Source of the DNA: Nymphaea colorata
Taxonomy: Eukaryota; Streptophyta; Magnoliopsida; Nymphaeales; Nymphaeaceae
NCBI RefSeq assembly: GCF_008831285.2
Contig: NC_045144.1
Location: forward strand, 21,405,716-21,469,715
Direction: 5' to 3'
Length of the DNA: 64,000 bases
The notes beneath the pieces are model-generated. The model made no database searches and was not told where the DNA came from. It was given only the letters and a program-made list of their open reading frames with translations. Each line of letters opens with the position of its first letter. Position 1 is the stretch's first letter. Below are positions 1 to 64,000 of this stretch, in pieces. The translations under genes and the position numbers were made by a program.

Positions 1-1023
1 AAAATAGGAGCAATTTAACCCATTTTCCATAGATGTGTGTGTTGTCTAGAACAACAAAATCAACAGTTAACAAGCTATTCTTCTATCAATGATTCAATGA
101 AAAGAAAGCTAAGTGTCAGTTTCTGCATGGCAGTTGTGCAGATTTGGGTGGGGCAATTAGTTTTGAAGAGTCTAAGTGTCTTCATTTTAGTCCATCAATT
201 TTTTATGCACTATGAATCATTGAATTTATATGCCCTTAATTTTCTTTATTATAAACCAGGATGATGTGATTCAAAACCTGTTTTTTTTTTAAAGAGAGAA
301 ACTATGTACATCTCATTCATGAAATTCTTTTGGTCATTCAATCCCTTTATCAGAAAGTTTTGAGGCAAGGCACAGTAGGATTTGCGGCACAGCATCACAC
401 AAGCCAATAAAACAAATAGAGAGAGAAAGAAAAAGAAATAGAGAGGAGAAGAAGAAGACGAAAGAGAAGAAGAGTTCCACCCTTTTGTAAGTGGGGCTTG
501 CTCTAACCTGGTTTGGTGCATTTTAGCCTATGTCACATAGGTGCGGGGTGAGGGAGCTGGTGCGGGTACAGATGCAACAATTTTTCAAAAAAAAAAATGG
601 TATGGGTGCAGCAATGATGTATATATATGTGTGTGTGTATATGTATATGTATCATTTATAATATAGTTATTTAAATTTTAACTGTTTAGTAGTCTTATTT
701 ATCTATATTAACATATAAACTTTCTGTATTAGAGTTAGTTTAGTCAGGTGCGTGTTTAAAATGGTCATTCTTGGCCTGATTCAACCGACCGTACTGGATG
801 AGCTGTATCAAAGAAGCAGTGTTGACATGGGTGCAACAGCTGTCTAGGAGCACCCATGCAACATAGATTTTAGCAAACTTGCGTGAAGATCCTAAGTATG
901 GCAACTAACGGTGAGATGCTTGAAGGAGGAGGACCATGGAAACAATGAAGTTGTCTTAAGTTATCAGAAGGTTTTGAGGCAGGGTAGAGGAGGATGTGTC
1001 ACATAATATAATTAGATACATAC

Positions 1024-1061
<38 letters not shown>

Positions 1062-2903
1062 GGGTTTTACACTGTTTCTACAATATTTACCTTCTGGATG
1101 TGTTCTTTAATTTCAAAACATTATGAATTTATAAAAAGTGACATTTTTTAAACATGTAAATAGTAAATAACTTTCTTTCTAAAATCAACAGTTTGACTTT
1201 TACAACTCATCATACATGTTCAAGAAACATGATGTTTCAATTCACTTGTATGTTTTTAAATATTCAGATCTATCTGCACAATTACTTTTTTCAGATACCT
1301 TTACCAGCATAGTTCACCAATAGGGGTAGGCAGCCACTGTCACTCAATTGTTTCCAATTTTTTGGGCAATTATTACAATTTAAATTAATTTTTAAGGTTT
1401 TTGTAGTGTCAACAAGGAAAGGTGCTTGCATGTCAACTACCACTTTTGATTGCTGAGTTTGTTAATAAGCATATGAGAAATAGAGATCCTTTTTTGGTAA
1501 TCAACTATGAACTTTCAGTAAGGTTACCATACTTTTGTTGGGTAATCTGATGATGAAACCTACATATGTTCTTCGTTACTCTGATCTGTGATAATTTTCC
1601 CATTGCAAACATCCTTGTGACAAAGTTGCTTATAATCTTTTGATAGAATAACACTTAAGAGAGATCCAATTTTGTCCAAAAGGCATTGAAAGGTCAATAC
1701 ATAAAGACCAAGAAAGGAAGAGCAAGATCAATGTACTTAAAGAGCACACTCTCAGGAATAAATTTGAGAAACAGATAATATCACAAGGTGTACACACTCA
1801 ATATCATGACAAATCACGAAAAGCAAAAAAGTCAATCCGACAAATTGGCATGTGAAAGTGAGGACCGGAACTGGAAACTACTTCCAAAACATGTGGTAGA
1901 AATTTTTTCAGGAAAAAAGCATGGTATAATGAACTGCATTGTACAATCATAAAAGAGGAGTGAAGTATTTGAGATGCATTGCCTACTTAAATTATCAATT
2001 TATTTGTCCATGTGTCCTTATTTGATTAGGCAATATAGGAGCATTAAGAATTTAAGATGGTTGCAGAACAGTTAATAAAGGAAGACAGATGCACATATTT
2101 GGAGGACATGGTTAGCCTCTTGGAACAACAAAAATATAAATGGATACAAAGACCTTTTCTAAAAAAAGATAGAGAAATGTTAATCACGGCAAGAAGAGGG
2201 ACACAATTGGAAAAGCCAAATGTGCTTTAGGGGTAAGCGAAAACATCAGCAGCCAATAAGTCTTTTCCTGGCTGCCAAAAGCTCAAGTTGCACCAATGAT
2301 CATACAAACAAGCATGGCCTGAAAAAGCAACTTAAAGACAATGATTAATAGGCAAGCATGCTTGAACAAGGTAAACCACTGATGTAATTAATTGAACCAA
2401 GCTCAATCTTTGAATTTGATTTAATGAAGAGATCAGTTATTTTGTTGCACGATGCAGTGTTAAAGAGATAATAGACATAGGATCATGGAAATTGCTTCAC
2501 ATGACAAAAAAAAGTGCTCATTGCAATGGAAGAGCACCCATCTCTTAAGAAAAGATGCAATGAAGTTTGAATCATCTCTCCTGTGATTCATAAATCTAAA
2601 AGAAGAAAAAACGAGTTTGGCTAAGCTTCAGCTTACCTGGGCTAAAAGTCATGTATAACATGCACCAAAATTGGCTCAAACAGCCCAGGCCATGACTAAG
2701 CTAATTGTTGTGCAACCCTAAAATTGATGCAACACCATTAAAGGTTTGAACCCTCCACCAAATGGACTGGAATCCAAAGAAGAAAACCATATTCAAACAA
2801 AAAAAAATTGTCAAATTAATAAAAAATGAATAAAAAGACAAATAACAAAATAATTTCCTTTCTGACCCTAAACTTTCCAAAGCCACAAAAATGTGCATGC
2901 TTG

Positions 2904-2970
<67 letters not shown>

Positions 2971-5664
2971 TATGTGTTTTGAGAAAGGTTACATAGCTGC
3001 CAAACTTTAGTTCTGGTAGAAAGGAAAATGAAATAAACTAAGCAGGAATATAAATTTAAAATATTTTGGAAGATGTTTAAAGAGGTTGATACTTGATAGT
3101 TAGTAGTTAATATTTTTACATGAATTACCATTCTTTTTTTTGTTCTATGTACTGCTAAGCAGCTGTTGACTTTTGTCAGATAATTTACTTGATATGTTAT
3201 GTAAGCCTTTTAAAGCCAAACAGGAGAAGTGAGCCACCAAATTTTAGAGCTGGCCCTGACTTTGATCTCAGGAGAATAGAACAAATTGCAACCAACTAGT
3301 ACAAACAAGTTTTTGTTATAATATTCTGTGATTCACTGACAATTGAATGGTAGTATTAGTTATTAGCAAAAGGAGGTTGATTCATCATTAAGTTTTCATT
3401 AGCACAAGTGGACAATTCAATTGAATTAACAGCTTATTATAATGTTTGGCTACAGCTAATTACAACCTTCATGCTTCATTCTGAACTCTGAAGGCTGAAC
3501 ATGACAAACTACCTTCATAACCAGCTACAGTCCCCTGTTAAATAGAATTGATCTTGAGGATGGAAAAAATGTTTCTAAAATTGGTCCTGTTCCCTCCTCT
3601 GAAGAAGTTTTGTATATATGAAGACTTGAAGGAAGAGAATAGGAGATTAAAATGTGCAATGCCGAAAAGAAGATTATGAGGTTACTGACTAGCGACCCTT
3701 TTCAACAATATGCTGTTGCCAATTTCACTGAAACCATCCCTCAAGGAGGAAACTGAGAAGATAATGCATGTAAACCTGTAAGGATAATAATAGTCATAAT
3801 AACTTGTACGTAGCATGTCAGCATAAAAATTGAGAAAAAAAATCACGAAGACGCTGACATGAGATTCAAGAAGTTCTTGAGCACATTACTAACATAGTGG
3901 CAGAAGACTATCTAAAGAACATTTTTTTTCAACTAAAATAGATTTAATCTTATAAAAGAACACAAGTTTTTCAGAATTTAATTAGTGCAACAGGTCAACC
4001 TTTAATCTGCAAGTCCAGTTACAATTAGAAATTATGGTTGACCTTTCCACAAAAAACATCAAGTTTGTAGCTCTCTTAACATAAGGAAACCTCCATGAAT
4101 TTGAGCACCCGTGATCCACTGTATGTGCTTCCTATAACCAAGGAACTAGGAAGTACTGATTAGATGAATAATCAAAGTTTCACACGTTAGAACTTAGAAA
4201 CAGCTTCAAGGATGCATACAAGAAACAAGTAGCAGATATCAACAGCCAATGTTCAAATTAGTTCACATGCAAAACTCAACATCACCAAAGGGTACGCTCT
4301 TTTTCACCACTTCTCAAGTATTCTAACTTCATTAGTTGCAATGATGAGAATTTACCACCTCTCGTAATCAATCGCATAATCTTGGTATCACAAACCATAC
4401 GTGACACTACAAAGTTTTCTGCATGTGGCACACACAAAGATAACAAAGTCGTTCTACCATATAACGTAAGTGTGTAGTGTGTACGAGTATGAAAACAGCC
4501 ATTTAGGCCAAAAGTTGGATTCCAGTGCTTTTGTTAATCTAAAACTGTCTAAGTAGTCGAAATTGAAAGTCAGATGCAGGTTGTTTAAGACCTTAAAAGA
4601 CTAAGTGGGACTAAATGGGACATATCAGTCGACTCATCCAAGTTGAATGACAACAAATAAATAGATCCATATACGTGTCTCTGTATAGAAAGCATGCTCA
4701 CACATATTTATAGATCAGGGATTAGTTGGCTGACCAACGACCAGGTTGACCAATTAACTAGTTTAAGTAACTAGTTGCTGGCTTGAAACCTGGCCGATGG
4801 ATAACCAACTCATGTGACAAACTGGACCAGTCAGCCGTCCAATCAGGATTTTAAACGCAACGGTTCAAGTTTTACTCAATAAAGAATATTCATTATTTAT
4901 GTATCTACCACACCTATCTGTTTTCCAGAGAAGTGAAACAATAGACCGAATTACTAAAAAAACTTGACTGTGAAACATCCGTATACTTTTCTAGATCAAT
5001 TCAGTTCAGAACACGGTACTGAGGTACTCTGTCCATCATAAAAGGGAGGAACATCTGCAGGTTTAAATATCAAAAGGGAGAAAAAAAAATAGCAACATTT
5101 TTCTTTCTGAAAGAAAGAGGGAGGCTAAAATGAACCTACCTACAAGTGTGTGGAATAATGCAATTCACTTATAGAAATTCGGACAAGTCCACAAAAGTCC
5201 CCCCACTCCATGATTTTAACAAAAGAACCAAGACGAAGTTGGCCGTCCACAACGAAACACATGCAGCACGCCAACTAACAACACTTCAACCTCAAATCCC
5301 TTCTTTTTCTTCTTTTTTCTCCTTAACCAACCAAGCAAAGAAGAAAAACAAGTAATGCAGGCCAACGGCATGATCAACAAGAAAGACAAGAGAACTCCAG
5401 TGCAAAAGGGGAACCGCTGCCTGTAAAAGTCCCCCAAAACATGCATGCAAAGAGCCCTAAGAACGCACGTTTCCATCGTTGAGCAATTCCCAAACCCTAA
5501 TCAAGAAGCAAACTCCACGGTATGATCAGAAAATTTGTAAATTTGACGAAAACGAGGAAAATAGGTGGAACAAAAAGGAAATGGGCAACAAATGGAAGAT
5601 CGAGAAGGGCGAAATGGAGAGAAAAAAAGGGTTAAGGAGGAAAAGGAAGGAGAAAGAAGAAAAC
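1..5664. other. Long stretch without a recognised exon
   Basis: No reading frame here matches a family I know. It holds simple repeats (TA near 1036-1062, CA at 2909-2934 running into GA to 2966) and AT-rich unique-looking sequence. It lies downstream of the DEK_C exon at 5665-6170 on the minus strand, so it could be intron of that gene; I looked for the SWIB-domain exons expected next and did not find them. Confidence 0.5.
2909..2966. repeat. Compound CA/GA microsatellite
   Basis: A run of CA dinucleotides passes directly into a run of GA dinucleotides. It is a simple repeat, probably length-polymorphic. Confidence 0.9.
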
Positions 5665-6170
5665 CTGTCTTTGGACACCTCTGGAACAACGGAGCCCTGG
5701 GGGATATCAACCTTGACGGAGCAACCATAATTCGCCTTGGGATCAAATGCCGGCATGTCGACGAGGTCGCCATACGAAGGGATGCCGACGGCGACGCCGC
5801 CATGGCCGTGGGCGTGGGGGAGGTGGTGGAACTGCGGCTGCGGCTGCGGCTGCGGCTGCGGCTGGTGCTGGTGCTGGTGCAGACGCTGGTGCTGGTGTTG
5901 GTGCTGACGCTGGAGCTGCTGCTGCTGCTGGAGCTGCTGCTGCTGCTGGAGCTGCTGCTGCTGCTGGTGGTGCTGCTGGGGAGAGAAGGGGATGCGCTTG
6001 GACTGGACGATGAGGTCGATGTGTTCGCGGATGAAGGCGCGCTTGTGGGAGAGGTCGACTCCCAACTTGTGTTCGAGTTGCTGGCGGATGTCGCCGGAGG
6101 TCGTCACGGAGAAGTCGGCCTGGTTGAGCAGCGTCTCCAGCCCAGACAGTATCTGTTCGTCGGTCACCAT
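5665..6170 (-). CDS. DEK_C/SWIB-type chromatin protein, first coding exon
   Basis: The exon starts at ATG 6170-6168 and runs 168 codons plus two bases to a donor (ACAG|GTTTTC, intron from 5664). Residues 1 to about 59 form a DEK C-terminal-type helical domain (MVTDEQILSGLETLL at the start, then DLSHKRAFIREHID). After it come glutamine runs broken by Leu, His and Pro (about residues 64-113), a His/Gly stretch, then DMPAFDPKANYGCSVKVDIP. In plants this N-terminus is joined to two SWIB domains (UAF30/spp27-like, transcription and chromatin work in the nucleus), and VSKD followed by a split Arg codon fits that family. The SWIB exons are not visible downstream, so the gene either has introns running past the window edge or is broken. 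The domain call is good; the function is from family knowledge. Confidence 0.72.
5830..5975 (-). repeat. CAG/CAGCAC trinucleotide tract inside the DEK_C exon
   Basis: Imperfect GCTGCTG and GCTGGTGCTG repeats on the plus strand read as Gln-rich sequence with Leu, His and Pro breaks on the minus strand. All other long reading frames over this interval are by-products of the triplet repeat. Confidence 0.85.
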
Positions 6171-6360
6171 CGAAGCCCGTAGCTCGTGATGCCTCCTTCA
6201 CGCACCATATAACAGCAATCCCACCGCCGCCACCACCACTTCAACCAGCACTGTATACTTCCTGCCTCCACTCCACTCGCCCCCTCTTCCTTCACCTCTT
6301 CTCCGTCTCCCTCTCCGTCTCCGTCTCCCTCTCTTCCTTTTTCAAACCAAAAACCAACAA
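6171..6360 (-). promoter_or_regulatory. 5' leader/proximal promoter of the DEK_C gene
   Basis: On the coding strand this is a purine-rich (GAGACGGAGAGGG-type) stretch directly upstream of the start codon, as often seen in plant 5' leaders. A long TA repeat (6385-6436) lies just beyond it. No clear TATA box was picked out. Confidence 0.35.
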
Positions 6361-6382
6361 AAATAAGGCCTTTAATTTTTCT

Positions 6383-6437
<55 letters not shown>

Positions 6438-6739
6438 GTTAACTCAAAGTTACCCGACCATTTAAATAAACAGTAATAAGTGGTTGAAAGGAAAATAATG
6501 GAAAAATAATATTAGTTAATATTAAATTACAAAAATAATAATCATTTTTTTTCTTTCAACCATCTATACATTTCCAAAACCCTTCATTCAAACATATATA
6601 TATATATATATATTTATATCTATATATCTTCTCAACCCACCAACAAAATAAAGTTCTTTAGTTTTTCTTTTCCTCTCAACCTTTCGCTATTCTCAATTCA
6701 CCAATAAAAATAAAGTTTTCTAATTTTTTTTTCCTCTCT

Positions 6740-6783
<44 letters not shown>

Positions 6784-8350
6784 ATGACTCTCGTTATAAA
6801 AAATCATCCAACCATTTAATCAAAGGTGTTCATTTAAAGCTAACAGATGATTGAAAGAAAAAAAATTATGAACTAATACTAAATCATAACTATCTGTTTT
6901 TTCTTTTATTTTTCTAAAAAGCTACAGCCATCATTTTATGGTGTCATGTGAACTATCTAAGATAAAAACAATGAGAAAAAAAAATGTAAAACAAAACAAC
7001 AGAATTGTCTATTACTTTATATTTTTTTTGTTTTCTCTCAACCATCTATTCTCATGAATTGAACAATCCTTCTGAACTAAGTGATTGCCATAGTGATTGC
7101 CAATAGTGAAAATCACTATTCAATTTTCATATATTCTATATACTCGTAAATTTCATACTCATGTATATAAGATGATAAGTCAAAAATAACCGAAGATCTT
7201 TGCACTTTAATCATTTGAAAAATAGTCTATGCTTAATACAAGACTCACTATCATATGGAAAAGGAGGATAACTTTAGAATTCAGACCTTAAGGCAAATGC
7301 ATTTACAAGGGGGTTTAATAAGTATGGTAAGCAAGAGTATCATATTAAAGGGAAATTGATTTTGAAAGAAATCCATTAATGAGTTCAAGAGAATGTCATT
7401 GTTTAATTTTTCAGTGATTTTGCCTTAATATTGGAAGTAAATTTATGAAATGTCATGTTATAGACTTTCATGAATCCGTCTCAATTTTTAAAGCAGTTTC
7501 ACTGTACAGTAACAATTTATTACTAGTACTAAACTGCTTCTGAAAGATTGATTAAATGAATAAATGATTATCCCTCAGCCTCTTAGTTTTAGAGTTGCGT
7601 TGGGGAGGTTGGAGTGGGGGAAGACCAGATCTCTTTTAATGAAAAGAAAAAGAAAAGGAAAAAAAAATGATGAGGTAAGTTATTTCAAGAAGGTGCCTTT
7701 GATTTGCTTGAAAGCAATGAAATTTTGGATTTAATATATCCATTCTTTAAGATTTATCAAACAAAGGATTTTTTATTCCAGGATTGTAGATCTATTTCAG
7801 AATCAAAATTCCGGAATTATGTTCCCACCTAAGGTTAATATTGTTTTGGATGGTGAAGAGAAGACTAACAGATCCCTGACATTCATGATTGAATATTTGG
7901 ATTATGAGCTCTAGATTCTTGAGAGATCTATCTCTGATCACAACAAAACTTTATTTTAGATTATTAATAGGAATTAGATAGAAGGGCTGTGTTCCCATTT
8001 TATAACTTTGGTTTTGTATTAAAGGGTGTAGAGAGGGGATGGAAGGAAGGTGGTTATATAATGATTTAAGTATGTGAGAGGGGCAATGAACTGATCGATG
8101 AACATGTAAGGGAGAAAGAAGCAGTTGGAAGATAATTGAAGGAAACTGGCCTTTCCTATGCCCGCTTATTTAGGTTTATAGAGTATGTTTCAGGAACTTT
8201 TACTGTTTAGAAGTAGAGAGCACTGGGACGTAACAGTGACCACTCTAAGATTCAAATACGAGTTTTTGAAGGAGTTAGACCACCTTACTGCCCAATACGC
8301 TACCATCCCTCGGGGTGAGTGACATGAATTAAACTCTAAAATCTTGTATA
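6361..8350. other. AT-rich intergenic stretch with imperfect repeats
   Basis: It contains three TA microsatellites (6385-6436, 6594-6613, 6744-6777). Two related blocks of about 300 bp (from about 6437 and from about 6780) share motifs around CCATTTAA and TTGAAAG in the same order, so an old direct duplication is likely. No gene is seen. Confidence 0.45.
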
Positions 8351-8357
8351 AAACTAT

Positions 8358-8423
8358 GCAAGCTTGAAAGAAGAACATGATTTATGTGTGCAAGCTTGAA
8401 AGAAGAACATGATTTATGTGTTT
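8358..8423. repeat. Near-perfect tandem duplication, about 33-bp unit
   Basis: The unit beginning GCAAGCTTGAAAGAAGAAC is present twice in direct succession with essentially no change, so it is a recent duplication. Confidence 0.85.
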
Positions 8424-9008
8424 AGTGATGGTCATCAAAAGATGAGAGACCTAGGGTTGGTGACCAATTGCTACGGAAAAAAGCAAGGAAGTGGACTTGG
8501 AAAAGCTTGATGATGTGAGCTTGAAGATGGAAAAGAGGTAAATAGGTTGGGACCGATTAAGAAAAATGTCCAAAAGTATTAATTAACAGCTCAGGACTCG
8601 AGAAATTTTGAAAAAGCAGAACAAGGGAATTTGGTGCAAACGATGGGCCGGTCCAGCGTCCGGACCGTCCGGCACACCGCGTTTTCAGAAAAAAAAAAAA
8701 AAACAATGTGTTTACTTTCGGGTGGTTTACTTGGTAGACAAGCAACTGAGAACGGAAACACTTCTTTTTTCGTTTTTGCAAAATGGCACCTCGTTTAAAA
8801 GTAAATTTCTATAAAATAGAAACTATTTCAGTATTTTGCAATATAATACGCAAAAGCAACCGCCATTCTGAGGAAAACCAAAAACAAAAGGTACCAAGTG
8901 TTTTTCCCCTTTACTTTTTGCTTCAAAAACAGAGGGCAACCGTTGTAGGGCGCGCTCTCTCTCTCTACACTTTCTCTCTCTTCTGTAAATGGAGCTCGTC
9001 TGATCTTC

Positions 9009-9016
9009 TATATAAA
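9009..9016 (+). promoter_or_regulatory. TATA box of EF-hand gene A
   Basis: TATATAAA lies about 140 bp before the start codon. The surrounding block differs from the TATAAAAGCCC block shared by copies B to E, although the leader just before the ATG is shared, so copy A has a different core promoter. Confidence 0.6.
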
Positions 9017-9148
9017 CCCCATGCGAGTTTCCCGTTCACCATCAACGGCAGTCGCCGAAAAGCAGCAGTTTCTTCTTCCTGCGAGTCCTTGATATCTTCT
9101 CTCTTATTTGTATCGAAACCGCCATTGTTGCTACCCTCTGCTACCATC

Positions 9149-9562
9149 ATGAGCATCGCGGTGTTGGACGGCGCAACCATCAGGTCCTTTGTGGGGGACG
9201 ACGAGGCCTTCCGTCGCTCCGTCGACGACCGCTTCCTCCGCCTCGATACCAACCGCGATGGTCTCCTCTCCTACTCCGAGTTCCTCCACGAGCTCCAGCG
9301 GCTGAGGGTCCTCGACTCCTCCGGCTTCGGCGAAGAAGAAGCAGCGTGCAGCGGGGAGCAGCTGCCGCTCATCTATGCCGCCATGTTCCAGGCTTTCGAC
9401 CGGGACAGGAGCGGAGCCATCGACAGGGCGGAGTTCAGGGAGGAGATGAAGCGGATGCTGCTGGGCGTGGCCGACGGCCTGGGGGCTCTGCCCGTCCAGA
9501 TGGTGCTGGAAGACGACAGCTTCCTGAAACTCGCCGCCGACCTCGAGTCCTCTGCCTTCTGA
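9149..9562 (+). CDS. Two-EF-hand calcium-binding protein, copy A
   Basis: An intronless gene for a 137-residue protein. Canonical calcium loops are at 33-44 (DTNRDGLLSYSE) and 84-95 (DRDRSGAIDRAE), each with acidic or oxygen ligands at positions 1, 3, 5, 9 and 12. The N-terminus MSIAVLDGATIRSFV and the C-terminal half (VADGLGALPVQMVLEDD) are typical of a plant family of small EF-hand proteins, presumably cytosolic or nuclear calcium sensors. The frame is open upstream to 8783, but this ATG was chosen because all sister copies start here and a TATA box and leader precede it. The coding region is GC-rich in an AT-rich setting. From about codon 45 on it differs from copy C at only a few bases. 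Function is inferred; the target is unknown. Confidence 0.9.
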   Translation: MSIAVLDGATIRSFVGDDEAFRRSVDDRFLRLDTNRDGLLSYSEFLHELQRLRVLDSSGFGEEEAACSGEQLPLIYAAMFQAFDRDRSGAIDRAEFREEMKRMLLGVADGLGALPVQMVLEDDSFLKLAADLESSAF

Positions 9563-9839
9563 TGCAGAAACAGACTCTCCTAGTAGCTAGTTTTTTTGAG
9601 CGTCATTCCTCTCATCTTTTCTGATATACACGACAAGAAAGAAGCCAGTTTTGTTTGTTCTTTTTGGTTTCTTTATCAAGAATTCCTTCATTGGTGGGTG
9701 GGAGTTTTTTTCTGCAAGAGTTTGATGATTGATGTAATGTTGATCTCAGTTTAAGTCTTTCTTAGTTTTATGTCCTGAGTTTGTATCGGATTAACCATTG
9801 ATTCGTGTCTTCTTTGTACTCGATATCGAGGATGAAGGG

Positions 9840-10180
9840 AAGACGGTTTTTGTTTCGTTCTTTTCATCTATTCTCTTATTAAACTTCCTTCATTGGTAGG
9901 AGCTTTTTCTGCAAAAGATTGAGCGTTGATGTAATGGTGGTCTCTGTTCGGTCCTTTTTCGATTATATGTCCTCCACCGCCTCTGATCGATTTTCTTAAC
10001 GAGACCCGTGCTTCTCTGTTTACTGTTTAAGCGGGAACTGAGCTTCATCTCTTCAATCTCTGTTCTTTTTCTTTTCATGGTGAGACGAACCAAGTCTTCT
10101 GTTTTCTTCCCCTCATTTACTGGTAAGATTGTGACTGCCGTTTGAAATCCGAAGACCAAAAATTTACAGAACTTCATCGA
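9840..10180 (+). pseudogene. Orphan 3'-UTR of a lost EF-hand copy
   Basis: Gene A is followed by its own 3' tail (to about 9835) and then by a second tail. Both carry the 'cattggt..ggag..tctgcaa' and 'tgatgtaatg.tg.tctc' motifs. The second tail matches the 3' flank of copy B (about 11960-12330) including the 'actgagcttcatctcttcaa' block and the end near AAAAATTT. No coding part precedes it, so it looks like the remains of a further array member removed by unequal exchange. Confidence 0.6.
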
Positions 10181-10856
10181 TAGGCTTGTTGAGTTTGAAT
10201 TTGAACGGCGAACTTAAGTTACTTCAACTGGTTATTTGGTAGAAACTAAAACTCGTCTTGATCACTGGGAATACCTTAAAAAAGATTTGAGGGTCGATGA
10301 AGTTTTAGAAACTGAAGATGCGTGAGATTTCGAGTTGAGCAGTGTCAGATTTTGAGCATGGCAATAACTGAGTAGTTCAAATGGTATACTTTTAGTTGCG
10401 TTCGATTGTTCACGGATCTATGACTTGAACTACAGACTCTTGTACTGTTGCACAAACACCGTATTGAAGAGAAAACTGATAATCAATTCGAACAATATAG
10501 GAGTAAGAGATTGTATATATGGCTATGAGGAATATATATATGAAATTGAATGGTATAGTTAGTTTGAGTTACCCAATTGAGAAAAAAATAAAGAAAGAAA
10601 GTAATGGGCATTTTCATCCTTTAGTATTAGTTTATATATATTTATTTTGTTTATATCTTAAATGACAAAAGTAAAGTGGGTGACTATAAAAAGATGGAGC
10701 CAAAATCTTGTTTTCAGTCAACATATTAACTAGTTTTCGAAAATTTTTTCTCACAATGTTCAGCCAGTGCAATGTCGATGGACAAGATCATGTCAGTAAT
10801 AATCGAAGAATTGTAACTCTTTTATGGTTTCCTTTTTTTGTTTAAAAAATAATTGA

Positions 10857-10960
10857 GTGAGTTTAAACGAGCTCCAACTCGGTTCATCGAGTCGAGTTCA
10901 GGCAAAACTTTATGAGTCGAATTTGAGCTCTGAGTCGAGCCGAGTAGCTATCCATCCCTG
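10857..10960. mobile_element. Fragment of the GAGCTCGA-rich MITE family
   Basis: Repeated gagctc, gagtcgag and cgagccgag words match the element at 39400-39829. Only one end is present. It sits just upstream of the promoter region of copy B. Confidence 0.4.
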
Positions 10961-11308
10961 TATGGTTACCGTGGGCGCAGCTGCTCGGCCGCACCATCCC
11001 CACCGTGCCTCCTTCAACCGCAAAAGGCGAAAACCGACATGAGAAAACCTTTTGCTGTGATTCCAATTCCATTCTTTCCCCTTGCCGCCTTTAATGGCAC
11101 CGACCTCCTCAAGGATACCTACCCATAAAGACAGAGAATTCTTCGCGCGGACTCGAAGCAACGAACGGAGAGTTCTCTCCTTCTCTGTCAAAATCCGTTG
11201 AAGAAAAAGTTCAGGATTCTGTTTCCGTGTCTCCTTCTCAGGCAGTTTTTTATTCAAAACCAACAGCCACCCTCACTCTGTTCTTTCTTTAATCGGTTGT
11301 TGGTTGCC

Positions 11309-11316
11309 TATAAAAG
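11309..11316 (+). promoter_or_regulatory. TATA box of EF-hand gene B
   Basis: TATAAAAG lies 140 bp before the start codon, in a block (GTTGGTT..CTATAAAAGCCC) shared with copies C, D and E. Confidence 0.7.
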
Positions 11317-11448
11317 CCCATGGCTGGGAGCCTCTGTTCACCAGCGACAACGGTCACAGAAAATTAGCCTTCCTTCTTTCTGATCAGTCCTTGACATCTT
11401 CTTCTCTTCGTATCAAAACCGCCATTGTTGCTACCCTCTGCTACCATC

Positions 11449-11862
11449 ATGAGCATCGCGGTGTTGGACGGTTCCACCATTAGGTCCTTTGTGGGGGACG
11501 AAGCGGTCTTCCGCCGCTCCGTCGACGACCGCTTCCTCCGCCTCGACACCAACCGCGACGGCCTTCTCTCCTACTCCGAGTTCCTCTACGAGCTCGAGCG
11601 CCTGAGGGTCGTCGATTCCTCCGGATTCGGAGAGGAAGCAGCGGCGCGCAGCGGGGAGCAGCTGTCGCTCATCTACGCCGGAATGTTCCAGGCGTTCGAC
11701 CGGGACAGGAGTGGAGCCATCGACATGGCGGAGTTCAGGGAGGAGATGAAGCGGATGCTGCTGGGCGTCGCGGACGGCCTGGGGGCTCTGCCGGTTCAGA
11801 TGGTGCTGGAAGACGACAGCTTCCTGAAACTCGCCGCCGACCTCGAGTCTTCTGCCTTCTGA
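11449..11862 (+). CDS. Two-EF-hand calcium-binding protein, copy B
   Basis: A 137-residue sister of copy A, intronless, with loops at 33-44 (DTNRDGLLSYSE) and about 84-95 (DRDRSGAIDMAE). It differs from A and C in the linker (YELERLRVVDSS, EEAAARSGEQLSLIYAG), and there it is almost identical in nucleotide sequence to copy E, which lies 16 kb away. Its C-terminus (ESSAF) instead matches A and C. The start was chosen by alignment with the other copies; the leader 'accgccattgttgctaccc' is shared with A and nearly shared with E. The pattern points to gene conversion. The cellular target is unknown. Confidence 0.9.
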   Translation: MSIAVLDGSTIRSFVGDEAVFRRSVDDRFLRLDTNRDGLLSYSEFLYELERLRVVDSSGFGEEAAARSGEQLSLIYAGMFQAFDRDRSGAIDMAEFREEMKRMLLGVADGLGALPVQMVLEDDSFLKLAADLESSAF

Positions 11863-12329
11863 TACAACAACAGACGCTATTGGAAGCTAGTTTTTTTTAG
11901 TTTCATTCATCTAATCTTTTCTGATATACGTGACAAAAGAGAAGCCGGTGTTTTTTCTTTGTCTTTATGGAAAAAATTCTTCGTTGGTAGGAGTTCTTTT
12001 CTGCAAGAGATTGATTCCTGATGTAATGGTGGTCTCTGTTATTGCCTTTTTCGATTGTATGTCTGCCATTGTATCGAATTGATCGTGTCTTAAATTCGAG
12101 AAACTAAACAAGAGAATAATGAGTTGCTCTTTTGAAGTACTTCCGCTCCTACCATGTCTCTTCCTTCTCTTCTCTGTAATTGTTTAAGTCGATAAATCAG
12201 GTCATGAAACTGAGCTTCATCTCTTCAAACCTTAGCCTTCTTCGGTTCTTCCTCTTCATGGTGCGAAGAAGAAGTCTTCTGCCCTGGTAACTGTTTTTTG
12301 AAATCTGAAGGCAAAAATTTGTAGATATG

Positions 12330-13860
12330 GAATTCGAGCTTTGTGGAGCCGATCTACGATGGATAATCAAATTTGAACATGAATTCAAAAGGTCGTTTTG
12401 TAGATTAAATGCGAATTAAATATATCAACTAAATCAAGGGAGAATCAATTCCGAAGAATCCGAACCATCCGATTTATCGACTCAGATTGTGAAAAGATAT
12501 TTAAAAAAAAATTAAGCACAAATATAAACATATAAAAATATGAAAATTTTAAAATACATTAAAAAAATAAAAGCCGGCACTGCTGGAATATTTGGGTACA
12601 TAAACCATACACGCCAGCAGAGTCGCTCCCGGAAGTTGCTTGGATAAATAAACCATATTGTGGATTCTGCCGGAAGTAAGACTTCCCCGCCCGCCGTTTG
12701 GAGGGCGGGACCGCGTCGCACCGCCGCTTGAGTGCGCTCCGTCCGCGTTGCATGTCAACTAAAGGGGGAGTCAATCCCACTCTGGTTATGGTCCCCACCG
12801 GCCCAAAGGACCAGGAGAATTCGATTGGCGTCCGGCCGGCGTCGGAGAAGGCGCCGGAAACTTGCCATGAGTCGCGTTTGAATCTGCAGAAAGATATTTA
12901 AAAAAAAAAAATTGTTTCTTGCAAAATAAAATAACATATAGAAAATAATTGGAAAATAAAAAAATATCTTAAAGCAAAAATCTGCAGATTTTTATTTTTA
13001 TTTTTTCGTTACGACAGCCAGCCGGCCACTGACTGTGAAGTCTTTTTTGCATTTTTCTGATGCCTCCTTTTGTAATATGGTATTAAAGACAGGGTCGTTC
13101 TTGAAATTTTCCCCACCTTTTGACCGAAGCCAGGGGGAGAAGGTTTTGGCACGCTGACCAACGCGTCGCCGAGCACCTCGAGAGTTGACTCTTTGACTAC
13201 GGGTCGGTCGTGTCTCCCACTTATGGACGGATCTATCAGATCCAAATCTGGGTGCCCAATCTACACCTGATTTTGAAAACCACGGGTCTCAATGGGAGTC
13301 CAAATCCGTACCCGGTACAGATATGGAGTTTGAGATATGGCCTCACACCGTTAAGTCAAGTATGAGTTTGGCTCTATTAATTTTATTAATCCCTTTTGTT
13401 TCTTTGAATTTGTTAATTCATTTAACTAATTCAATTACGATGAATCGGTTTTACATGGTTGCATGGAATCCAGTTTAAGCTCTACTTGTTTAACATAACT
13501 TTAAACAAGTCATATGCATAACTTTAAACAAGTTTAGGGGCATTTTATTTTTAGAATCAAAGGTTTGATTTAATAAGTAAACTTTAAAAAATTTTAGTTG
13601 TTCTATATTTATAATCTTTAATTTTTTACTTTTAATGAAAAATTTCTACCTTTACTTCTGTGTTTAAAAAAGATGATGAATTCAAGATCATGTGGATTGT
13701 TCTATGTCAGATCAATAAGTTTTATGATGCAAGACATTTAAAAATTTATGACATAATCTTTAACATAAAGATTTATATTCGAGTGGGAAATTAAGGATCT
13801 AAAATATTCGAATTTAAGATGTTGTAGATCTTTAGATTAGATCAGTAATAAAATGAAGCA
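12330..13860. other. Spacer between EF-hand copies B and C
   Basis: Apart from the GC-rich insert it is AT-rich. A moderately GC-rich patch at about 13010-13260 has an open minus-strand frame of 78 codons without a recognisable domain. Confidence 0.4.
12490..12910. mobile_element. GC-rich insert bounded by a direct repeat
   Basis: A GC-rich block (about 12570-12870) sits in AT-rich DNA between two copies of AAAGATATTTA followed by an A-run (12493-12509 and 12890-12910). The boundary repeats resemble a target-site duplication left by retroposition. Inside, a TGG.TA.ATAAACCATA motif occurs twice (about 12595 and 12640). The inner sequence matches no family I recognise. Confidence 0.35.
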
Positions 13861-14233
13861 ATATCAATTTCAAATCAGAGCAATAGGTACTGTGGGCGCG
13901 TGCGCTCGGAGAGAATACGTAGCGTCGGTCGCGCCCCCCACCGGATCTCCTCAATCCCCGGCAAGGAACCGTTTTGCTTCTTAGTGAGAACGGAAAAGCC
14001 TTTGCTGCGATCCACTCTTTTCCCTTTGCCGCCATTAATGGCACCGACTTTGCAGATTCTGCATCCTTCGCGTGAACTCAAAGCAATGAACAGTGAATTT
14101 CTTTCCTCTTGTCAAAATCTGTGGGACAAAAGAGTTTATTCTGTTTTCTGTGTCTCCTTTCACTTTCCAGAAAGTTTTTTATTCAAAAACAACGGCCAAC
14201 CTCTCTCTCTTTAATGGGGAGTTGGTTCTTCCC

Positions 14234-14241
14234 TATAAAAG
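14234..14241 (+). promoter_or_regulatory. TATA box of EF-hand gene C
   Basis: TATAAAAG lies in the shared GTTGGTT..CCCTATAAAAGCCC block, 148 bp before the ATG. Confidence 0.7.
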
Positions 14242-14381
14242 CCCTTGGTTGGGAGCCTCTGTTCAGCAGCGACAACGGTCACACGAAAAGTAGCGCTTTC
14301 TTCTTCCTGATCAGCCTTTCATATCTTCTCTTTCTTCAAAAAGTACAGAAATCGTCGTAGTTGCTAACCTCTGGTACCATC

Positions 14382-14795
14382 ATGAGCATCGCGGTGTTGG
14401 ACGGCGCCACCATCAGGTCCTTTGTTGGGGACGACGAGGCCTTCCGTCGCTCCGTCGATGACCGCTTCCTCTTCCTCGACACCAACCACGATGGTCTCCT
14501 CTCCTACTCCGAGTTCCTCCACGAGCTCCAGCGGCTGAGGGTCCTCGACTCCTCCGGCTTCGGCGAAGAAGAAGCGGCGTGCAGAGGGGAGCAGCTGCCG
14601 CTCATCTATGCCGCCATGTTCCAGGCTTTCGACCGGGACAGGAGCGGAGCCATCGACAGGGCGGAGTTCAGGGAGGAGATGAAGCGGATGCTGCTGGGCG
14701 TGGCCGACGGCCTGGGGGCTCTGCCCGTCCAAATGGTGCTGGAAGACGACAGCTTCCTGAAACTCGCTGCCGACCTCGAGTCCTCTGCCTTCTGA
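14382..14795 (+). CDS. Two-EF-hand calcium-binding protein, copy C
   Basis: A 137-residue intronless copy with loop 1 at 33-44 (DTNHDGLLSYSE, His for Arg as in copy D) and loop 2 at 84-95 (DRDRSGAIDRAE). From codon 45 to the stop it is nearly identical to copy A, while the first third and the promoter are closer to B and D. Its 3' flank, for more than 1 kb, is paralogous to that of copy D, 10 kb away across the RAD51 block. The start is fixed by alignment. Confidence 0.9.
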   Translation: MSIAVLDGATIRSFVGDDEAFRRSVDDRFLFLDTNHDGLLSYSEFLHELQRLRVLDSSGFGEEEAACRGEQLPLIYAAMFQAFDRDRSGAIDRAEFREEMKRMLLGVADGLGALPVQMVLEDDSFLKLAADLESSAF

Positions 14796-15429
14796 TACAA
14801 AATATTTACAGACGCTTGTAGTAGTTAATTTTTTTCAGCTTCATTCGTCTTTTTTGATGTACGCGAGAAGATAGAAGCGGGTTTTCTTTTTCCTTCGTTT
14901 CTTTATCGAGAGGTTTTTCATTGGCAGGAGTTTTTTCCTGCAAGAGATCGTCGATGGAATGGTGGTCTCTGTTTAGTCCTCTTTGGATTTTGTATCCTCA
15001 ATTGTATCGGATTAATCATTGATTGGAGTCTTCTTTGTACTCAAGATCGAAGATGGATTCTTAGTTTCATGATAAAGCTTCCAAATTCCTGAAACTTTTC
15101 TCCGTTCCATTGAATCCCTGCTTTGCCGGTGGCTTAGACGTTTCTTCTTCTGCCGTCTTACTGTACCTTACTGTTGATTTTTTTTTTGCAAAAACCAGAG
15201 GCTTCACTGCATTCATTTGGTTTCATAACATGGTAATAATATGGAAAAATCTCCTAATCTCAACTTGGTATCTCGTATTGTGAATGTTTTCTTCTTTAAT
15301 TGTTCACTCAAATATGAACTTAATTTCTTGTTTTCCAAATATGAACTTGATTTCTTGTTTTGGGTATTGGAACTAAGGATGAGTTTGTTACCGGGTGTAG
15401 ATATAATTTTATATTTGAATTCCAATTAA

Positions 15430-17827
15430 ACTAGAATCAGACTACAATATGAATTTAGGTACATGTGAAATTGGGGTCCGGTTTTGATTTTTGAAAAGTT
15501 TGGCCAACTCTTAATCTGATTAATATATCACCACTCTTAATCCGATTAATACATGAGTTAAAATTTTCTTACCGCAGATTGGCTGAGTATGATTTAAGAG
15601 CTTTTTATTTGTTTTTTCCTTTTGCTATTCAATGCACAAAATTGGAGCTAGAAAAACACAAGGTTAGAAAACATAGACCTGAATTTTTTAAAATTCATTT
15701 TAAAAATAGGTCTAAACTTCTTTTTCCTGTCTCTAGAGTTCAGATAGCAGTAAATTCAGAGGAATAGGACATAGGAATGATACGTATACCGACTTACTGG
15801 TTCAACCATTTAGGATATGAATACTGCCAGGCCTGACCAGCAAAAAAAAATATTGAAAATTATTGAAAAGGTTATTCTTGAAAATTTAAATAAAAATACA
15901 TAAAATAAGTTTAAAAAATAGTTCTAAATATTACACCAATCGGCCAATTTTTCCAATGGAGAAAAGAGATGAGAGGAATATAGCCACACCGGAGAATGTG
16001 CCTAATATCTATGAGCGCAAGCATGTTTTCGAAAAAAAATTATTGCAATTATTTATGAAGATCGTTTTATGGCCTTCGACAAGATCGATGCTCGAGATTG
16101 ACGGGGGATGTTAAAGGATCATATGAAGGCAGTTACATACATTCAAAGGCTGGAGAAGATCATGCTGAATTAATTCAGCACAATCTCAACAAAAAGGAAA
16201 CGATACCCGCGGCCAACAGCTGCTCAACGGTTGGAGAAGATCATGGTCTTGATCTTACCAATCAAGAAACAGAGTATAAGAAACAGAGTATCTCAGGGAA
16301 GGAAATAAAATTCAAACAACTCTGTAACGGTCCCTCCAAAATTTGTGATAGTGGACGTAGGATTTTATTGGAACCACTTTAAAATTTCCTATCTTGCATA
16401 TTTTCTTTCACTTACATCCCAGCAAACTATTCTAAGCACCGGGAGTTCACCTTCTTCTCCCCCCATCATCCTTTTCTTCTTCTTCTTCTTCTTTTTAACT
16501 ACAGGAAACCCTCATTGCCCACCTTCTACTTTATACTCCTGTACTTAAGCCTCGCGTTTGTGTGTTTTTTTAAGAGACGGCCACCTTTTGCTGATAATTG
16601 TCAAAACCTACCTTGCCATCGTTTTTCTCCTCTTCTAACTTTGGCTTGGCTGAGTAAAATGATAGCACTTTTCTTTTCTTCTATACAATAAAATGGAAAA
16701 TGGTTCCCAAGTAACAATTGTATACTGGAAAGCATATAATTTGATTCTACCAAATGATGCATTTTGATGTTAGACGATTCTCTTTTGAACATTTCAAAAG
16801 ACTGTTGGGCTTGGTTTTTAAGAATTTTACTCCGAAACTACAGATGGTTCTCTGTGGTGTGACCTGCTTATATGTGAATAGGGGTGCAGTTCGAAGGACG
16901 GAATCTAATGTGCAGAATTATTTCGAGGCCACAAACCTACTGTCCCCGGAACGTGGATGTGCTAGAAAAATAAATGCAGTCTAGAAAAGTTGAAGATGAG
17001 TACCAGGGAAGCTCACGGTGAAATGGAAGAATTTGAGAGGTCATAGAAGATTTACATTTGAACTGCAAATGGAATGCGATTGAACGAAACGAACATTCAT
17101 CGTTATCAGTCAATCAGTTAACTCGTCCCTTTTCCAAGTTCTGAAATAGTGGACTTGATGAGACGTGGTCCTTACAAAGAAGAAAAATAACTTAGGAACC
17201 ATGAACACGTACATAACTTTAACAACTGACTGTAAGCTGCAAAATACAGGAATAGCAACTATTTGACCTCGCAATAGAAACACAGACAACCTCTTCGAGG
17301 GAGGACCCTCGAGAGTACTCTTCTAACGCCTGATGGACGCATAGGCTTTGATGCAAACAACGGGAATATCGTGCAATCCATAAGCAGAAAGAAGCCCGTG
17401 GGGCTGCTAGAGTCCTAACACCTCCGTTTATAAGTGAAGCAATGCAGGAAATTCCCAATCTTTAGAAGTTTTCTGTCCTTATATTGGGCAGAAAAGAAAA
17501 TTGAAGGCAGGAAGAAGCAAGGACTACCTTTGGCGCGTTTGATGATTAGGGAAAGAACATTCATTTGAGATATACAAAAGAACGTTTCCACACACGCATA
17601 TAGAAATTTACAATGCAAAAATTGCCTTGAAACAGCTGGGTATTGCCTCAGCAACTGCTTTGGAAATAAGCCGTGGACCCCAGTTCATTCAGAAAGCAAC
17701 TGCTTTGGAAATAAGCCATGGACTCATGCTTCTAACACTTAGATGCAGCACTTTCCATCCCAATTTGTAATAAGATATGCATACATATATGTCGGCCAAA
17801 AAACATGAGTTTGATAGCTTGCATCCA
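15430..17827. other. Spacer between EF-hand copy C and RAD51
   Basis: The first part (to about 16080) is still related to the region 3' of copy D (about 25960-26270). A plus-strand frame at 16098-16382 with two GEDH motifs has no recognisable domain. A 38-bp tandem duplication (GCTTTGGAAATAAGCC) lies at about 17657-17730, in what may be the RAD51 3' end. No gene is supported. Confidence 0.4.
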
Positions 17828-20800
17828 TCAGTCCTTAACATCAGTCACTCCTTCCGTGGAGATCTGAAAACGTGCTTCAGCCTCAGCTAAGCATGGTGAG
17901 CTTATTACTTTACAGATGCGCTCTTCTCCCCTCCCCTTGCGTAGAGCAAGCCTAACACATATTAAGTATATAAAAATATATAAAAATCCATATATGTAAA
18001 GCTAGTAAGAGAAAAAATACTGGTGTTGGGATTAAACCTCGTGGTAGAAGCATGCGCAATAATGTTGCCACCAATGGGCTTGATTTGGGGCCCCGCAAAT
18101 ATAGCAGATCCATCCACTTGTGCAACGACCTGATTAGTTATCACGACTGCTACACCAAACTGCAACAAGGAAAATTCGTAAAAAATCTGCAGCACAATCC
18201 GACTGTAGCTTCGTAAACCTAGCTAGATCTTGGTAGAAAGAGCTAACTCTGCTTCCGGTTCAGAGTATCAAGTTCTGTGGCTTAATTTAGGTGACCAAAA
18301 GATGGCATTTTACAGAAGTTCATTAGAGAGCCAAGAATATAAGATGCTTGAGCAAGTGAAATGGACTTGATTCAAGTGTCGAACACAATGAACAAAGACA
18401 ACATGCAACATAAATAATCAATTAGAGGAAACCACTGAAAACCATTTTCGATTTATTTTCTTTTTCCATGAGTCACTACCACCATCAACTATCAATCCCT
18501 GAACCCTAACCTCAAGACAAGTAGGACGAATGACCTACCAACAAAGGACAAAAAGATAGTCATAAAGAATGAAAGAAGAAACTTAGCAAAAGAAATAAGG
18601 TAATGACTACCTCATCAGCGATCTTCTGCAGGCTTCTGAGAAACTTAGCAAGATGCATTTGCCTTGCTGAGAGTTCTCCTCTTCCTGAAAAATCTGTCCT
18701 GTATAGAGCTGTGGCACTATCCACAATCATGAGAGCAAACCTGATCAACAAATTACTCCAAAGATTAACTGCAGATAGAGTGTAGATAATGAAAGGAACA
18801 CAAAAGACCAATACAATGAATAGTTTTCCATATATCAATGGTAATGTGATTAGTCGAGTATGATATGAAGGCCTGCAAGACTAGCAAGTTGATGCTTCTA
18901 AAACCTAGGAATCAACAAGTTTGAAGAATATTAGACTGAAAGGAACAACATGACCGACTTGGAACCTTACAAACAATGACAAGGTCACCTTTTATGCCAA
19001 TGAATCATGGTAATCACCTGAAGGACCATGGACCTAATTACTTATTTTGAGCAAAATTGGTTTTACTCCACCATGGTAGCTAATACCTGCATTATTTCTA
19101 TATAGATTGGATCAGAAGGTTTCTATTTGACATTACGGTTTCCACAAAATAAATCAGTCCAAAACTCAAGCATAGCAAGCAGATAACCAAGTTCAGGCCA
19201 TGCAACTGCCAACTTGGAACCTTTCTGCTAATATGTGTAATCTTAACAGTTCCTAATTATATGCAGTTCCATGGTTGCACTACTATCTTGTAACCTTAAA
19301 AGCTCCTAACTATATGCAGTTCCATAATTGCAATACTATCCGAATTCCTAACAAAGCTAAGCACACCTGGTTTCCACCATCATTGAGGCTGCTTCTAGAA
19401 GAAGCCTTGATTGATGATCAGTATTATAGGCTCTAGCATAAGCGACATTTTCCAACACATCAGCACCATTTAATCCAAATCTGCACTTTCAAAGAGAATT
19501 TGTTAGTGAATATCTTGTAATAGGCAGGGGTTGAAATGGAAAATGCTGTACCTTTCCGCAATTTGTAAGAGCCGCTCTGGCCTAAATGTACCTTCTGCAT
19601 CAATGTACATCGCTTTTCCTTCACCACCTCCTTGATCCAAAGGGAGCTGAAAAACAAAATACTTGATCAACATGCATTTTGAAAGTCAATATATTGTTGT
19701 GAGACACATTGTTCGAAGAAATACATGTAAATAGTTCCAAGTGTTTCGATGTTGATTATACCAATTTTGACTTCAACATTTCTATAATACTGAAAGAGTT
19801 GCAAACTCATTCTTTACTTTTAAAATACTACATTGAAATTCTTCTACTCAGTGCATTACTGTTTTGTCACTTCTATCTTGATACAGGTCCTAAAGATCAA
19901 TCTGCAATTTGGTTCTCAGAACTTCGACAATAGTTTATATTGGTTCTTGTTGCCACTGGATTTTGTCAAGCTTTTCAAGTTCACTTGTAAGAGTGCTGCC
20001 AACGAGCATGAAAGACAAGAACTTAAGATTTAAGAACTTAGCAGCAGATCTTTCTTTCTAGTGTTTCAGACACTAAAAACTTATAAATATCAAACAAAGG
20101 CATAGTATTGCTTCCTGCTTGCATTTTGGTCATAAAAGAAGACACTAGCAGTCTAGACTGGCAAGACCCGCCATTCCAAGAAGCGGGGCCAGTTTGGTTG
20201 TTCTCCAGTTCTGTCTTGAATCCTTCTAATTACAATTAGAAAACATGGGATGTGAACATAACCACTTACTTGGCAAGTTACACACAATGTGTGACATAAC
20301 TGAGTTTTTCCTGAACGAAATTCCCCATAGATCTCAGTAATTGAACCCGTTTCAATTCCACCTGCACAAAAATGGACCTTCTAATGACTACAAAGTAAAC
20401 CTTTGTCTTCATTTTTTAAAAAATAAGAATATAGGTAAATATTAGATCCATTAAGCTGATAAATTTCACATTCCCATTGTAAAATCAATGAACATACCCT
20501 CTAAAACCTTATCAAGTTCTCTGGAACCAGAAGTTAACTTAATGATTTCAAGCCGTTGAGCATGCATCTGGCTAGCACTGGTGAATCCCAGTGGGACCAA
20601 CTTGGATGCTGCACAAGACAAACACACAAAAAATCAGAAGAGGCATAAACTTTTACGATATTATAATAAAAACATGTGCAAGATGGAATTTACTTAAGAA
20701 AGAACTGGACAAAGGACATTAACCACAGAGAAATGTAATTATCAATCACGATGACATGCCTGCTTCAATAATCTTGTCAACTTTTGCCTCACTGATCCCT

Positions 20801-22107
20801 TTGATATGCAAAAGTTCCTTCCTTGGTGAATAGACCACAGCTTCCACTGTACAAAGGCCCGCATCTTTGAGCTTTTTAACATCAACAGCAGCAATTCCAG
20901 ATGCCTTAAATATGGAAAGTTAAAATGATTAATGCGCAACATGTGGTAAATGAAATGTATTATGACATCATATAAAGGGACAAAAATCAACAACGGGTTA
21001 GACTTCTCTAACACAAACTGGATTAAAGAAGAACGATTTATGGCACACTTAGTGGCAGTTTCTCTCTGTGTAGATAAACAAGGGGATACAAAGGAAAAGT
21101 GAAGAGGAAAGAATTTTCGCAACGCATTCCTCCATTTGGCAGTACTGCACTCCCTAAACCATAGCAAAAATTTACCAGGATAAAAGAAATAACGGTTCCT
21201 GAAACTAATGGGTTATAAATGATTGATGAAAAAGCCAACTAAGCAGATACAGTAGCACCAAAATTTATGCCAAACAACAACAAAAAAATTGGTATAACAA
21301 AAAGTGAAAAGTTCATTGGATAAATTCAAAATCGTAAAGAAATCATACCCAAATCAAGAAACAAAGAACCAACATCTGGAAGCAAAATAGCAACAAAAAG
21401 GACGTAGGCATCTAAGAAAGGAAATGAATCAAAGCGTTGTAGTTCATTTGCCTGAAACCAAACAGATCAAAACTAATTAAGATCTATATTACCTAAAGGC
21501 GGAATGAAATTGAAATACAAAAGAAAAAAAAAACAGAAAAAGGCCATCAATTCAGTGGGGCAAACCCAATTCACAATTCAAGAAATCGGGAACGTACTGC
21601 TTCAATTTCCGTGAACCTACCACCCAAGAAACACTAATTATGAAAATCAACTGGTAAGAATAACTCATTTTGATCCGAAAGGTGAAGTGTATCAAGAAAG
21701 CGATGCTCAAAACGACCAAGAAGCAATTCAGCGCCCAAAGTCACAGAAAACGAGGGCAACCACGTGAAGTCACTTCCGAGGGCAAGCACATGAAGCCACA
21801 AAAGAACATCGATCTACAACCCAGCTCCAAGCAGTTGGTCGGAATTACTAATAATCACAACCCACAAGACCCAGATAAGATATAACTTCCTCCGACGTCC
21901 AACCCAGATACCAAAGAAAACCAGACAATTGCAGAAAGCGATCACTAACCAAGCAACACAATCTGGAGCTTATCTGCTTAGTGAAGAATGTATGAAGCAG
22001 AGAGAGGTCACCTGAAGCTGCTCGACGGGGAAGGGACCATGCTGCATATCCTCAGCCTCGTGCTCCTCCTCCACCGCTTTCTCATGCCTGCGATGCTGCT
22101 GCTCCAT
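17828..22107 (-). CDS. RAD51 recombinase, complete, nine coding exons
   Basis: Exons (5' to 3'): 22107-22012, 20904-20760, 20608-20498, 20361-20270, 19646-19552, 19480-19367, 18740-18611, 18159-18038, 17951-17828. They total 1029 nt, giving 342 aa, the usual plant RAD51 length. The product forms filaments on single-stranded DNA and performs ATP-dependent strand exchange in homologous recombination and meiosis, in the nucleus. Visible: [11 protein letters not shown] and the helix-hairpin-helix ([15 protein letters not shown]) in the N-terminal domain; Walker A GEFRSGKT at 130-137; Walker B LMIVD at 221-225; the [14 protein letters not shown] segment; the loop-2 region ending [15 protein letters not shown]-terminus EGVTDVKD. 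Intron 2 begins with GC instead of GT. It is divergently arranged with the proteasome fragment, and an E2F-like site lies between them. No disabling change was seen. Confidence 0.95.
20754..20760 (-). other. Non-canonical GC donor of RAD51 intron 2
   Basis: Exon 2 ends GAAGCAG and the intron starts GCATGT; it ends TGTGCAG at 20609. Only this junction keeps the frame (E-A-A-S-K-L). Using the nearby GT four bases on would shift the frame. Confidence 0.8.
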
Positions 22108-22257
22108 TGGACCGCCTCGCGCGGGTGAGGGAGAGGGAGAGAGAGAGAGAGAGAGAGGGTGAGGGAGATGGAAAGAGGTGAAACCGGACGATCTGATTGA
22201 GAAAGGGATAGAAATTCGGGGAATTTATTATTCTTTTTTTCAAACGCAAGCGCGGTT

Positions 22258-22268
22258 GGGCGCCAAAA
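22258..22268. promoter_or_regulatory. E2F-like site between RAD51 and the proteasome fragment
   Basis: GGGCGCCAAAA reads TTTTGGCGCCC on the RAD51 strand and fits the E2F consensus TTTSSCGC. It lies about 150 bp upstream of the RAD51 start codon, sensible for an S-phase repair gene. The RAD51 leader also carries a GA repeat (about 22130-22160). Confidence 0.45.
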
Positions 22269-22675
22269 TTTTTGTGGAGAACTTCGCCCACGAGGCGGCG
22301 TGGAAACCTGAAGGCTGCTCGTGCTGTGGTCCGCGTCGACGATGATAACCGGACTCAGGCTTGGGTCTTAAAACCTAATATGGGTCGGATAACTCACTTC
22401 AGGAAATGAAGTTTGTATCCGCTGGACCCGATCCAATTACACCCTTAGAAATCTTGCGTAGCAACTGTGCCGGCACGGTGCCTGCGTCGGCCTTTTCCCT
22501 CTACCTCTCCGCCAGTAAGTGTTCCGATTTTCCTCAATTTCGAGTTCCAATTCCTTCCCTTCATTTGGGATTCTTCGTTGTTTCACTCGTTGCCTGAGTC
22601 CGTCGTTCCATTCCAGGGTTTATCCCGATTTCGTGGGGAGGTCTTCGCCTTCTGCTTTTTTGGGCTAACGGAAAA

Positions 22676-23401
22676 ATGTTCCTCACTAGGTAAAAATCAT
22701 CGTCGCCAAGTAAAATGTCTGTTTGGCTTCGCCAAGAGAAAGGATGTTTTGTCCGTCTTTTAGAGTGCCCATCTCATTTGAAGCTTTTTTTTTTCTTTCT
22801 TTTCTTCTTCCTGTTTGTTTGAAGAACCGAGTACGACAGAGGTGTGAACACATTCTCCCCGGAAGGCAGATTGTTTCAAGTCGAACATGCGATCGAGGCG
22901 ATCAAGGTGTGTTTTCCGGTGGATGGTTTTCTTCTAGACTTTCACCGCTCTTTGTTGATTTGCTTTTGTTCTCTCGATCTGATTGAGATGTCGTGGATCT
23001 TCCTTGCCGCTTTTTGTTTTTCGAGCTTATTATGTACCAAAAATGCTAGGAGTGGGCAAAGAATTTGCTAGTAATTGACTGTTGCTTATGTTTTTGTTTC
23101 CATTGGTAACCTCATTTGGCTCTACCTTGGATGTAACAGCGGTTTTATTCACTTTATTTTACTTTAGTTGCGAGTTTATGATAGCATGATATTATGAAAT
23201 TGGTTTCATTCTCGTGCTAGTTGTTTTTATCATCCCAGCCCCTCCATGTATTTTGGTCTATTGCAAACTTATTTATGTGCACCTCTTTCTCTCTCTATCT
23301 CTCTCTTTTCTGTTTTGTAGTTGGGTTCAACTGCAATCGGAATAAAGACTAAGGAAGGTGTAGTTTTGGCTGTAGAGAAGCGGATCACCTCCCCATTACT
23401 G
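22676..23401 (+). pseudogene. Proteasome subunit alpha-5 (PAE), first three coding exons only
   Basis: Exons 22676-22689, 22825-22906 and 23321-23401 join to read [59 protein letters not shown]. This is the N-terminus of 20S proteasome alpha-5, including the N-terminal gate segment and helix H0. All splice sites are good. The next expected exon (EPSSVEKIMEIDEHIGC and on) is not found in the 1.6 kb up to EF-hand gene D, and the intact protein is about 237 aa, so roughly three quarters are missing. It is most likely a truncated duplicate or a gene cut by the rearrangement that made the array. Transcription from the shared RAD51 promoter would give a short open product. An intact copy must exist elsewhere. 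Confidence 0.75.
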
Positions 23402-24700
23402 GTTTGCTCTGCTTTCTCAAATTTATGATTATATGCATAGCTTTAAATTGTTTATGATTTTGTGGACATTTCCTCCATTTCGTTTCACTTTAGTCGGACT
23501 AAGAAAATATAATGAGAGCTCGAAAATAGTTTTTCTGAGAAATAATTACATCATCCGAATCATTAAGCACGAGATCTTAAGTTTTATATGCATATTGGGT
23601 CTTATTTCTGAGTTAGTGCTTGTGCTAGTAGAGTTGCATTATGCTCTGAAAAAGAGCCAAGTTAGAGTTCCACTGACTACAAGCTGATTTTTTCTCTGAA
23701 AAATGTCATATTTTTTTGGGTTTCATGCTGAACGTGAGGTGCATATTTCATTTACCAGCTTGAAGTCTATGAAAAACATTCTAGTCTTTCTATGTTATCT
23801 TTACTGAGTGTATGTGTATTTTGCACCAAATTTATTAATTCAATTCTTTTGGCACATAAAACTTTACCTGTTTTTCTTTTTCCCAGTCTATGCCCTAATC
23901 CCTTTAGATATCACTTACCGGGGAATGAAGAGCTGTCCGAAGCCTCAATCTTTATCTGCCTCTTTTCAGTCATTGCTTCTCAATCAACCTTTTCACATGG
24001 ATACAACCAAATTGTGAAGTTTCATAATGACTTGTATGTGATGTGGCACGAAGAAGGAGTCAAAATGAACTACTAACTTCACTTAGCAGTCAATCTTTGG
24101 GTGCTTATGGCCTTTGTTGAGCCTTGTCTGAATCTGGGTCCAACGGAGTGCAAACTCTAGCAGAGAATTCCTCTCTTGATGTGTATGGACTTGATAAATT
24201 TTGTTTGGCATCATTTGAAAACTTTCAGTCGAGATCCATCAACTGTCGCTTTCGAATATGAAGGCAGATCTGTTGAGTTTCCTGATTTCTTGTAGAGTTT
24301 TTCCACTGTGTTGAGATTGCGTTTGACAGTCTGAAATTGTATTAAAAAATGTGCATGTCAAGACTTAAGATCCATGTTGCACGTTAAAAACCATGTATTT
24401 AAAGCTAAATGGAGAGATCCAATCTTAAATTCATGAAAAAGTCTGAGAAATCACCTCGAGTCTCTGCAGTGAAACTCACTTAAGTTTGCACAACAGTCGT
24501 TCATCCCACAAGTTTATAATTTGCTCCACAACAAACTCCAACGCCAGACTTGGTTTTCTTTCTTATCTAAACTGTTTTTTGTCTATAATTCTTTTACAAT
24601 TCGCGATAAAGAAATCTAGTTAAAACATTAGATTTTGATCAACACGTGTTAATCAAAATGACAAGAAATCGATTGCCGCTATTTTTTCTAATTATAAACA
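23402..24700. other. Stretch after the proteasome fragment
   Basis: Searched in all frames for alpha-5 exons 4 onward; none seen. The DNA is AT-rich with no recognised gene. Homology to the upstream flank of EF-hand copies begins at about 24720 (GTTTTCAAAACAATGGCT), so the rearrangement breakpoint must lie in this interval. Confidence 0.45.
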
Positions 24701-24898
24701 AATTATGAGGAGGAGATAAAAATTTCTGTACAGTTTTCAAAACAATGGCTTTTTGGAACGTCCTTTCTTCTTCCCTTCGTCTCTCTTTCGGTGCGGTGCG
24801 GGAAACAGTGTAAAAGAAGCATCTTCGTAATTCCAGTCAAAAACAGGAGGTACAAAGACTTCTCTCATTCTCCTGTCTCTAATGGAGAGTTGGTTCCC

Positions 24899-24906
24899 TA
24901 TAAAAG
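24899..24906 (+). promoter_or_regulatory. TATA box of EF-hand gene D
   Basis: TATAAAAG lies in the shared GAGAGTTGGTTCCC..AAAAGCCCC block, 147 bp before the ATG. Confidence 0.7.
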
Positions 24907-25045
24907 CCCCCGTTCGGAGGCTTTGTTCTCAGGCGGCGACAGACAGAAAAATATCAGTTCCTGTTTCAGTCTTTGGTAGCTTCTGGTAGCTACCATCTTC
25001 TTCTTTGTACCGAAACCGCCATTGTTACTCCCCTCTGATACCATC

Positions 25046-25477
25046 ATGAGCATCGCGGTGTTAGATGGCGCCACCATCAGGTCCTTTGTGTGGGACGACG
25101 AGGCCTTTCGACGCTCCGTCGAAGACCGCTTCCTCCTCCTCGACACCAACCACGATGGGCTCCTCTCCTACTCGGAGTTCCTCCACGAGCTCCAGAGGCT
25201 GAGGGTCCTCGATTCCTCCGGCTTCGGCGAAGAAGAAGCGGCCCGCAGCGGGGAGCAGCTGGCGCTCATCTACGCCGGTATGTTCCAGGCGTTTGACCGG
25301 GACAGGAGCGGAGCCATCGACATGGCCGAGTTCAGGGAGGAGATGAAGCGGATGCTGCTGGGCGTGGCCGACGGCCTTGGGGCTCTGCCCGTCCAGATGG
25401 TGCTGGAGGACGACAGTCTCCTGAAACTTGCCGCCGACCTCGAGTCCTCGGCAATGGAAGCAGCGCTTGCCTTCTGA
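25046..25477 (+). CDS. Two-EF-hand calcium-binding protein, copy D
   Basis: 143 residues, intronless. Loops DTNHDGLLSYSE (33-44) and DRDRSGAIDMAE (84-95). It has Trp instead of Gly at residue 16 (SFVWDDEAF) and a longer C-terminus ending MEAALAF, shared in kind with copy E and absent from A to C. The N-terminal half is C-like and the middle is intermediate between the A/C and B/E types. Upstream it shares the GTTTTCAAAACAA.GGCT block with E; downstream it shares more than 1 kb with C. Confidence 0.9.
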   Translation: MSIAVLDGATIRSFVWDDEAFRRSVEDRFLLLDTNHDGLLSYSEFLHELQRLRVLDSSGFGEEEAARSGEQLALIYAGMFQAFDRDRSGAIDMAEFREEMKRMLLGVADGLGALPVQMVLEDDSLLKLAADLESSAMEAALAF

Positions 25478-26099
25478 TACAAAACAGACTCTTCTAGTTG
25501 TATAGTTCCTTGAGCTTCATTCAATACACGCGAGAAAAGAGAAGCCGGTTTTCGTTTTTCCTTTTCTGGTTTCTTCATAACAAAATCATGATGGGTAGGA
25601 GTTCGTTGCTGCAAGAGATCGATCATTGATGTAATGGCGGTCTCTGTTGAGTCTTTTTCTTATGTTTGCCTTCAATTGTATTGGATTAATCATTCATTGG
25701 TGCCTTCTTTGTACTCGAGATTGAAGATGAATTATTAATTTCTTACTGAAGCTTCCAAATTCACGAAGATGTTCTCCCCGGTGGTTTAGCCATTTCTTCA
25801 GCTGTTTTACTCTGCTGAACTGTTGAATTCTTTGATTACGAAGAAAGCTAAATCAAAGAGGAAAGCAGAAACTTCATTCTCTTTGGGGGTTTCAAAACAG
25901 TGTTCACAAATTGGTTTCTGTTCGTGTGGATTTCTTTTTTAAAATTCTTCACGGAACTATGAACTTAATTTTTTTTTTGGTACTGGAAATAATATTGAAT
26001 TTGCTGCCGGTTGTGGGCTTGGAACCTAATTTCTTGCTTGAATTCCAATTAAACTATAACCTCATTGTTAAGTAGAAAATGACCACATATCGGTTTTAA

Positions 26100-27100
26100 G
26101 CAGTGTTCATAAAAATCGGTCAATTTGTAAAAATCGTTGTCATTTATTTAAGCACATGAATGTAACGTAGTCAAATCGGAGAATGTTTTTGCAATCCGTG
26201 TGCGTGTTTTTAGGAAAATAATCACTGTAATTTTTTATTTAAAATTAACGAAAGGTCTGTTTTAAGATTATAGGAAAAGGTTCGTTCTTAAATTCATGGA
26301 TTTTAAATCTTGGACATCTTCAATCAATCAAAGGAAATCAATGGTCATCAGACTTTCTCTCCGAACGTACTTCAAATGCGTTTCGTTCTAATTGTAAACT
26401 GGATTTCGTGAAAGATCGAAAATACTACAATCTAAAATGCTTCGCACTAAGGAAAGGCTTATCTATAGCCTCATTTAAGCCGTGAGTTTTGTACGAGAAC
26501 ATATAAAATATTGAAAATTAGGTTTTTGGAACGAATAAAAAGAATCATGTGCTTAAAATAAGATTCTAAAACATATTAGCAAAAAATAATTTAACTTTTA
26601 AAACTTGCAATTGCGCGTCTTTTTATGCTAATAATTAGTTCTTTAAAGTGAGATCCGTTATCTGCCGACTTCCAAATCTAAAGGCAGGGATGCTCAGTCC
26701 CCAGATTTGTTCTTCGTCCCCCGATTCCGAGTTGCAGTTTTACTACCAGAAAAGCGTGTCTGTTACACAAAAAGTCATTCCTCCCACAAATTTCTAGTCT
26801 CCACAAAGAATTCGATGGGCGTCTGGTTATAAGAAAAAGGAGGAATCGCCGTTTGATCTCTTTCCTCTCGACTGCCAAAAAGTGAACGATGGGTGTTCTA
26901 TTTAAGTAGTCTTCGAATTTATAGATTTTTAATGAAAATATCATTTTACAAACTTTTAATAAAGCTCATATTTTTTTCAATAGTTATCAAATAAAGATTT
27001 TAGATAAATCTACGTTCAACACAAAAAATCCTTCCCTAAAATGACAGAACATTGTAATTTAGTAATAGAAAATAAAAAGATTTGCAGTTAATATATTTTT
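26100..27100. other. Spacer between EF-hand copies D and E
   Basis: AT-rich. The first part to about 26270 is paralogous to sequence at about 15950-16080. A short stretch near 26805 (AATTCGATGGGCGTCTGG) resembles one near 12815 after copy B. No gene is seen. Confidence 0.4.
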
Positions 27101-27318
27101 TTTTCTCGAACTATCGTTTTTATTGTTTTCAAAACAACGGCTGATTTTTTGGGACCCTCCAAACTTTGTCTTCCCTTCGTCTTTCGGCGTGGAAAAGTTC
27201 GCCATTCTGGTCAAAATCAGGAGACACACTGAGAGCAGCCACCAGTACCACACGGCCTCTCTCTCTCTCTCTCCCAGTCCTTCCTCTCTGTTTCTCTCTA
27301 ATGGGGGAATTGGTTCTC

Positions 27319-27326
27319 TATAAAAG
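27319..27326 (+). promoter_or_regulatory. TATA box of EF-hand gene E
   Basis: TATAAAAG in the shared block TTGGTTCTCTATAAAAGCCC, 158 bp before the ATG. A short CT repeat lies upstream (about 27258-27275). Confidence 0.7.
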
Positions 27327-27476
27327 CCCCTGTTCGAAGCCTCTGTTCACAGGCGACAAGAGTGACGGAAAAATATCAGCTCTTGATTCGGTCTTTACCA
27401 CTTTGGTATCCTCTGCGAGACACCATCTTCTTATTTTGTATCAGAACCGCCATTGTTGCTAGCCTCTGCTACCATC

Positions 27477-27905
27477 ATGAGCATCGCGGTGTTAGACGGC
27501 GCCACCATCAGATCCTTTGTGGGGGACGAAACGGTCTTCCGCCGCTCCGTCGACGACCGCTTCCTCCGCCTCGACACCAACCGCGACGGCCTTCTCTCCT
27601 ACTCCGAGTTCCTTTACGAGCTCCAGCGTCTGAGGGTCGTCGATTCCTCCGGATTCGGAGAGGAAGCAGCGGCGCGCAGCGGGGAGCAGCTGTCGCTCAT
27701 CTACGCCGGTATGTTCCAGGCGTTCGACCGGGACAGGAGCGGAGCCATCGACATGGTTGAGTTCAGGGAGGAGATGAAGAGGATGATGCTGGGAGTGGCC
27801 GACGGTCTGGGGGCTCTGCCCGTCCAGATGGTGCTGGAAGATGACAGCCTCCTGAAGCTTGCCGCCGACCTCGAGGCTGCCGCAACGGAAGCGCTTGCCT
27901 TCTGA
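27477..27905 (+). CDS. Two-EF-hand calcium-binding protein, copy E
   Basis: 142 residues, intronless. Loops DTNRDGLLSYSE (33-44) and DRDRSGAIDMVE (about 84-95, Val where the sisters have Ala). The central 300 bp are almost the same as copy B, while the extended C-terminus (ATEALAF) goes with copy D. The 3' flank is unlike that of the other copies from shortly after the stop, so the array homology ends here on the downstream side. Confidence 0.9.
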   Translation: MSIAVLDGATIRSFVGDETVFRRSVDDRFLRLDTNRDGLLSYSEFLYELQRLRVVDSSGFGEEAAARSGEQLSLIYAGMFQAFDRDRSGAIDMVEFREEMKRMMLGVADGLGALPVQMVLEDDSLLKLAADLEAAATEALAF

Positions 27906-28106
27906 TACGAATCGGCTGAAGGACGAGACCACCTGCTCTGTCTGCTTTCTGCAATATTTTTTTTTTTGGAGACTTTACTAAAATTTATATTTTTTTGTCT
28001 GGTGGGGCAATAAAAATAGCTCCAGTTTAAGTTACTTTTAACTACCGCCTGAATTGTATGAAAAGGTATTGAATTAAAATGATATATTTTTTTCATCTTG
28101 CTTTTA

Positions 28107-28870
28107 ATATATATATATATATATATAACACAGACAAAACTATTAAACAGTTGAACTTGTCGGACAAATTTGCGTTTAAGAGCCTACACTTTTGTCAAAT
28201 CCAAGAAACAGACTCATGACTCACGCTTATTCTTTTATTATGGTCTCCCAACTTTTTGATTGACGCCCATCGACAAGGAGTCAAATGTGTTGAGGCATTC
28301 ATGAGACATTATATTCAGAAGTCGAAGATATGGTGGAACACTATGTTTCAATAAGTATAAAACTCCAAAACCAGAGACCTGGCCTTCCTTTTTTTTTTTC
28401 TTTTTCTTTTTTCGAAATTGACATAAAAAGTTTTACATATCTTACACGAATTTTGAAAAGTTTTACATATCTTTTACAAACGAGAACTCCAGGGGTGAAG
28501 CCCCTCGCAGTCTTTCATGGCCTTGGCGCCATTTCAATTTTTTAAAAAAATATTTACATGTAAATTTTAAAAGTAACATTTCAACTCATATTAAAATTTA
28601 AAAACTTTAATTCGATTTGGTAAAAAATTTTTGATTTTCTTTGTCTTCACTTTCTGTCTGCTTAAACCTGCAACTGCAAATCCAAAAGCTATGAAACAAT
28701 GGGTAGCTTCTGAGTCTCCGTTTCTCGACGTGTGCTACACGTCGACCTCCATTAATCTCCTTCAGGAATGGTAGTCAACTCCTCTCTCTCTCTAGGTCTG
28801 CATGTCCTTCATAAGGGCATGCTTCCCTGTCTCTGGAAAGAAGCGGTTGCACAGAGAACTCATCGGTGCC
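28107..28870. other. Spacer upstream of EF-hand copy F
   Basis: It starts with a TA repeat (28107-28126) and is AT-rich to about 28680. The TATAAAAGCCC block of the other copies is absent. Confidence 0.4.
28726..28744. promoter_or_regulatory. Perfect ACGT-core inverted repeat upstream of copy F
   Basis: CGACGTGT-GCT-ACACGTCG: two 8-bp arms around a 3-bp spacer, each with an ACGTGT/ACACGT core of the kind bound by plant bZIP factors. It lies about 140 bp before the start codon. Confidence 0.35.
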
Positions 28871-28879
28871 ATCGTTAAG

Positions 28880-29293
28880 ATGAGCATTGTGGTGTTGGAC
28901 GGCTCTACTATCCGGTCGTTCGTGAAGGATGAGGAGGCCTTTCACCGGTCCATCGACGACTGGTTCCAGCGCCTCGACACCAACAGGGACGGCCTCCTCT
29001 TCTACCCGGAGTTCGTCCAGCTGCTGCAGATGATAAGCTGGGTCGTCGAGCCGTCTGGCTGCAACGAGGGAGGAGAGGGGGAAGGAGGTGGCAGCGGCCT
29101 TTACGATTCCGTGTTTCGGGCGTTCGACCACGACCGCAGCGGCGCCATCGACCTGGGGGAGTTCAGAACGGAGATGAAGAAGGTGATGCTGGGGATGGCT
29201 GAGGGGCTGGGGTCGTTGCCCGTCCAGATGCTGCTGGAAGACGACGACAGCCTCCTGAAGCAGGCCGCCGATCTCGAGTCCTCCTCCGAATGA
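28880..29293 (+). CDS. Divergent two-EF-hand protein, copy F
   Basis: 137 residues from the ATG that aligns with copies A to E; an in-frame ATG at 28802 would add 26 residues with no counterpart, so the inner start is preferred. Both calcium loops are intact: DTNRDGLLFYPE (33-44) and DHDRSGAIDLGE. The linker is quite different (WVVEPSGCNEGG then a Gly/Glu-rich stretch), and the end reads LLEDDDSLLKQAADLESSSE. It is the oldest branch of the cluster, does not take part in the recent homogenisation, and has an unrelated upstream region. Confidence 0.88.
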   Translation: MSIVVLDGSTIRSFVKDEEAFHRSIDDWFQRLDTNRDGLLFYPEFVQLLQMISWVVEPSGCNEGGEGEGGGSGLYDSVFRAFDHDRSGAIDLGEFRTEMKKVMLGMAEGLGSLPVQMLLEDDDSLLKQAADLESSSE

Positions 29294-29299
29294 ATTGGT

Positions 29300-29458
29300 T
29301 TTGGCTTTCTAGAGATGCATGCCCCAAACTTATACACCGATTTACCTCCGATTTACTTGCAGCTTCACCATTTCTAGCTGTCTATCTGTTGTGTGTATGT
29401 GTGAGAGAAAGAAATTGCCCCTTTTTTTTTCCTTATGCAAATGTATTTAAACGAAGAG

Positions 29459-29533
<75 letters not shown>

Positions 29534-31470
29534 TTTAAAGTCAGAATCTCAGTGAGGATTTCATGTGTTTTTATGTGCTTTTAGATTTTTAGTATGTTCT
29601 AATTTTTAAAGGGGACATTTCTTTACCTTAGAACTGCCATCCAAGGTGATTCGAGATTACTAAGAGTTTCAGATGTGAGGATTTGAGGTCAGACCACCCT
29701 TTCAATTCAACCTCAATTATAAGTTTTTGCCTACATATATGTAGATATCAAATCCATGTGCTTATTTACTTTGGAGGTCCTACATAAAAAGGATTTCAAA
29801 TTAGCCTTTGATTATACGAGACTATTGGCTATCAAACGCACCCTAATGCTAAAGCTAAAGATTTTACTTCATATAGCTTTTACGTCGTGTGCACTCTACT
29901 TGATTCACGAAATCCCAGTTCAGTTGGTGAACTGGTTCTATCGTATGATCCACTGGTTCCATCAGTCTGTTAGATCGTGTGATTTTTCCATAGATAAAAA
30001 TGTGTAAGCAGCATTAATGTTCTCTTTTGCCGGACTTCGTTGCTTGCATTGCCGACGGCAGACTGAGCAGGAGATTTTTTACTCGGCAGCTCTCATCTAA
30101 ATATGCATTATCTGTCTGTCCAGCCTGAGAGGATGATGGTTTTTGGCGATCATAAGGATTAAAATAAGTTTTTTGAAGGTCCCAAAAGGTTATCATCATG
30201 ACAGCCAAATATTCCCAACCCAATGACGAAAATAGCAGAGTCGAGGAGACTACTGGCGTTATTTGACAACTGAAGCAAAATTTTCATCCCTTTTGGGAGG
30301 GTAAAGAGGGTGCCTGATTGGCCAAGCCTATAAAATTTGAGGCGATTTGAGATTTTGGGATCATAGGACTCAAGATTTCAAATCCTTGAATAAGAATATG
30401 AAATTTGTATCTGGAAGATGCTTGAATTACAAAACGCATTTGTAATCCTTGCATTTTAAAGTTTAAAGACCTCAAGTCAGACCCTCCACTTCATCTAATT
30501 TGAGATCTATGGATTTGAGCCAATAAAGATTTTTTATATTCATAGTCCTGAATTCCATAGATTCCTATAATCATGAAGCAAATTCTTAAGTTTATTCTCA
30601 AAACAGTAGTTTGGTAGAACCATAAATTTAAGGTAAGCTTACCTTTAAATCAGATCTTGGACTAGAACGCTATGGAAATAACTCAAGCACCGGAATGACA
30701 AAATTACAAGAGACGAAAAAAAAAACAACCTCTGAAGTAGGTAAAATCTATGCTCAGCCCAGTTAGCATACCTCATGAGTACAATAGCATGAGAAAAACT
30801 CCCCTGTAGTCTTAACACTTTTCACCAATTTCCCTCTTATATCTTCTCTCATCCTATGGAAAAAGTAGTACACATACAATTTTACTCGAGAACTTGGGTT
30901 CTTGAGACAGTTTGTTTCCCAAGAAAGATGGGAAAATTACTCTTTGCATTGCACCGGGAAGAGGGTTTCTTTTGTTGTAGGCAGAAAAACCTTGTATTGG
31001 AAAAACCAGCTGATGTTTTCTTTTCCTATCGTGGGCATGAAGTTTGAAGCCACCAGAAAGGACATGCCCTACGGAAATCCTTCAAGCTGTGAGAGGGCCA
31101 AGACAGCAGGTAAGCAAGACTACCAGGCTCAGCAGAAATTTGTTCTGAATCAGCTCAATTACTACAAAAGCCAGTTTGAGTAGGACTTAATTACTCGAAT
31201 CAATTAGTAACTGGATAGAAAGTTTAATCTCTCAGCTAACCCGTTTGCATGAATCCAAAGCCTAGCTAATCAAACTATGATATACTAGAACAGATAAATA
31301 CACCAGATGAGCTACTTCCATACACAAATACACATAAACATCAATCGAAACATTTGCTAATATGAAATTGGCAGCCCTGCCCTTAAGGTAGTCACCAACT
31401 TCCATCACCCTTCTGGCACTGGACAGCGTCAGCCCATATATAGGCATACGATTTCGGGGAGACAAGAATT
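29300..31470. other. Intergenic stretch between copy F and EMC3
   Basis: AT-rich. A plus-strand frame at 30902-31183 has no recognisable domain, and no gene is supported. Confidence 0.4.
29462..29529. repeat. Compound TA/GA microsatellite
   Basis: About 20 TA units followed directly by about 14 GA units, shortly 3' of EF-hand copy F, possibly in its transcript. Confidence 0.9.
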
Positions 31471-31474
31471 TTTA

Positions 31475-31653
31475 GTGCACACTCATCCGAGCCCGATCAT
31501 TGAGACCCCCTTTGTGGGGAGGCACCTCATACAGGCTATTTTGGGCGAACTCCATGGACTTTGCCTCTTCCACAGAGTTTGTCTCGTACCCAATTGTGTC
31601 GATTTCAGGTACACTTTTTTGTTGAAAGCCATTCGCCATGGGAGTGAGAGACT
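31475..31653 (-). CDS. Possible terminal exon of unknown gene
   Basis: A minus-strand frame follows a good acceptor (CCCATTTTTCAG) and reads SLTPMANGFQQKSVPEIDT... to ...GGLNDRARMSVH and a stop. Its composition looks protein-like. It lies about 200 bp downstream of the EMC3 stop on the same strand, so it could be an alternative last exon of EMC3, the end of another gene, or chance. I do not recognise the sequence. Confidence 0.22.
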
Positions 31654-31855
31654 GAAAAATGGGTGGTTGCCCGAAAATAAAGTGGTACAAATACATTAAG
31701 GCTTTGTATAGTGCAATTGTCTGCTAAATTACTCAAAAATGTTGCATTTTCTTCTCATAAAAAAGGACTTGAATAAGCAATAAGCAGAAATTAACACTAA
31801 GTAAGCTTTCTCCGATCTCCACTTAAAAATGTGCAGCATGATACAACAGAATCAG

Positions 31856-34800
31856 CTACCCCACAATTTTCCGCAGAACAGCTTCTGCACGTTGCTCCAT
31901 CTGGGGCAACACCCACTCATGCTGAACTATGTCAAGGCTGTCCTTCTCGGCACTCAAACTCTGAAAAAACAACAGATTAAAAGTATCATTAATCAACAAA
32001 TCCCACTAGCTGCTAATCATGCACAGGCAATGATAATAACTTTAGCATCTCGAAAAGATAAGTTACATGACCCAGTGCATAAGTGAAAAAATAGCAGATG
32101 AAAAACTGATGACGGGCAAAGATCGCCAGAAGATGAAACACCTAAGAGGCTAAGACCATAAAAGGCAAATAGTTCCAATATTTTGACACTTCAACAACCC
32201 GTCAATATTATGTCAGAGAGACAGAGAACACACCAAATTCCTCTCTGAGTTTCGGCAGGAGCAGAAAAATCCTGAACACCCAACAAGCGGACATGTAAAG
32301 AAAAATAAATTTGATGCCATTACCAAACGATGCGTTAACATCTTCTAGTTGTGTCCAACGGCGTGTTTCTTGTCATATTTTTCCCATCAACTGCAATACA
32401 GTTGTGATGAGCATGATTGTAATTTGAAGAGGTGATAAGTTTGCTTATTCTTGGATTTGAGGTGGACGAACTTGCCATTAGTGGTTATGTCTAGCCTGGC
32501 GGATCATTTAAGTAATTAGAAACGGTTCTCGTTGAAGGCTCAGCATTTTTTATATTTCCACCACTACCAAAAATGGGTTGGCAAAGACATCTATTGGATG
32601 GCCAATCCAACCAGGCTTCTAATGGTTTCTTACCAATGGGAATCAGAATATCTTGTGAATTATAACAATCTCATCACAGTTTAACTATTTAACTCTAAAA
32701 CTTTGTTCTTCGACACAGAAAGGCTTCTTGGAGCAAGGTCAGGTCCAAGTGGGATCTAAAGCTACTTTTAGTGCTAAAATATCAAAACCACAAACTGCAG
32801 GGCAACATGATTTCAGCCAAAGAACTCCATGCTGCTTGGTAGTTGGGTGAACTTTCAATCAAGGTTTGACATCAAAGGCATAATCCCTAAGGGAAAGCGA
32901 AAGTGAAATGGGGAAAACTAATGGGGTGAAAGTGGGGGCTGCCTTGGAGCTTTACATGAATACATTGAGGGGCAACAAAAACAGAAGTACAGCAGCCCAA
33001 ATTCTGTTATCCATACGAATTGAGAGAGAGAGAGAGAGAGAGAATCAGAAAGCTTTTGTAAACCTGGCTAAGTGGGTTAGCTTAAAACACTTAATCTGGA
33101 GGATGTCAGCTGTCTGGGTGCCTGTCCCTTTGAACAAGACCAGATCACTGCAGAGATTTTCCTGATGGCTTGGAGAGAAATGGATTATGACGTTATACCT
33201 ACAAGGGGCAAATTAGCAATGGAATGGTGAGGATGTTAATCCATCAATAACTACCTTGGACTACCAGCTTCTTTTGCTATCACAAGAACATGAATAAAAA
33301 AAGTTCACATGATTTCAAATGGTAGAAACTTGAGCTCCTTATTTGAACCATGACTCACAAAGCATCGCTTGCCTAGAGCTCATCTACCAAACATTTTGCC
33401 CATAGGGGATACATGTATTTTATAAGCTTATTCTCATATCTACTTATATCAATCCCAGCCACCTGGATGAGAATCTAATTTTGAAAAGGGTGCTCAAATC
33501 TGATATAGTTTAGGACCTTGGCTTTTCACAATAACCTATATAGGTGGTGCTGTTTTCAAGGTTGTCACCGCAATGACAAAGATTTGCTTACCAAATAAAG
33601 AGCATTTGCATTTCCCCATGTCCGTTGGTCTTTTCAAGATCTTGTGACAGCAAGTATAGTGGAAAATGAGAAATTGCAAGAGAATTGCAATTCTTAAAAA
33701 GTACCCCCCATATCTTGCGGTTCATGGTCAAATGACCTTCTAACCAACATTCTTATCTACACTCTCAGCTGTAGTAGCCCATCCCACCTGTGACCTCGCA
33801 AAATTAGTCCAAGTATGCAGCACGCACAGTCATCAATATCACTCGTGGCAATATCTTGCCAATTTTTTTTTTCTCACAATCCACACCCAGACTGTTTTTC
33901 CTGGAAGGATATAGGGAACATCTCAAAAACATTTCAATATACATAACAGTTACAAAAATAATAGGCTTTTGACATTTCTTGCAGAGGATAAAGAAACAGA
34001 TATAAAACACTTAAAAGGAAAAGATTCAAGAAAGAAAAAATATTCCATCTTTTCAAACAAACCAAAGTGTTTGCCTTAAGTTCAAAAAGTTGGTTCTTTG
34101 ATCTCAATAATATTATGATATTTCTCTTCCAATAATATTCCGAAAATATTGAAACATTTTGTTGACATATTGGTTGGCTCCAAAATGGCAAAATGACAAT
34201 AAATATTCAGATATTTTTACTACTACATTCAGGATATTAATGATTCGGATTAGCAGTACTATCCCGGTATCCCCTACTTATCAAACACCAAAGGAAACCA
34301 ACAAATTCTTCCACTTCATCTAATGAACATGTTCGGAGTGTCTAAAATATTTAAAGCATATAGCTTTCACTGGATGAAAAAGTTGCACATCGTCAGTTGA
34401 AAGGTCCTGCATTTGACTCCATCAGAGCCAACATACATTCTTAAAATGATTTCTAATAAGTAGTAAACTTAAACAAGAAAACAGTGACCAATGACAGGGA
34501 TTAAGCAGACACAGAAGTCCCATAGGGTAGCCGTAGGCTACAACTGACTGACCGGCCAAGGCAAAAAGTAAAATCAAAATAATTGATGAATAGAAGCTAA
34601 AACAAAAGAATTTCACATATATATATGTGTGTGTGTGCATGTACGCAGAGCCAAACCAGTCTTTTTGCACCAACAAAAATAAAATAAATAGGACTTAGAC
34701 AGATGACATGAATTCACCATAAGAGACAAAAAACTTAAGAGAGTGAAAAATGTTGAGTACCCTTGTCGGATCAAAACCAAATCCGCCACTCATCTGCATC

Positions 34801-37800
34801 ATCCTCTGTGCATCATCCATAGCTGAAGCATTCCAGCAAATGAATTGGAAAGTCAAATATTTCACTGATAGAACCAATGACCAAATACTTCCGTTGCATA
34901 ATATTTTCAGTAGATCAAAAGAACATAAAATCCTTATAAAGAGACGCGGGCAAGAGAATGGTAGAATGAAACTAACCGTTTTCCTCTCCAAGAATAAGAC
35001 TAAATAGACCTCGTAAACCAAACAGGTTTAAAAAGTACCTGCAAAAGAAGTTCAAAATCATGTCCTGGAAACTACTTTCATGGGCTGAACATCAAAAACA
35101 TAAACATGGATAACTCCAATAAGTTCAATCTGCTAAAATGGATGACCATAAAAATTAAAATAGCAAAGCACTTTACCATGAACGACTGCTGACATAGCTG
35201 ACATCAACAGTGCTCAAGTCAATCCCATTCTGCAACATGCCTCTGAACCTTTGAGTAAGCGGAAAGGGTATCTTGGCTGACAAAAAATGCAGAGCAGTCA
35301 TTGCACATCGAAAACCAAATAGAAAAAAATAATTCAAAATGCTAAATTGCTATCAAAGTAAGGGACATCTGTTCAATCTTCTCCATGATGCTTTGACTAA
35401 AAAATTGCTGAACAAAATTCATGGGTTTAATAATCAAATATAAAATAACTTGGCAACTCACAAGCCTAACCTAACTTTGTTAGTCAAAGCACCAGGAATG
35501 TCTCCTCTATAGTTAGTGTTTTAGCTTCTTCATATTTTTGGACAAAAGGGTCCATAACTAACAGCAAGTGTAGCAGAGGCATTAATATTCTTTTAGGCCC
35601 ATTGACACATGCAATAGACAGAACCAAGGATTGCAATCTGAAACTGTGAAACATACATGAGACACAATATCACGTCTAATCACAACAGCAGCAATCATGC
35701 AAACCACAGTGGCAGGTTATTGAGTGCAAGTAGGATTGACCAACTACAGAAATTCACAGTCAAGCCAACTGCACAACAAATGCAGGAAGCAACCTACAAG
35801 CATGGGCACCCTGTTGTTTGTGCATCTGATTGAAAATAGCCTCATGCATCAAGAGAAATCAAAGGGGACATGCATAACTGTTTTTCACTGAGATTAAATG
35901 TCATAACACGTGCATCTGTGTGTGTGAAGAGAGAAAGAGAGAGTAAGTCTGTCATTATGCTACACCAGTATATATTATTGAATCTAGACTTTTGTACTTT
36001 CTACCAAAATCACAATCAGACATCCAACGAAAATCACACATTCTCACCGCCCAAAGTGTTGGAACATAAATCCAGTTGGTCCATGTAGGTTTCAGACCAT
36101 AATTAGGTCCATTGTGAATGCATGTCAAAGTACAGTCAACTTAGTGACCTGATCCAAAGTGCCAAACAATTCATACCAAAGTATAGCTACCTATTAACAA
36201 TACAAATTAGAAACTTACTCACTATAGTTTAGTATTACTAAGCCAAGTCGCAATTAGCGAATTGCATCACAACTAGATGGTTAAGTAAGAGCTGTATCTT
36301 TAACCAAACCTAGCCTATTTATCTATAGCATACACCATATTGAATCTATGAAAAACTGATTTAACTTCTCTCCAACCATTAGAACGCTCAAGCAGTAGGT
36401 CCAGTCATAAAACCACTGAAGTGGCAGTAACGAAGCATCACTCATGTAATCTCTTGTTTAACTCAAGCCAGATATGTCTGACTTAGGCACCACTAAGATA
36501 TTGTGCAGTCAGTTGCAGTTGATATAACAGCATGATATTTAGATTCGATGAATGAAAGTGAGGAGCTTGATCCCCAATGTTACTTATCAAAATAACTAGT
36601 ACAGTTAGTAATAACAAGAGAAAAAATAGCAAGACAATAATGGAGAATGTAAGTCACACGCCCACACACACACACACACTAAAGGCAAAATAAAGTTCCA
36701 TATGCGCAAAACTTCATCCAATTAAACAAATTACCTGCAACAAAACCAGAAAAGAAGAAGTTCACCCATGCAAAAGTAAGTGTCTGCAAGTTGCAAAATA
36801 GCACACATAGTCAGGAGACCATTTTTAATGCAAGCTCATGTCTTTTCAACAAAGTCACGAACCTGTGGGATGATCATTGAAAGGTTCTTCTTCATCATAT
36901 CCATAGCCATATTCGGATCAGAAAACATCTGGGCCTGTGCATTTTGTGCCTGGCCCTTGGGAACAAAAAGCAACCCATTCTCCTGAAAAGGCTCAGACAG
37001 TATCAGTATACCACGCCCATTTCTTGGAAAAAAGGTTATTTTGCAATCAAGCTAAGAAAGTAAGAATATCAAAGGCAGTTTTTTATTAAAATTATTCACC
37101 TTCGAGTTCAGGAGATATGTGAGTTAACTTTTAAGTGAGATCCACACGTCTATCAACATGCTAAAATAACATTAACTAAGGACACCAGAAGATTGGGGTT
37201 TGAAGGTTACATCAATTTCTTCTTGCTAGTTCTACAGCTACCACTACTGCAACGGATAAAAATTATTGTTGCTCGAGCTCCTGCTGTTGCTTGATACAAA
37301 TCTATGCACGTTATAACAGTGCTAACGGTGCTAACTTTTCAACTATCTGTTAAAAAGTTGCTTACAGCCCACCATTTGAAAGAAATTCGCCACAGACACG
37401 TCCCGCCCAACCGAGGACAAGACAACCCAAATTCGAGTCCCCCAGAAGAAGTTAAATCCTAGATTCACATTAAACTCACAAGTCCAATCAAGACAGATAA
37501 CAAGCCCGAAGAATAAAACGAAACACAGGAACTCGACCGAATCAAAAGGAACGGAGCCACGGAGAACCAAAAATCCAAAAGAGCCTCCGAAGCACCGCAA
37601 TGACACAAACCTCGTTGGTGAAATAGGCCTTCCGAGAGCGGAACGAGCTCGCGGGGATGAAATTGGCCGCTGCCTTCAGATTCCTCGCCCTAAGAATTAC
37701 CTGCCTGGTAGAATTCACACAAGCAGAGACAGCAAGAGTTAGAATTAACAACAGAAAGACCAAGAACGACGATATGCCCTGCCGTTCAAACCCCGCGCAG

Positions 37801-38029
37801 TTCGTCAGATTAGGGGAAGGAGACGTTCGAATAAAGAAGAGGGGGGGGGGGGGGGGGGGGGCGCAAAGGGCGTTTACCCTTCCTTGAGCATCTTGACGTC
37901 GGGGGGCTGGGAGGAGCGGAGGAGCTTGGAGACGAAGTGACGGAGGACGCCGATGAGAACCATGACAACAGAGAGAGGGATCAGCACCCAATCTCGGATG
38001 GCCGTGTCCAGAACCAAGTCTTCCGCCAT
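31856..38029 (-). CDS. ER membrane protein complex subunit 3, complete, eight coding exons
   Basis: Exons (5' to 3'): 38029-37878, 37704-37611, 36982-36863, 36783-36735, 35276-35177, 35038-34977, 34822-34761, 31960-31856. They total 744 nt, giving 247 aa, the normal plant length. EMC3 is the Oxa1/YidC-like core subunit of the EMC, which inserts transmembrane segments into the ER membrane. Visible: start MAEDLVLDTAIRDWVLIPLS with the first membrane helix at about 13-32; the conserved RKAYFTNEENGLLFVPKGQ; a methionine-rich stretch (DPNMAMDMMKKNLSMIIPQ); second helix (TFAWVNFFFSGFV) at about 124-138; third helix (WYFLNLFGLRGLFSLIL) at about 171-187; DDAQRMMQMSGGFGFDP; end VLRKIVG. Introns are long, the last nearly 2.8 kb. 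Intron 1 holds a 21-base C-run (coding strand) just after the donor. Confidence 0.94.
37841..37861. repeat. 21-base G homopolymer in EMC3 intron 1
   Basis: An uninterrupted G-run on the plus strand (C-run in the EMC3 transcript), 16 bases past the intron 1 donor. Such runs can form G-quadruplex or i-motif structures and are easily mis-sequenced. Confidence 0.9.
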
Positions 38030-39253
38030 CGCCCCTGCTCCGGCCGATAGATACACCGATCGATCGATTGACCCCCTCTCGACCACAGGAGACCCAACTA
38101 GCAGCTGCCCTCTTCCGTTCGTCCCAAAAGAGAGTGAGACCTCGCCAACGACGGCGTGGTTTTGTTGGATCTTTGGAGGAGAAAGGCTACCACCTCCCCT
38201 CTGTTCCTTCCCTCGCCTCCTCTTCAACTCTTTCCAGTTCTTCTTGCGCCTTTTTTTTCTAATGCTTTTTATTGAAAAAAAAAATCTGATATTCTGTATC
38301 AATATCAACATTGGTTAAGTGACTATTTTTGTTCGTTAAGACCCTTAGCTACGAATGGATGGAAGGGAAAAGACTTTAACGAAAGGAAAAAAAAAAGAAA
38401 AGAAAAAGGTAGAAAGTTCCTCAAGAAAATTTAGGAGTATCAGTAATATTTCTTATTAATTTAATAGTTGACCTCACAATTGATCATGACAAGCATAGGT
38501 ATATGTTTGTAACAACATGAAAAGGTAAGCTGCCCTTTTTTAATTTGACAAAGTATGTTTCATTTTCTCAATAATAATAGTAGAAACTTTAATATTTATT
38601 GATAATCCCCATGAAAATGCGACTTAGGTCTTTCCGAATAGTAAGTTGTTAACTTCCTATTCCTCAAAATAAAATCTAGATTTGAATAAAATACAGTCCT
38701 GTAACTATTCTCATTGATTGATTCTAAAAGGTTCAGGGAAATCTCATCCCCAGCAGAATTGCATCAGGGGATTAAAATGCCCTCCAATCAATTAAAAGTT
38801 TAGGTCAGGATTAACTCCTTATATAAATTGATTAAAATACCTTCAATTCAAGCATATTTGACGCTGCATAGCTAGTTTTCATTGATTTAGAAGTTAGGTC
38901 ATGTATTTTTTACATGTCAGTCTTTGAATTTATTTAAAAAAAAAATCCTAATAATAGTGATAAGATTGCACACAAGTTTTTTCGAATTTCCAACACTCAA
39001 CCTGACAAGTATACTTGGTGATCACATGTACAAACATATAAACCTTGCAATCCAATGTAAATTAAATCTGCTGGGGTGTAGGGTCCCTCCCTTTTAATAT
39101 CAAACAACTAAGAATGAATATAAACACTGCAACCGTTTTCAAAAATTTTCAGTATAAACTATTTCTAATTTTTCTAAAGACGAGACTTTACAATCCACCT
39201 CCTATAGGAACATGCATCGTCGTGTCAAACCTTAACGCCCAATGTTAAATTTT

Positions 39254-39850
39254 GGGGTCATTTGGCAACGGTAACATGTTGTTATTGTCATGTGAATTTA
39301 TCCTAAAAAGCATAGCAGATTCATGAAACACTTATACAAATATTCTATGATTTGCGCCATTTGGAGTAGGTTTATGAAACAGTAACAATGTATTACTATT
39401 AGGGCTGCACACGAGCCAAATCCAGCCCGAGCTCGACTCGGCTCGAACTCAAGTCAAGCTCCTTATAGCAAGCTCAACTCAACTACACAAAATCAAGCTC
39501 CATGACTCGTTTAACCCATTTAACTTGTTTAGGTATTAATTCGTTTAGCGTTAACTCATGTAAGCATTAACTCTTTTGACTCATGTAAGCATTAACTCGT
39601 TCAAATCGTGTAAGCATTAACTCGTTTAACTCATGTAACTTGTGAAACCAGTTTTGACAATATTACATAGAGTACTGGTTTGTGAATCGAGTCGAACTGA
39701 AATTTAAGCTTGACTCGTTTATCATTTCAAATATCTTGGTAAGCTCAAACTCAGCTCATTTATAAACGAGTCAAGCATGAGCCGAGTTTGAGCCGAACCC
39801 GAGTTGGCTCAGCTCATTGTGCCACCCTAGTTACTATTGCCAAATGCCCA
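39254..39850. mobile_element. MITE of the GTTTGGCAA family, split by another MITE
   Basis: The left end GGGGTCATTTGGCAACGGTAA and the reversed right end TGGGCATTTGGCAATAGTAA form terminal inverted repeats. The inner 'cagattcatgaaac' and 'agtaacaatgtattactat' motifs recur in related elements at 43134, 47873 and 54420. The element at 39400-39829 is inserted in it. Confidence 0.6.
39400..39829. mobile_element. hAT-like MITE (GAGCTCGA-rich), about 430 bp
   Basis: It starts TAGGGCTGCACACGAGCC and ends CTCATTGTGCCACCCTA, giving terminal inverted repeats of the TAGGG/CCCTA type. It is flanked by an imperfect 8-bp duplication (ATTACTAT at 39392-39399, GTTACTAT at 39830-39837). The interior is built from gctcgactcg/cgagccgag words. 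It lies inside an older MITE. Confidence 0.62.
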
Positions 39851-42022
39851 TTACTGTCATAGCTAGAGGATGTTTGATAGAAACTTCTCAGAACAGAACA
39901 GAGCGTGCCATTGTGTTTCTTGCATGAAGAACACATACAGCTGGAGGGCGCAGGTGCGTTCTCTGTGCTTGCATTCACGGCCTGCCGAAGCCACCCTGGG
40001 ACGTGTGTCAAACACTCTTTTTAGGAACGTTAATGGATCAAATTTGGATCGAAACCAAATCACTGTAAATCATGGAAAAAGTTTTGAGAATTGAACATAA
40101 AATCTGATCTGCTTTGACCTTTAGGAAACAACAAGCATTAGACACAAATTTGGATTTGGTTTTACATAAAAAGCCTGAAAGGATGGATACCATTTTAATA
40201 TTTGCAGCAAAATTTCTACATGTTCATATCCAAATCAAATTTTGATATTAGATCTTAGCTTACCATCAAACGCGCGGTATATCAAACTGAGACGCATTAG
40301 GTCTACAATCAAATTTATTTGAATCTTGAATCGGATTCTTTTGCAAATTTAAACGGATATTGTATGGCATTTTCTTTTCATTTGAACTCAGATCTGAATT
40401 GGTATTCAAATATGAGACTACCCATTAACCAAATTTTGATGAAGGGTACATCTGATTCGAATCCAGGCAGCTGACATTGCTTAATAATTTGATACCATTT
40501 ATATCAATGCATCCAAAAACTGGCTCAAGTGTAACTATACGTGAAATTCTATTCTAGATAGAAAATTTGCGTCCATATTTAATATATTTTCTAAGAGTGA
40601 GTCAATAGTTCCCACCTCAAGTTTAATTACATCTTAATAATTTGTAGTGCATCAATCAAATCCCACACATAAATGAATGCTTCATGATTCAAACAGTTAA
40701 GATAATTAATATTCAAAAAAGTGAATTTCAATCTAAATTTATCGCTTATAAGTATAAGAACATAGTCGCCATTCTTTTGCCAAAAAATACAAAAAGAAAG
40801 TTGAGGTGGGGCTAGGGCCCATGCGGCCCCCCTTGGCTCCGGGGTGCCCTCCTTTAGAGTTGATATTATGAAATTCAAAATGAAAACTGACTGCTTACCC
40901 GCGTTTATCATGCCAACCCCATAAAAAAAATCCGAATCTCAAGGCATTTGCATTCCTAAGAGTAAGGAAGAGTTAAAAAGTAGCCACACACCCACCGCCA
41001 CAAGGGGCTAATCAGGGGCTAATCAGGTGGGCTCCAAAAAATGGCTGGTAGGCTCAGGAGTGGCAGAGTTTGTTACAAGTGAGACATGGTCAGAGCTAGA
41101 TGGGCTCCAATATTAATGGTGCTAATAACCTCTTCTAAGAAAGAGTCAGACCGTTCCCACCCTAATCTTGGCAGGGTGCCCTTAAAATACGGGACTAACG
41201 TGGCACATCTTCCTACTTCATGCTATTGGGTAGTGACATTCTTCTTACCCTTGATTCAATTTTTTTATTTTTTTTAAATTTACAAGAATTATTGGTAATT
41301 TATTATAATTTTTAAAAGATTTTTTGCTCTATTTTAAAAATGTATATGGTTTAAATTCAGGAGATGTAAATTTGGTGTGCTCAAATGGGGTAAAAGAAAT
41401 TTCAAAGCCATCTTTTAGCCTCTTCTGAATCTATGCAACCTTTAATTTTTCCATGTAAAATTTTATTGTGCATTTTCTCGGGAGATAGTTTTTTTTAATG
41501 GAAGTGAAATAATAGAGCATGTATCCAGTTGGAGAGAGAGAATATAAAGTTTTAAAATATTAGAAAAGAATAAGTTTTAATTACGTAGTTCATTTAACTA
41601 CTTGAATTACATAATACGTGGTAGCTAAATAAATGAAATTCAAGATGTTATAGATCCAAGAAGTGTGCACTCTTTTGTGATCTTTTTCATTTTTATTCAC
41701 AAGTGATTATCTAAACTTATTTGTTATAATGCGAAATAATTTTTTTTTTATAAATACTGAAAAAAGTCAATAGAAAAACCATTTTTTGGAAATATGCTAA
41801 TAAAAACCAAAACAAAAAAAAGAAAATAAAAAACACAAAATTTTCTCTCTCTAGGGAGAAAGAGGAAGGCGCACGACTAAAAACAGGGATGGCCTATTTC
41901 TATTATTCATTGATCAAGTGGCCCCTGCCTCCCGCCCTTGCGTCTGAGAGGTTGCAGGCGTTGAGGAGGTGGTGGTGTGAGTCGGGGGGATCGGAGGGAA
42001 GCGAACGGCGGCCGGCGACGAG

Positions 42023-44170
42023 ATGGGTGGCGTTGGAGAAGAGGAGAGATCGGGTAAGGAGGATCATGAGAAGGAGGAGGAGGACGTCGTCGGAAACATG
42101 AACGAGCAGCATGGGGAGAAGCTCAACAGGCAGATGAGCGAGGCGTCGTTCTGTGAGACGGAGGAAGAGGAAGAGGACGAAGTGAAGGACGTGCCGGCTC
42201 AGCTGGAGTTGGGACCTCAGTGCTCCCTCAAGGAGCAGCTGGAGAAGGACAAGGTCTCTCTCTCTCTCCCTCTCTCTCCCTCTCTGTTCCTGGCTTCTGT
42301 CGATTTTAATGGATTGTCTTGCAACAGGACGACGAGAGCTTAAGAAGGTGGAAAGAACAGCTCTTGGGCAGCGTTGATCTGAACTCCGTTGGAGGTTTCT
42401 CTCTCTCTCTCTCTCCCTCTCTCTGTCTGTTTCTCTGCTTCTCCCCATTCTTTTCCATTCAAAATATTTACATTTGGTTTTCGAGTTCTCTGTCTCTCTC
42501 TTTCGAGTTGGTTCTGTTCCTTTCTCGACGAATGATCGGTTCGCTTAATATTTTAATATTTTTAATTTTTTGCCAGAATTTTCTGCTCCTCGCTGCTTGA
42601 ATTTCATACTTCCTATTTTATTTATTTTTGCAAAACATGTCGGATCTATTTAACTAACATTTGATTACCCCTTACCTTTAATTCGACGGTCATTGTAAAT
42701 TAGAAATTTGAAAATCAAGAACTTAAAATTTTCATCATGTCTCAAATTCATAACAATGAATCTGTTTCAAACTGATTCAAGAACGCCAGTGTCAATTTTT
42801 TTTTTTTAAAATATGGTAGTAATTTTTTTTATCAACCAGTTTTTAAGTACCAAGTAATTTACAAACTCATTAGATTAAATTTATCAATCGGCCCATTTGC
42901 TGAATCGGCAAACTCACCAATTTGGGTTGATTAATCGATTCTTAACACCCAGATCTATAGAACTCATGGTAGAGGGAAAGTGTGTGACTTAAGATCCATA
43001 GATATTAAGATGTAAAATTCACAAATCCATGATACAATTTACACAATTTTCAAACAGGGAATCTCATGTCTAAGAAATCAAGAATATAAATACTTGGGAT
43101 CCAAGATCCAAAAACCTTAGTTAGCTTCCTTCAGGGTCGTTTGATAGTAGAGATATTTTGAGATTCATGAGACATTCACATAGTGTTCTTGCTTCCAAAC
43201 AATCTTTTGACAGAAACAATCTTTTGACAGATTTATGGGACATTCATAGAGTGTCCTTAAAGCCAAACGACCCCTTCGAGCATTTGTTAAATACGAGACA
43301 GTTAAAATGTGTTGCCTTTGCTATGCTGTGATTGTGTCTCTTTCTTTGGATGTTGTAGAAACTCTGGAGCCAGAAGTGAAGATCGTGAACCTTTCGATCT
43401 TGTCACCTGGTAGACCTGACCTGGTTCTTCCCATCCCATTGGAGACCAATCCAAACACCCCACTGTTTGTTCTCAAAGAGGGAAGCCAGTACAGCCTCAA
43501 GTTCTCTTTCGTGGTCAGCAACAACATTGTCTCTGGGCTCAAGTACACCAACACTGTGTGGAAAACTGGTGTGAAAGGTAACGTAGCACTTGATTAACAT
43601 GCATTTGGCAAATCATCAGGTCATGTCTTCGATGTTCATGAAATATTGGTTCCACTTATGTTTATTTCTCAACGAATCATCGTTAGGTGATCTTATTTAA
43701 AGTTATTAGAGGTTTACATAATCGTCCAATTTTTATTTTTATTTTTATTTTTATCCAAAAATCAACTGCAGGGGGTAAGAGTTTCATTTTTAGACTTTAG
43801 GGATTCAATTCTCATGTCTAGTGGTGCATAAATCATTGAGGAAAACAGTTTGGTTGTCAAACAAAAAAATGATGGACTTTTGAAATCAATAACAGGTAGC
43901 ATTGATTTAAAAAAGACACTCATAATGGTAGAACTACCTACTTAGCAACTCTCTCTCTCCCGCTCTGTCTTTCCTCTCTCTCTTATTTTTTTGTGCATTG
44001 TATTGTATATTTCGTCTTCCTGCTTTCGTTTTTGCGGTTTGTTTTTTGTGGATTGTTTTTGTACCTAGGGGACCTCGCCTCTCATAGCATACTCATATTT
44101 GCTCCATGCAAAGCCTTGGATGACCTTTATTGGATGGAGATCTGGATGACTGAAAGATTGTACCTCCTAA

Positions 44171-44201
<31 letters not shown>

Positions 44202-45205
44202 CACATATATGTAGGATTCGCTGGCCTCTCATAGCATACTCACATTTGCTACATCTATATACTTAATCAAGAGATGAACAAACATTAACTATAAAGTTTC
44301 TCTTAGATCAAAGCCAGGGGGACTGGCAGGGGTCATGGCCTCACATTGGTATTTTATGAAAAAGATACTTGTTATAATTTTCAAGAAAATTTTTTATTTG
44401 GTCCTTATAAAAGTTTCAAAATAATATAGTTCGGTCCCTATAAAAAGTTTGAGAAGTATAGTTTGGTTGGCCCCCGAGTTTCTCATATATGTCTAAAAGA
44501 GTGAACTTGCAGGTTTATTTTTCTTCGTATTTACACCAGCAATGTTTAATTGGTTTCAAAGTTTTAATTTTTCAATATCCAAATACCAGTGGACAGCACA
44601 AAAGAAATGTTGGGAACATTTAGTCCCCAGCAAGAGCCATATACATATGAGATGGCAGAAGAGACCACACCTTCTGGTATTTTTGCTAGGGGCACATATT
44701 CAGCCAAATCTAAGGTACAACTCCTTGGCCCTCTTGATTTCTTCCCACATTTTTTAGCTTAGTTCTTGTCTTCCCAATGTCATGGTATTCTATAATTTTA
44801 TATGCTCAGAGTATCATATACCATGCATACATACATACATACATACATACATACATGCACACATGCATTGTGGAATGTCATACCAAACATACGCATATTG
44901 ACCTATTATATGCATCATTAAGCTGAATTTGTGATCATAATCTCTCATCAGTTTGTAAAATGATGACAATGCATGCTACCAAGAAATCAACCACATGCAT
45001 ACATGCACACATAAACAGATGCCTTGCAGAATGACCTATTAAACAGTCTCGTGTTTGTAGTCATATGTATACTGATCATTATATGCATCATTAAGCTGAA
45101 TTTGTGATTATAATTTCTCATCAGTTTGTAGACGATGACAACACATGCTACCTGGAAATCAACTACACATTCGCTATAAAGAAAGACTGGCCAGCATCTA
45201 GCTAG
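42023..45205 (+). CDS. Rho GDP-dissociation inhibitor, complete, five coding exons
   Basis: Exons: 42023-42253, 42328-42394, 43359-43577, 44590-44714, 45125-45205. They total 723 nt, giving 240 aa. RhoGDI binds prenylated ROP/Rac GTPases in the cytosol, holds them in the GDP form and extracts them from the plasma membrane, so it sets where polar growth and ROS signalling occur. Visible: an acidic N-terminal extension (1-77, EEEEEDE), the regulatory arm (DDESLRRWKEQLLGSVDL, about 78-95), and the immunoglobulin-like beta-sandwich (LEPEVKIVNLSILSPGRPD, YTNTVWKTGVKVDSTKEMLG, TPSGIFARGTYSAKSKFVDD, CYLEINYTFAIKKDWP). An upstream ATG at 41889 opens a 70-codon frame overlapping the start out of frame, a possible uORF if transcription begins that far up. 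Intron 2 holds a MITE, and intron 4 a decayed copy of the last exon. Confidence 0.94.
43134..43274. mobile_element. Short MITE in RhoGDI intron 2
   Basis: About 140 bp, starting GGGTCGTTTGATAG and ending AAGCCAAACGACCCC, so GGGTCGTTTG forms the terminal inverted repeat. The inner 'agattcatgagacattc' motif is shared with the GTTTGGCAA MITE family. Confidence 0.6.
44823..44855. repeat. CATA tetranucleotide microsatellite
   Basis: Eight or so CATA units in RhoGDI intron 4, just before the duplicated segment. Confidence 0.85.
44875..45010 (+). pseudogene. Decayed duplicate of RhoGDI exon 5 and its acceptor region
   Basis: The segment 44886-45000 is a diverged direct copy of about 45060-45175. 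Both contain 'atatgcatcattaagctgaa', 'ctcatcagtttgta' and 'tgcatgctacc.gaaatcaac'. In the upstream copy the exon is shorter and its frame is lost (stop after the acceptor). The real exon is the downstream copy, which reads FVDDDNTCYLEINYTF. Confidence 0.7.
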
Positions 45206-46345
45206 CTGATTATCAGGCAACTCGTACGATCGTTAATGAATTTCTTGGTTTGTTTCTCTTCCTTCTCATATAGAACAACTAAGTTGAACATCGTTCTACC
45301 AGGAGCCATATTTCACAGGCGACCGATCAAGCTCCAAGCTTCGAAGACGGCGTGGAGACCCAATGAAACTGATCCTCAATGGTGCAGCAGATTTGGACAT
45401 AGGTTGAGCTAATTCACCTCATATTGGAGTATTACAAAATTGAGATCATAGAGAAGCGAAGAGAATCTTCTTTAGACATTTATGACATTTCAACTAATAA
45501 TATAGATGTATATTAGGTTGTCTTTTTGATGGCATTCTGATTGGAATCATTTTCTTGAGATGATACATTAATTTTTTTGTTCTCTCTATGTGAACGGTTG
45601 TATTTTTCTTTTTGAATTCTGACTATGATTGGTCCTATTGTCATAATTTCGTTTTATCTCTGTCATATTCGAATATGAGGTACAAATTCTTTCATTGCCA
45701 AACTACCCCTAAGTAGTATGAACATGTTTGATTGTATATAACATTTTTTCCCATTTAAATTAGTAAAATCAAGGAGCCACTAACGACCAAACGGAATGGA
45801 GCCACATGTGGGCATTTGACCACACAGTCCAACATATGTTAGTTATTTTCATATTGGTGATTTCCAACAATCCATTTATTCATATATTATGTGCCCCTTG
45901 ATTATATCAATATATTTAAAAACCAACTAAATGTCATTTCAATATTAATTAATGTAATTGCAGCCAAAATCCTCATATTGCGAGTTATTGTTTTACTCAA
46001 TTTCTAGCCAACAGCAATCTTCTACAACTTCTCTTTCTTCATTAGCCACAAGTCCCAAACTTTTACTTTTCATGGCACTCTTTCAAAATATGGTAAATGT
46101 TTAAATATTTTAACAATTAAAAAATTAGAAAAAAAATAAAATGAGAAACTAGTAACACAAACGTCAAACATAGTAAGTAACAAATAAAATTAGAAAATAA
46201 AAACATACGGTTTGACACTTAAGAAAAAAAATTGAAAAAAAAACCTAAAATAAAAGAATTGATTTTACCAACTCTTCAGCTTCCATTGATTTTTCATCCG
46301 AGCAATCAAGGCCTCTTCTCTTTCTTTGAATTCATCAACTGATTG

Positions 46346-46775
46346 AAATAACTTCTGAATGATTTTCTCTTCTACAATGATCCTTAGGCTTCTTGGCCCT
46401 CCTTTTATGCTCACAGCTTCATGACGCCGTGTTTCTGCAACTAATCAGGTTCATTTCCCTCGACTCCTACTGTGGATATCCACTTTGGTAGACACTAAAC
46501 TGAATTCTAAAACAGAGAGCAACACTGTAAGGAAAGTGCAGGAACAATTTACTTTAATTCCATTGCATTGTTATCTCTCTGTTACTATCTTCGAATGTCA
46601 TGTCTTGGAATTCAGTTTAACATCTACCAAAGTTAATCGCCACAGCAAGAGCTGAGGGAAATCTGACCGATCAGTTGCAGAAACACGGAGGCAATTGGAA
46701 GCTGTGAGCATAAAAAGAGCATCAAGAAACCTACGGATCATGGTAGAAGAGAAAACCATTCAGTAGTTATTTCGA
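46346..46775. mobile_element. Fold-back element inside the left palindrome arm
   Basis: The sequence 46352-46506 is the inverted copy of about 46610-46765 (key words GTTTCTGCAACT, ACTGAATTC, TTCTCTTCTAC). A shorter version of the same hairpin, 50938-51185, is in the right arm, so the element predates the palindrome. Confidence 0.6.
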
Positions 46776-47872
46776 TTGAACTCAAGGAAAGAGCACTTTA
46801 GGAAATGTTTAAAATACAAAGAATGGGGAGAAGAAAAGAATACGCTGACATGGTAGAAAAAATTTGGATTGGGGAACTAATTCAAACTCTCATGTTTTTA
46901 AGGGCATAGCATATATAGATAAACAAAGAGTTAAAGGTACCATTATGAAAATACAAGAAATTTGAAGGGCGGGTGTAGGCAACTGCGTTTCATATTCGAT
47001 TCCCATGGGTGTTGCAATCTAGTAGGAGTTGGAGGTTATAGGGCCGAGGGTCAAGATCCAATTCAGGACAAGGGTTGTGGTTGCACTCCTTGTCCCCTTC
47101 TCTTTCTGTGTGTGTGTGTGGGATCATGGATTGGAGCCGCTATATATACTTGTGATCTATACCTTGGGGTGAATGATGTCTTTCTTTTTTAGGACATATT
47201 TTCAATAAATTTATATAATGCTATAGAGAGAATGTTTATCTATTGCGTTATTATTTCTATGAAATTCTGAGATTTTAAAAGATTGTTATACTTATAAAAG
47301 ATGCCATAATTATAAGATATTATGGATTTGACTATTAATGTACATGGAAATACACCATGAGAAGATATTTTTAAGATAATGTAAACGTCACACTTTTTAA
47401 GGGGTGAGACATTCATATGTTGGCTCTAAATAATTAGAGACAATATCACATCACCATATATATCTTTTGAGATTAATTTCTTTATATATAAATAACGTGA
47501 GACATACGTTGTCTCAAGACTGAAGATAGTGCAAGTTCTAACTCCAATTAGATTGTTTAGTCCAACTCAAATGAAGTTGCTCAAAATAGAAGTTAGTCAC
47601 TGCAAAATAATTATTTTATTTATCGACATTACAGGATAAATGTAGTCACTAAATGCAATTTAGCATCACAATTAAAAGCTCCCATGGTAATTGAGCAAAT
47701 TATCAGTGTCACTTGGGTTTCCATCACACAAGTTAGTCCACTAGAGATTGAAGGCTCAGGCTTGAAACACAACGAAAGCTTATGGGAACCTGAAGTTAAA
47801 TTAAATTCAGCTCCTCTTTTGTCGGATTAAACTAAATGAGGACAAAAAAAGGCCACTTAGAGTGCTGTTTGA

Positions 47873-48174
47873 CAACAGTGGCAGTGACCGTTGTTACAAA
47901 TATTAGGGCAGATTCATAAGATACTGTAACATCAACATTCCCGTTCTAGTATTTAGGATAGATACATGAAATAGTTACATATTATCAGTGTTGCCAAACA
48001 ACCTTTATAAGAACAAAAATGCAAAAAAAGACTGACTTTAGTGACAATTAGCTACTATTCTATATATCTGTTGCAAACATTAGGGCATATTCATAAGATA
48101 CTATAACATAGTGTTGCCGGTAGATACATGAAATAGTTACATATTATCAATGTTGCCAAACAACATATATAAGA
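47873..48174. mobile_element. MITE of the GTTTGGCAA family with a partial tandem copy
   Basis: 47873-48004 starts GTGCTGTTTGACAACAGT and ends AGTGTTGCCAAACAAC. A truncated direct copy follows at about 48066-48174 with the same interior ('tagggca.attcataagata', 'gatacatgaaatagttacat') and the same right end. It lies within the segment unique to the left palindrome arm. Confidence 0.6.
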
Positions 48175-48289
48175 AGAAAAATGCAAAAAAAAAAGACTGA
48201 TTTTTTTTTTTGGTGAAAGACAAAGCTACCTAATTCAAGTACAACTAGAGTCAACTTAATTTGAGTACAAACACAATTCAGATCATACA

Positions 48290-48500
48290 TACCTCAACCA
48301 CGACGTAGATAGAATATGAAAGGCAGATATTATTTTAAACAATAATTCGAAAAAACATAACTTTATTGCAAATAACTGATTAGTTTCTTATTACTAGAGT
48401 AAAAACATTAAAATAATTTGGATGAAAAGGCATTAAAGCCGCTGTTGTGTGATAAGACCTTATTAGGGGTAAAGACATAGTCATTACCTTAAGTTGATTG
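48290..48500. repeat. Segment repeated in direct orientation at 53258-53465
   Basis: Both stretches start CTCAACCACGACG, contain 'acataactttatt', 'aatttggatgaaaa..'-type words and end in 'acatagtcatta' / 'acatgatagtcatta' followed by 'ttgatt/taatcgg'. The second copy lies outside the palindrome, next to LINE debris. Confidence 0.5.
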
Positions 48501-48798
48501 AGTAGTGATACATAGGTTCTAAAATCTACATGATAGCAGGAATTTTATAAACAAGAAAATATTGATGTGCTTGAAAATATCACACAAATAGGGGCCTATT
48601 ATGTAAATATAAGAAAAAAAATACCTGCACGATAATCCGTTAAAACGATCGCTTCTTGCTACTTTCATATATATATCCATTGCATGCTTTGAGACTCTCA
48701 CACGACTCTTTGACTCTGGCTTTTGACATCTCTGTTGTGCGCCAAGACTGCCGCTGAAGCAAGAAAAAGGAGGAGGAGAATCATAAGAAGAAGGAGGA

Positions 48799-49182
48799 AT
48801 GGAGATAGAGGGAGCAATGGCAGAGGAGGGTGGCCCTCTGCAAATTCTACGACCAACCAGAGGCTACATAATGAAGTTCGCCCTCATTGATTGTGGGTAT
48901 CTGTCCTTCGTGTTTGGACCGGTGGTGCTAACTATCGTGCTCTCGGTCAACAGTTACTTCAATCCCGCATTCTACGTCCTCATCTGGGTGGGTGTCTCCA
49001 TCCTCACCTTGATCGGCGTCCTTATCATGGTATTCCATTGCATCCATCACCTACGTCGAGTGGCGCCCCTTCCGGACCCCAACCAGCAGTCACAGCAACT
49101 GCAAAATGAGCAACATGTTATCACCCCAAAATTTTCAGAAAAGGGGGTTATTAAAATTTTCGGTCCATTATTTTTAAAATGA
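48799..49182 (+). CDS. Small two-helix membrane protein, left copy
   Basis: 127 residues, intronless, from ATG 48799; the inner ATG 48817 aligns with the start of the right copy and is the likely original start. After a short N-terminus (EEGGPLQILRPTRGYI) come CGYLSFVFGPVVLTIVLSV and VLIWVGVSILTLIGVLIMVF, two clear membrane helices, then a basic segment (HHLRRVAP) and a hydrophilic tail. By the positive-inside rule the C-terminus is probably cytosolic. The tail runs into low-complexity sequence before the minisatellite, so the true end may be altered. I do not recognise the family. Its paralogue faces it from the other palindrome arm. Confidence 0.6.
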   Translation: MEIEGAMAEEGGPLQILRPTRGYIMKFALIDCGYLSFVFGPVVLTIVLSVNSYFNPAFYVLIWVGVSILTLIGVLIMVFHCIHHLRRVAPLPDPNQQSQQLQNEQHVITPKFSEKGVIKIFGPLFLK

Positions 49183-49219
49183 ATTTTAAACACAAGTTTA
49201 AATCCAAATCAAGCATTTG

Positions 49220-49570
49220 AGACCCATTTGTCCCTTCTTTTGATAAAGAACTTCCTTTTAGACGGCGATTTTGGTCTTTTTGGTGGGTAAGATCATTTGT
49301 CTCTCATTTTAACAAAGAACCTCCTTTTAGAGGGCGATTTTGGTTTTTTTGGTGGGTAAGACCGATTTACCCCTCATTTTGACAAAAAACTTCATTTTAG
49401 AAGGCGATTTTGGTTTTTTTGGTGGGCAAGACTCATTTGTCTCATCTTTTAACAAATCTGTTAACAAAGAACCTTCTTTTAAAAGGCAATTTTGGTCTTT
49501 TTGGTTGGCAAGACCCAATTGCCCCTCCTTTTGACAAAAAACATTCTTTTAGAAGACGATTTTGGTCTTT
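49220..49570. repeat. 70-bp minisatellite, left arm, five units
   Basis: The word GGCGATTTTGGT.TTTTTGG recurs at about 49263, 49333, 49403, 49483 and 49553, so the unit is about 70 bp with one longer unit of about 80 bp. Unit ends read AAAGAACNTCCTTTTAGA. Confidence 0.8.
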
Positions 49571-50029
49571 TTGAGTGAACAAAGGCCAAGTCATTTTTTT
49601 TAAAAAATATTTTTATAAGCCCAATGGCCAATCATACCCATTTTCAAACCAATTCTTTTTTAAAATAATTCAAAATTATGTGAAATTCAGATGAAACTGG
49701 GCTCACTTCTTCGATTTCTTCTTTCTCTTTTTCTTGGCATTCTTTCCTTTTAGCAGAAGCTGATCACCGATTCTCTTCCAGAGAATGCCGAACATGGTTG
49801 GAGAAGAAACGTAAGAAAGAAGCTCAGGAAGAGAATCAATGATGAGCTTCGGCTAAAGGGAAAGAATGTCATGAAAAAGAGAAAGAAGAAATCGAAGAAG
49901 TGAGCCCATTTATTTGAATTTCATATAATTTTGAATTATTTTGAAAAAGAAATGGTTTGAAAATGGGTATGATTGGTCATTGGGCTTATAAAAATATTTT
50001 TTTTTAAAAAAATGAGTTGGGCCTTTGTT

Positions 50030-50310
50030 CACCCCAAAAGACTAAAATCGTCTTCTAAAAAGAGGTTTTGTCAAAAGGAGGGGCAAATGGGTCTTGCCCA
50101 CAAAAAAAAAAAAAAACCAAAATCGCTTTCTAAAAGGAGGTTTTTTTTATCAAAAGGAGGGGTAAATAGGTTTTAACCACAAAAAAAGACCAAAATCGCC
50201 ATATAAAAGAAGGTTCTTTGTCAAAAGGAGGGGCAAACGAGTCTTGCCCACCAAAAAGACCAAAATCGCCCTCTAAAAGGAGGTTCTTTGTCAAAAGGAA
50301 GGACAAATGA
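50030..50310. repeat. 70-bp minisatellite, right arm, four units
   Basis: The reverse complement of the left-arm array: ACCAAAATCGCC-type words recur at about 50044, 50118, 50190 and 50260. It covers the 3' part of the right membrane-protein frame and explains the odd repeated tail of that frame. Confidence 0.8.
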
Positions 50311-50594
50311 GTTTTATCGAAAATGGGTGCTACTCTACTTAGGCAATAAATGCAGTGGAATAAAATGGTAAGGATGCCGATGCAGATGACGACGGAGGCA
50401 CCAACCGAGAAGAGGATGTAGCATGTGGGACTGCTGTTACTCTTATCCGGGAACGCTTTAATCACCACCAGTATTCCACACAGCACCACTAGTCCACACA
50501 CAAAGGACAGATACCCACAATCAATGAGGGTCTTGTTTGTCACGTAGCCTCTGGTTGGTGGTAGAATCTGCAGACGACCGCGCTCCTCAGCCAT
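50130..50594 (-). CDS. Small two-helix membrane protein, right copy
   Basis: The frame starts MAEERGRLQILPPTRGYV and has two membrane helices (CGYLSFVCGLVVLCGILVVI and CYILFSVGASVVICIGILTI) followed by LFHCIYCLSRVAPIFD, clearly homologous to the left copy (roughly half of residues match by eye, with a four-residue insertion between the helices). After about residue 95 the frame reads through the minisatellite, which is unlikely to be ancestral coding sequence. The 5' leader present upstream of the left copy is missing: a TA repeat begins right at the start codon (50592-50617). It may be a decaying copy. Confidence 0.5.
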   Translation of the reverse strand: MAEERGRLQILPPTRGYVTNKTLIDCGYLSFVCGLVVLCGILVVIKAFPDKSNSSPTCYILFSVGASVVICIGILTILFHCIYCLSRVAPIFDKTHLSFLLTKNLLLEGDFGLFGGQDSFAPPFDKEPSFIWRFWSFFVVKTYLPLLLIKKTSF

Positions 50595-51850
50595 ATATAT
50601 ATATATATATATATATCCGTTTGAAGTTTTAACTGATTATTGTGCAGGTACTTTTTTTTTCTTATATTTAAATAATAGGTCTTCACTTGTGTGATATTTT
50701 CAAGCACATCAATTTTTTCTTGTTTATAAAATTCATGCTATCATGTAGATTTTAGAACATATATATCACTACCCAATTAACTTCATTAATAGTCAAATCC
50801 ATAATATCCTATAACTGCGGCATCTTTTATAAATATAATAATTTTTTAAAATCTCAGAATTTCATAGAAATAATAACGCAATAGATACAACATTCTATCT
50901 ATAGCGCTATATAAATTTATTGAAAAAAATGTCCTCCATGTTTCTGCAACTGATCGGTCAGATTTCCCTCAACTCTTGCTGTGGCGATTGAGTTTGGTAG
51001 ACATTAAACTGAATTCCAAGACATGACATTCGAACATAGTAACAGAGAGCTAACAATGCAAAGGAATTAAAGTAAACTGTTCCTGCACTTTCCTTGCAGT
51101 GTTTCTCTCTGTTTTGGAATTCACCAAAGTCGATATCCCCATTAGGAGTCAAGGGAAATGTACCTAATTAGTTGCAGAAGCACGGCATCATGAAGCTGTG
51201 AGCATAAAAGGAAGGCCAAGAACGCTATGGATCATTGTAGAAGAGAAAATCATTCAGAAGTTATTTCAACTCATGAATTCAAAGAAAGAGAGAGGCATTG
51301 ATTGCTCGGATGAAAAATCAATGGAAGCTGAAGAGTAGGTAAAATCAATTCTTTTATTTTAAGTTTTTTTTTTATTTTCTTTTCTTAAGTGTCAAACCGT
51401 ACGTTTTCATTTTCTATATGATGTTTGTGTTACTAGTTTCTCATTTTAATTTTTTAAAATTTTAAAAAATTTACCGTATTTTGAAAGTAAAAGTTTGGGA
51501 CGTTTGGCTAATAAAGAAAGAGAAGTTGTAGGATATTGCTGTAGACTAGAAATTGAGTATAAAACAATAACACGCAATATGAGGATTTTGGTTGCAATTA
51601 CATTAATTATATTGAAATTACATTTAATTGGTTTTTAAATATATAGTTATAATCAAGGGCACATAATATATGAATAAATGGATTGTTGGAAACCACCAAT
51701 ATGAAAATACCAAACATATGTGGGACTGTGTGGATAAATGCCCACACAAGCCCACATGTGGCTCCACTCCGTTTGGTCGTTAGTGGCTTCTTGATGTAAT
51801 TAGTTTAAATTGTAAAAAAAAGTTATATACGATCAAACAAGTTCATACTA

Positions 51851-51915
51851 CTTTTGGGTAGTTTGGCCATGGGAATATTAACATCATGTTCCCATTGTCA
51901 AACAACCCTTTAGGG
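51851..51915. mobile_element. Very short MITE at the right end of the palindrome
   Basis: GGGTAGTTTGGCCATGGGAA and, reversed, AAAGGGTTGTTTGACAATGG form terminal inverted repeats only about 60 bp apart. The left palindrome arm stops in the same repeat (CATTGCCAAACTACCCC at 45693), so the arms end in a MITE terminus. Confidence 0.45.
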
Positions 51916-52339
51916 GCATCCAATATACTTAGAAACATGGAATTTTGATTATTAGAATCAAAATGTTCATTTTTTTAAAAAAAATAGAATTATTAAACAA
52001 ATGAAGTATTTTGTTTCTGGAATTAAGATTCCAGTTTAAGGACGAATTAAGATTCTGGAATTTTCATTCTCTAATCAAAATTTGAAACCATCAAAGACAA
52101 TCCAAACCTTTACCAGATCCAACAAACCTGATCCACAACTACATTAACAATTATGTGAACCTCTTGGTCCACAACAAACGGAATACATATGAAAGAAGCA
52201 AGAGGCCGCCGTTTTAATGGAATATCATTCAGGGATTTATTTTCTCATAATTTCATAATAGGCGTCCAATTGTGTGCTATTTTTTAAGCACATCAAATTT
52301 ATTTATTGTTTATAATAGGCGTCCAATTGTGTCCAACTT

Positions 52340-52415
52340 CATTTGAGTTGGAGTAAACAATCTAATTAGAGTTCGAACTTGTACTATCTTCAGTGTTGAG
52401 ACAATATTTCTCATG
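52340..52415. repeat. Inverted copy of the segment at 47505-47580
   Basis: CAACTTCATTTGAGTTGGAG, then 'caatctaattagagtt' and 'actatcttcagt.ttgagacaa', is the reverse complement of left-arm sequence that is missing from the right arm proper. This suggests the right arm once reached further or was rearranged. Confidence 0.55.
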
Positions 52416-52614
52416 GTAATGAGTTGAGTTCTTTCAATTAATCATGTAGGTTGTGTGTGCTGAAATCCTCTAGCCATGTTGATTCCACTTAGGCCATGGC
52501 CACACCCCGGATAATTAAAAAACAAATTACATTGAAAAAATAAAATTTTTTTTAGTTGTGTCATGTATTGTTTGGATTCAAATTCAGCGGCATGTTTACT
52601 AACGCCTCCTTACA

Positions 52615-52990
52615 TTTGACAGACTGCAAAGGTTGAGTGGTATTACTATTAACAGATGTCCTCTTTGTAAGCAGGACACTGAAGATAGTAGGCATTTATT
52701 CTTTTGCTACGGGATTTCTAAATCTGTTTGGAATTTCCTCACTGGAAAGTTTGAAAAGAAAATTCTTAATAGATTTTATGTGAAAGAGATGTGGCAATGG
52801 TGGAAGGGGTACATACAAATTCAGAATTAAATGGCTCCAAAATGCTCGTTGTTGGTTTTTCCTTTACTAATTTTGAGATAATGGAAAAATCGTAAATTTG
52901 GTTGCATTTGAAATAACATAATTTGAAGTCTATTGTTAATTGGTCAATCTCACAGTAAGCAGTTTAAAATAGAATTTAATCACTTCAAAC
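52615..52990 (+). mobile_element. LINE fragment: reverse-transcriptase zinc-binding tail
   Basis: The frame from about 52633 reads RCPLCKQDTEDSRHLFFCYG then ISKSVWNFL, the zf-RVT domain (CPLC...HLFF.C...VW) at the C-terminus of plant LINE ORF2. Farther on, broken traces of WKNRKFG fit the same family's tail. It is 5'-truncated as usual for LINEs; no endonuclease or RT core is present. Confidence 0.72.
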
Positions 52991-53579
52991 TTATTTATTT
53001 GCAAACTGTACATTTTAACAATTTGTATACCAACTTCAGTTATAAAATCCTTCGAAGAGTATTTCATCCTACAACCCAATCGGTGACCTTTTTTTGTAGT
53101 ATAGATAGAAAACCACTTTTTGTTTTATTATTATTTTTCCTTGACGATGGATCAATCTCCATGCTTAGCTTATCCACAGCTAAAAATAAATTTTGCTGAC
53201 CTAATTAAGCAAATGAAAGTCAATTACATTGAGAAGAAAGATAATTTTGATCTTGTCTCAACCACGACGACGACTGAAATTAGACGGCAAACCAAATATT
53301 ATTTTTTAAAAAATAAAGGGGAAGAACATAACTTTATTTACCACTGGTAGAGTAGATATATTTAATCTGGATGAAAAATTGGTGCCATTGTCTGGGATGA
53401 GAAGCTAATTGTTAGGAGCAAGGACATGATAGTCATTAACTTTTAGTTAATCGGGTGACGATAGTTATTCTCTGGTGTTCCCAACTTGTCATTTCTTGCA
53501 TCGAGCACTTGCATTTTCAAGCACCTGCATTTCCCACTCACTTCAAAAGCGAAAAGAGAGAAGAGGCAGCAAGTCAGAG

Positions 53580-53745
53580 AAGAAAATCCCAGTAGGACGC
53601 TGAAGATGGTAGACATTTATTCTTTAGCTATGAGGCTTCTAAATCTGTTTGGGATTTTCTCAGTCAAAAGTTGGAAGGGAAAATTCCTGATGAATTTCAT
53701 CAAATAAATGCTTTAGACTTTCAGTGGTTAAAGAGGGGCTGATGA
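53580..53745 (+). mobile_element. Second LINE zinc-binding tail fragment
   Basis: One frame reads DAEDGRHLFFSYEASKSVWD then FLSQKLEGKIP, homologous to the fragment at 52670-52790. The first cysteines are gone. It is preceded by the repeat shared with 48290-48500. Confidence 0.6.
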
Positions 53746-54255
53746 TATTTTGGTTGGGATGAAGATGAATACTCTTTCATGGATAAGATGATTAATGAAC
53801 TTGATCGGCGATACAGAACACTGTGGAAGAAGCACATTCGCTCTGCGATACATAAAGTGAAATGCGCCTTCACTTTATGTAGTGGGAACCCATGCAAGGA
53901 GGCGGTCAGATTGATTCATTGTTCCATTCCTTTATGTTCTTTTAAGAAGCATTTGTACATATCTGGACATTAGCTTGTTCTGCTGTAAAAATATGGGCAT
54001 TTGATTCATTCATTTTAATAAAGGACGAAAGCCACTTCTCTGCAGCTCTCATGGGAATTAGCTAGTATTAATTAATTTAGAACTCTATGCTTGGTGTCTA
54101 ATTTTGCTGTTTTTTAAGAAGGTATGCATTTCAGAGAATATAAAGTGATGGAAAGTAGTGCACTAGGCCACAAGGCAGTCCACACATTATGAGTTTAGGA
54201 ATAATTTCTGGTGGTCATTGTCACATTCCAGTATTGTGTTCAATAATCCTGTCTA

Positions 54256-54310
54256 AGGGTGGGCGTCGGGTCGGGCCGCCGCCGAGCCGGCCCGGTTGGG
54301 TCCAAACTCT
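54256..54310. mobile_element. One end of a GGGTGGGC-type hAT MITE
   Basis: TAAGGGTGGGCGTCGGGTCG and the following GGGCCGCCGCCGAGCCGGCC match the left end of the complete element at 56720. The other end is not found nearby. Confidence 0.55.
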
Positions 54311-54864
54311 TAATTTTTATTTGTTTTTTTCTCCCTTCTCGCTGACATTTCTCTCCGAGAAATCCATGACCCTATTTTATGCTGAGGTGCACTACTATAA
54401 AGATTATGATAACTTAGGAGCTGCTTGGGAACATTAGCATTGTGTTATTGAACGATGCACCTATTCAAAAAATTGGTTAGATCTGTTCGATACTATAAAA
54501 GGTGTTTTATGATTTTTTTTTTTATTTTTTACGACAGATTCATGAGACAGTAATAGTGTTACTGATGCCAAACAGCCCATTCAAGAACATTGATAAATAA
54601 AAAGTAAGCGGTATCCAATCAAAATAAAGCCAAGTTTGTGGGGCTGGTGCGGGCAACTGCACATCTCAGGCCATATATGGCTCCGCTACCGTCCAGCCTC
54701 CAGGGACCACCAGCCACTCCAACAGCCAGCTGACCCCAAAAAAATCACTTATAACTGAGAGATAATTTTGCAATCTAGTTTCAATGAAGGATCTGCTGTA
54801 AGTTAGGTTACCTACCTTTATTGATAAAAATTTATATGTACAAAAAAAAAATTCCAGGCTTTAG

Positions 54865-55430
54865 ATCATGGTTTTTCATCACATAGTCACGAGATATTAT
54901 AGCAAGATCCATGACCTCTTTCTGCACGAACAATATTTACATGGGATAAAGCATTGACAAAAATGGTACCATGAAATTCCTTTAGTTGGTTTGTTGTTCC
55001 CTTTCTTTGTTGGTGCCTCATAAAAATTTTTCATGGTCTCATCATGATTCTTGTGAATGCATTCTGTTTGTGCAGAAAGAACCCATGGATGTTCCTGTTG
55101 TCTCTCATGAATATGTGATGAAAAACCATTGACTCGGGAGTCCATGGTTTCTCATCACATACGCAAGAGAGATTACAGCAAGATCCATGGACTGTGTCCA
55201 CATTGACGATTACTTGTGCAATGCATTTGCAAGATGGTACCATGAAAATTGTTTAGTTGCTTTGTGATTCCCTTTTTCATGGGGTATCTCATAAAAATTT
55301 TTGTGATGCCTTCTTATGAATCTATTCTCACAAGTAATTGTATATTCATGCACTCCTACATAAAAAATTACCTGTCAAAATGCATTCACAAGATGACACC
55401 CCAAAAATTCCTTAGTTGCTTTTGAAGTAA
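54865..55430. repeat. Tandem repeat, unit about 280 bp, two copies and a partial third
   Basis: Copy 1 (54865-55140) and copy 2 (about 55145-55370) share 'tcatcacata', 'ttacagcaagatccatg', 'atggtaccatgaaa' and 'ctcataaaaattttt'. A third start is seen at about 55376 ('aatgcattcacaagatg', 'attccttagttg'). At the joint, 'atgtgatgaaaaaccat' and 'catggtttctcatcacat' form a short hairpin. Confidence 0.65.
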
Positions 55431-56122
55431 TTTTGGTTGGATATTGAATCCAAATTCAGATTTATTGACATCCCTGTCATTTTTCAAGGGTTTCCTTTAT
55501 GCAAGACAAAACCAATAACTAAAAGATTTAGTATGTGTACTCAATGAAATGGAAATTTCACCATTAATAGTTCTCAATGCAATTCACATTAGACACACCT
55601 GATCATCAGCAAATCAACTTAGATGGACTTTCTGATTGACGGTGCATTCAGTCTCGATTATCTATATTTATGTTTTAAACCTGTTTCTTACAGATTAAGA
55701 AAATGCTCCTTAGTTGTTTGTGAATAAGTTGCAACCTCATGACGTTTTTACTAAGATATGTATTACGACATTATTTGCTTCTATTGTGTTATTATTTTTG
55801 GAAAAATGTGAGATTTTAAATGATTATTGTATTTATAAAAGATGCCATGCAATGATATTCATGGACATCACAAATGTGACAGTTCTACTTGAAGACTAAT
55901 TACCTTATGCAGAAAAAATTCTTCAAAAAACACCTTCGGCAGTTTTTTATTAGAAGTGAAATGGTTACATAGCAGGCATATCGGAATACATCCGTTCTCG
56001 TTCCTTAAGAAATGCCGGAAAAAGTCAGACACCAAGCCCGACGTTTGAGGCGCCGGGAGAAACAACCACAAATTGCCCACTTTGAATAAATGCCCGGAAG
56101 AGTCAGTTTGTACAACACCCAC

Positions 56123-56125
<3 letters not shown>

Positions 56126-56194
<69 letters not shown>
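56126..56194. repeat. Long TA microsatellite
   Basis: About 34 uninterrupted TA units. Confidence 0.9.
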
Positions 56195-56199
<5 letters not shown>

Positions 56200-56481
56200 T
56201 TTTTTTCTCAAATTCATATTTCAGTGTTAATTACACAAAAAAATTATACATCAAAAGATTACAGTACACAATAATTAAAAGATTAAAATGACACAAAGTC
56301 ATATATGTACAAACTTCAACGTCCACTCATGTACTACTCGCTTGACAAAAAATCAATTCTTTCTTTATGTTCTCACGAGCATACAAGCCGTTGAATGCAG
56401 AGTTACAAATTACATCGCTTCTGTTTTTTCCTCTTAGCATTTTGAAGCTCCATACATGGAGACGTTGCTGAACAAATCATA

Positions 56482-56995
56482 TTAAGCGAGGAACTTGTCC
56501 AATTTCTCGACTTGTTCCACACATTTGCTGAAGAGAGGAACTTTTTGATGGATCTGTTGAAACGTGATAAGGAAGAATTAATCATCAAAATAGAGTATTC
56601 TTCAGGAAGCACATAGAATAACAAAAATCTGAATATAGTGGTCTCTTAGCAGGAAGAACAATATCTGTCAGATATTACCTCTTCTGGCCTGATGTCCACT
56701 ATGCTTCTACGGAAATCTGTAAGGGTGGGCGTTTGGCCGGGCCGCCGCCGGGCTGAACCGGCCCGGCCCGGTTCAGCCCGTTTAAGTTTAAAATATATAA
56801 AAATATTTTATTTTTTTGTTTTAATATATATATTTATTATTAATAAATATATTTTATATTTAAAAACATTATTTTATGATTAAAAAATATTTTTTATTTT
56901 TAAACGGGCCAGGCTGGGCCGAGACCCGGGCTATCGGCCCGGCCCGATGCCCACCCCTAGAAATCTGAGCCTTTTCCCCCAGCGTGTTCCACAAT
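56482..56995 (-). pseudogene. Fructose-1,6-bisphosphatase, last two exons, split by a MITE
   Basis: On the minus strand, 56995-56968 joined across the insert to 56711-56679 reads IVEHAGGKGSDFRRSIVDIR then PEE. A donor (GAG|GTAATA) follows, then the last exon 56553-56482 after acceptor TTTCAACAG reads IHQKVPLFSKCVEQVEKLDK then FLA and a stop. This matches the FBPase C-terminus (FIVEQAGGKGSDG...LDIQP.EIHQRVPLYIGS.EEVEKLEKYL); EQAGGKGSDG holds part of the active site in plastid and cytosolic enzymes, and here the conserved Gly is Phe. No upstream exons or acceptor are seen: the frame is closed right before IVEH. With the MITE in the exon it cannot give a normal enzyme. It is a dead fragment of a host gene. 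Confidence 0.72.
56720..56959. mobile_element. Complete 240-bp hAT-like MITE with perfect 8-bp target duplication
   Basis: It starts TAAGGGTGGGCG and ends, reversed, TAGGGGTGGGCA; the subterminal parts are GC-rich (CCGGCCCGGCC words) around an AT-rich centre. The direct duplication GAAATCTG is at 56712-56719 and 56960-56967. An 8-bp duplication is typical of hAT transposition. It carries no coding capacity. Confidence 0.85.
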
Positions 56996-57080
56996 GTATC
57001 ATAAGTTTGTATTAAAATGAATTAATTATACAAAAAAAATTTATAGCTAAGTAAAAAACTAAAAAATATACATATGCTAT

Positions 57081-57993
57081 AAATAAGAATGATAGAAACA
57101 ATAGCAGAAAGAATGGCCTACTCAGTCTACATATAAACAATAGGAAAAAAGTAGAAAAATTTTGTTTACACTCCCAAGAACAAGGCACTCTAGCCCACTT
57201 AATAGCTAACTTAACGATGCCTTTACAGGCAATTCGCATCAAGTCCCATAAGCCATATGCAAAACACAGATTATACTATAACATCGTCTTTACATAAAAT
57301 AGGAAAATGAAAACCACTATGCCTCATTAAAGGGTTATCTACATACAACCAGCCGTCATACTAAATCCTCAAAATTACATAAAAGACGTTTAGACCCTGA
57401 CGACATATCAAACCTTGGGGACATTAGTCACTTTTATCCTTCTGCATTACATGTTGGACAAAATAAAGCACAAAACTGGTAAATTAATTTATTTTATAGA
57501 GTCCAACAGTAGATGAGAAAAGGTAAATATAGAGGCAATAATCGGCTGATCAGCAAATTTCAAGTATATGTTTTTTGGGATTCAATGAATCTATATGCTG
57601 ATAAAGTTAGTTTAGATGGTCGCTAAACCCGGCATGTCACAGCAGAACGAACTTGATTGGTCATCAGAAGAACATGACAACTGAGCGTCAGCCGGCTAGA
57701 GTCCGAACCATCTACTTGCTAAAACTCAAGATTCACATGCTCCCAAGGTCAAATTGAAGAATGCCCTAATTAAACTAATAAGTTTTCTATAGACAATGGC
57801 TTATGTAATTATCAGTACAGATTAATCTATAAGTTCATAAGAAAAGGAACCTTACAGTACCTCTATCTCTTCACCCAATATTAATTGTCACCTGCAAAGT
57901 AAACGACTAAGAATTCTTCTGCTTTTTTCCTATTGTTTATATATAGACTGACTCGACCATTCTTTCTGCTATTGTTTCTATCATTCTTATTTA
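57081..57993. repeat. Inverted repeat with arms of about 76 bp
   Basis: 57081-57156 and 57915-57993 are inverted copies with few mismatches (AAATAAGAATGATAGAAACA, then ATAGCAGAAAGAATGG; ATAAACAATAGGAAAAAAG). They enclose about 760 bp without a recognised gene. It could be a non-autonomous element with long terminal repeats, or a hairpin RNA source. Confidence 0.65.
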
Positions 57994-58815
57994 GAGCATG
58001 ACCATTTAATGGACGATTCAGGCTTGAAATGGAACCTACCAAAAAATCAGCCGACTTCAACATTTTTAGCTGTATAAAAAAGTAGAACAAGAGAAAATCT
58101 ACTCGTATGTTAATTTGAAAGCGCTGCACAAGAGCAAAGTACATCACTTCTACAAACAGGAACACCCAGCTCCTGTGTCGCTACGAGGGACACTTATTGA
58201 ATACTGAAAGAAAGCATAACGTAGTCAATGTCACTAAAATTGATTGCAAGTAATAAGATTCAAGCCAGATGGATGTGCTCAATAGTTGGAATCAGTTCAG
58301 AAGAATTATAGGAGAGAAGAAAGAAGCCCAAGGCTAATTCAGACAAAAAAAAAAGGAAAGCAGGCTCTCAAAGCTTACCATTTTTTTAGCAGCCTTGAAA
58401 TCAATCGGAAAGCAAACAAATTGCATCAATTTACCTAACCAGAATGCAAAACAAATTCAGCCATTACAGACCATCCATGTGCAAGAACAAAGAATAAGCA
58501 AGAAGCGAATAAAAGGAAACAAAAATTAAAAAAGGAAAAAAAGAAGTATGAAAAAACAGAATTAGACCAAAAACATGCAAAATCATCAATTAAATAAGAC
58601 ATGCAGATATAGAGACCATGCGTTAAGTGGGAATTTATTTACTGAAACCGCACCTGCTGCGTAAGTGTGGCTACACTTCATTGTTTACCACATTACAGCA
58701 AAAAAAAAAAAAAAAAAGACTAATTGAATTGATGAAAGCGAAAGTAGTTAATGTCTCAAATGGATTTGCACCCAGCAGCATGCGATTTAATGCTAGAGCA
58801 TTTGCCAACTCACAT

Positions 58816-59044
58816 TTTGGAGTTCAATGTTCTAGTGAACTGAATCAAGTGTTTCTCGTATTTGGGTTCCAGTATTTTTCCCGCAGACAATATTTTTGGA
58901 CCGTGGAGATAATGGTTTCGATGCTGACAATCGCCATTTGGAGCAACGACTATAGTGCCATTTAATCCTGAGGCAGCACCTGAGTACCAGGAACATTGTC
59001 CCATTGGAAGAGAAGCAACACTGAGTTCAAGGAGGGATGACTCT
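58816..59044 (-). CDS. Possible internal exon of unknown gene
   Basis: Between an acceptor (TTCTTGTGTAG) and a good donor (AAAT|GTGAGT), one minus-strand frame stays open and reads SSLLELSVASLPMGQCSWYS, then GAASGLNGTIVVAPNGDCQH and on to FTRTLNSK. The composition is protein-like, but I recognise no family and see no neighbouring exons. Chance is a real alternative. Confidence 0.22.
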
Positions 59045-59329
59045 ACACAAGAATTCCAAAAGCCATAATTGCTATTGTTAAGGTTTTCAATATTATTTAA
59101 TCAGTTGTTATTGCCTCCATAATCTCACAATATATATTGGCCCAAGTAATTTCAAAACTCTATCGGCCCTTAGAACGAATTGTACGGAAAATATGAGCCC
59201 AAAATATACTGAGCTAGTGGCGTATAGTGCACTGGGCTGTAAGACAGTCCACTTCAAGGATGTTAGTATTATGAAATCCATAGTCACTATCATGAACCAG
59301 TGCGTTGTTCATTTCGAGCAGAGGGAGGG

Positions 59330-59460
59330 GTCATTGGTTCTAGTCTTGGCCTGCAACTAGGCTAAAAATATCAACCGAAAAAGTTTAGAGGTCTACTAAC
59401 AAGACCACCTGCACCGTTATTAACACAAAATAAAAACATTTTATCATAAAAAAAAATATT
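59330..59460 (+). mobile_element. SINE-like repeat
   Basis: The stretch has a B-box-like word (GGTTCTAGTC at 59336), a conserved tail (CAACTAGGCTAAAAATATC, TAGAGGTCTACTAACAAGAC, CACCTGC) and an A-rich end. The tail recurs at 61965-62035 in the intron of the cysteine-rich peptide gene. Confidence 0.45.
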
Positions 59461-59792
59461 TACACAAAAAAAATAAAAAAGATTAACATCACACTTTTAA
59501 TTTTGAATTATTTCCAATTATTCTGTGGCTCCAATTCCGTTGCCGGCAGCCTCATATCTCCTCACAAACTTCCCATAATCTTTCAACGTGAAGCATGAAA
59601 GGAAAGAGACTAATCAACAATCCCTGAGTGAACATCAGTAGCTACCAGAAGCAGCACCAAAAGATTTGCTGACTATGGCCATGAATGCAAGATGCCCAAC
59701 TTCAAAAATATTGAGCCGCAAATTTTATCAACAGAAAAAATGATCACAAAGAGCTTTTCCACTAGGTAAAAACATGTTTAATGTGAATACAT

Positions 59793-59794
<2 letters not shown>

Positions 59795-59847
<53 letters not shown>
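59795..59847. repeat. 53-base A homopolymer
   Basis: An uninterrupted A-run. No retroposed gene is recognised immediately upstream. The length may be inaccurate. Confidence 0.85.
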
Positions 59848-59848
<1 letters not shown>

Positions 59849-61551
59849 AAAAGTAATTTGAACAAAAATAAGAAAACAAAGCTTCAATATTTAGTACACC
59901 GAACCACAAAGTTAAACAACAAGCAGCACCAGGGTGAAAGTTTCCTGAATGGATAACTATCATATACAACCTCATGAGCAAGAATCGGGTCATCTTATAT
60001 TGGACTGCAGGGAAAAGGATGGGAGTGGACCATGGTGTTAACCCCTAGCAGAGCCGAAGCTAGTAATGTACGCCGCACAAAATTTTGTGTGTCAGTACTG
60101 TTAACGACAAAAATATCTTTTAAATAAAAAAACAAATAAACTTTTGAGAAGATGAAAGAAAAAATTTAAAAATGAAAAGACTTAAAAAGACATTTTTTTT
60201 TAAATTTTAAAAATGCCCCTCATCTTCTCTTGGCATGTGCATGTTGCGTGCATCGACCACCCCTCGTCGCTCTTTGCTCTCTCGATCTCTCTCCACCTTT
60301 GTTGACGAGCGTTTGGCATGGCTCTGGCTTATAGAGGCCATTTTTTTCTTTCCCAAGAGATTACCTAATTATTTTACAGTCTTGATGATAGAGGTCACCG
60401 TCGAGGATCAATAATGGCGTGAGAAGCATTACTGAGCTGAATGGTATGCGCTTCAATTTACACTTTCCGAGAGCGCGCGCGCGCGCATGTGTGTATGTAC
60501 TCTCGAGTTTAGCCATCTTCATTCATGGTGGCCTGCTAATTTAATTAATTGCATCATAATGGAGTCTTTATGTATATATATATATATATAACTAGAGAGT
60601 AAATGACCCACTGGATCATATACTGTCTAACGTCGACTGGAACATGATCCAACAGTGATGATCATGGTTCGAAGCACAGGGAAAACCACCCGTCGCTCCC
60701 CTGTCTCCCCAATCCGTCGCCGGCGCCTCCCGATTTAGGGGAGCCAACTTTTTTAGTGACGGACAATGCCGTCCAAGCGAGCTTGGTTTTTGTCTCTTAC
60801 CTAGGTGTTTCCCAACTTTCCACGGAATAGTATCTTTCCTCAATATTTGATAATAAAGTTAATCATCTTGAAGTTCTTGTGAGTAACAATTTTGGGGGGT
60901 GAAATCCAATGACATCATGTGATATCAATAAGTGAGGAGGCCCTAGGGTCCGGTGGCGCGGAGATAAGTTCAAGGAAATATATGTGGATAACCAATTGGT
61001 GGGGACTAAATAATTGCTGTGGTTTTGTGGGCCATGAAAGCTCTAGATGCATGCATTCACAGAGTTGTGATATGTATGTTTGTGCAATTATGCTATGAAG
61101 ATTCTCTACTTTCCACCTTGCATGGATTTCTAAAGAAAGGTAGGCGGCCTCCATTCAATTGGCAGGAGTGGCTAAGGGCAGCCGCTTGCAAGTGGGGAGA
61201 GAGTCCATTCTTGTGGTGGCCAGGCATAACTTAATTGGGAGGAAAAAAGCCAGCTAAAAGGCCATGAGCCGGCAGGTGTGTGTCTCCCGGCCCACCGCTC
61301 ATCTCAAGGATCCCGCCATTATTCCATCAAATCTTAGCCCAGTTGTCAAAACTTTTTCCAACTAATGGTTTGAGGGCCTTCTCCCTGCATGTTTGAAGGA
61401 AGAAAGATATATAGATAGAAGATTAATTAACAGGAAGCCATGGGAAATGGGATAGTAAAAGGATTAACGTTGTAGATCTTGTTAAAGACAGCTAAATTTT
61501 CTCTCTTTCCAGCAAGGTAGACCTCTTGACTCAGTCCGATCATCTCACTCC

Positions 61552-61559
61552 TATAAATA
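61552..61559 (+). promoter_or_regulatory. TATA box of the cysteine-rich peptide gene
   Basis: TATAAATA, preceded by CACTCC, 89 bp before the start codon: a classic plant spacing for TATA box plus short leader. Confidence 0.7.
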
Positions 61560-61640
61560 GATCGTTGAGAGGATGCCATTCTGCACTCGTCCAGTCATCC
61601 TCCATTAGTTGGTATTCACACTAACTAGTTGCTATCCACA

Positions 61641-62374
61641 ATGAAGCAAGTTTCCCTTCGCGTCTTCTTTCTTGCCCTTCTCTTGCTGCTCTCTGTGGCT
61701 TTTGCACGTTCTGTGGTTGAAAAACAGGGTATGTTTCCGTTTCTAGCTGGTCTTTCGTTACTTCCCTCCAAAACGAAGAATGGACATGTCACCCTGCTGG
61801 GTGATCACGCAATACTCTTTCTGTCAAACAGGCAACTTCACGAGACAGTTGCTTAGCAAGACGTAGCCAACGATCGATCCAAGACAGATTTAACTTGTGG
61901 TTGTTAATCTTGTAGTAGTGGTGTTTGACATGCATTTGGGTAGTCATTGTTGTAGTTTCTTTGCTAGTAACTAGGCTAAAAAATATCCATCGATCCAAAA
62001 AGACTAGTAGTCTACTAACCAGACCACCTGCTTGGTAGCTTGAGTGTCCATGTGACCTATAGATACGCAACATTGTGCCATCTCTGCATCTAGCTAGACA
62101 TGCATTCGATTAACTGGTTGGCTAAACACTTAATTTCCTGAACATTATGGCTATGGATGCAGACGAAAAGAATGCAAGAGGCGATTATGTTTGTGGACCC
62201 GTTTGCACCCCTAAAAGATGCTGCCTCGTTGGTTACACCTGCTGCCCGAACGACTGGTGCTGTCTATCAACAGAAAGATGCTGCGGCTATCAGCGTTGCT
62301 GCAGTCTTAATGAGTATGGTGCATTCGTGAATTCACACGGTGTCCCTAGCATACTGAAATCTTCTCATCCCTGA
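61641..62374 (+). CDS. Secreted 12-cysteine peptide (granulin-like spacing), two exons
   Basis: Exon 1 61641-61728 and exon 2 62163-62374 total 300 nt, 99 aa, joined at a G|AC Asp codon between good splice sites (CAGG|GTATGT, GGATGCAG|AC). Residues 1-22 are a signal peptide (MKQVSLRVFFLALLLLLSVA, then FA). The mature part has 12 cysteines at 40, 44, 49/50, 56/57, 62/63, 69/70 and 75/76: C-X3-C-X4-CC-X5-CC-X4-CC-X5-CC-X4-CC. Regular CC pairs recall the granulin stack, but spacings are shorter than the canonical granulin and the single Cys pair at the end is missing. The tail (NEYGAFVNSHGVPSILKSSHP) lacks Cys. It is probably an apoplastic defence or signalling peptide; that role is inference. 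The reading frame through exon 1 into the intron is not used. Confidence 0.8.
61965..62035 (+). mobile_element. SINE-like tail in the intron of the cysteine-rich gene
   Basis: GTAACTAGGCTAAAAAATATC and TAGTCTACTAACCAGACCAC match the repeat at 59345-59412 in the same orientation. Confidence 0.5.
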
Positions 62375-62379
62375 TATGT

Positions 62380-64000
62380 TATCATGTTGGTCATGATGAT
62401 AGTAGTAACTTGTGGTATATCTAAATAATAAAGCAAGCATGTCTTAATAATAAAGCAAGCATGCTTATTGTCTGCTAGGACATGCAGGGTCTGTACTTCC
62501 TACTTCATGTTGCCCTACCGATGTTGTGCTTAGTTACTTTAGTTGAATTTATTTTATATATGTAATACAATCAATAACGTTGCCTATTTAAATGCATTCC
62601 ATGGGCAACAGCAATTCATCATATCATTTGATTACAGAGATTTTACTTATTTGTGGGCATTCAAAATTCAGAGGAAAAAGCAGGTTTTGAGATTTTCCTC
62701 TCTTTTGCAAGAAACCACAAGGTAGTGTTTCCAATCAGCAGGTTATCAGAAACAGCAAAAACCAAGTCCGATTCAAGGCTCCCAATTTGGCGTTAACAAG
62801 GAACTATGAAATCGGGCAAAAAATAAGCTTTGAAGCATGAAAATGACTTTTGGACAGAAAATATTAAAAGAAAAGCATACAAGAGGAGTTGACAGTAATG
62901 CATAATATGTGAAAGATGGATAAAATACAATTACAGACCAGGCTCACACATTGAGAAAATGCGCGCCCGAGAGAGAGAGAGAGAGAGTTAAAGAAGAAAA
63001 CAGTGACGAATAATCTCCTGTAGCAGGGAATGAGGCGTCACTCTTGTTCTTTGTATCACAATGCAACGTCATGCATTGTTTCCGGTCTTTTTCCCTTTCT
63101 AAGAACGGATAAAAAGGAAAAATGAAAACTTAAAGGACATCATCTTTATGTTTTTCTACCAACTGTCGATATGAATAAAATCTGTTATATATACATATAT
63201 ATATATTACTGTATAAAATCAAGACTACATAAAGCCCTATGTGCGCGAGAAGTTCAATGCCAAGGCACCAAGATTCCAAACCATGAAATCTATGGAGTGC
63301 AACAATATGGACCCAATTGCTACTGCTTAATTTCCCTCTTTTATATATATATATATATATAATGGATGTCATGCATTCTGTTATTTATACATATATATAT
63401 ATAAAAGCAAGAGAAACTGTTGCTTGGCTCAATTCAGCTGTTCAAGCATTCGTTCAGGGCTAATGTCCCGTTGAGAAAGTGATTATTGAGGATAGATTTA
63501 CTCCTTAATTATAGATAAACTAGTCGATCGAGTATGAGCTTAAAGTGTTGGCTTCAACTAAGATAATTTCAAGGCCCTAATTCCCCTTTCATGTTCTTTA
63601 ACCTTTGCTTTTTTTGGTTTACTGTGTTGTGTATCATTTGGAAAACTCTTTGCGGCTGTAAGAGGTTATTTAATTTGTCCAACTGCAAAAGCCATGTATC
63701 ACTAACGACTGCATGCATCTAGTTGCGGTCATTCACCATGGAATTCCAATAGAATGAACAATTTCATTATTTTGTTGGCTAACCTTTAATTCTTTGGTTG
63801 TCAGTAACACACATACCTTCAAACAACGATGATCCCACACCTATCTCTCTCTCTTTGTCTCTCTCTCTTGGTGTTGAAATGGTCCCTTGATGAAGGGGAA
63901 CCTCACATTGCCTCTTCCACCTTCAAACAACTAAGGCCCCACACTGACTCCTCCTTTTCGGCTTGAAAAGGAAAGGTGTGCAATGATGAACATGGACAAA
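62380..64000. other. Terminal stretch without a recognised gene
   Basis: The start includes the 3' end of the peptide gene, with a small direct duplication (AATAATAAAGCAAGCATG, about 62425-62462) holding AATAAA polyadenylation signals. The rest is AT-rich with GA and TA microsatellites (62974-62989, 63341-63361). No gene is seen. Confidence 0.45.

Follow-up and report, generated by a model that had tools for sequence, protein, structure and literature searches.

A palindromic gene pair with a mosaic site pattern in one arm in Nymphaea colorata

Introduction

Lgc1 of rice is a tail-to-tail inverted gene pair that has been proposed as a source of double-stranded RNA, and in both Lgc1 and the PAI4-PAI1 pair the arms are highly identical over the coding part. 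PAI4-PAI1 of Arabidopsis is likewise an inverted gene pair proposed to give double-stranded RNA, and for VIM4-VIM2 of Arabidopsis thaliana Cvi, whose inverted gene copies span about 6.4 kb with a 50-bp loop, siRNAs have been shown (both as described in PMC13213937). Here we analyse a locus of similar layout in Nymphaea colorata, which lies in a stretch of 64,000 nucleotides (NC_045144.1, positions 21,405,716 to 21,469,715; hereafter the window, with coordinates counted from its first letter). The locus is an inverted gene pair of a known kind, in which a mosaic arm is the unusual feature.

Results

When the window was compared with itself by BLAST, a left arm (45693-49779, about 4.1 kb) was found to match a right arm (49827-51871, about 2.0 kb) in inverted orientation, forming a 6-kb palindrome. 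A first-pass annotation, made from the letters of this DNA, had described mirrored arms of 2-4 kb round a spacer of 45 bp; this is borne out, with a spacer of about 47 bp (49780-49826) placed from the sequence and the arm alignment. The outermost inverted block pairs 45693-46691 with 51871-50933 (84.8% identity with gaps, E 0), and further collinear inverted blocks pair 47191-47340 with 50935-50784, 48491-48646 with 50783-50626 and 48817-48929 with 50594-50482, while 49293-50310 is an inverted match to itself. The palindrome is real, and a chance origin is unlikely.

Aligned without gaps, the outer part of the left arm (45693-46685, plus strand) is 92.5% identical to that of the right arm (50938-51871, minus strand), with a Kimura two-parameter distance (K2P) of 0.080. 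Two blocks are present in the left arm only (46686-47190 and 47341-48485, both plus strand, from the arm alignment); a part of the second, 47841-48500, also lies upstream of a relative at C7:6.57 Mb, a single-copy version of the gene that was looked for and found in the same genome. The first block was probably deleted from the right arm, since its loss cuts an imperfect fold-back element (46342-46776, 76% self-complementary) whose right-arm copy is truncated at 50938. This element has a possible 7-bp flanking repeat, GATTGAA, and a wider genome query covering it listed, for this element, places in the window only. Nearer the axis, the 5' flank of the left gene (48486-48650, plus strand) has its counterpart at 50617-50783.

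The two gene copies point towards the centre, as had been claimed. The left open reading frame (48799-49182, plus strand) encodes 127 amino acids and the right one (50130-50594, minus strand) 154, the final codons extending into inserted DNA on the left and into an inserted repeat on the right. In alignments the right copy has no counterpart to the 5' untranslated part of the left gene or to the six codons that open its frame, and a TA repeat (50595-50616) directly abuts its ATG. Across 92 family codons the right frame contains no stop, whereas the copies on C13 are broken, and this open frame may hint at constraint. As all Pfam matches fell below the curated cut-offs, we keep the gene as an unnamed small membrane protein; read from its sequence, the product would have two membrane helices. 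A literature search returned no paper naming this gene, which does not imply that it is absent from print.

The axis lies within the family's own 3' region, beside an inserted dispersed repeat. On the left, the 3' region occupies 49703-49779 (plus strand); it is present in both members of a gene pair on C4, and 49703-49778 is 89% identical to the C7:6.57 Mb copy. On the right it occupies 49791-49903 (minus strand, 85% identical to the same copy), is longer than its left counterpart and makes up most of the spacer. At the axis, 49781-49900 can also be read antisense as a lysine-rich open frame. We considered this frame as a captured gene fragment and rejected the idea, as no Pfam family or PDB sequence matched it and relatives have this DNA as their 3' region.

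Both arms carry the inserted repeat at the same position; the C7:6.57 Mb and C13 copies lack it. Its left copy (49190-49702, plus strand) is built of 70-bp tandem units, both of its ends being the ends of the search query, and its right copy (49904-50310, minus strand, from the arm alignment) is shortened, matching query positions 104-513 at 81%. The inverted tandem-repeat blocks that result resemble fold-back ends, so that the centre might be taken for a fold-back transposable element inserted between two genes. We reject this reading as very improbable. The innermost part of the palindrome is the gene family's 3' region rather than a fold-back transposon, and no exact repeat of at least 6 bp flanks the central element in the 40 bp beyond and the 15 bp within its ends. 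In addition, the repeat occurs at 39 places outside the window (77-83% identity, among the candidates scored with one arm as query), and at these its neighbouring pieces share one strand; three pairs in the same orientation, spaced by 6.3-6.5 kb (on C4, C5 and C437), suggest a long terminal repeat instead. At the outer ends of the palindrome the exact-repeat search returned one 6-bp match, and the transposition-linked origin at which the first-pass annotation had hinted finds no support in the search near the ends. Its mention of internal fold-back elements holds for 46342-46776 but not for the centre, which in each arm consists of the inserted repeat and the gene's 3' region; as for the MITE terminus in which the palindrome was said to end, a dispersed MITE-like repeat (about 51907-52100) is found immediately beyond the right end.

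Arm identity does not rise towards the centre in the ungapped alignment, contrary to the earlier description. (Gap columns were left out of the arm identities and K2P values, and of the coding-distance, outgroup, five-copy and informative-site counts below.) The non-coding parts, overall 88-94% identical, reach 92.5% in the outer, 92.8% in the mid and 93.7% in the upstream part, and 93.2 and 90.1% in the core, with 88.1 and 90.3% in the tandem repeats; the two coding halves are lowest, at 86.4 and 76.2%. The corresponding K2P distances are 0.066-0.080 in the outer, mid and upstream parts (0.066 for the 5' flank at 48500-48645, 93.7% identical to the right arm), 0.072 and 0.107 in the core and 0.104-0.131 in the tandem repeats. 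Set against this range of 0.066-0.131, the two gene copies differ by a dS of 0.39 (bootstrap 0.23-0.62) and a dN of 0.31. Some long-read libraries are known to give false palindromes when a read folds back on itself, but an arm divergence of 7-8%, deletions private to one arm and a tract resembling the C13 copies in one arm leave an assembly artefact with a negligible probability.

The excess divergence of the coding part falls on the right copy. Outside the window, the best match of the right protein is on C13, at 80% amino acid identity, as compared with 56% to the left gene. With the C7:6.57 Mb copy as outgroup, changes on the right and left lineages numbered 6 and 5 in the 5' flank (135 sites) and 6 and 4 in the 3' region (82 sites), as against 55 and 11 in the coding part (269 sites). 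Sites that unite the right copy with both C13 copies against the left copy and the outgroup numbered 0 in the distal 5' flank, 3 in the proximal flank, 12 and 21 in the two coding halves and 0 in the 3' region; those uniting left and right against the other copies numbered 3, 1, 2, 0 and 2 in the same order. When 79 informative sites were taken in order, the C13-like state was found at 51 of the 67 in gene body and proximal flank, compared with none of the 12 in the 3' region. The C13-like run, 50335-50690 on the minus strand (opposite 48588-49057 of the left arm), was matched in 0 of 20,000 permutations (p 5e-5). This test left out sites that differ between the C13 copies, those at which the right copy matches neither side and those outside the three chosen stretches.

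The right arm thus carries a contiguous tract common to a third copy between flanks common to the left copy, the pattern of a gene-conversion mosaic, and is best read as a mosaic arising from ectopic recombination; the grouping of the right gene body with the C13 pair accounts for most of the excess divergence between the gene bodies. The edges of the tract are weaker than its middle. In the proximal flank the right copy is about equally far from the left copy (9 of 87 sites) and from C13a (8 of 89), which leaves few sites to place the 5' edge. The C13 copies have no homologous sequence in the distal flank, and in the 3' region the C13 alignment is doubtful at 8 of the 12 left-like sites. Left and right differ at 5 of 61 and 9 of 87 flank sites in the five-copy alignment, while right and C13a differ at 32 of 249 coding sites, and since this exceeds the left-right flank divergence, no known donor fits exactly.

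Alternatively, the right gene body might have changed fast in place after the duplication, by selection or relaxed mutation, and later have been transferred to C13. Consistent with this, the right branch is long in coding distances with its open frame kept, and replacement changes on the right lineage are more frequent than changes in the flank (42.2 of 192 as compared with 12 of 217, p 1e-6; the replacement and silent counts leave out the six inserted codons of the right gene, eight of the C7:6.57 Mb copy and codons with a stop). Throughout the right/C13 lineage the coding part seems to have evolved fast, something that exchange alone does not account for: between C7:6.57 and C13a, 69 of 249 sites differ in the coding part and 10 of 85 in the proximal flank. 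Nevertheless, silent changes also exceed the flank rate (10.8 of 66, p 0.008), and the 36 sites common with C13 are confined to one tract. Moreover, the C13 pair is without the insertion and has downstream sequence like that of C7:6.57, and is therefore not a copy of the whole right arm. On balance, we consider change in place improbable.

Genome searches placed relatives at eleven other places, at least eight of them broken or truncated. Counting the present palindrome, close pairs with coding sequence on both sides were found three times, on C7, C13 and C4, and all three are tail-to-tail, a recurrence that is suggestive. The C13 pair (within C13:5.691-5.696 Mb), in which an upstream in-frame ATG remains, has arms of about 1.1 kb (93 and 89% identical in two pieces), and the C4 pair (within C4:3.736-3.739 Mb) has arms of 0.5 kb at 80%. 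Beside the palindrome, 52177-52413 (minus strand) is the 5' flank remnant of a further family copy, with inverted matches to 48545-48681 and 47498-47579 on the left and 91-92% identity to copies at C7:21.477 and 21.523 Mb; no coding part adjoining this remnant was found.

The layout had also been likened to that from which inverted-repeat siRNA or young MIRNA loci arise, and in some respects the likeness stands. Two inverted gene copies flank a short loop, and a stable fold-back derived from the gene is present: the central 460 nt, which include the family 3' region, fold at -295.8 kcal/mol as compared with -99.7 for shuffles, none of 100 being as low, and 1076 windows of 21 nt are duplex-capable with at most 3 mismatches. 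The layout furthermore resembles that of VIM4-VIM2, which measures about 6.4 kb and has a 50-bp loop (PMC13213937). Because the left 5' flank and 5' untranslated part align with relatives, read-through from the left gene could yield a hairpin RNA; this RNA would cross the axis, fold and be processed by Dicer-like enzymes into siRNAs that silence the locus, its relatives or the inserted repeat family. We regard such an active hairpin locus as possible, if doubtful. The near-perfect identity over genes seen in VIM4-VIM2 is not found in the coding halves, and because the right body groups with another subfamily the gene bodies pair poorly, with only 1 of 19 perfect runs of at least 21 bp (28 bp) in the coding arms. 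Exact 21-mers in common with the duplex-capable parts occur in 3 of 10 family stretches (6, 15 and 19 windows) and in none of the other seven, three of the ten being only 500-700 bp long and low-complexity 21-mers being left out; some of the C13 matches come from the outer repeat and not the gene. Changes that preserve pairing through G-U showed no significant excess on either strand (17 to 8 in the centre, p 0.11; 14 to 17 in the outer arms), and the right start codon follows straight after the TA repeat, without a 5' untranslated part. Finally, none of 11 weak Rfam matches in 45000-53000 reached its gathering score, including one to mir-3938 across the axis (E 0.21), although membership of a known microRNA precursor family is not required of a young locus.

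Discussion

In light of these data, inverted duplication combined with ectopic, gene-conversion-like exchange in a decaying family probably made this mosaic palindrome. The duplicated unit would have run from the 5' flank through the small membrane-protein gene and the inserted dispersed repeat into the 3' region, where the two tail-to-tail copies would have been joined; two blocks and the 5' untranslated part would then have disappeared from the right arm. The right gene body and about 90 bp of 5' flank group with a different subfamily, whose other known members are on C13, in an arm that is left-like on both sides of that body, a mosaic that ectopic exchange would have made. Two routes may lead there: the palindrome could have begun as a perfect one whose gene body was overwritten by a C13-type donor, or the flanks of a native C13-type right gene could have been overwritten from the left arm. 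The order and direction of these events, like the absence of a selected function, we infer. Most copies of the family are broken or truncated, and the likeliest view of the locus is that inverted duplication left it as a by-product.

A more speculative reading, to which we give little credence, is that tail-to-tail pairing is a recurrent, retained state of the family, the three loci on three chromosomes acting as sources of long hairpins, from which small RNAs would hold the family silent, with one-arm subfamily exchange tuning which relatives are targeted. With three such pairs of a single family in the same genome, one can test whether inverted pairs persist because of their RNA or despite it. 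The age of the present locus can be measured, most flanking parts having diverged by about 7-8%, and it exemplifies one fate of an inverted gene pair, in which the arms stay collinear, one of them erodes and a gene body is of another subfamily, so that self-pairing over the gene is broken.

As in VIM4-VIM2, neighbouring inverted gene copies span about 6 kb with a loop of about 50 bp, structural turnover is evident and tandem repeats lie within the arms, being 75-83 nt and intronic there (PMC13213937) and 70-bp units here. The VIM genes, however, stand head-to-head, have 99.86% identity between start and stop codon and have been shown to give siRNAs (PMC13213937), whereas the Nymphaea pair is tail-to-tail, 92-94% identical in most flanks and composed of gene bodies of two subfamilies. 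GmIRCHS, at the soybean I locus, likewise has a gene copy arranged as inverted repeats within a cluster of its family, and differs in that its silencing is known in soybean (PMC13051633). Unlike in Lgc1 and PAI4-PAI1, the coding part is here the least alike. A tract of another subfamily inside otherwise matching DNA is what interlocus gene conversion between paralogues leaves behind; the difference here is that the tract lies in one arm of a palindrome, where it lowers self-pairing just over the gene body.

Arms of the palindrome

BLAST identified an inverted repeat spanning 45693-51871 in the window, with E-values of 0, which excludes a chance origin. BLAST and the arm alignment give a left arm of ~4.1 kb and a right arm of ~2.0 kb around an axis spacer of ~47 bp, each arm carrying an ORF directed at the axis (48799-49182, +, 127 aa; 50130-50594, −, 154 aa), which bears out the first-pass annotation of a palindrome with two gene copies converging on its centre. 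The right arm is the shorter because two blocks of the left arm (46686-47190 and 47341-48485) are missing from it in the arm alignment. The first was likely deleted from the right arm, since its absence interrupts an imperfect fold-back (46342-46776) that is intact on the left.

The same annotation had placed the highest identity at the centre. Ungapped comparison of the arms does not place the peak there: identity reaches 92.5% for the outer part, 92.8% for the middle and 93.7% for the stretch upstream of the gene, against 93.2 and 90.1% for the core and 88.1 and 90.3% for the tandem repeats. K2P distances span 0.066-0.080 for the outer, middle and upstream segments; the core gives 0.072 and 0.107, the tandem repeats 0.104-0.131. 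In the coding part, identity is only 86.4 and 76.2% by halves, with a dS of 0.39 (0.23-0.62) and a dN of 0.31. The general arm divergence of 7-8%, together with some deletions confined to a single arm, is strong evidence that the inversion does not stem from a folded assembly read. We conclude that the palindrome is a real, aged, tail-to-tail gene pair in a mostly broken family.

A MITE-like dispersed repeat (51907-52100; many genome copies, 68-88% among the 40 that were scored of 380 candidates) adjoins the palindrome's right end on its outer side. Elsewhere, the window holds six related ORFs in one orientation, 73-93% alike (9056-15088, 24876-27908, 28796-29290), both scanned members of which are EF-hand proteins; a protein with a DEK_C domain and an extended glutamine-rich run (5529-6176, −); and an 88-bp inverted repeat (57074-57161 and 57912-57999; 92%, outer span ~0.9 kb) resembling mobile-element ends.

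Relatives and recurrent pairs

The genome compared comprised 407.8 Mb in 783 contigs, with the window at C7:21405716-21469715. The left protein matched at least 13 stretches and the right at least 6, both counts taking in the query and its partner gene in the palindrome. Protein matches and loci found otherwise gave at least 11 further family places: C7:6.567, 21.477, 21.523, 21.148 and 20.149, C13:5.692 and 5.695, C4:3.737 and 3.738, C8:23.735 and C6:18.947 Mb. At least 8 of these 11 look broken or truncated, with in-frame stops (C7:6.567, C13:5.692, C4:3.738), a frame-shifting insertion (C13:5.695) or only a partial protein match (C4:3.737, C7:21.477, C7:21.523, C7:21.148).

Tail-to-tail pairs also occur on C13 (arms 5691853-5692947 and 5695631-5694476; 93 and 89% over two segments; spacer ~1.5 kb) and C4 (3736788-3737279 and 3738213-3737710; 80%; spacer ~0.43 kb). 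Counting the window's own, three close pairs were found whose arms each hold coding sequence, and every one is tail-to-tail; this is suggestive of recurrence but does not prove it, and the three may be non-independent. A further neighbour, a 5' flank remnant at 52177-52413, is oriented as the right gene. It groups with the truncated copies at C7:21.477 (L013 7301, +) and C7:21.523 Mb (L018 3059, −), which lie ~45 kb apart in opposite orientation with 5' flanks 94% alike. Segments of the palindrome's outer ends and of its right neighbour (45659-45877, 51676-52166) reappear in the C13 spacer (L034 2936-3245, L036 154-718), and 44718-44991, to the left of the palindrome, has a 94.6% match next to the C13 pair at C13:5696233-5696503.

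An inserted repeat near the axis

The innermost part of the palindrome aligns with the 3' region of the C7:6.567 and C4 copies. In each arm, an insertion (49190-49702, +; 49904-50310, −) separates the coding part from that region. The C7:6.567 and C13 copies are without it, and it is dispersed elsewhere, so it would predate the inverted duplication. Scoring 40 of 700 initial candidates for it gave 60 matching stretches at 41 places; 2 of these places lie within the window, and at the remaining 39 the top stretches are 77-83% identical. Three same-strand pairs 6.3-6.5 kb apart, on C4, C5 and C437, suggest a long terminal repeat. On the 3' region match and a genome search with one arm of the centre, a fold-back transposon there was rejected: the inverted tandem repeats are two copies of this insertion, not transposon ends.

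Origin of the right arm

With C7:6.567 as outgroup, the right lineage shows 6 changes and the left 5 over 135 sites of the 5' flank; the figures are 55 and 11 over 269 coding sites, and 6 and 4 over 82 sites of the 3' region. Among the matches listed, C13:5.692 is closest to the right protein (80% aa; left gene 56%). Sites uniting right with C13 against left with outgroup number 0 in the distal flank, 3 in the proximal flank, 12 and 21 in the coding halves and 0 in the 3' region; a pairing of left with right against the rest occurs, in the same order, at 3, 1, 2 and 0, and 2 sites. The C13-like run, 48588-49057 in left coordinates, was matched in none of 20,000 permutations of the 79 ordered informative sites. 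Because homology to the C13 copies is absent from the distal flank, and their alignment is doubtful in part of the 3' region, the edges lean mainly on the shared insertion and the left-right flank match. From these alignments, the likeliest reading of the right arm is a mosaic drawn from two subfamilies.

Such a mosaic could have formed if sequence from a C13-type donor was written over the right arm's gene body, or if a native C13-type right gene had its flanks overwritten from the left arm. Flank overwriting would fit slightly better, because coding divergence between the right gene and C13a, one of the two C13 copies (32 of 249 sites), exceeds left-right flank divergence. C7:6.567 and C13a differ at 69 of 249 coding sites and 10 of 85 in the proximal flank. 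To judge by such counts, the right/C13 lineage as a whole looks fast in its coding part, a speed that mosaic exchange leaves unexplained.

Hairpin RNA potential

The central 460 nt have a predicted fold of −295.8 kcal/mol (shuffles −99.7, sd 6.0), as is expected of any inverted repeat. There are 19 perfect pairing runs of at least 21 bp between the arms, of which a single one falls in the coding part, and pairing-preserving changes between the arms showed no significant enrichment. An Rfam search of 45000-53000 gave 11 weak matches, none at or above its own gathering score. Ten family stretches were compared with the 1076 duplex-capable 21-nt windows: three hold exact matches to 6, 15 and 19 of them, and the other seven to none. 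The near-identity over the genes that VIM4-VIM2 shows is lacking here, which is partly why we do not claim membership among siRNA loci. Small-RNA production is plausible by likeness to VIM4-VIM2 in Cvi (PMC13213937), and the locus may work like known inverted-repeat siRNA loci.
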